Source: Micromonospora sp. NBC_01796
GTDB lineage: Bacteria > Actinomycetota > Actinomycetes > Mycobacteriales > Micromonosporaceae
Direction: 5' to 3'
DNA: 64,000 nucleotides
Assembly (NCBI RefSeq): GCF_035917455.1
Contig: NZ_CP109078.1
Location: 744,001 to 808,000, forward strand
This document shows positions 1 through 64,000 of the stretch, piece by piece (the stretch's first letter is position 1; each line of letters begins with the position of its first letter). The notes under the pieces are model-generated. The model was given only the letters and a program-made list of their open reading frames with translations, had not been told where the DNA came from and searched no databases. Position numbers and translations under genes: made by a program.

Positions 1-2
1 CG

Positions 3-515
3 GCCATCGCCCGTGCCCGGGTCGCCGCGCCCGTGGTCTGGCGCAGGTCCGGCCCCTGGGGGCTCTGGCTGGAGATCATGGATGGTCAGGGCGAACGACG
101 GCATCAGCGGATCCTCTGGGACCGCCGCCTCGTCGAGATGGTGACGGGCGGGCCGGCCGGACTCGAGTTCCCGATCGAGCTGCGCCGCTGCCTCGGCTTC
201 CGGCGGATGTACCTGGTCGACGTCCCCGGCGTGGGCCGCCTCTGGCCCGGCAGCACCGCCCGGCGGACACCGCCCTTCACCTCCGAGTTCGGCCCGTTCG
301 ACCCCACCGCCGCCCGGCCGGGAGGGTCCCTCACCCGCCTCGTCCTCGTCGTCGTGCTGCCGGTCGCGCTGGTCGCCGCCACCGCCTGGTACTTCGCCGA
401 CCCGACAATGGCCGTGCTGGCCGCGACCCTTTTCGTGTCGCTCTCCGTGTGGAACGGCGCCATTCCTGGCCGGGGCCTCTATTCGACCCGCCCCCGGACG
501 AACGCGCAGACCTGA
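3..515 (+). CDS. Membrane protein, 5' truncated by the window edge
   Basis: The frame is open to the first base, so the true start lies outside the window; an internal GTG at 33 is possible but not needed. The visible part is about 170 residues: an Arg/Trp-rich soluble stretch, then two hydrophobic segments close to the C-terminus (around the LVLVVVLPVALVAAT stretch and the following MAVLAATLFVSLSVW stretch), so the protein is probably anchored by its C-terminal hairpin. No family recognised. It is followed by about 100 bp without a gene and then the convergent LysR gene. Confidence 0.55.
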   Translation, partial: AIARARVAAPVVWRRSGPWGLWLEIMDGQGERRHQRILWDRRLVEMVTGGPAGLEFPIELRRCLGFRRMYLVDVPGVGRLWPGSTARRTPPFTSEFGPFDPTAARPGGSLTRLVLVVVLPVALVAATAWYFADPTMAVLAATLFVSLSVWNGAIPGRGLYSTRPRTNAQT

Positions 516-622
516 CCGGTGGAGGTGAACAGGGCGGCTCCCGGTCGGGTTCGACTCGCCCCCGGACCCGCGCTCCCGCTGGCTCGACTCCCCGACCGGC
601 CGGCCTGCTGGCTCGCGGGCCG

Positions 623-1552
623 TCAGAGCCGGAGGTTCTGCTGGCCGTACGCGGCCGTCGCTCCGGGCCGGGCCGCGTGACGCAGGTGTTCGGCGAGCGC
701 TGCGGCGGCCAGGGAGGCAGGCCGGGCCCGTGAGCCCCAGCCCAGCAGGTGGTGGCGGCGGGCCCAGGGGTCCTGGAGGTCGCAGACATCGAGCGGCTGG
801 CCCGGGTCGACAGCGCGACGCGGTACGACGGCCAGTCCCACACCAGCGGCCACCAGGGCGATCAGGATGTTGAGGTTGGCGACGCTGGTCCGGTACCGGG
901 GAACCGGAACCTCGGGGCCGACGTGCTTCTCGATCCAGCGTCGCAGCGAGGACTCGGCGTCCAGCCCGACGAGAGGGTGTTCGGCGACCTCACGGTAGGT
1001 CAACGCCGTTCGTCCCGCGAGAATCCCGTCGGCCTGGCCGATCACCACGAGAGAGTCGTCCCCGAGGGGTTCGGTCTCCAGTCCCTGGCCGAGCCCCTCG
1101 TCGTCGAGGACGATCCCCAGGTCCGCATCGCCGTCGGCGAGCATCCGCACGATCTGCGGGGTACGGCGCTCGGAAACGGTGACGTCGACGTCGGGGTGCT
1201 CGCGGAGGAACGAGATCAGGGCCTGCGGCACGAGTCGGTGCATGGCGGAGCCCCCGGCGAGCAGGACCAGCGGAGCGGTCGGAGACCGGCTGTAGCTCGC
1301 GACGGCGCTGTCCAGCCGGGCCGTCCCGGTGAGAATCTCACGGGCGTGGCGGGCCAGGGTGGCCCCCGCCGGGGTGGGCCGTACCCCCCGCCGTCCGCGG
1401 ACCAGCAGCGCCACTTTCGCCTGGTGCTCCAGGGAGCGCACCCGGGCGCTGGCCGAGGGCAGGCTCAGGTGCATCCGGCGGGCGCCCGCCGTGATGGAAC
1501 CTTCCGCCACGATGTGCAGGAAGAGCCGCAGGTCGTCCAGGTCGTACCGCAC
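623..1552 (-). CDS. LysR-family transcriptional regulator
   Basis: A 309-aa protein of normal LysR length. Residues 1-60 form the winged helix-turn-helix (DDLRLFLHIVAEGSITAGA, then SLPSASARVRSLE), followed by the linker helix and a periplasmic-binding-like effector domain (from about residue 90, with the LLAGGSAM and ADLGIVLDD stretches). The start is a GTG at 1552. It is transcribed divergently from a TauE/SafE permease, the classic LysR arrangement, so it probably controls that gene and itself through the shared 95-bp gap. The co-inducer cannot be told from sequence. Confidence 0.93.
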   Translation of the reverse strand: MRYDLDDLRLFLHIVAEGSITAGARRMHLSLPSASARVRSLEHQAKVALLVRGRRGVRPTPAGATLARHAREILTGTARLDSAVASYSRSPTAPLVLLAGGSAMHRLVPQALISFLREHPDVDVTVSERRTPQIVRMLADGDADLGIVLDDEGLGQGLETEPLGDDSLVVIGQADGILAGRTALTYREVAEHPLVGLDAESSLRRWIEKHVGPEVPVPRYRTSVANLNILIALVAAGVGLAVVPRRAVDPGQPLDVCDLQDPWARRHHLLGWGSRARPASLAAAALAEHLRHAARPGATAAYGQQNLRL

Positions 1553-1561
1553 CCGACCCAG

Positions 1562-1580
1562 CCTATGCCCCAGCCATAGG
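1562..1580. promoter_or_regulatory. Inverted repeat, candidate LysR operator
   Basis: CCTATG (1562-1567) is repeated inverted as CATAGG (1575-1580) with 7 bp between. It lies in the gap between the divergent LysR gene and the TauE gene, has the spacing of a LysR-type T-N11-A site, and is the only clear dyad there. Binding is inferred. Confidence 0.5.
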
Positions 1581-1647
1581 CTGAGTACGGCTACCGCGCA
1601 TTGTGGGCGAGTGCTCGGGCGACGATGCTCGACGGGTGCCGGAGATC

Positions 1648-2397
1648 ATGATCGTACTGCTGGCCGGGCTGGCCGCCGGAGCGTTGAACGCCGTCGGCGG
1701 TGGCGGCACCTTCGTGGCACTGCCCGCCCTGGTCGCGGTCGGCCTGCCACCGGTCACCGCGAACGCGGCGGCGACCGTCGCTCTCGTACCCGGCTCGGTG
1801 GCCAGCGCCTGGGTGTACCGGCGCGAGCTCACCCCGTTGGGCGCCACCTCCACGACGGCGCTCACCGCGACGAGCATGCTCGGCGGCGGGCTCGGGGCCG
1901 TCCTGCTGCTGGCGCTGCCGGGGGCGTCGTTCGACGCCGCGTTGCCGTGGCTGCTCGCGTTCGGCACGGTGGTGCTCGCGTTCGGGCGCACCATCTCCCG
2001 TGCCCTGAGTGCCGCACTGCGCCGGTCGGTCACCCTGCGCCCACCCGCCGTACTGATCGGTCAGTTTCTCCTCGCGGTCTACGGCGGATACTTCGGTGGG
2101 GCCGTAGGCATACTCATGCTGGCGCTCTGGACCATCGGGCTCGGTCTGGACACCGCGATCAGCAACCCGATGCGGATCACCCAGGTCGCCGCCGTCTACC
2201 TCACCGCGACCGCGCTCTTCCTGTTCGCCTCGGACGTCCTGACCACCCCGCTTCCCCTCCTCACCATGCTGGTCGGCGCGGTGGCCGGCGGCTTCGCCGG
2301 TGCCCACCTCGCACGCCGCCTCCCCGCGCCGCTGTTGCGTGGTGTCGTGCTGACCACCGCCGCGACGATGACCGTCCTCTACTTCCTGCGCGACTGA
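1648..2397 (+). CDS. TauE/SafE-family anion exporter, membrane
   Basis: A 249-aa protein of almost wholly hydrophobic segments, compatible with the eight transmembrane helices of the TauE/SafE (sulfite/organosulfonate exporter) family. The N-terminal GALNAVGGGGTFVALPAL stretch is the conserved glycine-rich first-helix motif of that family, and a second copy of the fold follows (GGYFGGAVGILMLAL). The ATG at 1648 was chosen because it starts right at the first helix and a GGAG lies just upstream; GTG at 1603 or 1636 would add a charged leader. Probably controlled by the divergent LysR protein. Substrate unknown. Confidence 0.88.
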   Translation: MIVLLAGLAAGALNAVGGGGTFVALPALVAVGLPPVTANAAATVALVPGSVASAWVYRRELTPLGATSTTALTATSMLGGGLGAVLLLALPGASFDAALPWLLAFGTVVLAFGRTISRALSAALRRSVTLRPPAVLIGQFLLAVYGGYFGGAVGILMLALWTIGLGLDTAISNPMRITQVAAVYLTATALFLFASDVLTTPLPLLTMLVGAVAGGFAGAHLARRLPAPLLRGVVLTTAATMTVLYFLRD

Positions 2398-2535
2398 TCG
2401 TCGAAACGGAGTTGAAGGTAACTGCGTGCTGGAGGAACCGTGGGACTGACACAAGCGGGCTGTCCGTGTGGCTACACCGATCAACGGCAGAATCACGGCG
2501 ACGACTCCCCTGGGGTGGAGGGCTAAGATCGCCGG

Positions 2536-3600
2536 GTGCTGTTCAAGATGGACCTCGGCAAACGGGTCGACGACCTGGTCCGCGCAGCGGACGGCCGCGA
2601 TGAGAAGCGGTTCTTCGCGGCCACGCGGGGCATAGCGGATGCCACGCCGAAGGCGCGCCCTGACGAGGTCGACGCGGCCCTGGCCAGGTTGACTCCGGTG
2701 CTCAACGGGATCCCGTTCGGGATAGGCGGCGACCTGGCCCAGATTGCCGGCAGCATGGCGGACTACGCCACCGATCCGGCGGTGGTCGTGCCGACGCTCG
2801 TCGGGCGGGCTGCCGACGCGATGGAACAGGCGGCACGCTTCGCCGAGTTGTACGGTGCGGTGTTCGAGGACCTACCCGACGCCGACGATCCGGAGCAGAT
2901 CGGCCCGACGATCGACCGGTTCGTCGAGACTGCGCCCAACCGGGGGATGTCGCAGCGGGACGCCGAGCACCTGGTGCAGGCGTGGTTCTCGGGCGGCATG
3001 TGGGTTCAGCCGGTGCTGTACCTGTCGCAGCGCAAGGACGTACGTGCCGTGCTGCCCGAGCGAACGCGGCTCACCGCCGCCATCCACGCGATGGATGGGC
3101 ACATCGGCACGGCGCATTGGTTGTACGGGCTGCTGCTGGTCCTGGACGACGAACCGCTGATCGTGCTGCATCCCGAGTCCGGACGCGGCTATCAGGTGAC
3201 GATAAGCGGCATCGGTGACAACTTCCAGCTGCACACGCTCCTGGCCGCCGCCCTGATCGGCGACGAGTCGCAGGGCCTGCTGCCCGGTCAACGACCAAGC
3301 GCCGCGGAGGTCGCGGCGGCCTCGGACGGCGAGGACCTGACACCCGCGGGTGGCATCCGGGGCAACTTCAACCTGGTCGACGCCTACGGAGAATGGATCT
3401 GGAACGAAGGCCGTCCCGCAGACATCCCGAAGCTGGAAGGTAAGCGAATTGTGGTCCTCGAACCGCCGCCGTACCCGCGGCGGTGGAACGCCGGCCGGGC
3501 ATACCCTCTCATGCCCCCGATGGTGACCGTGGATGGCATGCTGCCAGCCGATGAGGCTGCGCATTGGCTCGGTCTGGTCAAACCTTCGCAACGCGGGTAG
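2536..3600 (+). CDS. Conserved actinobacterial protein, function unknown
   Basis: A 354-aa soluble protein with the amino-acid and codon pattern of a real high-GC gene and no close neighbour on the same strand. It is acidic and helical at the N-terminus (residues 1-120), then has a Trp-rich core (GGMWVQPVLYLSQRK, HWLYGLLLVLDDEP) that resembles ligand-binding or scaffold folds but shows no catalytic motif I recognise. Start may be the GTG at 2536 or the ATG four codons later (2548). No signal peptide or membrane helix. Confidence 0.75.
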   Translation: MLFKMDLGKRVDDLVRAADGRDEKRFFAATRGIADATPKARPDEVDAALARLTPVLNGIPFGIGGDLAQIAGSMADYATDPAVVVPTLVGRAADAMEQAARFAELYGAVFEDLPDADDPEQIGPTIDRFVETAPNRGMSQRDAEHLVQAWFSGGMWVQPVLYLSQRKDVRAVLPERTRLTAAIHAMDGHIGTAHWLYGLLLVLDDEPLIVLHPESGRGYQVTISGIGDNFQLHTLLAAALIGDESQGLLPGQRPSAAEVAAASDGEDLTPAGGIRGNFNLVDAYGEWIWNEGRPADIPKLEGKRIVVLEPPPYPRRWNAGRAYPLMPPMVTVDGMLPADEAAHWLGLVKPSQRG

Positions 3601-3896
3601 GTCCTCGCACGGGTTCCGGTCTGACTGCGCCATAGAACTCCTCAGCATCGGCTGGCCGGCCCCCGCAGAGTCAACGCCCACCAACTGAGCTGCCGATATG
3701 TTCCATCTCGAAATGATCGAGGCTGATGTCCGCTACTACCGCTGATCGGGAGGGCGGCGGAGGAGGCGTTGGATGTTGTGCTTGGGAGGCAGGGACAGGT
3801 TCGGCCTCGCATCCGAGGTAGGACCAGCGCATCTGCTTGGAGTGCGTAGACGGGCGGTCGACGGGCTGGGCTTCCCGGATTTTGGACGGTGAGAGC

Positions 3897-4436
3897 GTGC
3901 GACGCAAGATCGCTGTCCTACCGGAGCCCGGCGTAATCGACGCCTGGGCTGCCGCGATGCTGTGCAGCGAGGCCCTGGCGCTGCGGGCGTACAACGTAGG
4001 GGATCTTTGCCGAGCCGCAGTTCAGAACCGGACGGCATGGGGTGAACGTTTCGCCAGGCACATGCTTGCCGGCGAGTTGGTACCAGACGAGGTGATGGCT
4101 GAGTTCGTCGCGGACACGCTGGCCCGGTCGCCAGGCCGCTGGACGCTGTTCGGTTACCCACGCACGATCCGTCAAGCCGAACTGCTGACCGAACACGGCC
4201 ACGCACCAGACACCGTCATCCAGCTGATCCTCGACGAGGACCGCATCGACCAGGACCGGCGGCTGGCCGCACGACGCGAACAGCTCCCACAGATTCTCGC
4301 CGAGTACCGGCAGCGCACGGCTCCCGTAAGTGCCCTTTACCTCGCTTCTGACGCGCTGCACGTGCTACAGAAGTCTGCATCGATCGAAGACCTCGCGGCC
4401 GACATGCAGACAATCGTGGTCGGCACCGAGAAGTAG
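3897..4436 (+). CDS. Adenylate kinase-like protein without a P-loop
   Basis: A 179-aa protein whose layout follows adenylate kinase: an N-terminal strand, then YNVGDLCRAAV (family: STGDMLRAAV), GELVPDEVM (family: GELVPDE), the FGYPRTIRQAELL stretch (family: DGFPRTxxQAxxL) and a C-terminal helix. The Walker A loop, normally GPPGAGKGT, is replaced by LPEPGVIDA, with no Lys and no GKGT. The phosphate-binding residues are gone, so ATP:AMP phosphotransfer is unlikely; a nucleotide-sensing or structural role is possible. The start is taken as GTG 3897 with GGTGAG just upstream. The LID domain is also shortened. Confidence 0.7.
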   Translation: MRRKIAVLPEPGVIDAWAAAMLCSEALALRAYNVGDLCRAAVQNRTAWGERFARHMLAGELVPDEVMAEFVADTLARSPGRWTLFGYPRTIRQAELLTEHGHAPDTVIQLILDEDRIDQDRRLAARREQLPQILAEYRQRTAPVSALYLASDALHVLQKSASIEDLAADMQTIVVGTEK

Positions 4437-4539
4437 GATGGCGGACCACTGCCCGCGATACCCGGTTCGAGCACCCGACCACCAGCCCCCGGCTCGGCCG
4501 GTCGGCATGCACCGCGGCCGGCCCGGCCGGTGCAGCACC

Positions 4540-5427
4540 TCAACGGATATCGACGAAATCCCCCCGCGCCATAAGCGCTACGACCGCTTCGATGGCTTCC
4601 TGGGTCAGCGTCTGCACGACGACTGAAGCCCCCTCGACAAAATGGCCGGACTCCGCCACGGCATCCCGCACCTCCTGGCCGAGCCGGGTCGGGTCGTAGA
4701 AGGTGACTGCCCTCTCACCACCGGACCACCGGACGGTCACCTCGATCCACCCCTTGGCTTCGGTCATCGCCCAGTCGTACCCGTCCATACCCTCGGGATA
4801 GATGACCTGCACCCCAGACGGCAGAGCAGAACCGTCGCTCGCGGCTTCAGCGGACACCAACCGGCCGGAGCTATGTCGACGCAGCGTCCGTAGGACATCC
4901 TGCGGGTCACGTCCTGACACACCGGCCAGGGCCGTTACCGCGTCCGCAGCCAGGGCGGTGAGGTGCAACGCTGCCGCCTGCGCATCCTCCCTGATCGCGG
5001 CATCGGTGACGTTGTGAACATCGGCGTCCTCGTCCGCGAGGTACGCAGCCACGCCCTCCAGGGCAGCTCTTCGCAGCCTGGCACTACCTCGTCGCTCGCC
5101 CCCTCGCGTCGATCCGGTATCCGGTACGCCAGCACCACCTCGGCCGCCATCCGTCCCCATGTACGGCAGCCGGATACCGCGCGCTTCGAGCACCGACTCG
5201 TAGAAGCGCAGGATCTGGGCCATCTCCTCGACGGCTAGGTCCAGATCCTCCAACGCTTCACGGCCGCCCGCGGCCTGCCGCAACCGGCCGGCGACGTCGT
5301 CGAACTGCTGCAGCAACGCGAAGAGGGTGTCCCCCTGCACGTGGATACCCGGGAACGCGCGCCCTTCCAACTGAGTCACCGCGATGCTCGTCTCACGCGC
5401 GAGCACACGCGCCTGCTCGTCGCCCAT
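4540..5427 (-). CDS. DUF6959-like protein with C-terminal extension
   Basis: A 295-aa protein from the ATG at 5427. Residues 1-90 (REtSIAVTQLEGRAFPGIHVQGD, then a helical part) match my recollection of the small DUF6959 family, which binds no known ligand. A low-complexity Gly/Arg linker follows at about 95-115, then a second helical region (about 115-190) and an alpha/beta part with IYPEGMDGYDWAM and a strand-rich end. The frame stays open upstream of 5427, but that part reads as an out-of-frame copy of neighbouring decayed sequence, so the shorter start is preferred. Confidence 0.6.
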   Translation of the reverse strand: MGDEQARVLARETSIAVTQLEGRAFPGIHVQGDTLFALLQQFDDVAGRLRQAAGGREALEDLDLAVEEMAQILRFYESVLEARGIRLPYMGTDGGRGGAGVPDTGSTRGGERRGSARLRRAALEGVAAYLADEDADVHNVTDAAIREDAQAAALHLTALAADAVTALAGVSGRDPQDVLRTLRRHSSGRLVSAEAASDGSALPSGVQVIYPEGMDGYDWAMTEAKGWIEVTVRWSGGERAVTFYDPTRLGQEVRDAVAESGHFVEGASVVVQTLTQEAIEAVVALMARGDFVDIR

Positions 5428-5492
5428 CAGACGATAATCGCACCACACGGCCGTCGTTTGTATCGCAGGCGTGGCGTGCCATTCCTGTACGA

Positions 5493-6025
5493 CTACCGTG
5501 GGAACGCTTGTCGGCCGGGCAGCAGCCGTACCGAGCCGTCGGCGGCGAACACCCACGTCCGGGTCGCGCAGAACGGGTCGTCGAGCCGTGCCAGCAGTCG
5601 GCCGTGCATGTCGTGCGCGACTTACAGGAACATGCGCGGCGACGGCTGCACGAGAGTCGTCACCTGAATCCGCCCGGTGCGTCCACGACGGATTTCAAGG
5701 TGCTGGCGCCGGTACTGCCCTGGACCGTGAACGAGACCGGGGTCAGATTGCGTACGCCGGGCGCGTCCGTGACGGGGCCGCGGGGCTGGCCCTCCTCGGC
5801 GATCCCCAGCCCTCGCAGTAGCAGCCCCGCTGGATGACCCCGCTGTCGGGAACGCCGGGACAGCCGCCGCCCGATGCCGTTCGAGATCAGGTTGCCGTAC
5901 CGGCCGACCCCCATCTCGATGGCGCTGCTGCACGATACTCGCGCGACGCGCTGGAACCCGACGGCATAGTCCCCGATCGCCCACATGCCGTCGAGGCCGG
6001 GGTCCTCGGCGTGCACGATCGTCAT
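5493..6025 (-). pseudogene. Decayed coding region, family not identified
   Basis: On the minus strand, frames change repeatedly. One frame reads MHGRLLARLDDPF...TWVFAADGSVRLLPG to a TAG at 5493-5495, which looks like genuine protein, but it is preceded in frame by a TAA after the PSPRMFL stretch. A different frame between 5660 and 6025 holds GVGRYGNLISNG. No single frame carries the whole. I read this as a gene broken by at least one stop and one frameshift; the alternative is two short unrelated peptides. Confidence 0.3.
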
Positions 6026-6137
6026 GACCGCGTGCGGACAGTTGCGGGCGCTACCCGGCCGTGATCAAAATCCTCGGCCACTCCCGAACGAGCAGGCGGT
6101 GTTGAAGTTGCTGAGGGCGACGCCTCAGGCGTCGTCA

Positions 6138-6677
6138 CTACGACGGCTCCGTGACCATCAACACCGTGACCGAAAAAACGGGATGGCCCTGCGTGTACCT
6201 CGGCTCGGCCAAGTCGGCAGCGGTCTGCACCAGCACGCTGGCCGCCGTATCGGCGTCCACGGGCGCGGCGGCCGTCATCTCCGCCGCGTCGGTCCACACC
6301 ACCAGGACCCGGTCAACGTCGAGAATCACCAGGCCGCCGAATATCGAGTCCGCCAACGCGTCCCAGCTGTAGTTACTCGCCAGGGGCGGATCGAGTGGCA
6401 GCGTCGCCCGAACGGCGTCGAAGAAGGCGTCCCTCCCGCCACCTGCCCCGGTCGACAATGAATAAACCCGCATCCCCTGCATGCGAGCGGACGCCGTGGC
6501 GGCCTCGATCTCCGAGGCCGCCACGGCCATCACACCTGGACGAAATTCCACACCCTCACCTGATTCGAACGAATGCCGGCGCCCGGCGTCCCCGTAGTGG
6601 ATCCGGGTGTAGTACACCTCACGGGTGTACCACCGCTGCTCCCGATCTGCTGCTCCCCTACATGTCGAACAAGCCAA
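6138..6677 (-). CDS. Barstar-like protein
   Basis: A 179-aa frame whose C-terminal 110 residues resemble barstar (barnase inhibitor family): a helix with GGRDAFFDAVRATLPLDP, the conserved NYSWDALADSIFGGL (barstar: NLDALWDCL), then a strand DRVLVVWTDAAEM and a final helix and strand. Barstar inhibits RNases by inserting acidic residues in the active site. No barnase-type RNase gene is visible next to it. The first ~65 residues (WYTREVYYTRIHYGDAG) are not part of the barstar fold; the real start could be one of the later Met codons. Confidence 0.6.
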   Translation of the reverse strand: MACSTCRGAADREQRWYTREVYYTRIHYGDAGRRHSFESGEGVEFRPGVMAVAASEIEAATASARMQGMRVYSLSTGAGGGRDAFFDAVRATLPLDPPLASNYSWDALADSIFGGLVILDVDRVLVVWTDAAEMTAAAPVDADTAASVLVQTAADLAEPRYTQGHPVFSVTVLMVTEPS

Positions 6678-6785
6678 CAGACCACCCCACTCATCACACC
6701 TCCGAGTCGAGCGGGGTCACGACGAGAGGCAGGAACGCCGCCGTCCCTCGGTGTGCCCGTGATGTGTGAGTGTTCTTAGCGGCGT

Positions 6786-8564
6786 TCAGGAAGCCGACGG
6801 CTCGCTTCGCCCGAGGTCGGCGAGAAGTTCCTTCTCAAGGGCGCGGAGGTACGCGGCGTGTTCGAAGTCCTGCCCGTCGATCGCGGCTTCCTTCGCACCC
6901 CGGATCTGGGCAATCCGCTCGTGGATGTCGAGATCGGGTGATGGTGGCTGGTGTGGTTGCCGATCCAGCCGCCGCGCTGGGGCCGGCCGGTGGATCGGTT
7001 GGGGCGGGGTCCGGGCCGCCCGCAGCGACGTCTCGTTACGGCTGTCGAGGCGATCGAGGCGATCAACTTCCAGATGACTGATGTCGCCGCCGGTGTCGAG
7101 GGCGGCGGCGAGCAGCATGCTGAACGAGGTCCCGTAGACCGGAACATCGGCGGGCTGATCACGCAGGACCAGGCGCGGGCCGGACGGGCCGGGGTTGCTG
7201 ATCTCCTCGACGCGGCAAGTGAGCCAGTGCATGGTCTGGGTGGTGTGGTCGACAGCCGCGCCGATGCTGCGGCCGTCAGCCAAGTCGATGACCGTGATGA
7301 TGGACCAGCGGTCGGGACCGCGGAACAGTAGGCCGTGCTCGGCGATGGGCCGCAGTCGCCACACGCCATCGAACAGGCTCGCCGCTCCGATGGCGCGGTA
7401 GAGCGCGGCGAGGTCGGCGGACGCGAAGAACAGGTGCTCGTCTCCGGGCGGGGTGGCGTGATGGTCGCGGATGATCCGGTCGATGACATCGTCGATCTGT
7501 GGCACCGCCGGCGACAGATGCCAACCGGCGACCGGCCGTAGCGCCCCGTCGCTGTCCTGGGCGACGGCGACCAGCCCGGCATGCAGGACAACCGTGTAGT
7601 TGTCCCGGTCGACCATATCGTTGATGTTGACGATCACTCGGGAAAGCGTTGCCGGCACCACGTCGCTCCGCACCCCCGGACCGTCGTATCCCATCCGGCC
7701 GGAGGAGGTCAGCTCGCGCGGCTCCCCGATCGGCAGGTCCAACAACGGATTCGGCCGGTCGACGCCACCGTCACGACGTAGGTACGGGTACAGCCGCGCA
7801 ACCCAACCAGTGATCACGTCGCCGCCGTAAGCGTCGGCCGGGTTGTAGATGCGCTGCCAGAACTCGGTATCCGGGTCACCTGCCGCAGCCCGTACGAATT
7901 GATCGGCAATCGTCACCAACGAGCGACACCAGCTTTCCAGCCCGAACCCGGCCAATCCATCCACTCGTTTCCGGATCTTCCGCCAGTCCTCCACCGTGCC
8001 CGTCAAGGTGACCGAGGGAATGCCGCAGACGCAGGTCAACCACAGCGAGAAGTACGGCGAGAACACGTCCAGCAGCACAATCTGTCCAACGACGCGCTCG
8101 ATGTCGGTACTGGTGGAGAAGTCGCAGGCGAACAACTCGGCGTCCGTAACCTCGGCGGCGAGCTGACGGCCGAACGACCCCACCAGCTCGTACCAGGAAT
8201 TGGGATCGGTGGGCATCGGTCCGTCATGGACCACCTCGAGCCGTCTACCAGGCTCTGCCATCAACCGCGACCGCAGTTCCTCCGCGTGGAGCCGCACGTG
8301 TTGGGCGACACCCTGCGAAATCGTCAACCACACCACGTCCGGGGACAGCACAAGCGGGCGGTGCTCGGCGAACGCCCGGCCGACCGCGCTCAACAACGGA
8401 TGCACACCGTCCGGCGCAATGACCGGGAGCGCCGGGTCACCACCGATCGTCAACGCGTCCGGGAACAGCTCACCAAGAGGCCGAGTCGGCAACGGCTCCA
8501 CCGTACGGGCGACGTCGTCCACTGGAAAGCACACCATGACCACGACCGTAGCCCGCGACGCCAT
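6786..8564 (-). CDS. DUF4419 protein with C-terminal UVR motif
   Basis: A 592-aa soluble protein. Residues about 30-330 match the DUF4419 domain (HPLLSAVGRAFAEHRPL, VLSPDVVWLTISQGVAQHV, later the conserved WYELVGSF and FSPYFSLWLTCVCGIP stretches). Residues 340-500 are an unassigned alpha/beta region. The last ~40 residues (IAQIRGAKEAAIDGQDFEHA) form a UVR/UvrB-UvrC helical hairpin, a protein-protein interaction motif also found in Clp-linked adaptors. The molecular role of DUF4419 is not known to me. Single gene, no operon partner. Confidence 0.75.
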   Translation of the reverse strand: MASRATVVVMVCFPVDDVARTVEPLPTRPLGELFPDALTIGGDPALPVIAPDGVHPLLSAVGRAFAEHRPLVLSPDVVWLTISQGVAQHVRLHAEELRSRLMAEPGRRLEVVHDGPMPTDPNSWYELVGSFGRQLAAEVTDAELFACDFSTSTDIERVVGQIVLLDVFSPYFSLWLTCVCGIPSVTLTGTVEDWRKIRKRVDGLAGFGLESWCRSLVTIADQFVRAAAGDPDTEFWQRIYNPADAYGGDVITGWVARLYPYLRRDGGVDRPNPLLDLPIGEPRELTSSGRMGYDGPGVRSDVVPATLSRVIVNINDMVDRDNYTVVLHAGLVAVAQDSDGALRPVAGWHLSPAVPQIDDVIDRIIRDHHATPPGDEHLFFASADLAALYRAIGAASLFDGVWRLRPIAEHGLLFRGPDRWSIITVIDLADGRSIGAAVDHTTQTMHWLTCRVEEISNPGPSGPRLVLRDQPADVPVYGTSFSMLLAAALDTGGDISHLEVDRLDRLDSRNETSLRAARTPPQPIHRPAPARRLDRQPHQPPSPDLDIHERIAQIRGAKEAAIDGQDFEHAAYLRALEKELLADLGRSEPSAS

Positions 8565-8804
8565 CCCGGAAGTACCCCGACGATGTGCCCATCACCGATC
8601 GTCTCCTACGCCTATCCGACGTCGCCCCAACTACCACAATCTGAGGCCGCACTACCCGGCTGGCCAACCGCCGACGTCGCAACCCACCTCGACATGCCAA
8701 CGGACCACCCGCGCCGCCTGTCAGTCACACCTCCGAGAGGACCGGATCTCCCGATGCCAGAGTGGGGCTGTCGTACCGCGAAAGCGTCGATCATGGGGAG
8801 CGGA

Positions 8805-9764
8805 TCAAGCCCTGGCCCGGTTGAAGCGGGTGCCCCAGTGGTGGATCTGCTCCAGTAGTTCGGGTGGGTTGAGGACGCGGAAGTCTGCGCCCAGCACGCC
8901 CAGTGCCATGGTCGGCCAGTCGAGGGAGTCGGTGGTCATTCGTACCCGGCAGTGCTCGGCGTCGAGCTCCTCGACTGTGCTCCACCGGCCGATGCGCTCG
9001 CGCACGGTTGCGGCCGGGGCGTCGACCAAGACCTCCACCTGGTAGGGGCGGGCCTGGTTGTCCAGGCTGGTGCGGACGAACTCGGCGGCGTCGGCGGCGG
9101 GAAGGGCGCGGGGCCGGAACCGGGAGCCGGTGCCGTGTGCCGCGGTGAGGCGGTCGACCCGGAAGCTGCGCCAGTCGTGGCGGGCGAGGTCGTAGGCGAC
9201 CAGGTACCAGCGGCGACCGAGGGAGACCAGTCGGTGCGGTTCGACGTGCCGGTTGGTGTGGTGGTCATCGGCGGCGGTGTAGGAGAAGCGGAGGTGTTCG
9301 CTGTCTCGGCAGGCCAGCGCAACCGCGGTGAGCACGCCCGGGTCGACGCCTGGGCTGGCGGCGCCGTTCCAGCCGGCGGGCAGTGTCATCGCACCCAGCG
9401 CCTCGACCTGGCGCCGCAGCCGGGGCGGCATCACCTGCACCACCTTGGCCAGCACCCGTACCGAGGACTCGGCGAGGCCCTCCACCGCGCTCTGCGCGGC
9501 GGCCTGCAGGCCCACGGCCAGGGCGACCGCCTCCTCGTCGTCGACCACCAGCGGCGGTAGTACCGCGCCCGCGGTGAGCTGGTAGCCGCCGTCCACGCCC
9601 CGCTGCGCCTCGACCGGATAGCCCAGCTCGCGCAGCCGGTCGATGTCCCGGCGCAGGGTGCGGACCGAGATTCCCAGTCGCTCGGCCAGTTGGGTGCCCG
9701 GCCAGTACCGGTGGCTCTGCAGCAGGGACAGCAGTCGCAGCGTCCGGGTGCTGGTGTTCGCCAT
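8805..9764 (-). CDS. YafY/PafBC-type WYL-domain regulator
   Basis: A 319-aa protein. The N-terminus (RLLSLLQSHRYWPGTQLAERL, then SVRTLRRDIDRLRELGYP) is a DeoR-like HTH; the middle and C-terminus hold the WYL domain (LVSLGRRWYLVAYDLARHDWRSFRVDRL) and the WCX extension. WYL domains sense nucleic-acid or other ligands. It is divergent from the DinB gene across a 94-bp gap with a strong dyad, the common arrangement in which this regulator controls the DinB gene. Confidence 0.92.
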   Translation of the reverse strand: MANTSTRTLRLLSLLQSHRYWPGTQLAERLGISVRTLRRDIDRLRELGYPVEAQRGVDGGYQLTAGAVLPPLVVDDEEAVALAVGLQAAAQSAVEGLAESSVRVLAKVVQVMPPRLRRQVEALGAMTLPAGWNGAASPGVDPGVLTAVALACRDSEHLRFSYTAADDHHTNRHVEPHRLVSLGRRWYLVAYDLARHDWRSFRVDRLTAAHGTGSRFRPRALPAADAAEFVRTSLDNQARPYQVEVLVDAPAATVRERIGRWSTVEELDAEHCRVRMTTDSLDWPTMALGVLGADFRVLNPPELLEQIHHWGTRFNRARA

Positions 9765-9787
9765 GTCTCCGATTCTCCTGCAATTCA

Positions 9788-9830
9788 GGTCAGGAAGTGT
9801 CCGCAGTGCGGCCTAGCGTGGATCCTGACC
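9788..9830. promoter_or_regulatory. 8-bp dyad between WYL regulator and DinB gene
   Basis: GGTCAGGA (9788-9795) is matched inverted by TCCTGACC (9823-9830). The two arms flank the region where promoters for the divergent genes must lie, and are 27 bp apart, so one regulator could loop or cover both promoters. Function is inferred. Confidence 0.45.
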
Positions 9831-9858
9831 GACGAACAGGACAAGCAAGGCGGAGACC

Positions 9859-10428
9859 ATGAGCGAGACCACGATCGTCAACGAATCGGCCACCCGCGAG
9901 CTGGCCGACGCGCCGGCCGCCGTTGGCGAGCGCGCGGACCTGTTGGCGATGCTGGCCCACCAGCGGCACTTCCTGCGCTTCACCACCCGCGACCTCACCG
10001 ACGAGCAGGCCGGGCAGCGAACCACCGCCAGCGAACTGAGCCTGGGCGGCCTGATCAAGCACGTCACCGCAGTCGAGCGCACCTGGGCGGACTTCATCCT
10101 GGACGGGCCGTCGGTGATGGGCGACTTCACCACCATGACCGAGGCCGACTGGGTCCGACGTACCGATGAGTTCCGGCTGCTACCCGGCGAGACACTGGCC
10201 GGTGTGCTCTCCGACTACGCCGAGGCGGCCCGCCGGACCGACGGACTGGTCGCCACGCTGGACGACCTGGACGCCACCCAGCCGCTGCCGAAGGCCCCGT
10301 GGTTCGAGCCCGGCGCACGGTGGTCGACCCGCCGGGTGCTGATGCACATCGTCGCCGAGACCGCCCAGCACGCCGGCCACGCCGACATCATCCGCGAGTC
10401 CCTGGACGGCGCCAGAAGCATGGGTTAA
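9859..10428 (+). CDS. DinB-family (DUF664) protein
   Basis: A 189-aa four-helix DinB/YfiT-like protein. Candidate metal ligands are His in GLIKHVTAVERTW and the late HIVAETAQHAGHADIIRE motif, the pattern of the family's His triad. The start ATG at 9859 follows AAGGCGGAG. Members are metal-dependent thiol-cofactor transferases in actinobacteria (mycothiol), but the substrate here is unknown. Controlled probably by the divergent WYL protein. Confidence 0.9.
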   Translation: MSETTIVNESATRELADAPAAVGERADLLAMLAHQRHFLRFTTRDLTDEQAGQRTTASELSLGGLIKHVTAVERTWADFILDGPSVMGDFTTMTEADWVRRTDEFRLLPGETLAGVLSDYAEAARRTDGLVATLDDLDATQPLPKAPWFEPGARWSTRRVLMHIVAETAQHAGHADIIRESLDGARSMG

Positions 10429-10844
10429 CCAGCGGAATGGTCGGGGGTGTATCGCGCGGCGCCCCCCCATACCATCCGTACACCAACGCCCGGCGCCGGC
10501 ACAAACGACACACCCTCGCAACTGCGATCGACTGACTCTGACGCAATGTCACGAAGGCTTAATCGAGCCACCACAGGGTCGCGTCATCGTCCGGGCACTG
10601 CGAGCGACGCTGGCGCAACATTACCGTGAGGGTCCAGACAACCAGGAACGAGCGGGCCGGTGAGCTTGTGCAGGATCGTCACTGGCTACGACGAAGACGC
10701 GCCGCCGGGACCGGCAGCCTTTATCACGTGCTCGACAGCATCGGCTCGCCCGACAGCGCGACCGCCACAGTCGAGCCGGTCGAGGTGATCGCTCGCGCCG
10801 ACGCGTCCTTCACCCTCCGGTACCAGGCATGTTCTGATCTTTCA
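10429..10844. other. Gene-free stretch
   Basis: About 415 bp between the DinB gene and the SUFU gene. An open frame runs in from 10626, but its N-terminal part does not resemble the SUFU family and is taken as untranslated. No RNA gene or repeat seen. Confidence 0.5.
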
Positions 10845-11512
10845 ATGACCTCCGAAGCTCCCGGGTGGGGCGCTATCGACGCCCGGCTCGCCGAGCTGTA
10901 TCCCGATGTCGAGCCGAAGCACTACGGCACGCTGCACCGTTTCGCGCTGGGTGGACCAGAGCCACTCGACGACGTGAGCTTCTATCATCGGGTCGAGCCG
11001 GTTCCGCACTGGCACATCATCGGCTACGGCATGAGCGAGCTGTACGCCAAGGAAACCGACAACCCCGACGAGTCGGGCTGGGGCTTCGAGCTCACCATCC
11101 GGATCACCCGCGACACCAGTGACACCGCACCACCGACATGGGCGGCAAACCTGCTGCAGAACCTCGCCCGGTACGTGATCTCCAGCGGCACCTGGTTCGA
11201 ACCCGGCCACCACATCAACGCCAACGGCCCCATCCGGCAGGACCACGACACGGCGCTTACGGCCCTAACCTTCGTCGAGGACCCGGAACTCGGGACAATC
11301 CCACCCCGCACGGACGAGTGCAGTTCCTGCAGGTGGTCGGCCTGACCACCGACGAATACACGCAAGCTCGACAGCGGGGCACCAACGGCCTACTGACCAT
11401 GCTTGCCGAACGACAGCCGCTACTGGTCACCGACCTGCAACGGCCCTCAGTGGTAGACGACCAAACAGCGCGGACCCCAAGCGGGGCCGGACGCGGCAGC
11501 GACGGTTCCTAG
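10845..11512 (+). pseudogene. Suppressor-of-fused (SUFU) domain protein, frameshifted
   Basis: From the ATG at 10845 the protein begins at the family start (GWGAIDARLAELYPDVEP) and continues with the SUFU core (VPHWHIIGYGMSELYAKET, then SGWGFELTIRI). After DPELGTI, near 11300-11315, the frame slips: the original frame hits a stop at 11343-11345, while the conserved continuation (TPHGRVQFLQVVGLTTDEY, then PLLVTDLQRPSVVDD) lies in the -1 frame to a stop at 11510-11512. The slip is in a C-run (atcccacccc). Even with the shift repaired the C-terminus looks short. Either a real decaying gene or a one-base sequencing error. Confidence 0.7.
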
Positions 11513-11664
11513 ACCGGGCTACCTCTGGTCGTCGTCCTCGACGGGGCCGAGGGCCATCATCCGCAACTGCTCCCACCAATCGCAGCCGGACAACGCGGCG
11601 CACCACAACGAGACGCAGCACAGGCCCACATCGCGAGGCACCCGGCCCGTCGCACCTCGCTTCG

Positions 11665-12261
11665 CTACCGCTGGAACTCATTCCTGCGGCGCATATCGGC
11701 CGCAACCGCCGGAGGAAGTTCGTCAAGCTCGTCCATGGTCCGTCCCGGGCGGAGAAAGTCGAACAGCAGCACCGTTCGGGTGCCGTCGCCGTAGTTCCAC
11801 GCCTCGTGATCGACCGTGTCGTCGAACACGAACAACCCGCCTTCCTGCCAGGGCCGGATCTGCGAGCCCACCCGCAACGCGCAGTCACCGTCCGGCACGA
11901 CGAGGCCGAGATGGGCACGATAGACGGTCGTGACCCAGCCCTCGTGGGGCTTGATGTGAGTACCCGGGACCATGCGGGAGAAGCCGGCAGTTGTCAGGCC
12001 GGGAACCCGGTGCAGCGCCTCGGCTGTGCGCGGACAGGCGGCCAGCGCTGCGTCAATACGCGTGCCGAATGCCACGAGGCCGTACACGCTCCAACCCGTG
12101 CCGTACATCTCGCGCTGCACCCACGGCTCGAACGAATCGTCGCCCAACGCCAGACACTCGGCCCGGATATCGGACCACGCACCACGAAGGTCCTCAAGGA
12201 ATGGAAACGGCGACTCATCTACGAACAACGCATAACCCCCGATATCCCGAGTCTGAAACAC
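11665..12261 (-). CDS. Aspartyl/asparaginyl beta-hydroxylase-like protein
   Basis: A 198-aa protein with the jelly-roll layout of the AspH family: CPRTAEALHRVPGLTTAGFS, then MVPGTHIKPHEGW (first metal His), YRAHLGLVVP, and DDTVDHEAWN (second His), ending VLLFDFLRP. These enzymes use Fe(II) and 2-oxoglutarate to hydroxylate side chains; bacterial ones often act in natural-product or peptide modification. The start is GTG 12261 with a GGGG-rich stretch upstream. The substrate is unknown and the neighbours do not help. Confidence 0.85.
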   Translation of the reverse strand: MFQTRDIGGYALFVDESPFPFLEDLRGAWSDIRAECLALGDDSFEPWVQREMYGTGWSVYGLVAFGTRIDAALAACPRTAEALHRVPGLTTAGFSRMVPGTHIKPHEGWVTTVYRAHLGLVVPDGDCALRVGSQIRPWQEGGLFVFDDTVDHEAWNYGDGTRTVLLFDFLRPGRTMDELDELPPAVAADMRRRNEFQR

Positions 12262-12400
12262 TCACCCGTCCCCCGGGGCCAGCAGGCATACCTCCCCGCG
12301 TAGGCCCGTGTAGGGGATGTTCGCACAAACGGCGCCGATCACTGCCCCCAAGGCCTCGGGAAGTGGCGTTCTGGCAGCCGGCCGCGCTGCCGTGGGTCGG

Positions 12401-13690
12401 CTACCGGGTACGCCGGGCGAGCCAACCCGCCATCGCGCGGACGCCGTACCCGATGGCCCGTTCGTCTGGGTCGAAGGCGCCGAAATGCGGATAACTGGTT
12501 TCGATGGAGGCGCCGGGCGCGCGGACGCCGAGGAAGGTGTACGTGCCGGGTAGCCGGTCCAGGAACAGCGCGAAGTCCTCACCGCTGAACGGGATCGCGG
12601 CGTGCAACGTCCGTACCCGGTCGCGACCGGCTGTCTGTTGCAGGTACCGCTTCACGGCCTGGCCTTCCCGCTCGGGACAGACCATCGCGGGAAACGGGTC
12701 GTTCGGGAAGGTTACCGACGCCTGACCATCGGAGCCTGCGAGTCGGCGGACGTCCTCGCGGATGGCGACGTACCGGTCCTCCGGCCAGCATCGGTACGAC
12801 AACCGCACCTCGGCTCGGCCTTCGGCTTCGGAGACCTGGGCCTGCATGAAGACGAAATTGGCCAATGGCCCGTCAGGTGTCTGGACGTCGGCCACGAGCC
12901 GTTCGAGGTCCTCGGAGGTCGCAGGGCGGGAAACGGTGGTGAGTGCGCTGATCTCGGCGGCGAGCCGTCGCGCCCGCGCCGTCGCATCGCGCCCCACGAG
13001 CGTGATGACGCCGCGGTCCTGGCCAGGAAGTCCGAGCCCGGGCGTGACCACGAACTGGCCGACAGGGAAAGGACCGCAGTGCAGGGCATGGATCTCCGCT
13101 GGACGGACTCGGGCGAACACGCCGTCGTCGAGCATCGCGGCGGCACCGGCGAGCGACTCCTCAGCGGGTTGGAAGACGAACACCACCGTGCCCGCGAGCC
13201 GGTTGCGCAGACGCGCCAGAACCCCCGCGACACCCACGCCCACGGCCGTGTGCATGTCGTGCCCACACAGGTGAGCCGCTTGCACGCCACCCCCCACCTG
13301 ATCGCTCGGCGGTACCGCGTCCATGTCCGACCGGTAAGCGACCGTCCGGCCACGACGAGCGCCGCTGAGAACTCCCACCACCCCATGGCCCCCCACACCC
13401 GTGGTGACGTCGAGGCCGGCCTCGCGAAGTCGCTGGGCCACCACCTCGGCGGTCCGCCGCTCCTGACCCGGCGTCTCCGGGTGCCGGTGGATGTCACGGC
13501 GCAACTCGATCAGGTCACGGTCCAGCCGAGACGCCACCGCATCCACCGCATCCTCGCTCACCAGCCCAGCGGCCGAGCCGTTGCCGGCGTACGCCGCGTG
13601 GGCCGAAGCCAGCCCGGCTCCCGCGACACCGACGGCAGCGCCACGAAGCACAGCGCGTCGGCTCACGACGCGACCTTCCGAACCTGACAT
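12401..13690 (-). CDS. Tat-exported M20D peptidase/amidohydrolase
   Basis: A 429-aa protein from ATG 13690, chosen because GGAGG sits 5-9 bp upstream. Residues 7-35 are a twin-arginine signal (VVSRRAVLRGAAVGVAG, ending AHAAYA). The M20 catalytic domain shows RSDMDAVP, LCGHDMHTAVG (metal His and Asp) and QPAEES (Glu general base and ligand); the lid domain lies in the middle, and GEDFALFL near the C-terminus is the M20D signature. Relatives hydrolyse N-acyl amino acids, hippurate or small peptides. Unusually for this subfamily it is exported. Confidence 0.9.
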   Translation of the reverse strand: MSGSEGRVVSRRAVLRGAAVGVAGAGLASAHAAYAGNGSAAGLVSEDAVDAVASRLDRDLIELRRDIHRHPETPGQERRTAEVVAQRLREAGLDVTTGVGGHGVVGVLSGARRGRTVAYRSDMDAVPPSDQVGGGVQAAHLCGHDMHTAVGVGVAGVLARLRNRLAGTVVFVFQPAEESLAGAAAMLDDGVFARVRPAEIHALHCGPFPVGQFVVTPGLGLPGQDRGVITLVGRDATARARRLAAEISALTTVSRPATSEDLERLVADVQTPDGPLANFVFMQAQVSEAEGRAEVRLSYRCWPEDRYVAIREDVRRLAGSDGQASVTFPNDPFPAMVCPEREGQAVKRYLQQTAGRDRVRTLHAAIPFSGEDFALFLDRLPGTYTFLGVRAPGASIETSYPHFGAFDPDERAIGYGVRAMAGWLARRTR

Positions 13691-14308
13691 GTGTTCCTCC
13701 AACAAGAGTGCGACTAGCTCGAGCTTGTCCTGCTCGGCGTTGGAACGCACTGACGCTGGCCCCCATCTTGACCATGCGGTCACCCCTACCGAGATGTCCA
13801 CAGTGGCGTCCGAGCGGCCTACGGAATGCGCGTGGCCCGGCTGCTCCGACCGCCGCCCGGCCCACGGTCAGTACCGCGGCGGGCAGCAACGAGGCTGTGC
13901 ACAACAGCCAATGCTCTCCGCTGGATCACCACCGCCACGAGCAGCAGGTGCGGGAACGAGTCCACGACCAGGTTGCCCGGGAAAGCCCAACATCGCGGGC
14001 GGTTCCCTGAGAATGGCCGATCAGGTCCCGATCCGGTCGGCCCGCGATCGCGGCCGTAGTGGGGTGGGTACGCACGACAGCGGCCATGCACACTGTCAAC
14101 GTAGGTCTCGACACCTCGCCTCGCGATCGGTATCCGCTCACGCCGCCGACCGTTCACGGCGGCACACAGCCACCATCACACACCGTAGCGCCCTCTGCCG
14201 TCGCTCAACATTCTGATCCGTCGAGATAGGTGTGCGTACCCTCTGGGTAACGGGCGGATCCAGGAGTGGGGTGCTCCGGTGTCGCGGCGGTAAAGACCCA
14301 CAGAGCCG
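13691..14308. other. Gene-free stretch upstream of the M20 gene
   Basis: About 620 bp. Open frames on both strands are Arg/Pro-rich shadows without starts or ribosome-binding sites that stand out. It must contain the promoter for the M20 peptidase gene. No repeat or RNA gene seen. Confidence 0.45.
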
Positions 14309-14839
14309 TCATTCGGCCTCGAAGCCACCGCGTTCCCGGGCAAGGGCGAGCCACTCCAGCCAACTGACCCACTTCGAGTCGACTTGCAGGGAAGCGCGTT
14401 GTTCCGCCGGAACCTGCGCGTAAGCCGCCAATGCCTCGTCGATCTCGCGTGTGGTCACCAGCCAGCGATCGTTTGACCGGAGCTTGAAGGCGGGGATGCC
14501 AGTCATGCCCGGGACGGTCTGGGACCGCCAGCGGAGGTCTGCCGCTGCTCGGTCCTGCCGCGCCTGTTCGTCGCCGGGAATGCCGGCCTGGATCGTCTCG
14601 GTTTTAGGCTTGGCCTCGTAGCCCATCCCAGTAAGCTGCATGATCTCGTTGATGCCATGGAACTGGCGGTACGGGAACTCCGAGGGCCCACGGCTGCAGA
14701 GCCGGTAGAGGTTTTCCTCGCAGTCGGGGTCATGAGCACAGGGTCGGCCCGAATCTTGGCAAGAGTCGAGCTGATAACGAGCTGCGGCGACGTCGGCCAG
14801 TTCCAGATCGATGCCCATTCCCTGAGGGTCTTGCACCAT
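14309..14839 (-). CDS. Hypothetical cysteine-containing protein
   Basis: A 176-aa protein with high-GC codon bias. The N-terminal third has four cysteines (SCQDSGRPC, DPDCEENLYRLC) that could bind metal or form disulfides; the rest is helical and charged, with WLVTTREIDEALAAY and a Trp-rich end. No signal peptide or membrane segment. Family not recognised. Start ATG 14839 has only a weak ribosome-binding site. Confidence 0.55.
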   Translation of the reverse strand: MVQDPQGMGIDLELADVAAARYQLDSCQDSGRPCAHDPDCEENLYRLCSRGPSEFPYRQFHGINEIMQLTGMGYEAKPKTETIQAGIPGDEQARQDRAAADLRWRSQTVPGMTGIPAFKLRSNDRWLVTTREIDEALAAYAQVPAEQRASLQVDSKWVSWLEWLALARERGGFEAE

Positions 14840-14963
14840 CCGCTCAGGGGCAAATCATTTTCCGAGACCGGCGACAACCGGCTCCGGTAACGAGCTACTC
14901 AGCCGGCCGAGCAGTGACGCTCAGTGTCATTAAAGGGTCGGCAACGCCACGAGGGTCGGGTTG

Positions 14964-17957
14964 CTACCTGGTCAGCCTCGCTCGGGCGTCCTCGGCGTCG
15001 GGGTGGTCGAGCGCGTCGAGAATCGCCAGTGCCTCCTGCCAGGCGAGCCGCGCGTCGGTCCCCCGCCCGCCGGCCTCGTGACAGTCGCCGATATGAAGGA
15101 GGATTATCGCCTCCGGGTACCGATGGCCGAGTTCACGCAGCATGGCCAACGAGCGTTGATGGCAGGCGCTGGCCTCGTCTTCGTGCCCGAGCTTGTGGTG
15201 GGCCTGGCCCAGGCTGTCCCAGGTGTACGCCTGACCGGACCGGTTGCCGACCTCCTCGAACAGTGCCAACGCCTGCGTGCAGCTGACCAGTGCCTGGTCG
15301 TAATCGCCGGCGAGGTAGTGGTTCCAGCCGATGTCGTTGAGCGCCGCCGCCTCACGGTCACGGTCGTTCCCAGCCCGGAACAGCGCCAGCGCGCGGTTGA
15401 CCTCGGCCAACGCCGCGGCATAGCGGCCGAGGTTGGTAAACACGGCGGCAAGACCGAGGTGGATTCCTCCCTGGCGGACGGGGTCGGGGTCGGGGCCCAG
15501 GTCGATGGCTCGCTGATAGAGCTGGATCGCCCCGTCATGGTCACCCATCTGGTTCAGGGCGCCGCCGAGGCACGAGAAGGCGGCCCGCAGGGCAGCCGGG
15601 TCGCCGAGACGCCCAGCGGCTCGAACAGCCGTCTCCTGCAGGCTCACCCAGAGCCGGGTGAGGCCCCGCCGCCGCAGGTAGTTCTCGAGGATCGCCGCGA
15701 ACGCGATGGTGTGACGGTCGAGTTCGGCGGCTTCGACCTGTCTCGCGACGGCGATGAGGTTGGCCACCTCCGCATCGAACCAGGCCAGCGCCCGCTGCTC
15801 GTCGGCCGGCTCGACGACGGACACGCCCGGCCCGGCCGGCGGTGGTTCGACCGGCGAGTGTTTGGGCTTGCCGAACTGCCGGTTCGCCGTATCGGCGCTG
15901 TGCACATGGTGGTCGATAAGGCGTCGGCTGGCGCAGCGACGGTCGTCGGCGGTGTCGAGGCGCTCGGCGAGGTCGGCGGCGTAGGCACGGAGCAGGTCGT
16001 GGAACGCGAACCGGCCCGGCCGATGCTCGCTGATGAGGTTCGCCCCGGCAAGCTCGGCCAGCAGTGGCCGGACCTGGGAGACCGGTAGCCCACAGGCACT
16101 GGCGGCGGCTGGCACGGTCAAATCAGGTCCCGGGTGCAGGCCGAGCCGCCGGAACAGAGTCGCCGTGGGTTCGCGCAACGCGGCGTACGAGCAGCCGAAC
16201 ACGGACCGCACATCGCTGGCCGCGTCGGTCCCGCCGAGGGCGTCGAGCGGTGTCTGGGCCTCCCGCATCTCCTCGACCAGCCCGGCCAGTGGAAGCTCGG
16301 GGCGTACCGCCGCCCTGGCCGCGGTGACCGCGAGCGCGAGCGGGAGGCGTGCGCACCGGGTGATGATCTCCGTAGCGGCGTCCGGCTCCGCCGAGAGTCG
16401 CGCAGGTCCGAGCCGGCGGGTCAGGAGGTCGTAAGCCTCGTCCGGGTCGAGCACATCGATGGCAATCGGCTCGGCGCCGTCCAGGGCGACCAGACCGGTG
16501 AGCTGGTCGCGGCTGGTCACCAAGACGAAGCTGCCCGAGGCGCTCGGCAACAGCGGCCGGACCTGGCTGGCATCCCGAGCATTGTCGAGGACGATCAGCA
16601 CCCGCCGGCCGGCCAGCTCGCGGCGGTACTGGCCGACGAGGCCTTCCGTTGTCGCGGACAGACTCTGCGCGGGCACGCCCAGGGCAGTCAGGAACCCACG
16701 CAGGACCTCGTCGGGCCGCGCCACCGCTCCGGTGGGATCGAAGCCCCGGAGATTGGCGTAGAGCTGGCCGTCCGGGAATCTCTCCGCCGCCGAATGAGAC
16801 CAGTGCACCGCCAGGGAGGTCTTGCCCACGCCCGCCGTTCCCACAATGGTCGCCACCGCTGCCGAGGCGCCCGTCACGTCGGAGAGCAGCCCATCCAACT
16901 GCTTGAGCGGAAGGGCCCGACCCACGAACCGGCTCACATCGGTCGGCAGCTGACGTGGTACCCCGGCGGGTCGGACCCGGGCTGCCACGACGTTCGGCGC
17001 CACGGGCTCCATGAGGTCGGGGCCGGAGGACTGCAGCAGGACGTCGGATTCCTCGCGCGTTTCCTCGCCCGGCCCGACCGGACCTGCCTGCCGCGCCGGT
17101 GTGGGGTCGCCCCCACGCTCCGTGCCGGCAATGCTCGGCGTCGTCGGCGTCTGGGTCAGTACCCGTCGGTGCGCGGCCTGCAGCGGCGCACTAGGGTCGA
17201 TACCGAGCTCCTCGGCGAGGCGGTCACGAACCGCGTGGAACGCCGACAGTGCCTCCGCCTGCCGTCCAGCGGCGCCCAGGGCGGTGATGAGGCTGGCCTG
17301 TACGGGCTCGTGGAACAGTGCCATCGACGCGGCCAACTGAAGCGGCAGGATCACCCGCTCGGGTTGGCGCAACGACACGGCCAGTTCGGTGGCCGCCGTG
17401 CATACGGTGTGAAACTCGTCATCGAGGGCCGCCAGTACCGGAGCCGCCGAGCCATCGGCAAACCCGGCCCCTGGATGCCCCTTCCAGAGACCGAGCGCCT
17501 CGACATAACAGTCGAGCGCCAGGTCACGAGCCTGCCGGGCGAGAGCGGCGCGGGCGGCATCGACGAGTTCCCGGAACGACACGAGGTCCAGCACGTCGGG
17601 ACCGGCGGTGAACACGTACGCGTTACCGTGGCGGTGCAGGTACCTTCCGGATGACCGGGCGGGCACCGCGGGCTCGAGCAACCGCCGCAGTGCCCCGATG
17701 TACTTGTGGATCACGTTGAGCGCACTGGCGGGGGCGTCTTCTGCCCAGATCAGGTCGATCAGGTCTCCCGTGCTGACCGGCTGGCCCACGCGAGCCACAA
17801 GCAGGGCCAACACGTGCGCCTGTTGTCTGGGGCCGGCGTTCAGCTCGACGCCGCCGCGCCAGAGCCGCAACGAACCAAGGATCTGTACGCGCAGCGAGCC
17901 GGCTTCGGCCCGTGGGTCATCGTTGTCATCCCGGACGGGATGCGCTGGCTCAGCCAC
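14964..17957 (-). CDS. AfsR/SARP-type regulator with STAND NTPase and TPRs
   Basis: A 997-aa protein. Residues about 24-110 form the OmpR-like winged helix of SARPs (RVQILGSLRLWRGGVELN) and 115-270 the bacterial transcriptional-activation (BTAD) domain. A Pro/Gly linker leads to an NB-ARC/STAND ATPase: Walker A VGTAGVGKTSLAVHW near residue 370, Walker B VLIVLDNA, and ARC helices. The C-terminus from about 770 is TPR (GAIQLYQRAIDLGP, DYDQALVSCTQALALFEEV). Start GTG 17957. Such regulators switch on secondary-metabolite genes, but no biosynthetic cluster is visible nearby. Confidence 0.94.
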   Translation of the reverse strand: MAEPAHPVRDDNDDPRAEAGSLRVQILGSLRLWRGGVELNAGPRQQAHVLALLVARVGQPVSTGDLIDLIWAEDAPASALNVIHKYIGALRRLLEPAVPARSSGRYLHRHGNAYVFTAGPDVLDLVSFRELVDAARAALARQARDLALDCYVEALGLWKGHPGAGFADGSAAPVLAALDDEFHTVCTAATELAVSLRQPERVILPLQLAASMALFHEPVQASLITALGAAGRQAEALSAFHAVRDRLAEELGIDPSAPLQAAHRRVLTQTPTTPSIAGTERGGDPTPARQAGPVGPGEETREESDVLLQSSGPDLMEPVAPNVVAARVRPAGVPRQLPTDVSRFVGRALPLKQLDGLLSDVTGASAAVATIVGTAGVGKTSLAVHWSHSAAERFPDGQLYANLRGFDPTGAVARPDEVLRGFLTALGVPAQSLSATTEGLVGQYRRELAGRRVLIVLDNARDASQVRPLLPSASGSFVLVTSRDQLTGLVALDGAEPIAIDVLDPDEAYDLLTRRLGPARLSAEPDAATEIITRCARLPLALAVTAARAAVRPELPLAGLVEEMREAQTPLDALGGTDAASDVRSVFGCSYAALREPTATLFRRLGLHPGPDLTVPAAASACGLPVSQVRPLLAELAGANLISEHRPGRFAFHDLLRAYAADLAERLDTADDRRCASRRLIDHHVHSADTANRQFGKPKHSPVEPPPAGPGVSVVEPADEQRALAWFDAEVANLIAVARQVEAAELDRHTIAFAAILENYLRRRGLTRLWVSLQETAVRAAGRLGDPAALRAAFSCLGGALNQMGDHDGAIQLYQRAIDLGPDPDPVRQGGIHLGLAAVFTNLGRYAAALAEVNRALALFRAGNDRDREAAALNDIGWNHYLAGDYDQALVSCTQALALFEEVGNRSGQAYTWDSLGQAHHKLGHEDEASACHQRSLAMLRELGHRYPEAIILLHIGDCHEAGGRGTDARLAWQEALAILDALDHPDAEDARARLTR

Positions 17958-18722
17958 GTCTGTCGCCTCCCGGATGACCTACACACATTGTCCGCTTGCG
18001 ACCTTGTCTGGCCGGAACACCGAGTCTACTGATCCAGGAATGGTCGAAGGAACGGATGAGCGGCGCGATCATCAGCATCCCGCTCGACAGGAATACCCGT
18101 CCGCCGACGTGGCGTCACCGACGCGCAGGCATGGTCATCCACTCCGGCATGTACCGACCCCGGAATTCCGGGCACACTTCCTGTACCGCTCGGAGAGTCG
18201 GCCACAGCTACAAACCCCAGCTCAGACCCCCACGCGAGTCTTGGCACCCTACAGCCACACGATCGTTCGTCCACCGGTACCGCACGGTGCGCCTCCTGCG
18301 ACAGCGACGCCGGGCACCTCGCGTACGAGGTGCCCGGCGCGTGGCTGCCGAGGAATCCGTGGGTCCCGATCACGATTTCTCACGGGTCGCCCTCTGCCGT
18401 TCCGGGTTCGCCATTGGGCGTGAATTTGTCCGGTGCCTCAACCGGGCGTCTCGGCCAAGTGCTTCCGGCGACGGTTGCTGTGGAGGACGTGTTTGGTCGC
18501 CCGAGCACCGAGCTGCTCTTTGCGGGAGCGGGGAGCCCCGGGTTTGGTTGACTCGCGGGGTTGAGTGGTTCGAGCCGCTCCGGCGCAGGTACACCGGGCG
18601 CGGCGAGGGCGACCGCAAGCGGTGATCTTTTCCTGATTCCGGGCGCTTGTCCCGTGCTGGGCTGCGCGGTACGGAGCGGTGCCGGCTACGCGTCGACACC
18701 GCTCTGTCATCCTCGTCCCGTA
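17958..18722. other. Gene-free stretch
   Basis: About 765 bp between the SARP gene and the phospholipase gene, both on the minus strand. The frames here are Arg-rich shadows with no recognisable protein. It holds one long hairpin (18308-18339) and presumably the SARP promoter next to 17958. Confidence 0.5.
18308..18339. terminator. 14-bp perfect hairpin, tetraloop CGTA
   Basis: CGCCGGGCACCTCG (18308-18321) pairs with CGAGGTGCCCGGCG (18326-18339). It is too far (about 385 bp) from the end of the phospholipase gene to be its obvious terminator, and has no U-tract. Could be a GC-type terminator or a protein-binding dyad. Confidence 0.4.
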
Positions 18723-19934
18723 CTAGCCGCCGGCGACCGCGCCGACCTCCCACAGCCGTGCGAAGTTGGCGGCGTACGCGTCGACGATGCTGCGATGGGA
18801 AAGCTCGACGGTCGCCTCGTCGTTGCGTTGCAACGACGTGGCGTTGAAATTGTGGCTGCCGGTCAAAACCCAGCCCCGGCCCGAGCCGGGACCAGCCGGG
18901 TCGCTGACCACGATGTACTTGGAGTGGATGCGGCCGGCGGGAGTCGACCCGTCGAGCACCCGGCGCTCGATGCCGGCGGCGTCGAGCGCGGCGGTGACCG
19001 CATCCTCGGCCAGACCATGCACGACGCGCACCTGGCAACCCGCAGCCTTCAGCCTGGCGAGCTCGTCGACGATCGCGAGCCGGGTGCCGTCCCATTCGGA
19101 CTGGCCAATCTCCACCCTGGTGCGGCCCTTGGTCTTGCAGCTCACCTGGTCGAGCCGCGCAGCGATCGGGTCCCGGTCGGCAACCGGATAGAACTGAGCG
19201 GTGACCTTGCCGCCCGGCATTTCGCTGGTAATCGTGGTGTCGTAGTCGGGGTTCTGTACCTCGGCGGCAAGGTCGTCGAAGTACTTCCCGTACCCGGCGA
19301 AAAGCGTACCGTTACCGGGCAGCACGACGAGGTTGTTCCAGTAGCTGGTGGAGTTGACGTCGGTAATGTTGTTCGAGGCCTGCACGACAACGTCGCGCTT
19401 GCCACCGGTCTTGGAGAAGAGCGCGAACTTGTTGTGCATGCCCTTGGTGCCCTGGCAGGACGTGGTGTTGCCTTCCGGGCTCAGGTGGCTGCAGACGTGC
19501 ACCCATGAGGTGACCGATGCGTCGGTACCGAGGGTGCGGATCAGCTCCGCGGCGGCGGGGTTGTTGATCTGATAGCCGTCCATCACCATGCGTACCTCGA
19601 CGCCTCGGCGGTAGGCGTCGAGCAGCACCGCCGCGTAGTCGGCGCCGGCATCGCCCGAGACGACGAACTCGGCGATCTCGATCGAGGACCCCACCGCGGC
19701 TTTCTTGATCAGTGAGCAGATACGTTCCACGACGGCGGTCGGAGTGCCCGCGACGGGGTCGTTGAAGACGACGCTGGTCGTGACCGGTACCTTGCCGGCG
19801 TTACGGCAGGCGCTGCGGGCGGGCTCGTCGAGGGCGGCCTGGGCGGTGGGGACGGCCGCCAGCTGCGTACACAAGGCGACCAGGGCGCTGATACCAGCGA
19901 GCGCGAGGGGGCGAAGGGAACGGACTCGGTGCAT
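18723..19934 (-). CDS. Secreted phospholipase D-family protein
   Basis: A 403-aa protein. Residues 1-33 are a Sec signal peptide (LALAGISALVALCTQLAA, cleavage after TAQA). Two HKD motifs give the PLD active site: MHNKFALFSKTGGKRD (near 170) followed by QASNN, and IHSKYIVVSDPAGPGSG (near 340) followed by LTGSHNFN. Cysteine pairs fit an extracellular protein. PLD enzymes hydrolyse phosphodiesters through a phospho-His intermediate; the class with this spacing includes secreted phospholipases and nucleases. Substrate unknown. Confidence 0.9.
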   Translation of the reverse strand: MHRVRSLRPLALAGISALVALCTQLAAVPTAQAALDEPARSACRNAGKVPVTTSVVFNDPVAGTPTAVVERICSLIKKAAVGSSIEIAEFVVSGDAGADYAAVLLDAYRRGVEVRMVMDGYQINNPAAAELIRTLGTDASVTSWVHVCSHLSPEGNTTSCQGTKGMHNKFALFSKTGGKRDVVVQASNNITDVNSTSYWNNLVVLPGNGTLFAGYGKYFDDLAAEVQNPDYDTTITSEMPGGKVTAQFYPVADRDPIAARLDQVSCKTKGRTRVEIGQSEWDGTRLAIVDELARLKAAGCQVRVVHGLAEDAVTAALDAAGIERRVLDGSTPAGRIHSKYIVVSDPAGPGSGRGWVLTGSHNFNATSLQRNDEATVELSHRSIVDAYAANFARLWEVGAVAGG

Positions 19935-21338
19935 CTAGTGGCTCCTACGCTGGCAATTCGCGCGCAAACACAAAAGCGCGCGGTGCCAATTGAACGGTAC
20001 ATTGATTGTCGCGAGCCGCCCCCAAAGTCGACAGTCGTTTTAGCCACAGTCGACGAGACGCTAGCTCGCCGCGCAATTCTAGATTTAGACCGGCCGTCGC
20101 GTCGACAACCAGAGTGTTAAGCCCACACATCCGTCAGAACCCGAACACGGAAACAACGTGTTACTTGGCATCCGCCGCCGCCCCGGTCACCTGAGAAGCA
20201 CCGTACCGGGGACGGCTACGAACGCCCACTCGCAGAACCCCGATCGCTTGCCACGACCTCGACAACGGACACGCCCGGGTCACCCGCCCCACCAGACCTG
20301 CCGTTCCCGGACGTCAACCAGGTCTGGCTGATCGAACGCCACGTCACCGCCAGCAGCGGAAAACGACCCGCAGCCCGCAAGTCGGCACCGCCGGCCGCGC
20401 CCCCGACGAGGCCAACCCCGCCGGACTGGCCGCCCACAACCGCAGCACACCTGCTACCGCGAAGACCAACGCCGTGGTGCGCACGTCTGGGTAGAACTCG
20501 ACGACGGCGTGAAGCAGGCAGTCAAGCCGTACTGGGAACAGTTCATCAAGCTCAAATGCGAGTACGACGTGGACGTCAGGCGCGCACAGTACGTAGATAG
20601 ACTGAGCCGGCAATGGCTGACAATCCTCGAAAACTCGTCGACAATCCCGTCGCCGGTGGCGCGGGCAAGATGACCAACGAAAGTCTCGCCGCCCTCGTAC
20701 GCGATCTCATCGCCGAATAAAGCGCGAGCGCGCAGCGACTGGAAGACCTCCTCGGTGAGCGTCTGCGCAACGGCGACGCTTACGAGCAGGCCATGTCGTT
20801 CGACCTCCTGGCCGAGCGATTGAGCCCCCACGGACCAAAATCCGCGAAAACACCGACTCCCGGCCAGAACGGCGCATCCCAGGTTGATGTCCATCGACCA
20901 CCATCGTCGAGCGACCGACGGCGGAACGGATCGAAGATCCTCCTGGTACGGAGACCGGGCACAGTTGGTCGGTTGGCCAGGACGGCGGCGTGCGTAACGT
21001 TGTTACGGTCCTCGCCCGCACGCGCTAGTGCCGCTCGAAAGTAGCGCGAGGCCTCTCATCGCCTCAAGCGATCCTGGCCCCGCCTGTCGGAGGCGCCACT
21101 CGATCGACCCAGCCGGGGCCACCCACAGCGGTAGGTGATCATGCGCTCGCAGCGTAAGTGCCCGCAACCAGAACGGCTCGTTACCGGGGTTCCGGTAACG
21201 AGCCGTTGACCTGCTGGTGGAGCTGATGGAGGCCCTTGCACACCCCTGTTGGGAGGCCAAGCGCCTGCTCGTCATGTCCACGAAATGGACATGACATCAC
21301 AAAGAGGCACGTCGAGTCCTAGCCTGCACGAAGGATCT
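19935..21338. other. Decayed, gene-poor DNA
   Basis: 1.4 kb without an intact gene. On the plus strand, 20470-20640 reads HVWVELDDGVKQAVKPYW and onwards as plausible protein without a start. At 20613 an ATG begins MADNPRKLVDNPVAGG, reaches a TAA at 20718-20720, and the same frame continues past it as QRLEDLLGERLRNGDAYEQ, as if a Glu codon had become a stop. These are probably gene relics. A long hairpin at 21172-21207 lies at the right end. Confidence 0.4.
21172..21207. terminator. 16-bp perfect hairpin, loop GGTT
   Basis: AACGGCTCGTTACCGG (21172-21187) pairs with CCGGTAACGAGCCGTT (21192-21207). It lies about 130 bp beyond the stop of the minus-strand gene at 21339 and is the likely terminator for it, although no U-tract follows. 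Confidence 0.45.
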
Positions 21339-22118
21339 TCAAGCCACGGGCGCCAAGTGTTCGAGGTTGCGCCAGTCCTTTGCCGCCCACTCCATCAGTT
21401 GACGCACGCGCTCTTTGCCCTCGTTCACGACCACATCGATGAAGCAGTCGCACTTCGCCAGGTTCCGACCGTTGACCACGCAGACCGCGATGCCCGCGAT
21501 CTGCATCCCTCTCGCCACCGCCACAAGTTGCTGATCCCATGGCAGCGGTATCCGCTTGGCCACCTCCTTGCCGAAGTCCCTGGCCACGCGAGGCGTACCG
21601 AGCAACTCCAGGAGAAGACCGACCAGATCCCCGATCCGGCCATGGAGCCAGTCCTTGCCATCCAGGGCGGCACGAGCCAGGCGAGCGAGCCCCTTGCAGT
21701 TCCTCCCGGACCAGTCATCCGTCAGCCGCGACCAGACCCGGTCCCCTGCGTATCCGGCCGCCCGTACTACGGCAGCATCGGCCGCCCCTACCGCAACCGT
21801 GGCCTGGACGTAGCTGACCGCCTCGGCGATTAGCACCTCTCGCGCTGCAGGCGAAGGCCTCACACGCGATTGAGCCGACGCACTGAACTGGCTCGACGTG
21901 GCTGTACTTCGACGAGTCTTGGGAGGCGTCGTCGCCCTGGCCTTCTTCGGTGGATGCTTTGCATACTCCGACAAACGCCCCCGCAACGGAACCTCTGGCC
22001 GACCGAGGTGCTGCGGGCATCTCTGGCCTGGCCGACTCACTGGGCGCTGGCATGCGCGGCCATCCTCATCACGTGGTCCCCTGCACTTAACCTTCTGCTT
22101 TCGCGGCCGCTGCGCCAT
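21339..22118 (-). CDS. Hypothetical protein with N-terminal Cys/His cluster
   Basis: A 259-aa protein from ATG 22118. It begins with a basic stretch (MAQRPRKQKVKCRGPRDEDG) followed by CQRPVSRPGQRCPQH; the C-x-C-x-C-x-H spacing suggests a small zinc-binding module. The rest is helical with a hydrophobic patch (IGDLVGLLLELL) and a C-terminal helix rich in charged residues. No enzyme motif found. It lies just left of the IS3 element and may be accessory DNA. Confidence 0.55.
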   Translation of the reverse strand: MAQRPRKQKVKCRGPRDEDGRACQRPVSRPGQRCPQHLGRPEVPLRGRLSEYAKHPPKKARATTPPKTRRSTATSSQFSASAQSRVRPSPAAREVLIAEAVSYVQATVAVGAADAAVVRAAGYAGDRVWSRLTDDWSGRNCKGLARLARAALDGKDWLHGRIGDLVGLLLELLGTPRVARDFGKEVAKRIPLPWDQQLVAVARGMQIAGIAVCVVNGRNLAKCDCFIDVVVNEGKERVRQLMEWAAKDWRNLEHLAPVA

Positions 22119-22268
22119 GCCTGAACGTAAACAGACCAGCACGGAGCATGACAGTGGTAAATCATGTCGGATCTAGGACATGAAGCCGACAGCTATCGCC
22201 GGTGGTTTGGTTTGCACATGACCGATGAGGTGCACCTGATCCAGGGTCTTGCGAACCCAGACTGGGCC

Positions 22269-22287
22269 TGCCCCGTTTTGACGGACA
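22269..22287 (+). repeat. IS3 left terminal inverted repeat
   Basis: TGCCCCGTTTTGACGGACA; pairs with the right end at 17 of 19 positions. Confidence 0.75.
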
Positions 22288-22332
22288 TCCGAGATCAGGG
22301 GACCTGGGGTCTCCGGGAGGATGTCCAGCATC

Positions 22333-22644
22333 ATGGAGAGCATGGGAAAGAAGCGGCCGCGGCCTCGGCGTTCGTTCACGCCGGAGTTCAAGGCCGAGAT
22401 CGTCGAGTTGTGTCAGCGTGGTGACCGCACGCTCCGGCAGGTCAGCCAGGACTTCGACCTGACCGAGACGGCAGTGCGTGAGTGGGTCAAGCAGGCCGAA
22501 CTCGACACCGGCGTCCGCGCCGATGGGCTGACCACCGACGAACGGGCCGAACTCGCACAGCTGCGCAAAGAGAACCGCAGGCTGCGCGAAGACGTCGATG
22601 TGCTCAAACGGGCAACGGCTTTCTTCGCGAAGGAGACCCGGTGA
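22333..22644 (+). CDS. IS3 transposase OrfA
   Basis: A 103-aa DNA-binding subunit: HTH_Tnp_1 domain (RRSFTPEFKAEIVELCQRG, then LTETAVREWVKQAE) and a C-terminal leucine-zipper helix (ELAQLRKENRRLREDVDVL) used for multimerisation. The start may be 22321 or 22333; GGGAGG directly abuts 22321, so the later ATG has better spacing. It ends GTGA, overlapping the orfB start in the -1 frame, which allows either reinitiation or a frameshifted OrfAB fusion. Confidence 0.88.
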   Translation: MESMGKKRPRPRRSFTPEFKAEIVELCQRGDRTLRQVSQDFDLTETAVREWVKQAELDTGVRADGLTTDERAELAQLRKENRRLREDVDVLKRATAFFAKETR

Positions 22645-23537
22645 ACGTCTTCCCGTTCATCGCCGCGGAGCAGGCCGGCAAGCACAACGTTAAACGTGCC
22701 TGCGAACTGCTCGAGGTCTCCCGATCCGCCTACTACCAGCAGAAAACCGGCACCCAGTCGCAGCGCGAGCGGGTCGATGCCCGGCTCACCGACAAGATCA
22801 CCGTGCTGCACGAACGGTCCAAGGGCACCTACGGGGCGCCGCGGATCCACGCTGACCTCACCGAACAGGGGCTACGGCACGGCCGCAAACGCGTCGCCCG
22901 GCTGATGCGCATCGCCGGACTCGCCGGCAAGAGCCCACGCCGCTGGCGCACGACCACAATCCCGGATCCGGCCGCCGGGCTCCGACCTGACCTGGTCGGC
23001 CGCGATTTCCGTGTTGATCCTGGCGTAATCGATACCCGCTGGTGCGGCGACATCACCTACATCAACACGTGGCAGGGCTGGCTCTACCTGGCCACTGTCA
23101 TCGATCTCGCATCACGCCGGGTCGTCGGCTGGGCCGTGGCCGACAACCTCAAGACCGACCTGGTCGACGCCGCCCTCGCCGACGCTGTCGCACGCCGCCG
23201 ACCCGAGCCCGGGCTGGTGTTTCATTCCGACCGTGGCACGCAATACGTCAGCGCCCAGCACACCCGCCTGGCACACCGTCACGACATCCGCCTGTCCGTC
23301 GGCCGGCGCGGACAGTGCTGGGACAACGCAGTCGCCGAGTCGTTCTTCGCCACCATCAAAACCGAACTCCTGCACCGCCAGGCCTGGCCCACCCACCAAG
23401 CCGCCCGCCAGGCCATATTCGAATACATCGAGGGCTGGTACAACACCCGCCGCCGACACTCAACCCTCGGCTACCTCAGCCCTGCGGCCTTCGAGACCAC
23501 CAGCTCACAACCGCTACCGATCGACCGAGCCGCCTAA
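22641..23537 (+). CDS. IS3 transposase OrfB, DDE integrase
   Basis: A 298-aa catalytic subunit starting at GTG 22641. The HTH_21 segment (SKGTYGAPRIHADL) is followed by the rve core with the catalytic triad: Asp in WCGDITYI, Asp in FHSDRGTQY, Glu in NAVAESFFATIKTE. The C-terminus has the IS3 signature YNTRRRHSTLGYLSP. No disruption, so the element can be autonomous. Confidence 0.93.
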   Translation: MNVFPFIAAEQAGKHNVKRACELLEVSRSAYYQQKTGTQSQRERVDARLTDKITVLHERSKGTYGAPRIHADLTEQGLRHGRKRVARLMRIAGLAGKSPRRWRTTTIPDPAAGLRPDLVGRDFRVDPGVIDTRWCGDITYINTWQGWLYLATVIDLASRRVVGWAVADNLKTDLVDAALADAVARRRPEPGLVFHSDRGTQYVSAQHTRLAHRHDIRLSVGRRGQCWDNAVAESFFATIKTELLHRQAWPTHQAARQAIFEYIEGWYNTRRRHSTLGYLSPAAFETTSSQPLPIDRAA

Positions 23538-23558
23538 CTAAGATCAACACAACGACCC

Positions 23559-23577
23559 TGTCCGTCGAAACGGGTCA
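23559..23577 (-). repeat. IS3 right terminal inverted repeat
   Basis: On the minus strand TGACCCGTTTCGACGGACA, differing from the left end at two positions. Confidence 0.75.
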
Positions 23578-23652
23578 AGCCCAAGACTGGGAGGCGCGAC
23601 GGTTGCTTGACGCGACCGACAGGCACGGGATGGGGACAGTAGACAGCCGAGC

Positions 23653-26600
23653 CTAATGCTCTGCTGCCTCCACAAGCTCAGCCACACCGTAGGCGTTGAG
23701 CGCTAGCATCTGATCAATAAGATCAAGAGTTTCCCGTCTCTGAACTTGTGAAGTCGCCTGCGCATACGCTCTAAACACGAGCTGCCCGACCTCCCGTGCA
23801 TCCCCAGCCGCACTCGTTGCGAAATCACTCACATCCGAGCCATGAACCTCAATGAAACGCCGAGCACAGGCAATTACGAGTGAATCGACACGATCTGGAG
23901 CACGCTCAAGCGTTATGAGCAACTGTGGAACGGCTTCCGAATAGGCATCCGAGGAGATGAGACCAGATAAGACTCGCAAGAATGGGCGTAGCCGCTCGTC
24001 GCGAAGAACACCAGCAACCTCTGCTACTGCCTTACGAACGCCTTCATCACCGTCGTTCATCAATCGGACAAGGACATCTTCTGCTAGAGCCGTATTAGTA
24101 GCGACTGGGAGTAGATGAGCACATACTGATGCAGCACCTCTTCGAGCCGCAGCGTCTTTGCTGCCCACAACAGATCGAAGCTGCTCCTCCTGACCCCACT
24201 CGATGCCAGCGTAAGCTGCCAAGGCACCACCACACTGCCGCACTTCGGCGTCCTCGGCTTGCAGCATCCGTGGCGCAAGCGACATTACGAGAATGGGATC
24301 CCCATTACCAATGTACCTAATGAGTCGCGTAACGGTCCCAACCGCGAGCAACCTATCGTCACCCTGCAGCAGTAACTCGAAAGCCTCAACTGCTTCAGGT
24401 CGTGCGTGTCGCAGACAACTCGCGATCACGTGGGCAACACACGACCGAACGGCTACAGATGAATCCTGTGCCATTCGGTTCAGGACGGGCACCACCAGCG
24501 CCGTGCGGATCCCATCTGAATCGTAGACGAGGAGATCTCCCAAGGTGAGAGCAAGGCTACCTCTCGCCGTGTTCATACCTTCCGAAAAGATCACTCCGTC
24601 AAACGTCTCTTGCTCCCTCATTTCATGCTGGGGCCACCGTGCCTCGCCAGGATCCTCCGAGCTCAAAATCCGTTCGACGATCATTGAGATAATGTCGGTC
24701 GGAATATCACTCCTGAGGTAGTTACGACGAAGCGGCCACCCGAGCCATCGATCGTTCTCGCGAAACTGAAGTGACGCTATGTGACGCATCACTTCAAAAA
24801 TCGGCGCTGGATCAGGTAGGGGCTCAGCTTCGCCCAGACCCATCAATATCGCCTCAGTGTAGTCAGGCTTAATCTCGCTTCCGAGACGGAGCGTCAGCCC
24901 AGCAAATCGCGCGGCATCCTTCGACACCTCGCCCTGCAAGACGCGCGACAACTCCCGGGAGCCGCCCCGAAACGCCCTAAAGTCCTCCCTGTCTGTGTTA
25001 TGCCTCGCCATCGCGCGTAACCAGTCGTCGTCAGACATGCGCTCCGCCGCCTCGGGCGCGATAGGCGACTGCACCGACCGCATTTCGATTGGTTCCGGAG
25101 CATCGGGCTGATCCATATTGGTAAGGCGCCTGAGCTCGCCTAGTCGTCGGCGAGCTACAGAGGATAACCTAGATTCATCCATCGCAGATAGCAGACAGAA
25201 CATATACCATCCAGGGTTCCTTCTCTCCCAGGGAAAGCGGAGTTCAAGGATTGCCTGTTCCAGACGATCAAACAGCTCTGCCGACAGGTGGTGACCTATG
25301 GCTTCAATGAGCTGACGGGTCGTCCAAACACCATTTGACATGTAGCCGCTCAGGAATCGAGCAGGGTTTTGCAGGAGGATACTCCCCGCCCAATTAGCAC
25401 AGCTCTCGGCGGCCGGGCCCCTGAGGGCTTCGTATAATAGCCATTGGGCCGCGTCGTGCTGGTCTGTCGCCAGCTTCTCTAGCAGTGGCCGAGCGGCCTC
25501 CGTATCCTGACCGGCGAAGTCACGAAGAGCGCTAGCCGCACTAAAAAGCAGGGCATCCTCAAGCTCGTGGAAGTTCTCATGAGGAATGCGTAGACCAAAG
25601 TGGGCGTCCGCGTAAAGGTGGTCCTGCCACTCTCGCTCCGTCAGGCGCATCACGGTTAGCAGGTACGGTAGGAGCAACTCACAGAAGATTCGCGGAGCAC
25701 CCTCCGCTGCCTGCGTCGTTAGCCTGATTATGGCGTCGTCGTGATCAAGAAGGGATTTGACCTTTCCGGAGTCATCAATATCCAAGGCATTTGGCCGCAA
25801 GGCAAGATGGGCGACAAGTAGCTCGACTGCCCAGATTGGTTGGTGTTTCGCTAAATCATATGTAAACATCCACAAGTTGTGACCGTAGTCGCGAATCTCG
25901 CCACTTCGTATGGCATCCGTCAACAGTTCAAATAACGGTCGACTCTCGTGCACTCTCGCGAATCGAACGGTCCATAAAAGCCAGTTAGCGTAGTTCCGGG
26001 AGCGCCCAGCATGCGGCTTGAGAAGTTCCGCCATCCGATCGGGCCGCTCCTTGATCCCACCAAGCGCGACGTGCAATGCATGGTTGTGATAGCGTTCATC
26101 ACGGCCCGCAAGCCATTCTTCAAACATCCCATCGCTATCGAGACGATCGAACCAGGCAAGCGTACGTAGCGAAAGCCACACCCGATCCTCGAATAGCGAG
26201 TGCGCATCGAGCACGCCACTTACCATATCCCACTCCGCACTTGACGGATCGGGCAATGAGCTAAGAATACCGAGAACGACATCCTTTATGTGGAATCGGA
26301 CGTTCTGATGAGAGAGCAAGTCTCTCACTTCTTCGATAAACCGCTCCGGCTCCGACGCCCGGAGGTGACTAAGAATCTGGCGGACTTGAGAACGTCGAAA
26401 TAGTTCCTGCTCGCTTGAGAGCAGGAACTCAACAATGCTCTGCTCCTGGCTGAGCCAGCCACGGGTGAAGACATAGCCAAAGAACGCCTCGTGAAAGAAC
26501 GCGATTTGCTGGCCATCCCTGGTAAGGACATGTTCCGACACCAGCACACTAGCGTCAACAAGCAAATCATTCTGGTCGAGGACTGAGACGTTGACCGATA

Positions 26601-28110
26601 GGCGTTGCTGCGAACTCATGGCACTCGCCACGGTCTGCGCAACCTGCGCGAAACGGGTACCGTCACGTCGCTGCGAACAGTCGATCACTTTGCGGTCCCA
26701 GAAAGCATCGAACAGATTGTTCGGAGTCCGGAATGTCAGCGCTCCGGCCTGATCGGCGATACCCTGCAACAGGACGAGATGCAGCGGTGACGTGAGCAGC
26801 TTCACTTGTCGTTCTTCAAGTGCGGCTGGATCGATGCCCATTTCGCGGACCGCATCTGCTACTTGCGACTCGGACAGCTTTCCTAGCTCTACTCGCGCAG
26901 AGCGTTCATCCTTAACTAGGTCGCGTATGCGGTGATCGTTCTCGACGTCGAACTTTCGGCAGGCGAGCACAACTCGCATTTTCGGGAACGCAGAGGCTTC
27001 CCTTATCGTGTTCGCAACAGCGTCAAAGCTCAGCGGCATACGCCCAGAGGCGAGGCTGACAGCGTCGAGCTGATCTATCACGAGCACAGATGGATGCTCA
27101 CCCGCAACAATCGAGAGCGCCGTCACCGGAGAGACCGTCAGTCCAAGTCTCTCACCGAGCTCGGCGGTTGATGAGAATGCCCCAAGCCGATCGAGCCGAA
27201 ACCCCAGAACCGCCACCTCCTTGGCATTCAACTCTCCAGCCATCTCATGAAGGACGGCACTCTTGCCGTCACCTGCGTCGCCAGTTAACAGTACTAGCCG
27301 ATCTTCCCCCTCCAGCAATTCAACCAGCTTCGTTGCCTCGCTTCGCGCGATGACCGGCTTAATAAGCCCGAGCTGGATCCCAGCTATCCATCCTGCCGTA
27401 ATGGCGGTGGCATGTTCGACTATTGTCGTCGTCCGTATTTGTTGCGCACGACGAAGGCCGTAGTCGACCAAGTTCGCCTCAATGAATGCGACGTCGAGCC
27501 GGACTCCAAGGTTCTGCTGAACGAGATCACCGAGGCCAACTGCAGCGAGTCTGCCCGCCGCGCCTTCGAGAAATAAGCCGGCGAGCGCCGCGTTCATGTC
27601 ATTGATATTTCGCTCATCCGGCCACTCTATCCAAAGTCCACGAAGCACGCTCCAGGCAGCCTCTGGCGAACCGAGTAATTTGGTCGACGCCAGTTCATCG
27701 AATGTGGGCTTCAGGGCTCCCGTCAGCCAGTAGTCAATGAAGTTCTTCAGATCGGCTGATCGGCGCGCTCGATCTGTCAGCTCCTGAACGGGCCGCGACG
27801 GGATCGTCGAGACGAAGTGGAACTGCCTACCGGCTTCAACATGTAACCGGGCATTCTGCAGAACTCCCTTGCCGTGAAGAGATCTTGGGGTCCAGCTGTT
27901 GACGTTCTCGTCCTGCCGTTTGAGCTGATGAACCTCAACGACACTGCCACGACGAAAGGTGAACTCAGCACCCTGAGCGAGTTCATCAATGTCTTCGACG
28001 GTGATGGAGTCGGCTTCGCCAAGCAGTACGCGCAGGACATGTTGTACTGTCCAGGCCCCCTCAAAACGATTACCAAACTTGTCGGCTTCACCGCCTGGAC
28101 GCGGGCTCAT
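23653..28110 (-). CDS. Nuclease-STAND NTPase-HEAT protein, Avs-like, CBASS-linked
   Basis: A 1485-aa protein. Residues 1-120 resemble the DUF4297/Cap4-like PD-(D/E)xK nuclease: GNRFEGAW, acidic SITVEDIDE (36-43), then EVHQLK (59-64) giving the QxK end of the active site. Residues 250-560 are a STAND NTPase with Walker A TGDAGDGKS (276-284) and Walker B VLVIDQLD (342-349). The remaining ~900 residues are helical repeats, clearly HEAT-like near 1230-1400. This is the plan of Avs antiviral STANDs, where the repeats recognise phage proteins and the nuclease degrades DNA. It follows the Cap15 gene by 25 bp on the same strand with GGGGGG upstream, and its codons are AT-richer than the chromosome, suggesting transfer. 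ATP and nuclease function are inferred. Confidence 0.8.
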   Translation of the reverse strand: MSPRPGGEADKFGNRFEGAWTVQHVLRVLLGEADSITVEDIDELAQGAEFTFRRGSVVEVHQLKRQDENVNSWTPRSLHGKGVLQNARLHVEAGRQFHFVSTIPSRPVQELTDRARRSADLKNFIDYWLTGALKPTFDELASTKLLGSPEAAWSVLRGLWIEWPDERNINDMNAALAGLFLEGAAGRLAAVGLGDLVQQNLGVRLDVAFIEANLVDYGLRRAQQIRTTTIVEHATAITAGWIAGIQLGLIKPVIARSEATKLVELLEGEDRLVLLTGDAGDGKSAVLHEMAGELNAKEVAVLGFRLDRLGAFSSTAELGERLGLTVSPVTALSIVAGEHPSVLVIDQLDAVSLASGRMPLSFDAVANTIREASAFPKMRVVLACRKFDVENDHRIRDLVKDERSARVELGKLSESQVADAVREMGIDPAALEERQVKLLTSPLHLVLLQGIADQAGALTFRTPNNLFDAFWDRKVIDCSQRRDGTRFAQVAQTVASAMSSQQRLSVNVSVLDQNDLLVDASVLVSEHVLTRDGQQIAFFHEAFFGYVFTRGWLSQEQSIVEFLLSSEQELFRRSQVRQILSHLRASEPERFIEEVRDLLSHQNVRFHIKDVVLGILSSLPDPSSAEWDMVSGVLDAHSLFEDRVWLSLRTLAWFDRLDSDGMFEEWLAGRDERYHNHALHVALGGIKERPDRMAELLKPHAGRSRNYANWLLWTVRFARVHESRPLFELLTDAIRSGEIRDYGHNLWMFTYDLAKHQPIWAVELLVAHLALRPNALDIDDSGKVKSLLDHDDAIIRLTTQAAEGAPRIFCELLLPYLLTVMRLTEREWQDHLYADAHFGLRIPHENFHELEDALLFSAASALRDFAGQDTEAARPLLEKLATDQHDAAQWLLYEALRGPAAESCANWAGSILLQNPARFLSGYMSNGVWTTRQLIEAIGHHLSAELFDRLEQAILELRFPWERRNPGWYMFCLLSAMDESRLSSVARRRLGELRRLTNMDQPDAPEPIEMRSVQSPIAPEAAERMSDDDWLRAMARHNTDREDFRAFRGGSRELSRVLQGEVSKDAARFAGLTLRLGSEIKPDYTEAILMGLGEAEPLPDPAPIFEVMRHIASLQFRENDRWLGWPLRRNYLRSDIPTDIISMIVERILSSEDPGEARWPQHEMREQETFDGVIFSEGMNTARGSLALTLGDLLVYDSDGIRTALVVPVLNRMAQDSSVAVRSCVAHVIASCLRHARPEAVEAFELLLQGDDRLLAVGTVTRLIRYIGNGDPILVMSLAPRMLQAEDAEVRQCGGALAAYAGIEWGQEEQLRSVVGSKDAAARRGAASVCAHLLPVATNTALAEDVLVRLMNDGDEGVRKAVAEVAGVLRDERLRPFLRVLSGLISSDAYSEAVPQLLITLERAPDRVDSLVIACARRFIEVHGSDVSDFATSAAGDAREVGQLVFRAYAQATSQVQRRETLDLIDQMLALNAYGVAELVEAAEH

Positions 28111-28135
28111 TGCTTATCATCCCCCCGGTAGCTAG

Positions 28136-28762
28136 TCATGCGCGATCCTCAAAGTATCCAGCAGCTTCTGCGTAGTCATCAGCGAGCTCGCGACTCCGTT
28201 CCCGGAATTCAAGTTCGCCCTTGCTGTCGCGGTCAGTCCAGTACCGCCCCTTCAGGCGTCTTGCTGGATTGCCAGAAATATCAAACACTGCCGAGCCGTG
28301 ATGAATACGACTACGGTGCTCGACACGCATATCTGGCTTATTCAAGTACAGATATGTCAACAAAAATGACCCATCGACTTCGGAGATGCTAGCCAACGCC
28401 GAGGTAGACCTCGACGCATCAGTCATCAGCTTCACGACGACCAGCGAGCCGGTCTGCTGTACGACTAGGTAGACGGTCTTCGGTTCTGGCCTCATGCCGG
28501 TACTCGGCTCGACCCAGAACGAAGTCAAAGTGCCTTGCCAAGTCCCCCTTATATTCCTCGGCACTCCGGGAACCCGCTGAACAAGGGGGAGCCGCCAAAG
28601 CCAGAAGTCCCACAGATTGAAGAGGACGGTGCTGGCCAGAACCGCAATAGAGAAAAACTTGAGCACAGCTAGATCCGGCCGACCATCTTGCACCCAGGTC
28701 CCAATCACAAAAACAACGACGACCACCGCGACAATAACGCGGATAGCAATCGTTCGCTTCAT
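28136..28762 (-). CDS. cap15: Cap15-type CBASS membrane effector
   Basis: A 208-aa protein from ATG 28762, which overlaps the CD-NTase stop as ATGA. Two transmembrane helices (about residues 5-24, IAIRVIVAVVVVVFVIGTW, and 31-55) precede a beta-rich domain starting at RGTWQGTLTSFW and containing VYLVVQQT, YLYLNKPDM, HHGSAVFDIS and GRYWTDRDSKGELEF. This matches the two-helix plus cyclic-nucleotide-binding beta-barrel plan of Cap15. In known systems the second messenger binds the barrel, the protein oligomerises and disrupts the inner membrane, causing abortive infection. Assignment rests on architecture and remembered motifs; no search was run. Confidence 0.78.
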   Translation of the reverse strand: MKRTIAIRVIVAVVVVVFVIGTWVQDGRPDLAVLKFFSIAVLASTVLFNLWDFWLWRLPLVQRVPGVPRNIRGTWQGTLTSFWVEPSTGMRPEPKTVYLVVQQTGSLVVVKLMTDASRSTSALASISEVDGSFLLTYLYLNKPDMRVEHRSRIHHGSAVFDISGNPARRLKGRYWTDRDSKGELEFRERSRELADDYAEAAGYFEDRA

Positions 28763-29646
28763 GAAGCAAGCCCCAGGTAATTCCAGGCAGCCTTCACAAA
28801 GTCGCGGCCATCCTGACGGTTCCATGCCTGATCGCGATGGAACAGGTATTTGTGCCCGTTCACCTCACGCCACCGCTTGGAGCCCTCGGCCGGCTCCGCA
28901 CCCTCAAGCTCGCTCCAGATATGAACAATGACGCCGTGGACGGTCTTGGCCCAGGTTGGCTCAAGAAAGACACTGTCAGGACAATTATACACAAGGCATT
29001 CAACAAAAAAAGACGGAACCTCGCGGTGCTCGCCACTAAGAACCATGGCGTTCTCGACTCGCTTCATAATCCGAACGGCCTTTTTGTAGTAGCCGTTGGT
29101 GCGATTGTTCTTGGTGCGCCCGTTGGTGAGTTGCTGAACGGGGTAATTGACGAGGCCAGTTCCGTCCTTCTTGAAGACCTTTGTGCCCTCTCTGTACTCA
29201 CCCGACGAGAAGTAGTAGCGATAGTCAAAGCACGGAACTACATCGGCGTCGACGCGTGCGCTATTTGAGCTTATGCGGAAGGCGGTTGAGCCAGATGAGT
29301 CAATTTGACCTGGGAACTTTTTCTTCAAAGCAGCTTCCAGTTCAGCGCGCAGGTTCGTCGGCGTCCAGATTCCCTTATATGGGGATCCCGCGGGATGCGC
29401 TCCCTTCGTTGCCTCCTCCCAATAGACAACCTCGCCGCATTGGACGGCAATATCTACGTCACTGTCTGCTTTGACGTTGGTATTGTTGGCGTAGGAACCC
29501 TTGGCATAAACAATAATATCGTAGCCGCTGAATGCCGAGTGCCCCTTCACAGCCTCACGGATCATACGTTCGGTCCGCTCCTGCTTGTCCTGCTCGGTGG
29601 TACTGGACGGTCCGGTCCAACTGATCAGACGCTCCTCTAGGCTCAT
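28759..29646 (-). CDS. CD-NTase, CBASS cyclic-oligonucleotide synthase
   Basis: A 295-aa SMODS/OAS-like nucleotidyltransferase. The signature GSYANNTNV (G50-S51) is followed by DSDVDIAV (catalytic D63 and D65) and a third acidic residue in RVDADVVPCF (about D135); the C-terminal helical domain follows with KNNRTNGYYKKAVRIMKR. It would make a cyclic di- or oligonucleotide when triggered by phage. ATG 29646 is preferred over GTG 29652 because AGGGG lies 8 bp before it. First gene of the defence operon. Clade and product are not assignable by eye. Confidence 0.85.
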   Translation of the reverse strand: MSLEERLISWTGPSSTTEQDKQERTERMIREAVKGHSAFSGYDIIVYAKGSYANNTNVKADSDVDIAVQCGEVVYWEEATKGAHPAGSPYKGIWTPTNLRAELEAALKKKFPGQIDSSGSTAFRISSNSARVDADVVPCFDYRYYFSSGEYREGTKVFKKDGTGLVNYPVQQLTNGRTKNNRTNGYYKKAVRIMKRVENAMVLSGEHREVPSFFVECLVYNCPDSVFLEPTWAKTVHGVIVHIWSELEGAEPAEGSKRWREVNGHKYLFHRDQAWNRQDGRDFVKAAWNYLGLAS

Positions 29647-29744
29647 CGACACACCCCTGACATCTCGCCGCTTGCAGATGATGTGACGGCCAAGACGACC
29701 AATGAGGAAGAGGTATTTTTCATATAAGGATCTCGAATGGCCAA

Positions 29745-29750
29745 ATTATA
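29745..29750 (-). promoter_or_regulatory. Extended -10 promoter for the CBASS operon
   Basis: On the minus strand TGC-TATAAT, a perfect consensus -10 with an extended TGn, about 100 bp upstream of the CD-NTase start. No good -35 is present. Such an AT-rich element is unusual in this genome and fits an incoming operon with its own promoter. Confidence 0.55.
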
Positions 29751-30319
29751 GCACTTTTGTCCGATTCCGGGAACTGTATTCCAATTACCCAGACGTGGGT
29801 CGCAACGCAATGTTCCCCCCATCACTCCCGGCGTCACTGCTTCGTGGCGTCGACCGAGCCCTCGCATCGCCAAGATCAAATTTCGGTTCAGCAGGTTCAT
29901 CAGGCGATGGGCGACCCTAGATAGGACGAAAGCGCAAAAGCAAGTTACTTACGGGTTCGGCGTGGCGGGCAGCTTGTTTCATTCTGACATTGTCGGATTT
30001 AGCCACCCTAGAAAGATCCATCCCGAGTCAATGCCTGGCGAGCAACACAAGTGGACGCGTCGTGGGTTCAGGATGAGGGCCGCCGATATGGCCGTAGCTT
30101 CCACCCTCGACGGGGGCTACAGGAGGAGGTGTGCCGTGTCCGAGCTACGTCCAACGTCGTCCACTGTTACTGATACCACGAACGCCTCCCAAGCGGTCGG
30201 TGCGAACACCAGCACCAGACCGGAGGCGTCCCTGTGCCGTTCAGTGAGAGCACAGGCTGGCCTCTCAACAAACTAGCCACTCGCCGAAGCCGACCACCGG
30301 CCTAAAGATCCGACAACAA
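29751..30319. other. Gene-free stretch
   Basis: About 570 bp between the defence operon and the Lsr2-like gene, of mixed base composition. A plus-strand frame at 29962-30276 has neither ribosome-binding site nor recognisable domains and was not accepted. This could hide the left attachment site of the element, but I found no copy of the tRNA-Val end here. Confidence 0.4.
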
Positions 30320-30356
30320 GCCCCCGCCGCCCTGTACTCGGCAGGGAAACGGGGGC
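30320..30356 (-). terminator. Rho-independent terminator after the Lsr2-like gene
   Basis: GCCCCCG (30320-30326) pairs with CGGGGGC (30350-30356), with an inner CCCTG/CAGGG stem. Reading on the minus strand it is followed by TTGTTGT, a T-rich tail, and it sits 13 bp after the gene stop. Confidence 0.7.
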
Positions 30357-30368
30357 GTCGTGAACGAC

Positions 30369-30584
30369 TCAGACGGCTTCAGGCTGGGCTATCGCCTCGG
30401 CGTAGGGAATGACCTGTGACCTTTCGATGTACGGTGCGAGCAGCTCCCGCAGGGCCTGTTCACCTTCCTTGGTGAGGTCGAGCCGGTAAAAGTCGTACTG
30501 GATGGAGAACGTGACCGGCCCACCTTTGCCAGCCGGGATGTCCTTGCCGGTGATGTCGTCCGTGAGCACGATGCGTGCTGACAT
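30369..30584 (-). CDS. Lsr2 dimerisation-domain-only protein
   Basis: A 71-aa protein. ARIVLTDDITGKDIPA, VTFSIQYDFYRLDLT and the final helix align with the N-terminal dimerisation domain of Lsr2, the actinobacterial nucleoid silencer. The C-terminal AT-hook-like DNA-binding domain (RGR) is absent; the protein ends after IAQPEAV. Start ATG 30584 has a strong AGGAGG. A lone dimerisation domain could poison host Lsr2 oligomers and relieve silencing of AT-rich element genes; that role is inferred. Confidence 0.7.
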   Translation of the reverse strand: MSARIVLTDDITGKDIPAGKGGPVTFSIQYDFYRLDLTKEGEQALRELLAPYIERSQVIPYAEAIAQPEAV

Positions 30585-30691
30585 GCTGGTTACCTCCTGC
30601 TGGTCGACGCGCAGAAGCTAACAGCACAAGACTTACATGTCAGGCCGAATGTAAGGAATCGGACTACTTGCCCTCCCGGGAAGGGTCTGCC

Positions 30692-31255
30692 CTAGCACGC
30701 CGGCAGGTTGCGCTCGCCGCGACTACTGGCATTCACCCAAACCTCTGAAAGGAAACCAGACCTGCCGTCTCGCCAGACTATCTTGTACCACAGCCTCGAA
30801 CTCGACAGATCCGGATTCGCATCATCGACTGCGGACTCCCTGTTTCCGTTGGTTACCTCGTCGCCGATTTGCCAACAGACGGCAGTGACGTAATCACCGC
30901 TGCGCAGATCAGTATCGGGTAGAGCACAGCCGTTGTCCTTGCAGAACGACACGGTTCGAGTAGACAAATACGCCGGAGAATCCTCACGCATTGAGTTACC
31001 GCTGGTGACACGATTATCGATCAACAGCTGCACACCCGGGCCGGTGGGCCCAGGGGCCGGCTCGGGCGCGGCTGACACCGACGCTGACAGCTGTGGCGCC
31101 GGCTTGTCGTTAAACGGGAACCACTTCACTTCGTGAGCAAGCATCAGCAAGCCAATACCTGCTCCCACGACGCCGACGGCCGCCTGCACCACCGTCGATA
31201 TCGTGATCATAGAACTATTGGTGGTACCGGTACGACTCTCAGTAGTTCCCGTCAT
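30692..31255 (-). CDS. Membrane-anchored SH3-like protein
   Basis: A 187-aa protein: short cytoplasmic N-terminus, one transmembrane helix (VVQAAVGVVGAGIGLLML, about 27-44), a Pro/Ala-rich linker, and an extracytoplasmic domain with two Cys (FCKDNGCALP) and a C-terminal beta part (WYKIVWRDGRSGFLSEVWV) resembling bacterial SH3 cell-wall-binding domains. Its ATG overlaps the CHAP gene stop by 4 bp, so the two are co-translated and probably work together at the wall. Confidence 0.65.
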   Translation of the reverse strand: MTGTTESRTGTTNSSMITISTVVQAAVGVVGAGIGLLMLAHEVKWFPFNDKPAPQLSASVSAAPEPAPGPTGPGVQLLIDNRVTSGNSMREDSPAYLSTRTVSFCKDNGCALPDTDLRSGDYVTAVCWQIGDEVTNGNRESAVDDANPDLSSSRLWYKIVWRDGRSGFLSEVWVNASSRGERNLPAC

Positions 31256-32640
31256 GTCACGTGCTTCACAATCGTCGCGGTGGGGTCGCTGAAAACCCCA
31301 AACCGGTCACTGACGGTGGCGTAGAAGGAGTGCTCCCCAGGACTGATGCCGCTGAACTGCTTGGACGAACGCGTGCCGCACTGTGCGGTGAACGCCTCGC
31401 GTCCGTCGATGAAGAAGTGGCAGGTCACCGGATCACGTCCGCTCTGCCAACCAACATCGAATGCGACGCCCACGCGCCCGCCGCCGTGAGGTACGACGAC
31501 GAGGTTCGCGGCAATCGGCTTGGGCGCGGGTGGCGGTGGTGGTGGCTGCGGCGGTTCCGGCTGCCGTGGCGGCTGCGGCTGCGGCGGTTGCGGCTGCTGG
31601 GCTGGCGTAGTCGGAGGCTGCGCCGGCGGCTTCGTAGTGGCTGGCCGTTGCGGCGCCGCCGTGATGGTGAAGAAGGCATCGACATGGCGGCCGGTGCTCA
31701 AGTCCACAGCACGGGTTCCGTAGGTATCGGGTGGATCTCCCTTGCACGGCCACCGCCAGGGGAACGATCCGTCCGGACGTGCGATCGCCGTTGTCTTCAG
31801 GTTCGCGTACTGCCGGCCATCCGAGTGCCAGGCGGCGATGCTCACCTCACCGCCGGGCGTAAAGCCCGACGACACACCCACCAGCTCGCCACCGTCGGGC
31901 GTGCAGGAGCCATTGATCTTCAGCTTCACGTCCTCGGCCGGCGCTGGCTGAGGGGTCGATGCCGGCGGCTGTTGGTTGCCAGTGTTCTTTGCCGCATGCA
32001 CGTAACCGGAGATCGTGATGCCGGCCTTCGAGACGGCACCGGTCACCGGGTCGTACGCGTACGTGGCCCTGCCCGCGACGCTGTTGTTCTGCTCGACAGC
32101 ATGCAGCGTCCTGCCCTCGATGCGATCTACAACTGCCACGTGCCCGTACTTCCCGTTGCTGTGCACCACCACGTCTCCGGGCACCGGCTTGTAGCCGGAC
32201 CCGTTGGCATGGCCAGTCAGGCCGGCGTAATCACCGCGCTGCGCATGGACGTAGAGCCACTTCGCGGCATCGTTTGCCTCCGCGCCCAACCAAAGCCGGG
32301 GAAACCACCCACGAGCTGCGTAGAGTCGATTCACAAGCTCGAAACACTGCCAACCGTATCCAAATGCCGGAGGATTGGCATTCAGGTTGAACACAGCCTT
32401 GTTATCAAATGCGCAGCTCGTGCCCTTGGTTTGGAACTCCCCGTTCGAGTGCACGTCAACACCCTGTCCACCAAGCCAACTGGTGCCCGCAACCGTGACG
32501 TGCCCACAGGCATACGGATTGGCCGCAGCGTTCGCCCTCGGCCACATGTCCAGTTGCCACGTCAACGCGGACGCAACGATCATGCCGGACAGAAAGACGC
32601 CAACGATCATGACAAGGCGACTGCGACCAGGCACACGCAT
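31252..32640 (-). CDS. CHAP-domain cell-wall hydrolase
   Basis: A 462-aa exported protein from ATG 32640, which has GGAGG 9 bp upstream. An N-terminal hydrophobic segment (VMIVGVFLSGMIVASALTW) serves as signal or anchor. The CHAP amidase/peptidase domain has catalytic Cys in GYGWQCFELVNRLY and His in GKYGHVAVVDR. A beta-domain, a long Pro/Gln-rich spacer and a C-terminal Ig-like domain follow. CHAP proteins of conjugative elements cut peptidoglycan to let the transfer channel through, the VirB1 role. First gene of a two-gene operon. Confidence 0.82.
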   Translation of the reverse strand: MRVPGRSRLVMIVGVFLSGMIVASALTWQLDMWPRANAAANPYACGHVTVAGTSWLGGQGVDVHSNGEFQTKGTSCAFDNKAVFNLNANPPAFGYGWQCFELVNRLYAARGWFPRLWLGAEANDAAKWLYVHAQRGDYAGLTGHANGSGYKPVPGDVVVHSNGKYGHVAVVDRIEGRTLHAVEQNNSVAGRATYAYDPVTGAVSKAGITISGYVHAAKNTGNQQPPASTPQPAPAEDVKLKINGSCTPDGGELVGVSSGFTPGGEVSIAAWHSDGRQYANLKTTAIARPDGSFPWRWPCKGDPPDTYGTRAVDLSTGRHVDAFFTITAAPQRPATTKPPAQPPTTPAQQPQPPQPQPPRQPEPPQPPPPPPAPKPIAANLVVVPHGGGRVGVAFDVGWQSGRDPVTCHFFIDGREAFTAQCGTRSSKQFSGISPGEHSFYATVSDRFGVFSDPTATIVKHVT

Positions 32641-33162
32641 CAGCCCATCCTCCATCAGCTCTGGTGTCCCCCTAAGGGACGCCCACAGTAGCGCAGGGGT
32701 TGTGTGTGCCAAGTGAATTTAGGTGCGCGTGTTAGCGATCATGGAATCGCTCTAACCTGGTATGCCGGATTTGCCTATGCCGATCATGAGCACCCGACTG
32801 AACGATGAGCCGATCAAGTGATGAGCGGCCAGCCTATCGGCCTAACCTCCTCGACCAACAAACACCGACAAGCCCTCGCCGCACACAGTCGATCATCATT
32901 GCTTACATGATCACTGATGCCGAGCGAACCCAGACGCACCGAGCATGCGTGAATCCGAAACTGCCTCGGATTCACGGACTTTGCCGACGTCGCGAACAGG
33001 TCCCAGTCAAGCGAACATGAGGCACGCGACGTGCCTGTACCACTTCCAGTCAAGCTGTTTATATCCCCAGAACCAGAGCTGTCACGAATAGTGATGTAAT
33101 TGTTAATTGACTTATGTTATGATCATCTTCAAGGGCATGGGAGCGGTGGCTTCTAACATGCT

Positions 33163-33183
33163 GGCAGGTACGTCTTACCTGCC
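33163..33183 (+). repeat. 8-bp hairpin GGCAGGTA/TACCTGCC
   Basis: GGCAGGTA (33163-33170), loop CGTCT, TACCTGCC (33176-33183). It lies 25 bp before the poly-C tract; could be an attenuator or a protein-binding dyad. Confidence 0.5.
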
Positions 33184-33207
33184 ACTCAAAAACAATCATC
33201 GAAGGTA

Positions 33208-33225
33208 CCCCCCCCCCCCCCCCCC
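33208..33225 (+). repeat. Homopolymer of 18 C
   Basis: An uninterrupted run of 18 cytosines about 120 bp before the next start codon. Runs of this length change by slippage; in a promoter or leader region they can switch expression. Length may also be misread in sequencing. Confidence 0.9.
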
Positions 33226-33345
33226 GCTAATTCTCAGGGGGCTGGGCGGTTCGACCGTGGCCACGTTTTTATGAACGCAGTCTCCTGCGACGTGCCGATT
33301 GGCGGGCGGTCAGAAAATATCAACATCAACTCAGGAAGTCTTACC

Positions 33346-33624
33346 ATGACGAAAGGATCACTTTCCGCATCCCAACCACATCAATTCAAACCGCTCGTTC
33401 TCGGGTCAACCATCGTGCCGCCGCGCAAGATGACCAAGCTCGCAGTCGGCCCATTCCCAGCGACGGAGCCACTGCCCGAACTGGAGGTCGATGTCGAACA
33501 GGGCGGCCACGAAGCCTTGGCGTACATGTCATCCCGGCACCACGACCCGGAGGGTCAATCCGTGATCTTTTTATTCGAGAACTACGGAGACAAAGGGTGC
33601 CTGGTTGTCGTGAAAACCGCATAG
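33346..33624 (+). CDS. Small hypothetical protein downstream of the poly-C tract
   Basis: 92 aa from ATG 33346, chosen for the AGGAAG 9 bp upstream. The sequence is soluble, with a Pro-rich front half and a strand-rich end (SVIFLFENYGDKGCLVVVKT). No family recognised. The frame is open upstream to 33271, so a longer form is possible. The next gene follows by about 55 bp on the same strand. Confidence 0.5.
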   Translation: MTKGSLSASQPHQFKPLVLGSTIVPPRKMTKLAVGPFPATEPLPELEVDVEQGGHEALAYMSSRHHDPEGQSVIFLFENYGDKGCLVVVKTA

Positions 33625-33679
33625 CCTCACGAAGTGTTCATGATGGCATTTGCCCGCATGCCGACGGATACTTCATTCT

Positions 33680-34525
33680 GTGCAACCACCCTCGAAGCGG
33701 CACACCACGAAGGCCGGCGATGAACGACTGGCCCGCCTGGTGATGCAGACAGCCCTTGATGTGCCGGTCGCCGTGTATGACGACCAGTCAAGGGACAGCA
33801 TGTACGACCTGCGGGTCCTGTACCCAGACGGCAGGGTAGCCGCGGTCGAGGTGGTTTCCACCCGCAGCAGCAAGGCCGTGAAACTTGAGCTTGCGGCCCA
33901 GCGGCTCGGCCACATACCGAAGCCGGAGTTGTCCCGCAGCTGGCAACTGCTGGTCGTGCCCGAGACTCAGCTCAAAAAACTCGCGGCCGCCGCAACGGCC
34001 CATCTTGTCGAACTTGAACACGCAGGCGTCGAGCGGTGCACGCGGCGATCTCAGCTGCCGCCGGCGCTCCAGGCGCTCGGGGTGGCGTCCGTCAGGTCAT
34101 TCCCACCGACGGAGCAGCGTCCTCCAGGCTTCCGTCTGAACCCTCTGCCAACAGGGGCCTGGGAGCACTCCGCTGACGACGCCGTGCGGGAATGCGTCGA
34201 GTTCCTGCACGCAACACCTGACGTACTGGGGAAGTTGCTGGCGTCAGGTGCGCCTGAACGGCACGCAGTCGTCATCGTGACGGTCGACTGGCTGGAGGCG
34301 TTCGCCGCACTCCGTCACGGGTCGACGCCCACCGCAGCCCCGGATCTACCCGAGGGGGTTGAATGTCTGTGGATGATTGCACTCAAAGCACTCCCAATCC
34401 GGGCAATCTATTGGCTCGGCGACGGGGTGTGGCGTGATGTGCTCCTGGATCAGGAGCACATCAACAGGGCGAACCACCGGCAGGGGCGGCGAGCCCTCTA
34501 TCAAGATCGACAGAGGGCTCGCTGA
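33680..34525 (+). CDS. Hypothetical protein of the integrative element
   Basis: 281 aa from GTG 33680 (a TTG at 33650 is also in frame). The N-terminal half has MYDLRVLYPDGRVAAVEVVS, a strand-turn-strand that recalls restriction-nuclease-like folds but has Val where the catalytic Lys would be. The C-terminal half is alpha/beta with HAVVIVTVDWLEAFAAL and WMIALKALPIRAIYWLGDG. Probably regulated together with the 92-aa gene before it. Function unknown. Confidence 0.6.
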   Translation: MQPPSKRHTTKAGDERLARLVMQTALDVPVAVYDDQSRDSMYDLRVLYPDGRVAAVEVVSTRSSKAVKLELAAQRLGHIPKPELSRSWQLLVVPETQLKKLAAAATAHLVELEHAGVERCTRRSQLPPALQALGVASVRSFPPTEQRPPGFRLNPLPTGAWEHSADDAVRECVEFLHATPDVLGKLLASGAPERHAVVIVTVDWLEAFAALRHGSTPTAAPDLPEGVECLWMIALKALPIRAIYWLGDGVWRDVLLDQEHINRANHRQGRRALYQDRQRAR

Positions 34526-34549
34526 CGGATGAGGCCGGATGGGACGACC

Positions 34550-34750
34550 TTACGGGGCGATCGCGCCGTCCTTGATGCTTCCGGTGAAGGCGGCCCAGGC
34601 GGTCGGGCTGAAGGTCAGCGTCGGGCCGCTTGGATCTTTTGAGTCGCGCACGTCGATGGCAACGCTGCGGTCGCGTACCTCGGTGCACTGCCCGTTCGAT
34701 GATGATCTGCTCGACTTCCGCCAAGCTGCGTGAGTGGGGATAGATCCCAT
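34550..34750 (-). CDS. DUF397 protein
   Basis: 66 aa with the family core AWRKSSRSSSNGQCTEV, VAIDVRDSKDPSGPTL and FSPTAWAAFTGSIKDG. ATG 34750 has a strong AAGGAGG. It lies 17 bp after the Scr1-type regulator gene on the same strand, the standard pair in actinomycetes; DUF397 partners are thought to modulate or antagonise the regulator in an antitoxin-like way. Confidence 0.92.
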   Translation of the reverse strand: MGSIPTHAAWRKSSRSSSNGQCTEVRDRSVAIDVRDSKDPSGPTLTFSPTAWAAFTGSIKDGAIAP

Positions 34751-34766
34751 ATCAGTTCCTCCTTGC

Positions 34767-35636
34767 CTACTGCATTTTGTTGGCTACCTCGCGGATGAGT
34801 CGAGCGGAATCCACGGGGTTCAGTGCGGCGGCGCGGAGGTGCTCGAAGATCACCGTGAAGCGCCGGACATCGGCGTCACGCTCCAGGAACAGCTCGCCGG
34901 CCATGCTGTCGATGTAGACCAAATCGGGGTCGGCGGTCTCCGGGAAGTCCATGATGGCGAACGAGCCCGGCATGCCCGGGTGGGCGCCGACGCCGAACGG
35001 TACGACCTGCACCACGATGTGCGGCTGTTTCGAGGCGTTGGCCAGGGCAGCCAGCTGCTCGACCATAACCTTCGTGCCGCCTACCAGCCGGTGAAGCACT
35101 GCTTCGTCCATGATCGCCCACAGGTTCAGCGGGCCGTCTTTCTGGAGCGACGCCTGGCGCTTGAGTCGCGCTTCAACCCGCCGTTCGACGTACCCGTCGT
35201 CAGCGATCGGAACTGCCCCGGCAATGACGGCGCGGGCGTAGTCCTCGGTCTGAAGTAACCCCGGAACGAACAGACACTCGTAGTTGCGCAGGCCGAGCGC
35301 CTCGGCCTCGAAGCTGATGTAGGCCGTGTACTCATCCGGCAGCTCCGACTCAAACGCCTGCAACCAACCGAGCTGGGCGGCCTGCTTCGACAGGTCGATC
35401 AGTTCGTTGCGGGTGTCTTCGTCGGTTACGCCGTATTTATCGAGGAGCGCGACGAGTGTCCGTCGCTGCGGGCGAACCTTGGCCGTCTCGATCCGGTACA
35501 GGGTGGCCGAGTTGATCCCGGTCTGCTCGCTCACTTCCTCGCGCGTCATGGCCGAGGCGGTGCGCAGGCTGCGGAGTTCGGCGGCAAGCCGTCGCAGGCG
35601 CACGGTGGGCGGTTGTCTCCGAGCTGACAAGTCCAT
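34767..35636 (-). CDS. Scr1-family XRE regulator (DUF5753)
   Basis: A 289-aa protein from ATG 35636, with GAAGGG upstream. Residues 10-70 hold the Xre helix-turn-helix (RTASAMTREEVSEQTGINSA, then YRIETAKVRPQ). The rest is the DUF5753 domain (YECLFVPGLLQTEDYARAVI, LNLWAIMDEAVLHRLVGG, VVQVVPFGVGAHPGMPGSF). Such regulators govern development or element maintenance and pair with DUF397 proteins. It lies divergent to the small-gene run at 35914-37180, which it may control. Confidence 0.92.
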   Translation of the reverse strand: MDLSARRQPPTVRLRRLAAELRSLRTASAMTREEVSEQTGINSATLYRIETAKVRPQRRTLVALLDKYGVTDEDTRNELIDLSKQAAQLGWLQAFESELPDEYTAYISFEAEALGLRNYECLFVPGLLQTEDYARAVIAGAVPIADDGYVERRVEARLKRQASLQKDGPLNLWAIMDEAVLHRLVGGTKVMVEQLAALANASKQPHIVVQVVPFGVGAHPGMPGSFAIMDFPETADPDLVYIDSMAGELFLERDADVRRFTVIFEHLRAAALNPVDSARLIREVANKMQ

Positions 35637-35913
35637 GATCCCTTCGCTCCGTCCGTAATCAGAGTGTCCCTGTCGTGCAAGTACCACGACAAGGCAGGGT
35701 GGGCGAGTGATGATCGGGCAGATGCATACCTTGCATAATCCGATATGCAGTAGCACGATGGGCACAGCATGTCACATCCCACCCGAGGTGCGGCATGGGC
35801 CATGACCTCGTGTTTAACCGCTCAAACATGAGGAGTTGGCCACTCCCAGGTGGGGGCTCCGGCCTCAGCTGGCGGCAACCGGCCGCCGGAGCCCCCTTGA
35901 GAAGGAGGTCAGC

Positions 35914-36060
35914 GTGGAGATCATCGGCACCGTCGTCGGATGCGTACTTCTGGGGTTCTTGGCGGGGCTGTTCAGCTTCCGGGTCAAGAGCCGGTGGTGC
36001 CCCACCTGCGGCCGTACGACAAGCAGCTCCGTCTACAAGGCCACTCATGGCCGGTCTTGA
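35914..36060 (+). CDS. 48-aa membrane peptide with CxxC
   Basis: GTG 35914 with a near-perfect AAGGAGGT. One transmembrane helix (IIGTVVGCVLLGFLAGLFSF) is followed by a basic turn and WCPTCGR, half of a zinc ribbon. First gene of a tightly overlapping run; the next start lies inside its 3' end. Confidence 0.65.
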   Translation: MEIIGTVVGCVLLGFLAGLFSFRVKSRWCPTCGRTTSSSVYKATHGRS

Positions 36061-36307
36061 CCCCAAGCCGGGCGATGCCCTGCTCATCAGCGGAGAAGCC
36101 AACCCGGACTTCGACGGTGACGGCCAAATTTTCCTGCGTGTCATCCGTGCCGAGGCAACTCAACCCGGGCGGCTCTGGCTCTACGGGTACGAAATCAACT
36201 CGCGCGGCACCGCCAGCAGGAAGCGGCAGGTGCATGTGCGACGTGACGGGTTGCGCGAGGCCGAGATTTGGATGCTGCGTCCGGTACCTCGAAGGGGTCT
36301 CCGATGA
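36047..36307 (+). CDS. Small beta-rich hypothetical protein
   Basis: 86 aa from ATG 36047, overlapping the previous gene by 14 bp. DPKPGDALLISGEANPDFDG and FLRVIRAEATQPGRLWLYGY suggest a small beta-barrel. It resembles the protein at 36446-36682 (both start PKPGD... and have an inner RV strand and a W-x-GY motif), so the two may be paralogues. Confidence 0.6.
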   Translation: MAGLDPKPGDALLISGEANPDFDGDGQIFLRVIRAEATQPGRLWLYGYEINSRGTASRKRQVHVRRDGLREAEIWMLRPVPRRGLR

Positions 36308-36462
36308 ACGACCCGCGGGCGTACGCATCTCCCACGCCCATGAACGTCAGGATCGACGGCGAGCACTACAAGGGGCGTATCTCGCCGTTGATCAAGCAGG
36401 CGCTGCGTGACTGGCAAACCGCCCAAGCGAAGACGCGGTACACCGATGCCGCCAACTCCTAA
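36304..36462 (+). CDS. 52-aa hypothetical protein
   Basis: Starts at ATG 36304 within the ATGA of the preceding stop. Basic, with a helix ISPLIKQALRDWQTAQAK. Translationally coupled on both sides. No family. Confidence 0.55.
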   Translation: MNDPRAYASPTPMNVRIDGEHYKGRISPLIKQALRDWQTAQAKTRYTDAANS

Positions 36463-36682
36463 GCCGGGGGACACCGTGATGGTTGGCGAAGAAGCCAGCG
36501 TCCAGTTTGCAGGCGACAACAAGATTATTTTCCGAGTGACGGCCGTCAGCGATGAGCTCACCTACGAGGGCTGGGGCTGGATTACCGGCTACGTCCTCGA
36601 CAGCAAGGGCGAGGCCAAAGACCGCCGCGAGATCTTCGTCGTGATCGACGGGCTGAAGTTCCCCCGTGGCCGGAAGTTATGA
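36446..36682 (+). CDS. Small beta-rich hypothetical protein, paralogue of 36047-36307
   Basis: 78 aa from ATG 36446, overlapping the previous gene by 17 bp. PKPGDTVMVGEEASVQFAGD, IIFRVTAVSDELTYEGWGW and ITGYVLDSKGEAKDRREIFV parallel the 86-aa neighbour (PKPGDALLISG...GDGQIFLRV...WLYGYEINSRGTASRKRQV). Duplication within the operon is likely. Confidence 0.6.
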   Translation: MPPTPKPGDTVMVGEEASVQFAGDNKIIFRVTAVSDELTYEGWGWITGYVLDSKGEAKDRREIFVVIDGLKFPRGRKL

Positions 36683-36891
36683 GCGGCCTCGTCAAGGTGA
36701 CGGTCAACCTCACCCCGCGTGCCGTCGAAGCTCTCGACGCTGCCACCGCTCGTACCCGTGACACGAAGACCGACACGATCAACCGCGCCTTGCCGGTCTA
36801 CAACCTCGTGCTCGAACTGTTGGAGCGCGGCGGCGGGTGCATCACCCTCGTGCAGCCTGACGGCTCCGTAGACCGGATCCACGTTGTCTAG
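36679..36891 (+). CDS. Small ribbon-helix-helix-like protein
   Basis: 70 aa, ATGA overlap with the previous gene. VKVTVNLTPRAVEALDAATA followed by DTKTDTINRALPVYNLVLEL follows the strand-helix-helix plan of RHH DNA-binding proteins. Could regulate the element. Confidence 0.65.
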   Translation: MSGLVKVTVNLTPRAVEALDAATARTRDTKTDTINRALPVYNLVLELLERGGGCITLVQPDGSVDRIHVV

Positions 36892-37180
36892 GGGCTGGGC
36901 TGTTGACACGCCGGCGTGGTTGCTGTCGTGGGATGTCGAACGCCCACCAACCGACCCGCCTGCCGGATGCGTCAACACGGCAGGTTGGTTCGAGGGCTAC
37001 CGCACATACGCGGTTCACCAGCCCGACCGCCTGGGCCACTGCCGTGCCTGCTTCTACGTATGGCCGTGTCGGCAGTACGAAGACGCGGTGTGCGCGCTTG
37101 TCGAGGCATGCTGTGAGGGCCAGATGTTCATCCCTAGCACCGCAACGAAAGATGCGACATCGGACTATCACTGCCCATGA
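36884..37180 (+). CDS. Cysteine-rich hypothetical protein
   Basis: Up to 98 aa; the start (TTG 36884, overlapping the previous stop) is uncertain. The C-terminal half has HCRACFYVWPC and CALVEACC, a likely metal-binding cluster. End of the small-gene run; followed by the convergent cargo gene. Confidence 0.45.
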   Translation: MSRGWAVDTPAWLLSWDVERPPTDPPAGCVNTAGWFEGYRTYAVHQPDRLGHCRACFYVWPCRQYEDAVCALVEACCEGQMFIPSTATKDATSDYHCP

Positions 37181-37261
37181 CAAACGAGGAAGTCATCATT
37201 TGGCAGGCGTTGCGTCCGACTCACCTCTGGATAGTCGGGCCAGGCATAAAGCGTACCGGCG

Positions 37262-39136
37262 CTAACCCTCGGATGCCCTTGCTTCCAGAGATCGATAGGT
37301 GCAGGTCGCGACACCACCTCGATCTGATCCACCAATGGCCGTTCCGACCCCCAGGGAAATCTCCCCGTCCGACCGCTCACTCCGCATTGCTTCTCGATCG
37401 TTGATGAAATATATGAGTTTGTCGTCAGTACCGAACACTGCGAGTTTGGTCGAATTTGAGTAATCCCGATCAAGGCGAACAAGAGGAGATCGGTTTATAT
37501 CTAGCCGAACTTCACCTTCAATACTGGTGGGTGTCAACTGGATCGCATCTCGATGCTCACCCGACTTTGTGATCTCAAGGAGTTCGGGCCTATATGCCAG
37601 CAAATCAAACTTGTAACTCTTTGCCCTGAGTGCGTCAACCCCGAACATCGGATCGGGACGTTCAACAATCCTCAGGCGCTCGGCCCGGAGGTGAAGGAAC
37701 AAATTTTCATTGGCGACAGACGCTCGTAATCCGCAGGCCGTGAGGGAATCTCGATTTCTGCTATCAAAGACGACCTCAAAGTAAAACTCTCCGCTTCCTA
37801 CCTTGAAGCCTCCGTATTCAGTAAGCGCAACTCCGGCGGCGGAACGCGCAACGATTCTCAATGAATCCTGCCCGGCCTCGCACGTTCGGTTGCCCGGAGC
37901 ATTGCCTACCGACTCAGCCATGCAGTAATTCTCATCGAAACCATCGGCCACAAGTGGCCATGATGACGACTGAGCCAGGATGTCTCTTCGGTACTGACCA
38001 TCCATCCACTTGGCGCCGAATGTATGGCGGTCCCCATCCGGCATCGCAAGGATATGGGGCGTCTTTTTGTCGATCCTGTCTGCTTGGAACACGTAAGTCG
38101 CCGCGAGGACAAATGCCGTTATGTTAAACGCCTGAACAAAGAGAGATAGTGCTTTCCTGCCCGTAATCTCTTTTCGGCGCAACCGCCGCACGGCGAGGGC
38201 AAGCGCGCATCCTCCGACCACAATCAGAAACGCGACACCCGAATAATGCGCGAAGCTCAGTTTTAGTCGCAACGTCTCCATTGTTGTCGACGGGAAGGAT
38301 GCCGCAAGGACAAGGCAGAAGATATTGAGGGCGAAGACTGTACAAAAAAGGAGTGCCCGATGGGCAGTGCGATCACCGGTTTGTTCGAAGCGAACTTTCG
38401 CCACAGATACTCGGTGTCTAAGTCTCGACCAAATAAACCACAGGGGTCTCCCGTCGGCTCTCCGCTCTTCTCGCAATCCCCCATGGCCGGAAGAGTTAAC
38501 GACAGAAACACCTCCATGCCCCGCAATCTCAGGTGCCTGCCGAACAATTACTGCATCCTTCGGATCAGTCAATCCGAATCGCTTGCGTAGAGCGGTGATC
38601 TTTTCGTCATATTCGAGATACTCGTGAAGTGCGTCAAGCATGGCGGCCGCCAAAATTGGCTCCGGCTCACCGCCCTTCCAGCGAGACCTTCTGTATACGG
38701 TCCTCTCGCTTGGGGTATCGCGCAGCCATAAGCTCGCTCGAAGCTGTCGTCCAGAAACTGTATCGCCAAGCTTGATTGCATTCTCTGCAATATGGTCGCG
38801 GGAACGCACCTTGCCCAGGTACCTGGTCGTTGCGTCTTCACTCGGCACAAGTAGCTCAGCGAAGGCCGCCCTATTGAAAAGTACGGTGTCGCCCAGAGAG
38901 CCGCTCTCGAATGCATGAAGTGCTTCTATTCTCGTCGCGTCAGCGACGGACCGAAGTACATGCTCAAGGGCTCGAGGAAGAGTCGCATCGAGCGACGACC
39001 CCGCGCCATATAGGGACTCGCGCACCACATCGAGCAGCGCCGGGCATCGCTGCTCAAGCAATATCGGTGACAGCTTTTTCCCGATCAAGGCAACCAAGTC
39101 CGCGATCTGCTCACCACGAACCTCAGTAAGAGTCAT
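37262..39136 (-). CDS. Membrane protein with soluble N- and C-domains, cargo
   Basis: A 624-aa protein from ATG 39136 (ATG 39226 would add 30 residues). Residues 1-255 are soluble and mostly helical. Three transmembrane helices follow (about 261-280, 296-316, 330-350). The C-terminal ~270 residues are strand-rich (YGGFKVGSGEFYFEVVFDS, FLHLRAERLRIVE, KLAVFGTDDKLIYFINDR), resembling a laminin-G or concanavalin-like jelly roll outside the membrane. AT-richer than the flanking transfer genes and bounded by a divergent small gene, so it is probably recently gained cargo. Family not recognised. Confidence 0.65.
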   Translation of the reverse strand: MTLTEVRGEQIADLVALIGKKLSPILLEQRCPALLDVVRESLYGAGSSLDATLPRALEHVLRSVADATRIEALHAFESGSLGDTVLFNRAAFAELLVPSEDATTRYLGKVRSRDHIAENAIKLGDTVSGRQLRASLWLRDTPSERTVYRRSRWKGGEPEPILAAAMLDALHEYLEYDEKITALRKRFGLTDPKDAVIVRQAPEIAGHGGVSVVNSSGHGGLREERRADGRPLWFIWSRLRHRVSVAKVRFEQTGDRTAHRALLFCTVFALNIFCLVLAASFPSTTMETLRLKLSFAHYSGVAFLIVVGGCALALAVRRLRRKEITGRKALSLFVQAFNITAFVLAATYVFQADRIDKKTPHILAMPDGDRHTFGAKWMDGQYRRDILAQSSSWPLVADGFDENYCMAESVGNAPGNRTCEAGQDSLRIVARSAAGVALTEYGGFKVGSGEFYFEVVFDSRNRDSLTACGLRASVANENLFLHLRAERLRIVERPDPMFGVDALRAKSYKFDLLAYRPELLEITKSGEHRDAIQLTPTSIEGEVRLDINRSPLVRLDRDYSNSTKLAVFGTDDKLIYFINDREAMRSERSDGEISLGVGTAIGGSDRGGVATCTYRSLEARASEG

Positions 39137-39275
39137 CCCGAGTACCCCCAAACGAATCCGCCCAGAGATTACTTGATTACTGCGGGTTATTCCAATGAGC
39201 GTGTCCGATATTGACTTTTTATACATTTAGTCCATAATAGCCTCTGCAAGATCAAATTGCTGAGAGGGATTTGCA

Positions 39276-39608
39276 ATGAAGCACATAGAGTTCATTGGAG
39301 ATGGGTTCCTGGAGTTCATTGAAAGAAGCGGCCATGAGGAAGATACTTTTTCCAATATGGTCGAGTACTGGGCGGAGTACGGCAATGCGGTTGAACTCAC
39401 CGGAGGCGACTTCGCTCTGTGGATGCAGTCGATCATCTACCTGAGAGAAAGCCCCAAAGTCGCGCAACAGCTTCAGCGAAACGACCTGAAGTTTTCCTTC
39501 GAAGAAGGCGTGCCCGACTGCCTCAACCCACTCATCTGGAACTACTACGTCTCACAACAAGGCCGCACTGGCGACCGAGGCGCCGAACGCTCGCAAGATG
39601 GATCTTGA
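39276..39608 (+). CDS. Small acidic hypothetical protein, cargo
   Basis: 110 aa; ATG 39276 with GAGAGGG upstream. Acidic and helical (FIGDGFLEFIERSGHEED, MVEYWAEYGNAVEL). Divergent from the 624-aa membrane protein across about 140 bp, and AT-rich like it. Could be its partner or an immunity protein; nothing in the sequence decides. Confidence 0.55.
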   Translation: MKHIEFIGDGFLEFIERSGHEEDTFSNMVEYWAEYGNAVELTGGDFALWMQSIIYLRESPKVAQQLQRNDLKFSFEEGVPDCLNPLIWNYYVSQQGRTGDRGAERSQDGS

Positions 39609-39805
39609 CCACTCGCCCACCCCAACCGGGGTGGGCTCGTCATTTTGTGCGCTTGTCCAAGTACTGTCCAAACCTTGTCCAGGCCCTGCTCAGGGGCTAT
39701 ACGGCTGGACAATGTTCAGCCAAGGCTTTTCTTCTCTTGCGTGGAGCGAGGACTGGTTCCTAGTTTCGTACTGAGCACATCCCAAGCACGATTGGAAGGA
39801 GCCAC

Positions 39806-40108
39806 ATGTCCAACCACATCCGCCGAGATGTGTCCTCGGCTGTTGCCAGACGGCGTACGTCGCCGGCTACAACACGGGCAGTCGGTAGGGCTGTCGAACA
39901 GGTTGCAGGTAACGCAGTTGTTCACGCGGCCGAGGTCGAGGCCGGTGCTTACGTGGCCCACGTCGGCATGCGCTACGCCGAGTCCCTGACGCACCAGGAG
40001 TTGCGGGCGGCCGAGATGTATCCGGAGCGGGCGTACAGGTTCAAGGCCATCGCGGACAGCTTCACAGCGCTGGTCGTCAACGAGCTGCAGGAGATGGGCT
40101 ACGAATGA
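39806..40108 (+). CDS. Hypothetical protein of the transfer region
   Basis: 100 aa; ATG 39806 with GGAAGGAG. Helical and basic at the N-terminus, with a GAYVAHVGMRYAESLTHQEL stretch. Starts a run of small genes (overlapping ATGA with the next) that leads to the coupling ATPase. Confidence 0.65.
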   Translation: MSNHIRRDVSSAVARRRTSPATTRAVGRAVEQVAGNAVVHAAEVEAGAYVAHVGMRYAESLTHQELRAAEMYPERAYRFKAIADSFTALVVNELQEMGYE

Positions 40109-40410
40109 GGAGCATCGTGGAGGTGGTGGTGGCGTACGCGTTCGTCGGTGTGCTGGTCGGGTTCGGTGCGCTGTTGTACTGGCTCATCGCTGACCGCCCG
40201 ACGGAACGGGAGCGAGCGCTTGAGGCGAAGATCGACGCCTTGACGCGCGCGAACCGCTTGGGCGCGTCGTACTTCAACGCCCAGGCCGAGATGCGTGAGG
40301 AAATGGCGCGCTCAGGTAGGGCCTCGGTGCGCTCAGCCTCGGTCGGGTCGGCTTCGGTTGGCCGGGCGCGGGTTGGAAGCGCGGACTTCATCGAGGGCGA
40401 GTGGCGCTGA
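40105..40410 (+). CDS. Single-helix membrane protein with short repeats
   Basis: 101 aa. N-terminal transmembrane helix (VVVAYAFVGVLVGFGALLYWL), then a coiled-coil segment (RERALEAKIDALTRANRL) and a Ser/Val/Gly repeat tail (SVRSASVGSASVGRARVG). Topology and position suggest a transfer-apparatus accessory. Confidence 0.6.
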   Translation: MRSIVEVVVAYAFVGVLVGFGALLYWLIADRPTERERALEAKIDALTRANRLGASYFNAQAEMREEMARSGRASVRSASVGSASVGRARVGSADFIEGEWR

Positions 40411-40586
40411 GCCGGGAGCAAGGCTCGAGCTGGCGTGCGAGGCTGCTCGGTTCGGTACTCATCCTGCTCGGCACGGCACTGGCTGCTCGCGTTGTGTGGG
40501 AGTTGCTTCGCCCATTGCTCGCAGCGTTGGTCGTCATGCTCGTTTTGTTGTTCATCTACTGGCTGGTCTTCGCCCGGCGGCGGTAA
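40401..40586 (+). CDS. Small membrane protein
   Basis: 61 aa; GTG 40401 overlaps the previous gene by 10 bp. Two hydrophobic segments (LLGSVLILLGTALAARVVW and LLAALVVMLVLLFIYWLVF) and a basic tail. Confidence 0.6.
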   Translation: MALSREQGSSWRARLLGSVLILLGTALAARVVWELLRPLLAALVVMLVLLFIYWLVFARRR

Positions 40587-40668
40587 CGCGCCATCAGTTT
40601 CGTCGTGAGCCGCATAGGTGGATTCGCGGGCTTCGTATTACACCCAGGAAGGGAGTCACAGTGCCTCT

Positions 40669-40812
40669 ATGCCCAGAAATGGCCGTAAAGAAATCATCGG
40701 CAAGCGTGAGGACATCGCTCGGCGACTGCGAGAGGAAGCGCTCCGCGAACTGAGGAACGAGCTTCGGCACGAGTGGCGGGAGAGAATCCGCAAGCTGCAG
40801 CGCGATAAGTAG
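40669..40812 (+). CDS. 47-aa charged helical protein
   Basis: From ATG 40669. Almost entirely Arg/Glu/Lys-rich helix (REDIARRLREEALRELRNEL). AGGAAGGGAG lies upstream but the spacing is long, so an upstream start is possible. Confidence 0.45.
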   Translation: MPRNGRKEIIGKREDIARRLREEALRELRNELRHEWRERIRKLQRDK

Positions 40813-41184
40813 GAAGATGACGGCCGTGTCCAAACCGCCTTCGGCGTTGGCCGTGGCTTGGATGCGGCCGTCATTCCCCTGCACAAGTTTTGGCATGCTC
40901 CTCGTGGTCAGGAGCTGCCGGTCGGTGATGCGGAAATTACTTAACTATCTTGACCAAATCTGGTGATTCCCGCATATATGAGAGCGGGCGGGAACTGGGC
41001 TGCCGGGCAGTATCGGGTCAATCGGACGACATGATGACTGCCCTGCAGCAAGTGAGCCGGAGTAACCGGTCATTGGCTATTTAATCAGACTATGGCTGCG
41101 CGGATCAATGCGTACGTCCTGTTCGTGATGCCCAATGACCTCCACGGCTTCGGTCCGCCTCCCTAATTGGAAGGAGGAAAAGCA
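40813..41184. other. Gene-free stretch before the transfer operon
   Basis: About 370 bp. ATGACGGCCG (40817-40826) pairs with CGGCCGTCAT (40865-40874), a possible terminator for the small-gene run. The rest, with an AT-rich patch near 41070-41095, should carry the promoter for the operon starting at 41185; an origin of transfer could also lie here. Confidence 0.4.
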
Positions 41185-41358
41185 GTGAGTGATATCAACA
41201 ACAGGCCGGTCGCTGTGACCGGCTATGAGGAGAGGAGACACGTAGCGATCAGGAAGCTTGCGCGGGTCTGTATCGAGCTGGCGCGGTTGCGGCAGCGCAA
41301 GCGGTCGCCCGACGAGAAGCCCGGAAAGCCGGAGCCCAGGATGGAGGGCTCGGCATGA
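41185..41358 (+). CDS. Small basic protein before the coupling ATPase
   Basis: 57 aa; GTG 41185 with AAGGAGG upstream. Arg/Lys-rich helix (RHVAIRKLARVCIELARLRQ) and a Pro-rich tail. Overlaps the next start by ATGA, so coupled to it. Confidence 0.55.
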   Translation: MSDINNRPVAVTGYEERRHVAIRKLARVCIELARLRQRKRSPDEKPGKPEPRMEGSA

Positions 41359-43550
41359 GTCGGCTGACCTGGTTTTCGCTAAGCCTGCCCCGCGACATGG
41401 AACTGCCGGACGTCACGGCGGTGCTGCGCCCACTGGCCGCCCGGCCGCGTATCGGCATCACCGGCGCGGTGGCGCTGGCCGTCATCGAGGTCTGGAGCAT
41501 CGGCGGACGGGTGTCGTGGCGTCTGGGGCTGGACTTTCGGATAGCGCAGAGCCTTTCGCAGCAGATGGCGGCCCACCTGCCCCGGCTCGGAATGCGCCAG
41601 GAGCACGAGACAGAACGGCCGGCGCTTTCGATGGCCGCCGAGGTGCGGATGCACGGCTTGGCAAGTCCTCTCCGGCTGGAGACCGCCGGGGCGGTGGCGT
41701 CGGGGATGCTCGCCGTTCTTGGTGGCCTGGCCGCCTCGGAGACCGGTGTCGTGCAGTGGCTCATCGGGCCCGGCCGCACTCGACCGTACCCACCGGCCCC
41801 ACTCGATTTCGCAGAGGTCCTCGGGCTGCACGCGGCGCAGTCGCCCGATGGAACGGCCCTCAGATTGTGGCGACAGAAGGTCACGGAACCCCTGTTCGGG
41901 TGCCGGGGCAGAATCGCGGCGGATGGTCCGACGCGGACCCGCGCCGCCGCCATTGTGCGGAGCTTGGGCAATGCCCTTGCCCTCGCCGACACCGCCCACG
42001 CCGGACTCCGCAGGGGCCGGGCCAGCGCCCGGTACGCCCGCAGGGTCACCAACGCCGGCCGTACCCCGCTGACCTGGAGTTGCCTTCTCTCGGCGGCCGA
42101 GCTGGCGACGGTGATCGGCTGGCCGCTCAAGGAGACACCGAGCGAGGAGCTGGCGCTTACCGGCGGGCACATCAACGAGGCGCCGCAGCGACTTCTCGTC
42201 GAGGACGGCAAGGAAGCAGGCGAGCCACGGCGAGTGCTCGGAGAAAGTTTGCACGCGGCCCAGCGCGGCCAGCTGGTGACCATGCCGGTCAACACGGCTC
42301 TGCACCACGTGCAGGTCGCTGGACCGACCGGATCAGGCAAGTCAACGCTGTTGGCCTCGATGATCCTCGCTGACATCGCGGCTGGCCGGTCGGTGCTGGT
42401 GGTCGAGCCGCGCGGCGACCTGGTGAACGACGTGCTGGCGCGTGTGCTGCACGACCGGCGTGATCGGGTAGTGGTCATCGATCCGGCGAGCAGCGATCGT
42501 GCTGTTGGCGTGAACGTCCTGGCGGGCGACCGGGCGGATGCCGAACGCCAGGCCGACGAAGTGGTACATCTGCTTGCCGAACTGCACGGCGGGAACCTCG
42601 GCCCTCGTAGTACGGATGTACTGCTCCACGCGCTCATCACCGCCGCCCGACTGCCGGACGGCACCTTGTGCGACGTGCCCGCCCTACTGGCCAATCCGGC
42701 GTTTCGCCGCCAGGCGCTCGCACAGGTCACCGATCCTCTGGTGCTTGGCCCTTGGTGGGCTGGATTCGAGGCGCTGTCGGAGCCCGAGCGTGGCCGCTAC
42801 ATCGCCCCGCTCCTGAACAAGCTCCGCCCGATCATCAGCAGGTCTCATCTGCGCCGGATGTTCAGCCAGTCCGCACCGAAGTTCGGTATGGACGAGCTGT
42901 TCACCACGCCCGGCACGGTGGCCCTGGTGAACCTCAGCCGCGGGCTCATCGGCACACCGGCCGCGAACATGCTGGGAGCCTTGATACTCAGTCAGACATG
43001 GACGGCGATCCAGCGGCGGGCCTCACTCCCGCCGGAGAAGCGGCAACCGGTCTCCGTCGTCGTGGATGAGTTTCAGGACTTTCTTCGTCTTCCGGGTGGC
43101 GTTGACTTCGGCGATGCCTTGGCGCAGTCCCGGGGCCTGGGTGTGTCGTGGACGCTGGCTCACCAGCACTTGGACCAGCTCAGCTCCACTCAGCAGGCCG
43201 GGGTGCTGGCCAATGCCCGCTCACGGATCGTCTTCCGCCCCTCGCCCGGGGACGCCAAGCCGCTGGCTGCTGCCCTGGGCGGCGAGGTGACGGCCGACGA
43301 CCTACTCAGCCTGCGGGCGTACCAGGCCTGCGTAGCGCTGCACCTCGACGGGCAGCCGACTCGCCCCTTCTCGATCACCACCCGGCCGCTGCCGTCCTGG
43401 ACCAGCGACCCGGCCAAGCTCCGCCAGGCCAGCGCCTACCGCTTCGGGGTCGACGGCGAGGAACTCGACAAAGCCCTGACCGAACGCCGGCAGGGCGCCC
43501 ACGGCAGCACCGACGCCCCGGTCGGCTTCAAGCGGAGGGCAGCGAAATGA
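41355..43550 (+). CDS. Conjugative coupling ATPase, TraD/TraG-like
   Basis: A 731-aa protein. An N-terminal ~300-residue region leads to the RecA-like motor with Walker A VAGPTGSGKSTLLAS (about 322-330) and Walker B VSVVVDEFQDFL (about 566-577), with the TraM-recognition-type segment between and after (LAQSRGLGVSWTLAHQHLDQ). Such type IV coupling proteins pump DNA through the conjugation channel. No membrane helices stand out at the N-terminus, unlike classical VirD4. It forms one operon with the small gene before and the next two genes (ATGA and GTGA overlaps). Confidence 0.88.
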   Translation: MSRLTWFSLSLPRDMELPDVTAVLRPLAARPRIGITGAVALAVIEVWSIGGRVSWRLGLDFRIAQSLSQQMAAHLPRLGMRQEHETERPALSMAAEVRMHGLASPLRLETAGAVASGMLAVLGGLAASETGVVQWLIGPGRTRPYPPAPLDFAEVLGLHAAQSPDGTALRLWRQKVTEPLFGCRGRIAADGPTRTRAAAIVRSLGNALALADTAHAGLRRGRASARYARRVTNAGRTPLTWSCLLSAAELATVIGWPLKETPSEELALTGGHINEAPQRLLVEDGKEAGEPRRVLGESLHAAQRGQLVTMPVNTALHHVQVAGPTGSGKSTLLASMILADIAAGRSVLVVEPRGDLVNDVLARVLHDRRDRVVVIDPASSDRAVGVNVLAGDRADAERQADEVVHLLAELHGGNLGPRSTDVLLHALITAARLPDGTLCDVPALLANPAFRRQALAQVTDPLVLGPWWAGFEALSEPERGRYIAPLLNKLRPIISRSHLRRMFSQSAPKFGMDELFTTPGTVALVNLSRGLIGTPAANMLGALILSQTWTAIQRRASLPPEKRQPVSVVVDEFQDFLRLPGGVDFGDALAQSRGLGVSWTLAHQHLDQLSSTQQAGVLANARSRIVFRPSPGDAKPLAAALGGEVTADDLLSLRAYQACVALHLDGQPTRPFSITTRPLPSWTSDPAKLRQASAYRFGVDGEELDKALTERRQGAHGSTDAPVGFKRRAAK

Positions 43551-44482
43551 CCATGCCTTCAGACGCACTGCCCCCTACCGGCCGCCTTGCCTCTCGCGTC
43601 GTGCCAGCCATGCCTCTGACGTGCGAAAATGGTGTCGTCGCACCAACGACTGTCGAGCCGTTACCGGCTCGACCCCGAAGTCCACGGGCACGGCTGCTGA
43701 GGGAGCGGCTCAGCGACCGCGACCTGGCCGTACTGCAATCGCTGGCCATGCTCCGCCTACTGAACGGCGACCAGGTGCAGCGGCTGCACGTCGCCGAAGG
43801 CTCGCCCGCTACCAAGGCACGACGGGCACGCACGCTCCTGCAGCGCTTGGCCGAACTCAAGCTGGTCGTCCGGCTCGGGCGACGGGTCGGCGGCGTGCGG
43901 GCGGGCAGCGCCGGGTACGTCTACGGACTGAGCGGCCACGGGCAGGCGGTGCTTGCCACCGATGGCCCCATGGGCGGCCGCCGTCGGCGGGTATGGGAGA
44001 CAAGTCCCAGCTTCGTAGGTCACATCCTCGACAACAGTGAGGTGTACGTCCGGCTGGTGGAGGCCGAGCGCGACGGACTACTGGAGATGCTCGACTTTCA
44101 GGCCGAACCCGCAGCTTGGCGGCACTTTCCCGGCCCAAGCGGACAGAGAGTCATCCTCAAGCCCGATGCCTTCGTGCGATTGGGTGTGGGCGAGGTCGAG
44201 TCCAGCGCCTTCCTCGAGGTCGACCGCGGCACCGAAAGCGTGCCGACACTCCTCCGCAAGTGCCGTACCTACGCGGGCTACTGGCACAGTGGCATCGAGC
44301 AGGCCGCGCACAGCGTCTTCCCCCGCGTGCTGTGGCTGGCAAGCGGCGCACGCAGCATGGAGCGCATCACCAAGGCACTCATCCAGATGCCCCGCGAGGC
44401 GCAGCACCTGTTCCATATGACGTTTCTGGACAGTGCGGTACCAATCCTCACCGCAACGGCCCTGGGAGGCCGTAGTGCGTGA
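43547..44482 (+). CDS. Replication-relaxation family protein
   Basis: A 311-aa protein, ATGA-coupled to the ATPase gene. Winged-helix N-terminus (LSDRDLAVLQSLAMLRLLNG, then AEGSPATKARRARTLLQRL) and a PD-(D/E)xK-like core (VILKPDAFVRLGVGEVESS, AFLEVDRGTESVPTLLRKC) match PF13814. Members take part in plasmid relaxation or replication in actinobacterial conjugative elements, probably nicking DNA at the origin. Confidence 0.87.
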   Translation: MTMPSDALPPTGRLASRVVPAMPLTCENGVVAPTTVEPLPARPRSPRARLLRERLSDRDLAVLQSLAMLRLLNGDQVQRLHVAEGSPATKARRARTLLQRLAELKLVVRLGRRVGGVRAGSAGYVYGLSGHGQAVLATDGPMGGRRRRVWETSPSFVGHILDNSEVYVRLVEAERDGLLEMLDFQAEPAAWRHFPGPSGQRVILKPDAFVRLGVGEVESSAFLEVDRGTESVPTLLRKCRTYAGYWHSGIEQAAHSVFPRVLWLASGARSMERITKALIQMPREAQHLFHMTFLDSAVPILTATALGGRSA

Positions 44483-45504
44483 GCGGGCCCGGACGAACCC
44501 GACTTCCCCTCGGGCAGATCGTCATCGGGGACGCGCGCCGGCGGCTGGCCGAGTTGCCGGACGGGAGTATCGACACGTGCATCACCAGCCCGCCCTACTG
44601 GAACCTCCGGGACTACGGCCACCCTGAGCAGCTTGGTCTTGAGCCAGACGTCGACGCCTGGGTACGCAACCTGCTCAGCATCTGCCGCGAGATCGCCAGA
44701 GTTCTCAGGCCCGGCGGCTCACTCTGGCTGAACGTTGCAGACTCGTACTCGATCCACCACCGCCAGGGCGCGCCGAAGAAGGGCCTGCTACTTGCCCCGC
44801 AGCGGCTCGCCCTGGCCTTACTGGGCGACGGCTGGCTCGTCCGCAATCAGGTGATCTGGAGCAAGACCAACCCGATGCCGTCCAGCGTGGGCGACCGGCT
44901 GAGCTGTACCTACGAGGTGATGTTCCTGCTGGTGCGATCGCCACACTACTTCTTCGACCTTGACGCGATCCGGCAGCCGCTCACCACCACGGCGAAGACG
45001 CGCCCGAACGCTGCGGTCTACCGCTACCTGCCCGACGACGCCATCCCGCCCGACGTCGGATTCGACGACGACCAAGGGCTCAACCGGCTCAAGGCCGAAG
45101 GACGGGCCGGGCACCCGCTCGGTAAGAACCCCGGCGACGTATGGTCGCTGCCGACAGCGGGATACCGGGGCGCGCACTTCGCCACCTTCCCGCTCGCCCT
45201 GGCCGAACGGCCGCTGCTGGCCACCTGCCCCGAAAAGGTCTGCGCAGCATGTGACACGCCGTGGACGCGGGAGCGGGTCGACCGAAGCCTTGCCACACCC
45301 GCTCTCGGGATCTTGCGGCCCGACTGTGAATGCAACACCGACAGCAGGCCCGGCGTGGTGCTCGACCCGTTCATGGGCGCGGGGACGGTCGCCATCGCAG
45401 CCGAGCAGTACGGACGGAGCTGGATCGGCATCGAGCTGAATCCCACCTTCGCCGCGCTGGCGCGGGAGCGGCTCGCCGCATGGCGGGAGCGACAGCACCC
45501 ATGA
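44479..45504 (+). CDS. DNA methyltransferase, beta-type, orphan
   Basis: A 341-aa protein, GTGA-coupled to the previous gene. Motif IV TSPPYWNLRDY (36-46) precedes motif I DPFMGAGTVAIAA (near 297), the beta-class order; SPPY is the form usual for N4-cytosine or N6-adenine enzymes. A four-Cys zinc module (CPEKVCAACDTPW ... CECN) is inserted before motif I. No restriction endonuclease gene is next to it, so it probably marks or protects the transferred DNA. Target sequence unknown. Confidence 0.9.
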   Translation: MSGPGRTRLPLGQIVIGDARRRLAELPDGSIDTCITSPPYWNLRDYGHPEQLGLEPDVDAWVRNLLSICREIARVLRPGGSLWLNVADSYSIHHRQGAPKKGLLLAPQRLALALLGDGWLVRNQVIWSKTNPMPSSVGDRLSCTYEVMFLLVRSPHYFFDLDAIRQPLTTTAKTRPNAAVYRYLPDDAIPPDVGFDDDQGLNRLKAEGRAGHPLGKNPGDVWSLPTAGYRGAHFATFPLALAERPLLATCPEKVCAACDTPWTRERVDRSLATPALGILRPDCECNTDSRPGVVLDPFMGAGTVAIAAEQYGRSWIGIELNPTFAALARERLAAWRERQHP

Positions 45505-45608
45505 CGGCGTGCCCGCGCCCCGCCGCACTCCCCGGTGCCGTGCGGCTGTTGTCGCCACCCCCACGAGGTGGCCAGCCGCACCAACACCGAGGAGGGGAGT
45601 TCCGAAAG

Positions 45609-45935
45609 ATGGAACCCGGAAACGGCAAGACGGGCATCAAGACGCTCGGCCTGAAGCTGCCGGACGAACTGCACGCGCAGTTCGCACTGGTGGCGCAGCT
45701 CGACGGACTGTCCTTGACCGATGCCATGCGGCGGTCGGTCGAGCTGTACGTCGAACACAACCAGGCACAGCCGGACTTCGCCGCGCGAGCCGCTGCCGTG
45801 CTTGAGGAGATCGAGCGGGAGGCAGCTGCCCGGCGCGGCGCGATCGAGGCGCTGTTTGGGAACACCGGCACACAGCCGGTCGAGACGAAGGCCACGAGCA
45901 AGCGACGGAGCAGCGAGGCCAGCGTGCAGGCGTGA
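45609..45935 (+). CDS. Ribbon-helix-helix protein
   Basis: 108 aa; ATG 45609 with GGAGGGGAG upstream. IKTLGLKLPDELHAQFALVA followed by LTDAMRRSVELYVEH is a CopG-like fold; the rest is a charged helix and Lys/Arg tail. Last gene of the transfer operon, followed by a hairpin terminator. Confidence 0.75.
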   Translation: MEPGNGKTGIKTLGLKLPDELHAQFALVAQLDGLSLTDAMRRSVELYVEHNQAQPDFAARAAAVLEEIEREAAARRGAIEALFGNTGTQPVETKATSKRRSSEASVQA

Positions 45936-45955
45936 GGGTTTCGTCGTGACGCAGG

Positions 45956-45988
45956 GGGTGGAGGATCAGCGGCGCTGATCCTCCACCC
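45956..45988. terminator. 15-bp perfect hairpin after the transfer operon
   Basis: GGGTGGAGGATCAGC (45956-45970), loop GGC, GCTGATCCTCCACCC (45974-45988), 20 bp after the last gene. No U-tract, as is common in GC-rich actinomycetes. Confidence 0.65.
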
Positions 45989-46044
45989 AAGAACTGCTAA
46001 TAGGTAAAGCTTGATGAATTATAAAAATAGGTCATTATTATTAA

Positions 46045-46416
46045 ATGATGGACGAAGAATTACCACCCGCCTTCGAGGAACGTTATGAACGGATCATCGA
46101 TGGCGAGGAGAGATTAGATACAGTTGCGAAGTTGAAAGACTTTTGGCTGTTTGCTGTGGAGCAGGGCTGGAAGCATCGGGAACTGAGGGAGGCGATAGCA
46201 AGAGCGACCTTTCACGCGGTCGAAAGGGATAGTTACGGCTCGCTCCTGGTGTATCTCACCGATCCGCAGCTTAAGGATGTTCATATCGAGTGGGACACTA
46301 TGGTGGTTATCGGGAAGTCGCCTTACCCAGAGAAGGAGACAGACGATCAGTACTCGGACAGACTGTGGGCGATTCTTGAGTTTGAGGTGGGCAAGGTGGA
46401 GGTGCCGGCGAAATGA
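46045..46416 (+). CDS. Hypothetical acidic protein, cargo
   Basis: 123 aa; ATG 46045 (Met-Met). Acidic, with WLFAVEQGWKHRELREAIAR and a strand EWDTMVVIGKSPYP. AT-richer than its left neighbours. Convergent to the following gene with a 29-bp gap. No family recognised; size and charge would fit an immunity or adaptor protein. Confidence 0.6.
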   Translation: MMDEELPPAFEERYERIIDGEERLDTVAKLKDFWLFAVEQGWKHRELREAIARATFHAVERDSYGSLLVYLTDPQLKDVHIEWDTMVVIGKSPYPEKETDDQYSDRLWAILEFEVGKVEVPAK

Positions 46417-46445
46417 ACTCATATCGAGGGCACCACGTCGACCAA

Positions 46446-46871
46446 CTACACCAACCGTTCACCATTGCCTTCAGTCCGCCAAAAGTCGATCTGCCCGTTC
46501 CGAATGACGATATGACCGTGGCCAGGGCCGTCAGGGGAACCGGCTCCGCCATAGAAAACCTCTACGCGGTTCGGATCGTCGTTCTGATAGTAGCGAATAA
46601 GCGCCTGCCGTCCGCCGAGTATGGTGGCATGCGTCCATAGGGTGTCACGCTGAACGTTATGCCCACGAGCACGTTGATCGGCGATCCGTGCATCGACCTC
46701 TCGTTGCTTCTCGGCAACGATATTCAAGATAATCGCCTGCGCCCCGAGGAGCCTTTCCTGTTCCTTGCGACTACGCCGTCGCTCGTTGAACTCCCGCTGC
46801 GTCGCCGCACTGTCCCCCGGATTCCTCAGGCCAGCGGCTAACGCATCCCTCATATTGTCCATAAAGCCCAT
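46446..46871 (-). CDS. Hypothetical protein with coiled-coil front and beta-rich end
   Basis: 141 aa; ATG 46871 with GGGGAGGAA upstream. The first 70 residues are a charged helix (TQREFNERRRSRKEQERLLG); the end is strand-rich with a His (YYQNDDPNRVEVFYGGAGSP, GHGHIVIRNGQIDFWRTEGN). No family recognised. Confidence 0.6.
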   Translation of the reverse strand: MGFMDNMRDALAAGLRNPGDSAATQREFNERRRSRKEQERLLGAQAIILNIVAEKQREVDARIADQRARGHNVQRDTLWTHATILGGRQALIRYYQNDDPNRVEVFYGGAGSPDGPGHGHIVIRNGQIDFWRTEGNGERLV

Positions 46872-47212
46872 CGCTTGCAGTTCCTCCCCTTTGGTCGTGT
46901 GACTGCATCGCCTTGGCGAGCAGTCGCCGTTTTGGAAGTAACTGATGACGGTGCCGCAGGGTTACGGGGCAAGCCGAATGATGGCGGTTTGGGTGTTTAC
47001 GCAAAACGTCTGAGCAGTCGCCACGCTCACCCCATCCCACGACCATGCTGCGAAAACTACAGCTCAAAATAGGATCTTGGTCTGCCAAGATATAGGGAGA
47101 TATGAATGAATCAAAAGGATCGAAAGAATATGCGCCCGGATCGGCAAGGGCATATCCTTCCTGGCCCCACGACGCGCGGGGGCGCGATGGAATGACGAAT
47201 TGGGAGGAAGGT

Positions 47213-49171
47213 ATGCCCACCGAATTGCCGGTGTACACGAACGAAGATCAGGGAACGGATCAAGATCGGGATGGGAGGACAGACGCAAGCGTACGGCAGA
47301 TCGCTTACCAGCGACAGCAGTCAGCGAATCGACAACAGATCATTCGAGGGCTACGTGGCAAGGAAAGCAGTCCGCCGGCAACACCTGGCGCCGTAGCTGC
47401 AGCCAGCCAGGTCCCGCCGCACGGGAGCCGGAACAAAATATCAACTGCCAGCGACACGAACGAAGCATTTATCTACGCCCGGGTGAGCACCCGCGACCAA
47501 GCCCGCACAGGTGGCGGCGAAGAGGGATACTCGATTCCCCACCAGCGAGAAGCCTGCGAGACCAAGGCCCGATCGCTGGGTGCGGCTATCGCCGGGGTAT
47601 ATATCGATGCAGGGGAAAGCGCAAAGTCAGTACATAGGCCACAGCTTCAAGAGATGCTCAAGGATCTCAAGAAACGCCGGGTCCGCTATCTCATCGTTCA
47701 CAAGATCGACCGGCTGGCCAGGAACCGCGAAGACGATATGGCGATTCGCCTAATGCTCGCCCGCGCTGGCGTCGAGCTGGTTTCCTGCACCGAGAACATT
47801 TCAAACAGTGCGCACGGCCGATTCCTACACAACATCATGGCAGATACGGCCGAGTTCTATCGCGAGAACCTCGCCGAGGAAGTCATGAAAGGCCTCGTTC
47901 GCAAGGCACAGGAAGGCGGCACTCCATTCCGTGCGCCACTGGGCTACCTGAACGTACGTGAGTTTGTTGACGGGCTCGGCATCTCCCGGGTCATCCTCGA
48001 TGCCGAGCGGGCACCCATCGTGCGCTGGTGTCTGGAGCAGTACGCGAGCGGCGAATGGACCGTGAACGAGCTTGTAGTCGCAGCCCGCAGTCGAGGACTA
48101 ACCTCGCGCCCGACACGCGTCAGGCCATCCGAACCGATCAACCCCACAACCATGCACAACCTTCTACGCAATCCCTACTATATGGGGGTTATTGCCTACA
48201 ACGGCTTCCACTACGAAGGAAAGCATGAGGCGCTCGTCAGCCCGGAGACATGGCTGCGAATCCAGGACATACTGGCTGCCCACCGCCATGCCGGCGAAAA
48301 AGACCGTAAATGGCCTCATTACCTACGCGGCTCGATTTTCTGCGGAGCCTGTGGCGGCCGCCTCGTCTTCAGCCGCCATCGCGGTAACGGCGGGCTCTAC
48401 GAGTACTACCACTGCGTCAAGAAGAAGCTGAAGGCCAACAACTGCCGGCGTGGTGGCATCCGCCTCCACGCCGTCGAGGACGGGATCGCCCGCTTCTACC
48501 AGACCTTCCAGCTACCGCCGGAGCGGATCGCTGAGCTTCGAGACGCGGTACTCGACGAGTTCCAGACTCAGCGCAACGACGCCCAGGAGAACGCCGAACG
48601 TGCCAAGAAGCGCCTGGCACGGCTCAGGGACGAACGGTCGAAGCTCATGCAGGCCCACTACGCTGGCGCCGTTCCGGTTGATCTTCTCAAGACCGAGATG
48701 GAGCGGCTGACGCGCGCCCTCGCCGAGGCGGAGACGGAGATCACCAGAGCGACGGCCAGCCTATCCGATGTCACACAGACGCTGCACGACGCCTTGACGG
48801 TGGCGGGGCACTGCCAGCAGCACTACGTCGCCGCTCCCCCTGCCATCAGGCGTCAGATCAACCAGGGCTTCTTCAAGAAGCTCTACCTAGGCCAGGACGG
48901 GGCGGTCGAACGGTACGAGCTCACAGAGCCGTTCCAGCAGCTGCTCGGCGCCGAGTGGGCCGAGACGCCAACAGCCGTAGCACCAGCGAACACACTTGAT
49001 CAACAAAAACACACCATGCCGGACAATGATCTTGTCCGGCATGGTGTGCATCAACCATACCTGGTGGGCGATACTGGGTTTGAACCAGTGACCTCTTCCG
49101 TGTCAAGGAAGCGCGCTCCCACTGCGCCAATCGCCCTCGCATATCCTTGCCGAGGTGGAGACGGGATTTGA
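47213..49171 (+). CDS. Large serine recombinase (integrase)
   Basis: About 652 aa from ATG 47213 (GGGAGGAAGG upstream; the longer ATG 47102 lacks a good site). After a disordered front of ~80 residues comes the resolvase domain FIYARVSTRDQ (catalytic Ser in RVST), YLIVHKIDRLARN, then the recombinase domain (PTTMHNLLRNPYYMGVIAYN), zinc ribbon (IFCGACGGRL ... YYHCVKKKLKANNC) and a long coiled coil (ENAERAKKRLARLRDERSKL). The genuine C-terminus probably ends near LLGAEWAETPTAV: past about 49000 the frame translates the tRNA terminator and the antisense of tRNA-Val, giving the well-known artefact GDTGFEPVTSSV. In the excised circle the last codons should differ. Confidence 0.92.
   Translation: MPTELPVYTNEDQGTDQDRDGRTDASVRQIAYQRQQSANRQQIIRGLRGKESSPPATPGAVAAASQVPPHGSRNKISTASDTNEAFIYARVSTRDQARTGGGEEGYSIPHQREACETKARSLGAAIAGVYIDAGESAKSVHRPQLQEMLKDLKKRRVRYLIVHKIDRLARNREDDMAIRLMLARAGVELVSCTENISNSAHGRFLHNIMADTAEFYRENLAEEVMKGLVRKAQEGGTPFRAPLGYLNVREFVDGLGISRVILDAERAPIVRWCLEQYASGEWTVNELVVAARSRGLTSRPTRVRPSEPINPTTMHNLLRNPYYMGVIAYNGFHYEGKHEALVSPETWLRIQDILAAHRHAGEKDRKWPHYLRGSIFCGACGGRLVFSRHRGNGGLYEYYHCVKKKLKANNCRRGGIRLHAVEDGIARFYQTFQLPPERIAELRDAVLDEFQTQRNDAQENAERAKKRLARLRDERSKLMQAHYAGAVPVDLLKTEMERLTRALAEAETEITRATASLSDVTQTLHDALTVAGHCQQHYVAAPPAIRRQINQGFFKKLYLGQDGAVERYELTEPFQQLLGAEWAETPTAVAPANTLDQQKHTMPDNDLVRHGVHQPYLVGDTGFEPVTSSVSRKRAPTAPIALAYPCRGGDGI
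49010..49048 (-). terminator. Terminator of the tRNA operon
   Basis: CACACCATGCCGGACAA (49010-49026), loop TGATC, TTGTCCGGCATGGTGTG (49032-49048): a 17-bp perfect stem. On the minus strand it lies 14 bp after tRNA-Val and is followed by TTTTTGTTG, a classic intrinsic terminator. It sits inside the 3' part of the integrase frame. Confidence 0.85.
49062..49136 (-). tRNA. tRNA-Val (GAC)
   Basis: On the minus strand the gene begins GGGCGATTGGCGCAG and ends GTATCGCCCA with encoded CCA. Acceptor stem GGGCGAT/ATCGCCC pairs fully; anticodon arm CTTCC-TTGACAC-GGAAG gives anticodon GAC; T-loop GGTTCAAACCC is standard. Last tRNA of the operon and next to the integrase. Confidence 0.95.
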
Positions 49172-49223
49172 ACCCGTGTACACGGCTTTGCAGGCCGTTG
49201 CCTCGCCTCTCGGCCACTCCACC
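49153..49223 (-). tRNA. tRNA-Cys (GCA)
   Basis: Begins GGTGGAGTGGCCGAGAGG; anticodon arm ACGGC-CTGCAAA-GCCGT gives GCA; T-arm ACGGGTTCAAATCCCGT; ends CTCCACC with discriminator U. Confidence 0.95.
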
Positions 49224-49257
49224 GAGGTTGCCCCCGACGTGCGTGGCGGCATCTCCG

Positions 49258-49330
49258 AGCGGACGACGGGACTCGAACCCGCGACCCTCACCTTGGCAAG
49301 GTGATGCGCTACCAACTGCGCTACGTCCGC
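49258..49330 (-). tRNA. tRNA-Gly (GCC)
   Basis: Begins GCGGACGTAGCGCAGTTGG; anticodon arm CACC-TTGCCAA-GGTG gives GCC; T-arm GCGGGTTCGAGTCCCGT; ends CGTCCGC with discriminator U. First tRNA of the three. Confidence 0.95.
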
Positions 49331-49675
49331 TTGTCTCCGGTGTTTCCTGGTGACGGATGAGAACTTTAGCCGAGCGCGCGAACATGTGCCAAATCGGGGG
49401 TGGCCGTGGCGGGTCGGCCCGCCCCTCGTTGCGCCGTTCCCGCAGGTGAGGGCCGTACGAAACGGGCAGGGGCGGTGTGCCGGGACAGGTACGAACCACA
49501 CTCCGTAAGGCATCCTAGGAACCTGGTTTGGATGGAAGGTCGTACGGATGGTGGATGGGTGGGGGTCTGAAAGGAGGCATGCGACGGGTGTTGGTCTGGG
49601 CGGATCGGGGGATTTCCGCCAGCATGTCCGGGTGTCCCGGGTCCGGGACGGGCGGACCCGGGACGACGAGCCGGG
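49331..49675. other. Gene-free stretch
   Basis: About 345 bp between the tRNA operon and the TRAP binding-protein gene; contains the tRNA promoter region just right of 49330. No repeats or genes seen. Confidence 0.5.
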
Positions 49676-50695
49676 CTACTTCGGGGCGTTGAGGTCGTCC
49701 AGCGCCTTGTCGGCGCCCCGGTGCAGCGGCACCGGGGTGGTCTTGCGGGCGGTCTCCAGGCTGATCTCCCTGGCCGCCGCGTTGGCCTGTTCGAGCTGCG
49801 GCTTGCGGTCGAACAGCGCCTTGGTCAGTACGCAGACCAGGTTCGCGTCGAGGTCGTTCTTCACCAGCAGCAGGTTGGGCACCACGATGGTCCGTACGGG
49901 GGCGGGGGTGCCGTAGGTGGCGGCCGGGATGGAGCCTTCCTCGTACACCGGGTTGATCTTTTTCATCTCGGACAGCAACGGGGTGATGTCCAGGAAGGCG
50001 ACCTGGTCCCTGGAGGTGGTGAACAGGTCCGTGATGCCGGGGGTGGGGAGTCCACCGGACCAGAAGAAGGCGTCGATCGAGCCGTCCTTGACCCCGTCGA
50101 CGGTCTTGGTCAGGTCGAGCCGCTGGGCCTGGATGTCCTGGGCCGGATCGAGGCCGGCCGCCTCCAGCAGCCGGTTGGCGATCACCTCGGTGCCCGACTT
50201 CGGGGAGCCGGTGGAGATCCGCTTGCCCTTCATGCCCTCGACCGAGGTGATCCCCGAGCCGGTACGCACGACCACCTGGGTGTAGTTGGTGTAGATCCGG
50301 GAGAGCGCCTGCACCGGCTGTGCCTGGCCCTCGAAGCTCCCCGTCCCCTGGACCGCGTCGGCGGCGGTGTCGGCCAGTGAGAACGCCACCGCGTAGCTCC
50401 CGGCCACCAACTGCTGGATGTTCTGCACCGAGGCACCGGTCTCGGCCGCGGTGGCCTTGACCTTGCCGTCGGTGGCGGTGGTGATCTGCTCGGCGTAGGC
50501 GTTGCCGAGCGCGAAGTAGACACCGGTGGAGTTTCCGGTGGCGATGCCGATCCGGGTGTCTGCGGCGACCTCGCAGCTCACCTCTCCGCCGGCGTCGGTG
50601 GTGGCCCCGTCCTGCCGGCCGCCACAGCCGACCAGGCCGGCCAGTCCGAGGCCGACCGTCGCGATTCCCGCGACGACCCTCGTGGCACGGTTCAT
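49676..50695 (-). CDS. TAXI-type TRAP transporter binding lipoprotein
   Basis: A 339-aa lipoprotein: signal with lipobox LVGCGG (Cys about 24), then the TAXI binding-protein fold (IGIATGNSTGVYFALGNAYA, KVKATAAETGASVQNIQQL, GKRISTGSPKSGTEVIANRL). It captures a small carboxylate, often an amino or dicarboxylic acid, for the permease. ATG 50695 overlaps the permease stop (ATGA), with AAGGAG inside the permease gene. It is the second gene of the pair. Confidence 0.92.
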   Translation of the reverse strand: MNRATRVVAGIATVGLGLAGLVGCGGRQDGATTDAGGEVSCEVAADTRIGIATGNSTGVYFALGNAYAEQITTATDGKVKATAAETGASVQNIQQLVAGSYAVAFSLADTAADAVQGTGSFEGQAQPVQALSRIYTNYTQVVVRTGSGITSVEGMKGKRISTGSPKSGTEVIANRLLEAAGLDPAQDIQAQRLDLTKTVDGVKDGSIDAFFWSGGLPTPGITDLFTTSRDQVAFLDITPLLSEMKKINPVYEEGSIPAATYGTPAPVRTIVVPNLLLVKNDLDANLVCVLTKALFDRKPQLEQANAAAREISLETARKTTPVPLHRGADKALDDLNAPK

Positions 50696-53055
50696 GAACT
50701 CTCCTTCTTCCGGGGTGATCGGTCCGGTGGAGGGGCCGACCGGGCCGTTGACCTGATCTCGCCGGCTTCCTCGACCGGATCGGCCGCCCCGGCCTCCCCC
50801 GCCTTACCGGCTCCCCCCACCGAACCGCCCGACCGGCGTGCAGCCACCGGCCCCGTTCCCCCCGCCGATCCCACCGCCTCCGTTCCCGGATCCACCGCCG
50901 ACGACGACCCCGCAACCACCGCCACCGAGCCCTGCCCCGCATCTGCTGTCCGCCGGTCGGCGCGGCGGCGGGCCACCGCCAGGGCGGCGGCACCGGCGAG
51001 CAGCGCGGCACCGGCCCCGATCGAGACCGGGTGCAGGTAGAGCAGGAGCAGTCCGGCCAGCCCGGCGAGGATCCGGCCGGCGGTGCCGACCGGGCCGATG
51101 CCGAGCAGCCAACCGCCGCTCGCCGCGGCCACCGCGGCGATGCCGAGGCAGGCGACCGCGGCGGTCCAGAGCACACCGAGCACCGGTCCCCGACCGAGCA
51201 GGTATTCACCCGGCCCGGTCAGGACGAAGGCGATCGGGGCGAGGAAGGCCGGTAGCGCGTACTTCAGTGCCTGCCACATGGTGGGCACGGTCCGGCCGCC
51301 GGTGATCGCGGCGGCGCCGACGGCGGCGAGTGCGGTGGGTGGGGTGACCTCGGAGAGCACCGAGTAGTAGAAGACGAACATCGCCGCCGCGGGGGCCGGT
51401 ACGCCGAGCGCCAGCAGGGCCGGCCCGATGATCACCCAGCCGATGATGAACGAGGCGGTGACCGGTACGGCGAGTCCGAGCAGGGCGAGCGCGACGGCGG
51501 CGAAGACGACGGTGAGTGCGAGCACCACCGCGGGCCGGTCGGCCAGGGTCTCCGCGGCGCGGACGAGCAGACCGGCGAACTGTGCGCCGAGTCCGGTCTT
51601 GGTGGTGGTGGCGGTGATGATGCCGGCGGCGCCGCAGACCGCGACGACCGGGAGGACTCCGCGTACGCCGGTGACGAGGGCGGTGAACAGGCGGTCGGGG
51701 GTGAGCCATCCTCGCCGGTCGAGGAAGGAGAGCGCGAACGCCAGTGCGGTCGCGTACACCACCGAGCGGGTGGCGCTGACCCCGACCGCGAGCAGCACCA
51801 CGATCACGATCAGGGAGGAGAAGTGGTAGCCGAACCGGAGCAGGAGCCGGCCCGGCGAGCCGGCGACGACCTCGACCACCCGTACCCCGAACCGGCGGGC
51901 GTCGATCTCGACGGCGAGCAGGATGCCGAGGTAGTAGAGCAGGGTCGGGATCATCGCCCAGCCGAGCACGGTCAGGTAGGACACGCCCAGGTACTCGGCG
52001 ACGATGAAGGCGGCTGCGCCGAGGGTGGGTGGGGAGAGGATGGCACCGACACCGGCGGCGGCGAGCATGCCGCCGGCCTGTTCGGGCGGGTAGCCGGCGC
52101 GGCGCAGGATGGGCCAGCTCACCGCCCCGACGCTGACGGCGGTGGCCGTACCGGATCCGGAGACCGTGCCGAGCAGGAAGCCGGCGGCGACGGCGGTGCG
52201 ACCGGCGGCGCTGCGCGACCGGCGGAAGGCGGAGACCGACAGGTCGACGAAGAACCGGCCGGCGCCGGAGAGGTCGAGTACGGCGCCGTAGATGGTGAAC
52301 AGCACGATGTAGGTGGCGGCTACGTCGAGCGGGGTGCCGTAGAAGCCGCTGCCGGAGTTGTAGAGGGCGTCGACGATCTGGGCGAAGTCGAGTCCGGCGT
52401 GGGCGATCGCCCAGTGCTGGGGCAGCAGGCCGCCGTAGTAGCCGTAGCCGAGGAAGAGCAGGCAGACCACGGGCAGCACCCAGCCGGTGGTGCGCCGGCA
52501 GGCCTCGATCAGCAGGGCCAGGAGCAGGGCGCCGAGCAGCACGTCGGTCGGTGCGAGCAGCCCCTGCCGGTCGAGGAAGGCGTCGTAACCGCCGCCGGCC
52601 CCGGCGATCGGGACGGGCAGCACCGGGTAGAGGCAGACCAGCAGGGCCAGTCCGGCCAGCAGCCAGTCGCCGACCGTTGGCCCGGCGCCCGTGGGCGGTT
52701 CCGGCCGGTCGGCCGGGTCGCCGGGCGGCGCCGGTCCGCGCCGGGTCAGCCGTGTCGGCCACCGCAGGCCGGACCGGTAGGCGAGGAAAACCAACGGGAG
52801 TACGCCCGCGAGGAAGATGATCAGGTAGTACTGGCTGCCCTGCGACAGTGGCCGGAACACCTGGGCCAGGACGAGCAGCGCGACGGTGAACGCGGCCACG
52901 GCGACCACGGTGGCGGCCGGACCGGTCAGTTCCCTGGCCGGGCGTTCCTCGTCGTCGTAGACCACCGTCGCGGGTTGCTCCACCATCGACGGTCGTGCGG
53001 ATTCGTCCCGCTTGTTGTCGGCCGTTGGTGGGACGGGGGCCTGACCCTCGGGCAT
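50692..53055 (-). CDS. Fused TRAP transporter permease (4TM-12TM)
   Basis: A 787-aa membrane protein with about 18 hydrophobic helices: a DctQ-like front part and a DctM-like core (FTIYGAVLDLSGAGRFFVDL, GTVSGSGTATAVSVGAVSWP, GAILSPPTLGAAAFIVAEYL). Secondary transporter driven by a cation gradient with the TAXI binding protein. The last ~90 residues are an Ala/Gly/Pro-rich cytoplasmic tail of low complexity, not usual for the family. Probably regulated by the divergent TetR protein. Confidence 0.93.
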   Translation of the reverse strand: MPEGQAPVPPTADNKRDESARPSMVEQPATVVYDDEERPARELTGPAATVVAVAAFTVALLVLAQVFRPLSQGSQYYLIIFLAGVLPLVFLAYRSGLRWPTRLTRRGPAPPGDPADRPEPPTGAGPTVGDWLLAGLALLVCLYPVLPVPIAGAGGGYDAFLDRQGLLAPTDVLLGALLLALLIEACRRTTGWVLPVVCLLFLGYGYYGGLLPQHWAIAHAGLDFAQIVDALYNSGSGFYGTPLDVAATYIVLFTIYGAVLDLSGAGRFFVDLSVSAFRRSRSAAGRTAVAAGFLLGTVSGSGTATAVSVGAVSWPILRRAGYPPEQAGGMLAAAGVGAILSPPTLGAAAFIVAEYLGVSYLTVLGWAMIPTLLYYLGILLAVEIDARRFGVRVVEVVAGSPGRLLLRFGYHFSSLIVIVVLLAVGVSATRSVVYATALAFALSFLDRRGWLTPDRLFTALVTGVRGVLPVVAVCGAAGIITATTTKTGLGAQFAGLLVRAAETLADRPAVVLALTVVFAAVALALLGLAVPVTASFIIGWVIIGPALLALGVPAPAAAMFVFYYSVLSEVTPPTALAAVGAAAITGGRTVPTMWQALKYALPAFLAPIAFVLTGPGEYLLGRGPVLGVLWTAAVACLGIAAVAAASGGWLLGIGPVGTAGRILAGLAGLLLLYLHPVSIGAGAALLAGAAALAVARRRADRRTADAGQGSVAVVAGSSSAVDPGTEAVGSAGGTGPVAARRSGGSVGGAGKAGEAGAADPVEEAGEIRSTARSAPPPDRSPRKKESS

Positions 53056-53225
53056 GTGCGGACCCTACTACGAGCCACCGATGAACTCCGATACCTTCAC
53101 CCGATAGAGATCAATGCCTACCGCTGGGTACGGGACTGAGCTGGCGATCCCACACGGGGTCACGAGCCAAAGACCGTCAGTATTGGTGACTTACCGTATT
53201 CACATCGATAGGTTAACGTAGCCGC

Positions 53226-53831
53226 GTGACGAGACGCGCGGCCGAGATCCGCCTAGATGCGCTGCTGCGTACCGCCTGTGCGGTGATCAAGGAGCGCGGG
53301 TTGGCGAACACCCGTACCGCCGACGTGGCCCAGGCCGCCGGGGTGAGCCAGGCACTCGTGTTCTACCACTTCGCCACGAAGGAGCGGCTGCTCGCGCAGG
53401 CGTTCGCGTACGCGGCGGAGCAGGATCTGGCCCGACTCGACGCGGTGGTCCGGTCCTCGGCCGGCCCGCTGGAGAAGCTCCGGAAGATCCTCAAACTGTA
53501 CGCACCGACCGGCCGGTCGAAGTCGTGGGGAATGTGGATCGACGGCTGGTCGGAGTCCCTGCGTACGCCCGAGTTGGAGAAGGTGTCCCGGCGGCTGGAC
53601 CTGCGCTGGCGGGAGGACCTCGCCGACATCATCGCGGCCGGCGTGGACGAGGGCGTGTTCGTCTGTGACGATCCGGGCGGCGCCGCCTGGCGGATCAACG
53701 CGCTGATCGACGGGCTCGCGGTGCAGTCGGCGGTGCACGACCGGGTGATCTCCCGCCGCCTGCTCTCCGAGTGGGTCCACCTGGCCACCGCACGCGAGCT
53801 CGGCCTGTCCCCCGAACAGCTGGACGGCTGA
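53226..53831 (+). CDS. TetR-family regulator
   Basis: 201 aa from GTG 53226. N-terminal HTH (AVIKERGLANTRTADVAQAA, then QALVFYHFATKERLL) and a helical ligand domain with WGMWIDGWSESLRTPEL. Divergent from the TRAP operon across 170 bp that is AT-richer than its surroundings, so it likely represses those genes. It resembles the BetI-like group by its C-terminal domain. Confidence 0.92.
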   Translation: MTRRAAEIRLDALLRTACAVIKERGLANTRTADVAQAAGVSQALVFYHFATKERLLAQAFAYAAEQDLARLDAVVRSSAGPLEKLRKILKLYAPTGRSKSWGMWIDGWSESLRTPELEKVSRRLDLRWREDLADIIAAGVDEGVFVCDDPGGAAWRINALIDGLAVQSAVHDRVISRRLLSEWVHLATARELGLSPEQLDG

Positions 53832-53884
53832 CCGCCGGACGGAAAGACCGGCCGCCGGACGGAAGACGGAGCAGAATCGGGTCC

Positions 53885-54466
53885 ATGGATCTGCTGCAGA
53901 CGTACCGGCGCAGCCTGGACGAGTTCACCGACCGGGTCGCCCAGGTCGGGTACGACCAGTGGGCCCTGCCCACCCCGTGCGGCGACTGGGACGTACGCGC
54001 GCTGGTGAACCATGTGGTCGTCGAGGACCGGTGGACCGTCCCGCTGCTGGCCGGTGCGACCATCGAGCAGGTCGGCGACCAGTTCGACGGTGACCTGCTC
54101 GGCGACGACCCGGCCGGCACCGCGCAGGACGCCGCGGCCGCGGCCGAGCGGGGCGCGAGCGAGCCCGGAGCGCTCGACCGTACGGTGCACCTCTCGTTCG
54201 GGGACACCCCGGCGAGCGAGTACCTGCACCAGCTCCTGGCCGAGCACCTGGTGCACGGCTGGGACCTGGCGGTGGCGATCGGGGTCGAGCCGAAGCTGGA
54301 CGCCGAGGCGGTACGCGAGTGCGCCCGCTGGTTCACCGAGCGGACCGGGATGTACCGGCAGGGTGGCCTGGTCGCCTCGGCGGTGCACGTGCCGGAGAAT
54401 GCCAGCGAGCAGGACCGGCTGGTGGCGGCGTTCGGGCGGGATCCGGACTGGGCTCCGGGCGACTGA
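53885..54466 (+). CDS. TIGR03086-type DinB/mycothiol isomerase-fold protein
   Basis: 193 aa from ATG 53885. The N-terminal helix bundle has PCGDWDVRALVNHVVVEDRW with the first metal His; the second and third ligands are in HQLLAEHLVHGWDLA. Family members bind metal and act on mycothiol adducts or have unknown reactions. It lies 54 bp after the TetR gene on the same strand and may be co-transcribed. Confidence 0.85.
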   Translation: MDLLQTYRRSLDEFTDRVAQVGYDQWALPTPCGDWDVRALVNHVVVEDRWTVPLLAGATIEQVGDQFDGDLLGDDPAGTAQDAAAAAERGASEPGALDRTVHLSFGDTPASEYLHQLLAEHLVHGWDLAVAIGVEPKLDAEAVRECARWFTERTGMYRQGGLVASAVHVPENASEQDRLVAAFGRDPDWAPGD

Positions 54467-54504
54467 GACGACCGGGACGTCGGCGGGATTTTTCGGGCCC
54501 TGAA

Positions 54505-54625
54505 TGAAACGATTCATCCCGTCGACCTCCTGGCCAGCGGAGTTCGATGAATGTTTCACGGCCGTGTCCATTTCGTTGACAGGACCTCCGACCGCCGGTA
54601 CGTTCCCCGTCATTGAATGGTTTCA
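54505..54625. promoter_or_regulatory. LacI-type operators and promoter for the sugar permeases
   Basis: Three sites of the TGAAWSSWTTCA type lie in 120 bp: TGAAACGATTCA (54505-54516), TGAATGTTTCA (54548-54558, one base shorter) and TGAATGGTTTCA (54614-54625). Between the last two, TTGACA (54576-54581) and TACGTT (54599-54604) with 17-bp spacing form a promoter. The same operator type occurs before the rhamnose operon. Confidence 0.7.
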
Positions 54626-54693
54626 CGCGCGCCGCCACGGGAGTGCGCCGCCCCTGCGGCGCAGGCGTCACGAGCCGATCGGATTGCTACGCC

Positions 54694-55659
54694 ATGACGA
54701 CTGACACACTGCGCCGGCCGCCCCCCGGGCCCGCCGATCCGACCGCCAAGGCGGGGCGCAACCGCCCGCGCTACCGGCGCCACCGGCCCGGCATCGCGTA
54801 CCTTTTCCTCTCCCCCTGGGTCTGCGGCGCGCTGCTGCTCACCCTCGGGCCGATGCTCGCCTCGCTCTACCTGTCGTTCACCGACTACGACCTGTTCACC
54901 AGCCCGAACTGGGTCGGCCTGGAGAACTACAAGCGGCTGTTCACCGACGACGCCCGGTTCCTCGCCTCGGCCAAGGTCACCGCGACGTACGTGCTGATCT
55001 CCGTACCGTTGAAGCTGGCCGCCGCCCTGGCGGTGGCGATGCTGCTCAACAACGCGCGGCGCGGACAGGGGTTCTACCGGTCCGCGTTCTACGCCCCCTC
55101 GCTGCTCGGCACCGGGGTGGCGATCGCGCTGGCCTGGCGGGCCCTGTTCACCGACAACGGCGTGGTCGACTCGCTCACCGGCCGGGTCGGCTGGGACACC
55201 GGCGGCTGGATCAACGAACCGGACTACGCGATCTACGTGCTGATCATCCTGGCGATCTGGCAGTTCGGCGCCCCGATGGTGATCTTCCTGGCCGGGCTCA
55301 AGCAGGTCCCGCAGGAACTGTACGACGCCGCCGCGGTGGACGGTTCCGGCCGCTGGCGCACGTTCCGTTCGGTGACCCTCCCGATGCTCTCCCCGATCAT
55401 CCTGTTCAACCTGGTGCTGGAGACCATCCACGCGTTCCAGGCGTTCACCCCCGCGTTCATCGTCAGCGGCGGGCGGGGCGGGCCGAGCAACTCCACCCTG
55501 TTCTACACGCTCTACCTCTACGAGCGCGGGTTCTCCCAGTTCCGGATGGGCTACGCCTCCGCGATGGCCTGGATCCTGCTGATCACCGTCGCCGTCATCA
55601 CCGCGCTCTTCTTCGGCACCTCCCGCCGCTGGGTCTTCTACGCCGGGGAGAACAAATGA
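54694..55659 (+). CDS. CUT1 sugar ABC transporter permease 1
   Basis: 321 aa from ATG 54694. Six helices; first one YLFLSPWVCGALLLTLGPML. The EAA loop with ELYDAAAVDGSGRWRTFRSV contacts the ATPase. Fits the LplB/UgpA-like half of a carbohydrate importer. The usual binding-protein gene is absent upstream, and no ATPase gene is here; actinomycetes often share one MsiK-like ATPase. Coupled to the second permease by ATGA. Confidence 0.93.
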   Translation: MTTDTLRRPPPGPADPTAKAGRNRPRYRRHRPGIAYLFLSPWVCGALLLTLGPMLASLYLSFTDYDLFTSPNWVGLENYKRLFTDDARFLASAKVTATYVLISVPLKLAAALAVAMLLNNARRGQGFYRSAFYAPSLLGTGVAIALAWRALFTDNGVVDSLTGRVGWDTGGWINEPDYAIYVLIILAIWQFGAPMVIFLAGLKQVPQELYDAAAVDGSGRWRTFRSVTLPMLSPIILFNLVLETIHAFQAFTPAFIVSGGRGGPSNSTLFYTLYLYERGFSQFRMGYASAMAWILLITVAVITALFFGTSRRWVFYAGENK

Positions 55660-56519
55660 CCACCTACCCGCAGTCCCGCACCACCGGCAGTCGGCTGCGC
55701 GGGCTCGGCTGGCACGCGTTGATCATCGCCATGCTGTTGCTGCTGCTCTACCCGATCGTGTGGCTGCTCACCGCGTCGGTGAAACCGACCGACGAGATCC
55801 TGTCCAGCCTGGACCTGTTCCCGACCCGGTTCGTCCCGGAGAACTACTCCACCGCGCTGGACGGCATCGCCGGGATCAGCGTGTGGCGGTTCTTCGGCAA
55901 CTCGCTGATCGTCGCGGTCGGCGCGGTCCTGGGCAACCTGATCTCCTGCTCGCTGGCCGCGTACGCCTTCGCCCGGCTGCGGTTCAAGCTGCGCGGGCCG
56001 CTGTTCGCGCTCACCCTGCTGACCATCATGCTGCCGTACCACGTGGTGCTGATCCCGCAGTACACGATCTTCCAGAAGCTCGACCTGGTGGGCACCTTCG
56101 TCCCGCTGATCCTGCCGAAGCTGCTGGCCACCGACGCGTTTTTCATCTTCCTCATGGTGCAGTTCATCCGTGGCCTGCCCCGGGAACTCGACGACGCCGC
56201 CGAGATCGACGGCTGCGGCCCGGTGCTGACCTTCCGGTACGTCATCCTGCCGCTGCTCAAGCCGGCCCTGGTCACCACGACGATCTTCACGTTCATCTGG
56301 ACCTGGAACGACTTCTTCAGTCAACTGGTCTACCTGAACGATCCGGAGACGTACACGCTGCCGCTGGCGTTGCGGCTGTTCATCGACCAGACCAGCGAGT
56401 CGGCGTTCGGCCCGATGTTCGCCATGTCGGTCCTGAGCATCGTGCCGGTGGTGCTGTTCTTCCTGGCCTTCCAGCGTTACCTGGTGGAGGGCATCGCCAC
56501 CTCCGGGCTGAAGGGCTGA
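55656..56519 (+). CDS. CUT1 sugar ABC transporter permease 2
   Basis: 287 aa. First helix ALIIAMLLLLLYPIVWLL; EAA motif ELDDAAEIDGCGPVLTFRYV. The YtcP/UgpE-like partner of the preceding permease. Together they should import an oligosaccharide or a rhamnose-containing sugar, judging from the shared operator type. Confidence 0.93.
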   Translation: MTTYPQSRTTGSRLRGLGWHALIIAMLLLLLYPIVWLLTASVKPTDEILSSLDLFPTRFVPENYSTALDGIAGISVWRFFGNSLIVAVGAVLGNLISCSLAAYAFARLRFKLRGPLFALTLLTIMLPYHVVLIPQYTIFQKLDLVGTFVPLILPKLLATDAFFIFLMVQFIRGLPRELDDAAEIDGCGPVLTFRYVILPLLKPALVTTTIFTFIWTWNDFFSQLVYLNDPETYTLPLALRLFIDQTSESAFGPMFAMSVLSIVPVVLFFLAFQRYLVEGIATSGLKG

Positions 56520-56523
56520 GCCG

Positions 56524-57168
56524 ATGACCGGACCCGAGGACGACACCCGTCGCACCCCGGCACCGCAGCGGTTCGGTGGGTTCGCCGCCGGACTGGCCCG
56601 GCTCTCCGAGGTGCTGGTCCTCGGTCTGCTCACCCTCGTCGCCGCACTGCCGCTGGTGACCGCCTACGTGGCGGTCACCGCGGCGGTGACCGTACTGCGC
56701 GATCGCGCCGACGACGGTGCGGGCGTCACCGTACGGGGCTACCTGCGAGCACTGCGCGCCACGGCGGGCAGCGGCTGGTGGCCGTACCTCGTGCCGGTCG
56801 CCCTCGCCGCGGTGCTCACGCTCGACGCGGCCGCGGTCGGCGCCGGACTGCCCGGCGGCCGGATCATCGGCCCGGCGCTCCTGCTCGCCACCGCCCTGCT
56901 CGCCGCGACAGCACTGCGCGCTGCGGTCGCCTGGCACCCGCACACCGGTTGGCCAGCGGCAGCCGCATCGGCCGTCGACCGCACCCGATCCGACCCGACC
57001 GGCACCGCCCTGCTGCTGCTCGCCCTGATCGCCGTGGCCCTCACCGCCTCGATGGGACCGATCCTCTGGCCCCTGCTACCCGGCCTACCGGCACTGGCCG
57101 CCGTGGCGGTAGACCGCCGCCGCCCCACCGGAACCCTCGCCACCACCGCCAGGACCGGCACGGACTAG
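56524..57168 (+). CDS. YesL-like (DUF624) membrane protein
   Basis: 214 aa; ATG 56524, four bases after the permease stop, so in the same operon. About five helices, beginning with VLVLGLLTLVAALPLVTAYV, which matches the start of YesL/DUF624 proteins. These accompany LplB/YtcP-type permeases in rhamnogalacturonan and other polysaccharide loci; their role is not established. Confidence 0.72.
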   Translation: MTGPEDDTRRTPAPQRFGGFAAGLARLSEVLVLGLLTLVAALPLVTAYVAVTAAVTVLRDRADDGAGVTVRGYLRALRATAGSGWWPYLVPVALAAVLTLDAAAVGAGLPGGRIIGPALLLATALLAATALRAAVAWHPHTGWPAAAASAVDRTRSDPTGTALLLLALIAVALTASMGPILWPLLPGLPALAAVAVDRRRPTGTLATTARTGTD

Positions 57169-57187
57169 GAACCCGCGTGACCAGCCA

Positions 57188-57260
57188 GGGTTCGGGCCCG
57201 CCGTGACCGGCGAGGGGATCAAGCGTGACGGCCCTCGCCGGGCACGGCGGGCCCGAACCC
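57188..57260. terminator. Long two-step hairpin between convergent genes
   Basis: Outer stem of 18 bp (57188-57205 with 57243-57260) and inner stem of 9 bp CGGCGAGGG/CCCTCGCCG (57208-57216 with 57232-57240), separated only by a 2-base mismatch. Lies 20 bp after the YesL-like gene; could work in both directions. Confidence 0.75.
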
Positions 57261-57330
57261 CCCAGGCAGACCCAGGCCCGAACCCCAGGCCCCAAGACCC
57301 GCCGGTCCAATGCTGTACCGACGGTGCACC

Positions 57331-57373
57331 CCGGCCGGACCCGCGCCTTCCTCGGTGCGACGGGTCCGGCCGG
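57331..57373. terminator. 13-bp hairpin after the DUF6807 gene
   Basis: CCGGCCGGACCCG (57331-57343) pairs with CGGGTCCGGCCGG (57361-57373), loop 17. It is 9 bp past the stop of the minus-strand gene and probably ends it. Confidence 0.7.
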
Positions 57374-57381
57374 GCTCCGCC

Positions 57382-58224
57382 TCAGCTCAGTCCGGCGAGC
57401 TGATCGCGGCCGAGCGCCCCGTCGACCACCGCGACCCGGTGCCGTCGACTGATCCGCTGCCCGGCCGGGATCGTCAGCGTCTGCCGGTAGGCCAACGCGA
57501 TGTTGACCCCCGGATAGCCGTAGGCGCGGGTGAACCACACGTCACCCTCGCCCAACCCGGAGAAGACCAGGGTGTACGGGGCACCGCCGGCACCCTCGCC
57601 GACCAGGGCGAGCCACGGTTCGGTGGTCCCGTTGACCTGGTCCTCGCCCTCGCCGGTGGCGGTGAGGACCCGTACCGTGCCGAGCGCCGCCCGCCAGAAG
57701 AACCCGCCGTACCCGGCCCCGTCGGGGCGGCCGTTGGTGGCCGGGCTGCCCAGGGTGACGTCCCGGTCCGCGGGTGCGGTCAGGCTGTACGCGAAGTCGA
57801 GCAGCCAGGCGTCGTCACGGCCCGCGATCGCCCCGGCGGACACGGTCCGGTCCTCGGTGAGCAGCAGCCCCCCGTCGGTGCCGAGCCAACGCAGGCGCTG
57901 GCCGAAGCCGTTGTCCGCCTGCCGCCCCCAGCTCTCCGGCACGATCCGTCCGTGGTCGTCGAGCCAGGTGTAACCCTGGTCGCGGACGTAGGTCCTGCCG
58001 CCCCAGAGGTTGTAGCCGTCGACGTCCTGGATACCGACGGAGACGCCGAGGTGGTGCGGATGGTCCTCGGGCAGGATGTCGGTGACCACCACCCCGCCGA
58101 GCGTCCGTACGGGATGCAGGTACGGCCGGGGCGACAGTCGCGGGTCGAGGTCGGGCGTGGGGACGTACTCGGCGACGGTCTCGCCGCGTACGCGCAGCCG
58201 GGTGGTGGTGGTTCCGTGGCTCAT
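57382..58224 (-). CDS. DUF6807 (PmoA-like) protein
   Basis: 280 aa from ATG 58224. The signature LGGVVVTDILPEDHPHHLGV and SVGIQDVDGYNLWGGRTYV is that of the PmoA/DUF6807 family found in sugar and polysaccharide-degradation loci of actinobacteria; biochemical role not established. The frame is open far upstream, but this would overlap the LacI gene on the other strand and has no family similarity. A GGAAAGCGCTTGCC palindrome lies upstream. Confidence 0.82.
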   Translation of the reverse strand: MSHGTTTTRLRVRGETVAEYVPTPDLDPRLSPRPYLHPVRTLGGVVVTDILPEDHPHHLGVSVGIQDVDGYNLWGGRTYVRDQGYTWLDDHGRIVPESWGRQADNGFGQRLRWLGTDGGLLLTEDRTVSAGAIAGRDDAWLLDFAYSLTAPADRDVTLGSPATNGRPDGAGYGGFFWRAALGTVRVLTATGEGEDQVNGTTEPWLALVGEGAGGAPYTLVFSGLGEGDVWFTRAYGYPGVNIALAYRQTLTIPAGQRISRRHRVAVVDGALGRDQLAGLS

Positions 58225-58282
58225 CTGTCCGCCTCTCGTGGTCGACCACCCTCGCGGCGGCCCGACCAGCCAGGTACGAATT

Positions 58283-58296
58283 GGAAAGCGCTTGCC
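58283..58296. promoter_or_regulatory. LacI/CcpA-type palindrome
   Basis: GGAAAGCGCTTGCC with central GCGC, about 60 bp upstream of the DUF6807 start and 160 bp upstream of the LacI gene. One mismatch from a perfect dyad. It differs from the TGAAACG sites, so it may serve another LacI protein. Confidence 0.6.
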
Positions 58297-58453
58297 CCCG
58301 ATCGGCGCCACCCTACCGGGCGCGGCCGGGCGACTGCTGCCGGTAGGGTCTGCGCCACGACGCGCGACCGGTGGCACGGGGATCGATCCGGCAACGCTAT
58401 TCTTGACACGTTTCAGTCGGTGCGGACCAGCCCGACTGCGAAAGGAGGCGACG

Positions 58454-59488
58454 GTGGCGGGACCAGCCGTGAGCATCCGTGACGTGGCCACCCGCGCGGG
58501 TGTGTCGGTCGGCACGGTTTCCAACGTGCTCAATCGGCCCGACATCGTCGCGGCGTCGACCCGTACCCGTGTGCTCGCCGCGATCAGCGATCTCGGGTTC
58601 GTGCCGAACGACGCGGCCCGGCAGTTGCGCCGGGGCCGGGGACGCACCCTGGGCCTGGTCGTACTCGACGTGGCGAACCCGTTCTTCACCGACGTCGCCA
58701 AGGGCGTCGAGGAGGCCACCGGCGCGGCCGGGATGGCGGTCATCTTCTGCAACAGCGACGGCGATCCGGTACGCGAGAGCGCCTATCTGGACCTGCTGGA
58801 GGAGCAGCGGGTGCAGGGCGTACTGATCACCCCGGTCGACGACGCGAACGAGCGGCTGGTGCGGCTGCGCGACCGGGGCGTACTGGTGGTGCTGCTGGAC
58901 CGACGCTCGAACCGGCCGGACGTCTGCTCGGTGTCGGTCGACGACCGGCTCGGCGGCGAGCTGGCCGCCCGGCACCTGGTCGAGACCGGACACCGGCAGA
59001 TCGCCTTTGTGGGTGGGCCGTGGCGGCTGGAGCAGGTCCGCGACCGCTACGCCGGTGCGGTGCACGCCCTGCGTGAGGCCGGGTTGGACGAGGACCGGTT
59101 GCGCCGGTTCGACACCCCGAGCCCGACCGTGGCCGCCGGCCGGGACGCCGCCGCCCGGATCCTGGGCCAACCCCGTTCGGCCCGCGCCACCGCGGTCTTC
59201 TGCGCCAACGACCTGCTCGCCCTCGGGGTGCTGCAGGAACTGACCCGGCAGCAGGTCCGGGTGCCCGAGGAGATCGCCCTGGTCGGGTACGACGACATCG
59301 AGTTCGCCGCCGCGGCGGCGGTGCCGCTGTCCTCGGTCCGCCAGCCCCGTCAGCGGCTCGGGCGTACCGCGGCGGCCCTCATGCTGGAGGAGTCGAACGA
59401 GCCCGAGGTGCACCAGCACCAGCAGGTGATCTTCGAGCCCGAACTGGTGGTCCGCGAATCCAGCCGGTACACCCGCCGGGAGAGCTGA
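58454..59488 (+). CDS. LacI-family regulator
   Basis: 344 aa from GTG 58454, with AAAGGAGG upstream. HTH SIRDVATRAGVSVGTVSNVL and hinge AARQLRRGR, then the periplasmic-binding-like sugar domain (TLGLVVLDVANPFFTDVAKG, VLITPVDDANERL, IALVGYDDIEFAAAAAVPLS). It sits between the DUF6807 gene and the rhamnose operon and is the likely repressor of both that operon and the permeases; rhamnose or a metabolite is the likely inducer. Confidence 0.92.
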   Translation: MAGPAVSIRDVATRAGVSVGTVSNVLNRPDIVAASTRTRVLAAISDLGFVPNDAARQLRRGRGRTLGLVVLDVANPFFTDVAKGVEEATGAAGMAVIFCNSDGDPVRESAYLDLLEEQRVQGVLITPVDDANERLVRLRDRGVLVVLLDRRSNRPDVCSVSVDDRLGGELAARHLVETGHRQIAFVGGPWRLEQVRDRYAGAVHALREAGLDEDRLRRFDTPSPTVAAGRDAAARILGQPRSARATAVFCANDLLALGVLQELTRQQVRVPEEIALVGYDDIEFAAAAAVPLSSVRQPRQRLGRTAAALMLEESNEPEVHQHQQVIFEPELVVRESSRYTRRES

Positions 59489-59568
59489 ACCCCGGCGACT
59501 CCCGCCCGCCGACGCCGCAGCCGGTGGCCCGTGTGACATGACGGGGTCGACGCCGGGGCTTCGTTTCC

Positions 59569-59624
59569 TTGACATCCCAGCGCGGTCGCTCGTAGTTTGA
59601 GGGCGGGATTATTGAAACGGTTCA
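59569..59624 (+). promoter_or_regulatory. Promoter and LacI operator of the rhamnose operon
   Basis: TTGACA (59569-59574) and TAGTTT (59593-59598), 18-bp spacing. TGAAACGGTTCA (59613-59624) lies just downstream of the -10, where a bound repressor would block initiation. Same operator type as at 54505 and 54614. Confidence 0.72.
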
Positions 59625-59641
59625 CAAACTAAGGGGGCCCG

Positions 59642-60052
59642 GTGCGGAGAGTCTGCTTCGTCCTACGGGTACGACCCGACCGGCTGACCGAGTACACCGC
59701 GCGCCACGCCGCCGTCTGGCCGGACATGCTGGCCGCGCTCCGGGACGCCGGTTGGTACGACTACTCGATCTTCCTGCACACCGACGGACTGCTGGTCGGA
59801 CACTTCCGTACCGACGACCTGGCCGAGTCGCTCGCCGCGATGGAACGTACCGAGGTCAACGCGCGGTGGCAGGCAGAGATGGCCCCGTTCTTCGAGGGAC
59901 TCGACGGACGCCGCCCGGACGAGGGCTTCACCGTCCTCACCGAGATCTTCAACCTCGACGCCCAACTCGACGCCCTCACCCCCGCCTCGGCCGGCCCCGC
60001 CGCGCCCGCACCCGCCGCATCCGCACTCGATTCCACTCAGGAGCTATCGTGA
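59642..60052 (+). CDS. rhaM: L-rhamnose mutarotase
   Basis: 136 aa; GTG 59642 after AAGGGGG. The YiiL/RhaM fold is clear: RVCFVLRVRPDRLTEYTARH (active-site His), WYDYSIFLH and VNARWQAEMAPFF. Interconverts alpha and beta L-rhamnose so that the isomerase gets the right anomer. A C-terminal Ala/Pro tail of ~20 residues is extra. Overlaps the next gene by GTGA. Confidence 0.93.
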   Translation: MRRVCFVLRVRPDRLTEYTARHAAVWPDMLAALRDAGWYDYSIFLHTDGLLVGHFRTDDLAESLAAMERTEVNARWQAEMAPFFEGLDGRRPDEGFTVLTEIFNLDAQLDALTPASAGPAAPAPAASALDSTQELS

Positions 60053-61224
60053 CCGCCACCGCAGCCTCGCCGGAGGTCCGGGCCGCCCTGCGCGGCCAGC
60101 GGATCGAGGTGCCCTCCTGGGCGTACGGCAACTCCGGCACCCGGTTCAAGGTGTTCTCCCAGCCGGGTGTGCCGCGTACCCCGCAGGAGAAGATCGCCGA
60201 CGCGGCGCAGGTGCACGCGTACACCGGGATCGCCCCGATCGTCTCGCTGCACATCCCGTGGGACCGGGTCGACGACTACGCCAAGCTCGCCTCGTACGCC
60301 GCCGACCTCGGGGTACGGATCGGCGCGATCAACGCGAACGTGTTCCAGGACGACGACTACCGGCTCGGCAGCGTCACCAACCCCGACCCGGCGATCCGGC
60401 GCAAGGCCCTGGGCCACCTGCTCGAGTGCGTGGACATCATGGATGCCACCGGCTCGCCGGACCTGAAGCTGTGGTTCTCCGACGGCACCAACTACCCCGG
60501 TCAGGACGACATCCGCTCCCGGCAGGACCGGCTCGCCGAGGCGCTCGCCGCCACCTACGACCGGATCGGTGAGCACCAGCGGATCCTGCTGGAGTACAAG
60601 CTGTTCGAGCCGGCGTTCTACGTCACCGACGTACCGGACTGGGGCACCGCGTACGCGCACTGCCTCAAGCTCGGCGAACGGGCCCAGGTGGTGATCGACA
60701 CCGGGCACCACGCCCCCGGGACCAACATCGAGTTCATCGTGGCGTTCCTGCTGCGCGAGGGGAAGCTCGGCGCGTTCGACTTCAACTCCCGGTTCTACGC
60801 CGACGACGACCTGATGGTCGGTGCGGCCGACCCGTTCCAGCTGTTCCGGATCATGCACGAGATCGTCCGGGCGGACGCCCTGCGGGTCGAGTCGGGGGTG
60901 AACTTCATGCTCGACCAGTGCCACAACATCGAGCCGAAGATCCCCGGCCAGATCCGCTCGGTGCTCAACGTCCAGGAGGCCACCGCGAAGGCGCTGCTGG
61001 TCGACGCCGACGCGCTGGCCGCCGCCCAGGCCGCCGGTGACGTACTCGGGGCGAACGCGGTGCTGATGGACGCGTACAACACCGACGTCCGGCCGCTGCT
61101 GCGCGAGATCCGGGCCGAGCAGGGCCTCGACCCCGACCCGATGGCCGCGTACGCCCGGTCCGGTTACGCCGAGAAGATCGCCGCCGACCGGGTCGGCGGA
61201 CAGCAGGCCGGTTGGGGCGCATGA
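60049..61224 (+). CDS. rhaI: L-rhamnose isomerase
   Basis: 391 aa; GTG 60049. TIM-barrel isomerase of the RhaI (Pseudomonas/actinobacterial) type: IVSLHIPWDRVDDY, LLEYKLFEPAFYVTD, VVIDTGHHAPGTNIEF and GAFDFNSRFYADDDLMVG carry the metal and sugar ligands. Converts L-rhamnose to L-rhamnulose, the step before the kinase encoded further downstream. Second gene of the operon. Confidence 0.94.
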   Translation: MTATAASPEVRAALRGQRIEVPSWAYGNSGTRFKVFSQPGVPRTPQEKIADAAQVHAYTGIAPIVSLHIPWDRVDDYAKLASYAADLGVRIGAINANVFQDDDYRLGSVTNPDPAIRRKALGHLLECVDIMDATGSPDLKLWFSDGTNYPGQDDIRSRQDRLAEALAATYDRIGEHQRILLEYKLFEPAFYVTDVPDWGTAYAHCLKLGERAQVVIDTGHHAPGTNIEFIVAFLLREGKLGAFDFNSRFYADDDLMVGAADPFQLFRIMHEIVRADALRVESGVNFMLDQCHNIEPKIPGQIRSVLNVQEATAKALLVDADALAAAQAAGDVLGANAVLMDAYNTDVRPLLREIRAEQGLDPDPMAAYARSGYAEKIAADRVGGQQAGWGA

Positions 61225-63320
61225 CCACCACCGGCGAGACAACCGACAACGGCACACACGAGGGGAAACCGAGCACAGCGATGGGTACGCATCCGGAGGT
61301 GGCCGCGCTGCTGGGGCGCAGTCACCGGATCGGCGCCGACCGGCGCAACACCAACTTCGGCGGGGGCAACGTCTCGGTCAAGGCCACCGGCGAGGACCCG
61401 GTCACCGGTACGCCGGTCGAGCTGATGTGGGTCAAGGGTTCCGGCGGCGACATCGGCACCCTCACCGAGGCCGGGTTGGCGGTGCTGCGACTCGACCGGC
61501 TCCGGGCCCTGGTCGACGTCTACCCGGGCGTCGAGCGCGAGGACGAGATGGTCGCCGCGTTCGACTACTGCCTGCACGGCAAGGGCGGCGCCGCGCCGTC
61601 GATCGACACCGCCATGCATGGCCTGGTCGACGTCGCCCACGTGGACCACCTGCACCCGGACGCCGGTATCGCGCTGGCCACCGCCGCCGACGGCGAGGAA
61701 CTGACCCGACGTTGCTTCGGCGACCGGGTGGTCTGGGTGCCGTGGCGCCGGCCCGGCTTCCAGCTCGGCCTGGACATCGCCGCGCTGGCCCGGGACAACC
61801 CGCAGGCGATCGGGGTGATCCTCGGCGGGCACGGCATCACCGCCTGGGGCGCCACCAGCGAGGAGTGCGAGGCCCGGTCGCTGGAGATCATCGCCACCGC
61901 CGAGCGCTTCCTGGCCGAGCACGGCCGACCCGAGCCGTTCGGCCCGCTCCTGCCCGGTTACGGCGCCCTGCCGGCCGAGCAGCGCCGCGCCAAGGCCGCC
62001 GCCCTGGCCCCGGTCATCCGGGGCCTGGCCAGCACCGACGCCCGGCAGGTCGGGCACTTCACCGACGACGAGGCGGTGCTGGACTTCCTGGCCCGCACCG
62101 AACACCCCCGGCTCGCCGCGCTCGGCACCTCCTGCCCGGACCACTTCCTGCGGACCAAGGTCCGGCCGCTGGTGCTGGACCTGCCGGCGGACGCACCCCT
62201 GGAGCAGGCGGTGACCCGGCTGCGCGAGCTGCACGAGGCGTACCGCAAGGACTACCGGGCCTACTACGACCGGTACGCCGAGCCGGACTCCCCCGCCATC
62301 CGCGGTGCCGACCCGGCGATCGTCCTGGTTCCCGGCGTGGGCATGTTCAGCTTCGGCAAGGACAAGCAGACCGCGCGGGTGGCGGCCGAGTACTACCTGA
62401 ACGCGGTCAACGTGATGCGGGGCGCCGAGGCGGTCTCCACGTACGCGCCGATCGACGAGTCGGAGAAGTTCCGGATCGAGTACTGGCTGCTCGAAGAGGC
62501 GAAGCTGCGCCGGCTGCCGGCACCGAAGCCGCTCGCCGGCCGGGTCGCGCTGGTCACCGGCGGCGGCTCCGGGATCGGGGCGGCGATCGCCCGCCGGCTC
62601 GGCGCCGAGGGTGCGGCCGTGGTGGTCGCCGACCGGGACGCGAACGCCGCCGCGACGGTCGCGGCCGAGATCGGCAACACCGACCGGGCCGTCCCGGTCA
62701 CCGTGGACGTCACCGACGGCGCGGCGATCGAGGCCGCGTTCGCGTCGGCCGCGCTCGCCTTCGGCGGGGTCGACCTGGTGGTGAACAACGCCGGGCTGTC
62801 GGTGTCGAAGTCGCTGCTGGACACCACCGAGGCGGACTGGGACCTGCAGCACGACGTGATGGCCAAGGGTTCGTTCCTGGTCTCCCGGGCCGCCGCGCGG
62901 CTGCTGATCGAGCAGGGCACCGGCGGTGACCTCGTCTACATCGTCAGCAAGAACGCCGTCTTCGCCGGCCCGAACAACGTCGCGTACGGGGCGGCCAAGG
63001 CCGACCAGGCACACCAGGTACGCCTGCTCGCCGCCGAACTCGGCGCGTACGGCATTCGGGTCAACGGGGTCAACCCCGACGGGGTGGTCCGGGGCTCCGG
63101 CATCTTCGCCGGTGGCTGGGGCGCCAAGCGGGCCGCGGTGTACGGCGTACCGGAGGAGGAGTTGGGCGCCTTCTACGCCCAGCGGACCCTGCTGAAGCAG
63201 GAGGTGCTGCCGGAGCACGTGGCGAACGCGGTCTTCGCGCTCACCGGCGGGGACCTGTCGCACACCACCGGGCTGCACGTGCCGGTCGACGCCGGCGTGG
63301 CCGCCGCCTTCCTGCGCTGA
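61221..63320 (+). CDS. rhaEW: Bifunctional rhamnulose-1-phosphate aldolase/dehydrogenase
   Basis: 699 aa; ATG 61221 in ATGA overlap. Residues 1-430 form a class II aldolase with the zinc motif HVDHLHPD (about 135-142) and GGHGITAW. Residues 435-699 are a short-chain dehydrogenase: GGGSGIGAAIA (NAD binding), NNAGLSVSK, catalytic Ser then YGAAKADQ. It splits rhamnulose-1-phosphate into DHAP and L-lactaldehyde and oxidises the latter to lactate. The fused form is typical of actinobacteria. Confidence 0.94.
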   Translation: MTTTGETTDNGTHEGKPSTAMGTHPEVAALLGRSHRIGADRRNTNFGGGNVSVKATGEDPVTGTPVELMWVKGSGGDIGTLTEAGLAVLRLDRLRALVDVYPGVEREDEMVAAFDYCLHGKGGAAPSIDTAMHGLVDVAHVDHLHPDAGIALATAADGEELTRRCFGDRVVWVPWRRPGFQLGLDIAALARDNPQAIGVILGGHGITAWGATSEECEARSLEIIATAERFLAEHGRPEPFGPLLPGYGALPAEQRRAKAAALAPVIRGLASTDARQVGHFTDDEAVLDFLARTEHPRLAALGTSCPDHFLRTKVRPLVLDLPADAPLEQAVTRLRELHEAYRKDYRAYYDRYAEPDSPAIRGADPAIVLVPGVGMFSFGKDKQTARVAAEYYLNAVNVMRGAEAVSTYAPIDESEKFRIEYWLLEEAKLRRLPAPKPLAGRVALVTGGGSGIGAAIARRLGAEGAAVVVADRDANAAATVAAEIGNTDRAVPVTVDVTDGAAIEAAFASAALAFGGVDLVVNNAGLSVSKSLLDTTEADWDLQHDVMAKGSFLVSRAAARLLIEQGTGGDLVYIVSKNAVFAGPNNVAYGAAKADQAHQVRLLAAELGAYGIRVNGVNPDGVVRGSGIFAGGWGAKRAAVYGVPEEELGAFYAQRTLLKQEVLPEHVANAVFALTGGDLSHTTGLHVPVDAGVAAAFLR

Positions 63321-63343
63321 GCCACGACGATGGACGAACAGCG

Positions 63344-64000
63344 ATGAGGAGTAACGCGTCGAGGTCGGCGGCGGTCGCCGCGGTCGACCTCGGCGCGTCC
63401 AGTGGTCGGGTGATGCTCGCCGAGGTCGACCGGGACCGGGTCACGCTGACCGAGGCGCACCGGTTCGACAACGGCCCGGTACGCCTGCCCGACGCCCTGC
63501 ACTGGGACGCGTTGCGGCTGTACGCCGAGACGTTGACCGGGTTGCGGACCGCCCTGGCCCGCCGCCCCGACCTGGCCAGTGTCGGGATCGACTCCTGGGC
63601 GGTCGACTACGGGCTGCTCGACCCGGACGGTGCGCTGCTCGGCAACCCGGTGCACTACCGCGACCGGCGTACCGACGGGGTGCCGGAGCGGGTGGTGGCG
63701 GCGCTCGGGGCGCAGCGGCTCTACCGGGTGACCGGGCTGCAACTGCTGCCGTTCAACACGTTGTTCCAGCTCACCGCGGCACTCGGTACGCCCGCCCTGG
63801 CGGCGGCGCACCGGATGCTGCTGGTTCCGGACCTGCTCTCGTACTGGCTGACGGGGGTGGCGGGCAGTGAGGTCACCAATGCCTCCACCACCCAGCTGCT
63901 GGACGTACGGACCCGCGAGTGGTCGACCGAGCTGATCGAACAGGCCGGTCTCCCGGCACGGATCTTCGGCCCGCTGCGCCGTCCGGGCGACCACGCCGGG
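63344..64000 (+). CDS. rhaB: Rhamnulokinase, 3' truncated by the window edge
   Basis: 219 residues visible from ATG 63344 to the last base, no stop. FGGY-kinase N-terminal domain: AAVDLGASSGRVMLAEVDRD (ATP-binding), VGIDSWAVDYGLLDPDG, VHYRDRRTDG and LLPFNTLFQL, all close to RhaB. Phosphorylates L-rhamnulose for the aldolase. The gap to the previous gene is 23 bp. Confidence 0.93.
   Translation, partial: MRSNASRSAAVAAVDLGASSGRVMLAEVDRDRVTLTEAHRFDNGPVRLPDALHWDALRLYAETLTGLRTALARRPDLASVGIDSWAVDYGLLDPDGALLGNPVHYRDRRTDGVPERVVAALGAQRLYRVTGLQLLPFNTLFQLTAALGTPALAAAHRMLLVPDLLSYWLTGVAGSEVTNASTTQLLDVRTREWSTELIEQAGLPARIFGPLRRPGDHAG

Follow-up and report, generated by a model that had tools for sequence, protein, structure and literature searches.

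The Avs (AVAST) proteins are STAND nucleases in which an effector, a STAND module and a helical repeat follow one another, and Panoptes systems employ a Cap15-like effector. Type I CBASS operons have been described around the enzymes EfCdnE, ClCdnE and LpCdnE, and that account ties an (R/Q)xW motif in CdnE enzymes to pyrimidine donors (PMC10442399). Furthermore, a second report describes bNACHT25/32 as bNACHT proteins with an N-terminal PD-(D/E)XK DNase (PMC12169576). No CBASS-STAND operon was found among the literature matches listed. Here, we describe such a neighborhood in a 64,000-nt stretch of Micromonospora sp. NBC_01796 (NZ_CP109078.1, positions 744,001 to 808,000; hereafter the window). 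The CBASS pair and the STAND gene are, in our judgment, very probably two independent anti-phage systems lying side by side as the cargo of one integrative element, with an accidental junction and no evolved functional coupling between them.

The three genes lie on the minus strand. The first encodes a CdnE-type CD-NTase (P0003, 28759..29652; 297 aa from a GTG codon, with the ATG at 29646 as a possible alternative start), the second Cap15, a two-TM beta-barrel effector assigned by Pfam PF18153 and PADLOC (P0002, 28136..28762; 208 aa), and the third a STAND/NACHT NTPase in an intact frame (P0001, 23653..28110; 1485 aa). The layout given in the initial annotation was correct in its coordinates, spacing and protein length: the CD-NTase and Cap15 genes overlap by ATGA (28762-28759), and the 1485-aa gene follows Cap15 on the same strand after 25 nt (28111..28135, minus strand). 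The AT-richness it reported was also evident, as the G + C content of the three genes is 55, 55 and 57%, versus 68 and 71% in the window to the left and right of the element. The -10 sequence that it placed before the first gene exists as the hexamer TATAAT (29745..29750, minus strand), but without a matching -35 element; a scan of 28050-30000 for -35/-10 pairs found 0, compared with a mean of 1.0 in shuffled sequence.

Based on the profile and structure matches of CdnE and Cap15, the first two genes make up an ordinary, complete type I CBASS, in agreement with the first reading of the locus. P0003 matched the PADLOC cyclase models at 1e-138 and, among the CdnE structures in the PDB, EfCdnE (7x4c) at 2.4e-50, while P0002 scored above the cut-off for Pfam PF18153 (Cap15_CD_rec, 1.4e-14) and matched the PADLOC 2TM effector at 1.3e-82. 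Panoptes was also considered for the Cap15-bearing pair and was set aside, the synthase here being a CdnE. In the PDB alignment, Asn169 of P0003 lies opposite an Asn in both aligned CdnE chains shown, and QAW 275-277 lies opposite RKW 279-281 of EfCdnE (Arg279 and Trp281). As N169 and QAW 275-277 fit the acceptor-Asn and (R/Q)xW determinants given in PMC10442399, the product is probably a cyclic di-pyrimidine, with c-di-UMP as the likely candidate. By analogy with the studied CdnE-Cap15 pairs, infection would lead CdnE to make this cyclic di-pyrimidine, which would bind the Cap15 barrel and cause membrane disruption and cell death.

P0001 is best described as a STAND protein of the NACHT type that combines a HEAT sensor with a probable nuclease as its effector. 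It scored just under the Pfam cut-offs for NACHT (4.4e-5, 23.8 bits versus 26.7) and HEAT_2 (3.6e-6, 27.6 bits versus 27.7), and a sequence search of the PDB with P0001 gave no match. The Walker A (277-284) and Walker B (342-349) motifs are well preserved: when P0001 was aligned with 24 relatives and the 19 core sequences were scored, G277, G280, G282, K283, S284, D346 and D349 were conserved in at least 18 of the 19, the window included. Residues 560-1485 were modelled as an all-helical solenoid (pLDDT 73), whose best Foldseek matches were HEAT proteins of the importin, CAND1, SF3b and PP2A types, with low TM-scores of 0.16-0.35. Thus, the STAND module and the helical repeats recognized at first sight are both supported, by the conserved Walker motifs and by the HEAT-like C-terminal model. 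The proposed Avs plan held in part: P0001 is a STAND protein and probably bears an effector domain, but the PADLOC model that it fits best is PDC-M54A, a candidate (7.4e-20, residues 227-584), whereas the Avs2 models met P0001 at only 0.03-0.06, so that an assignment to Avs would be weak. PDC-M54A is also the best PADLOC model for two relatives, L080 and L032 (3e-14 for L032, a distant relative that matched Avs2 at 1.4e-4). No mention of 'PDC-M54' was found in the literature searched, and no published mechanism for this STAND/NACHT family was found among the literature matches listed. A scan of viral contigs revealed no relative of P0001, and phage records contained no match to P0001 or P0003.

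The N-terminal domain is a probable, still putative, PD-(D/E)xK-type nuclease, mainly on account of a conserved E...QxK pattern resembling that of PD-(D/E)xK enzymes: E17, E39, E49, Q62 and K64 are invariant in all 20 N-terminal domains chosen. The more specific label of 'Cap4-like nuclease' (Cap4/DUF4297) in the initial annotation was not established. None of the Pfam nuclease families matched the N-terminal 230 aa of P0001 or of 19 relatives; a PDB profile search of the domain returned a chance-level match alone (E 1.7); and PADLOC gave weak matches to LmuA in 2 and to REase_II in 1 of the 20 domains, P0001 matching neither. An AlphaFold model of residues 1-640 from five sequences had a mean pLDDT of 52, and its N-terminal part, at approximately 32-51 (approximately 33 in the first 60 residues), was too low for use. 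Four distant relatives (L034-L037) retain the NTPase and the solenoid with the N-terminal domain absent, a pattern suggestive of effector-module swapping. In addition, approximately 2.5 kb of inserted DNA splits the STAND gene of Streptomyces ipomoeae after residue 44 (L006:5337-8001). The STAND/NACHT protein would act as a single-gene system. Its HEAT solenoid is the probable sensor of a phage product, its NTPase would oligomerise and its N-terminal domain would serve as the effector, probably a nuclease.

The initial annotation had further proposed that the two systems are wired together, and had itself named homologues of the STAND gene placed at random with respect to CBASS as evidence to the contrary. 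The search for STAND relatives gave matches in 5 named contigs, in 17 of the 397 genomes of the order and 17 of the 300 of the family (own genome included in both), and in 15 of 295 genomes from the genus group of G400, which is the Streptomyces genome of L005; the corresponding numbers for CdnE relatives were 9 of 397 and 34 of 300 (own included in both) and 13 of 295. Among 28 distinct STAND loci with flanks, neither CdnE nor Cap15 was found beside the STAND gene. In 24 of these loci, the flank upstream extended over 6 kb or more, and it was shorter in L002 (401 bp), L086 (531), L084 (874) and L081 (1767), and the loci are partly non-independent, as L002, L003 and L028 are 91-95% alike and L085 and L086 89%; L135 is a repeat of L003 (Micromonospora sp. 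RP3T). The closest STAND relatives, L002, L003 and L028, which are 74-76% identical to the window and share 91-95% DNA identity among themselves, are without CBASS within the flanks examined. From the CBASS side, a Cap15 relative was found near CdnE in all 17 CdnE loci with flanks (in two pieces in L088), and the STAND gene in none of the 17, L130 extending just 393 nt past Cap15. The order CdnE-Cap15-STAND therefore recurred in none of the 28 STAND loci and in none of the 17 CdnE loci; within these loci, the STAND relatives have no adjacent CBASS and the CdnE relatives do not adjoin the STAND gene, and the proposed wiring was accordingly not upheld.

The broader counts give a similar picture. 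Across 152 loci, 81 have a STAND match, overlapping ones included, and among these CBASS genes also occur only in L001 and L040, both from the own genome. This count alone, with flanks of approximately 1.5 kb, covers the matches left out of the wide-flank reading wherever a locus was made for them, namely the STAND matches of G812, G818, G745, G756, G855, G819, G761, G799 and G457, in addition to short STAND fragments, and the CdnE matches of G186, G209, G343, nine genomes of the 295-genome sample (39-47%) and the family-sample genomes below G709. A whole-genome search for CdnE in STAND-positive genomes was negative in 11 of 11, the same query finding CdnE relatives in other genomes. On plasmids, 14 records match P0001 (best approximately 26% identity) and 52 match P0003, and in the plasmid loci examined (L146 and L147 for P0001, and three for P0003) the other system was not found. 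On the plasmid of Sinorhizobium numidicum, the 26% STAND relative lies near genes for multiubiquitin-domain, ThiF-family and DUF6527 proteins and a tyrosine recombinase (L146:2857-10716). At a threshold of E 0.001 or better, both genes were found in one genome in 2 of 295 cases (G481 and G563; 0.66 expected) and, own genome included, in 2 of 397 (0.39 expected) and 3 of 300 (1.9 expected). The slight excess in two of the three samples (2/295 and 2/397) counts against independence, but it was not read as linkage, because in genomes other than the own one the two genes are on different contigs or far apart. STAND (54%) and CdnE (77%) lie approximately 490 kb apart in G481, a distant STAND relative (29%) and CdnE (72%) occupy different contigs in G132, and the STAND match in G563 is weak and covers 81 residues.

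The context of the locus was then considered. All three genes reside in an integrative element of 27.8 kb (21214..49060), with CTGGTGG at 21214 and 49061, inserted so that it separates tRNA-Val from its terminator-like hairpin (21172-21207). In G735 and G701, both of the same genus, the tRNA-Val site is uninterrupted, and the window matches these genomes rightwards from 49058 and 49061, respectively. To the left, the window matches them over 21145-21229 (86%, G735) and 21145-21218 (81%, G701), where the hairpin lies; further left, no match beyond these 85 bp appeared in a search that showed matches of more than 150 bp. The left border is thus set by this short matched stretch together with the end of the similarity to L028 at 21214. 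The element has a G + C content of 61%, versus 68 and 71% on its flanks, and encodes a large serine recombinase that is likely its integrase (47102..49171, plus strand; Resolvase 7.7e-34, Recombinase 9.1e-13), a TraG/TrwB-like coupling protein (41355..43550, plus strand; TrwB_AAD_bind 3.1e-8), a Replication-relaxation family protein (43148..44482, plus strand; Replic_Relax 6.2e-43), whose true start is probably later because the match begins at residue 196 of the reading frame, and a DNA methylase. A related element in a genome of the same family (L028) has in common with the window's element the left end as far as the repeat, a 267-aa protein without a Pfam match (21339..22142, minus strand), whose relative also follows the STAND gene there, the STAND gene itself (72% DNA identity) and window positions 39021-42904 (77%), a part of the transfer region; it lacks CBASS. 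Just downstream of the STAND gene, an IS3-type insertion sequence with rve and HTH_21 domains (22263..23583, plus strand), flanked by a 4-bp target duplication AGAC (22259-22262 and 23584-23587), interrupts a stretch that runs unbroken in L002, L003 and L028, leaving the STAND gene intact.

Some further features of these regions were recorded. A 38-bp stretch approximately 60 bp past the STAND stop codon in L002 (4915-4952) and L003 (12514-12551) is 97% identical to window positions 22229-22266, after which L002 and L003 diverge; this stretch is a possible boundary of a mobile STAND cassette. A CHAP-domain protein (31252-32712; 1.3e-11) with a hydrophobic stretch near its N-terminus is also encoded among the element's variable cargo. 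A protein of 376-379 aa that appears by eye to be membrane-bound is encoded in L079 (6756-7886), L092 (9079-10209) and L082 (6699-7838), and a Pfam search with the L079 copy gave no match; its gene precedes CdnE in two loci and STAND in one, so that the two systems may occupy similar cargo slots.

The DNA similarity to L002, L003 and L028 begins exactly at the STAND ATG, and the Cap15 similarity extends to residue 207/208 in L078, L127, L128 and L131; thus, the join most likely lies inside the 25-nt gap. Upstream of STAND, approximately 400 bp are common to L002 and L028 (90%; approximately 50 bp in L003), and nothing similar to the L028 stretch was found in window positions 28001-39100. A terminator between genes two and three, which had been named in advance as an argument against a joint operon, was looked for, and no terminator-like site was found there; such sites numbered two across 28050-30000 (1.5 expected), and one of these falls within the CdnE gene, minus strand, at 29450-29432. 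Given the 25-nt gap and the missing upstream region of the close STAND relatives, the STAND gene is probably read through from the CBASS promoter as one transcript in this genome. Recombination in this copy would have brought the 3' end of Cap15 up to the STAND start codon, probably placing both systems under one promoter in an operon of recent and accidental origin. The short gap, the common strand, the lack of a terminator-like site and the intactness of both proteins fit one transcript and in this respect speak against independence.

The position behind Cap15 is occupied by another type of gene in several relatives. In 6 of the 17 CdnE loci (L078, L079, L090, L094, L127 and L134), a DAC-type gene of approximately 580-630 aa lies directly 3' of Cap15 on the same strand, at a spacing of -40 to +74 nt, and in L093 it lies upstream of CdnE, giving 7 of 17 loci with such a gene near CdnE-Cap15. 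The L079 copy (9594-11327) matched DACNG (8.2e-62), DACNH (2.1e-25) and DAC (8.2e-10), and the other copies were identified by their similarity to it (36-53%). The CdnE proteins of L079, L078 and L127 are 77, 71 and 69% identical to that of the window. No DAC-type gene directly follows Cap15 in the remaining 11 loci, including L128 and L129 (CdnE approximately 70%) and also L130 (approximately 70%), which shows 393 nt only, and the slot is hence optional. In the DAC domain of five copies, DGA is kept and RFN (RLN in L094) stands at the position of RHR in DisA. Judging from these residues, the protein may bind rather than make a dinucleotide and would be a candidate regulator or decoy of CBASS. 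DACNG and DACNH were not mentioned among the literature matches listed. As a possible genuine accessory of CBASS, the DACNG-DACNH-DAC-type gene, which recurs beside actinobacterial CdnE-Cap15 pairs, has more in its favor than the STAND gene.

Several alternative explanations of the junction were weighed. A true three-gene system, with the STAND protein as an accessory sensor or backup of CBASS under one promoter, would account for the close spacing on one strand, the shared low G + C content, the lack of a terminator-like site in the Cap15-STAND gap, the absence of the region that precedes STAND in its close relatives, and the fact that the slot after Cap15 is filled by another gene in 6 of 17 relatives; however, the association is absent from all 28 STAND and 17 CdnE loci, no CdnE relative exists in the 11 STAND-positive genomes, and the closest STAND relatives lack CBASS in their flanks, which makes such a system improbable. 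It is less probable again that the STAND gene replaced the DAC-type gene in the same role for this CBASS. Although L079, L078, L127 and three more loci carry the DAC-type gene exactly where the window has STAND, the two proteins have no Pfam family in common, and the slot stands without a DAC-type gene in most CdnE loci, L128 and L129 among them.

Equally hard to favor is the possibility that the junction arose in the course of decay, with the STAND gene silent or non-functional now that its own promoter has been lost and an IS3 element has come to lie beside it. The upstream region of the close relatives is indeed absent and the insertion sequence ends 69 bp past the STAND stop codon, but the insertion is downstream of the gene and not within it, the 1485-aa frame is intact with its conserved motifs, and the protein identity to L002 (76%) exceeds the DNA identity (73%), as expected under purifying selection. 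A newly formed operon, in which the NLR-like STAND gene came under the CBASS promoter in the DAC-type slot and the joint expression of two death responses is starting to act as layered immunity, also appears unlikely, if slightly less so than an established three-gene system; if true, one system would cover phages that silence the other. Some room is left for a young selected coupling in this lineage, as the close relatives of this STAND allele (L002, L003 and L028) are few and alike and L002 has only 401 bp upstream. Taken together, the pairing looks like a chance stacking of defence genes and not like a new three-part system. The locus provides a clean example of two self-contained immune systems that share a mobile element and meet at a junction of 25 nt, and it cautions that close gene spacing in one genome is no proof of a system.

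Compared with described systems, P0001 shares with the Avs (AVAST) STAND nucleases the order of effector, STAND and helical repeat, but is separated from them by its poor agreement with the Avs2 models. PDC-M54A, the PADLOC candidate, is closer as the common best model of P0001, L080 and L032, with the difference that its best stretch spans the NTPase region of P0001 only. Set beside bNACHT25/32 (PMC12169576) by layout, P0001 resembles these proteins in its putative N-terminal nuclease, central NACHT-like NTPase and C-terminal helical part, and differs in a NACHT score just under the Pfam cut-off and in a HEAT solenoid of approximately 900 aa. The CBASS pair corresponds to the type I operons of EfCdnE, ClCdnE and LpCdnE (PMC10442399) in its adjoining CdnE and Cap15 genes and, by alignment, in N169 as the acceptor Asn and QAW 275-277 as the donor (R/Q)xW motif; what distinguishes it from these operons is the STAND gene 25 nt further on, an arrangement seen in this genome only.
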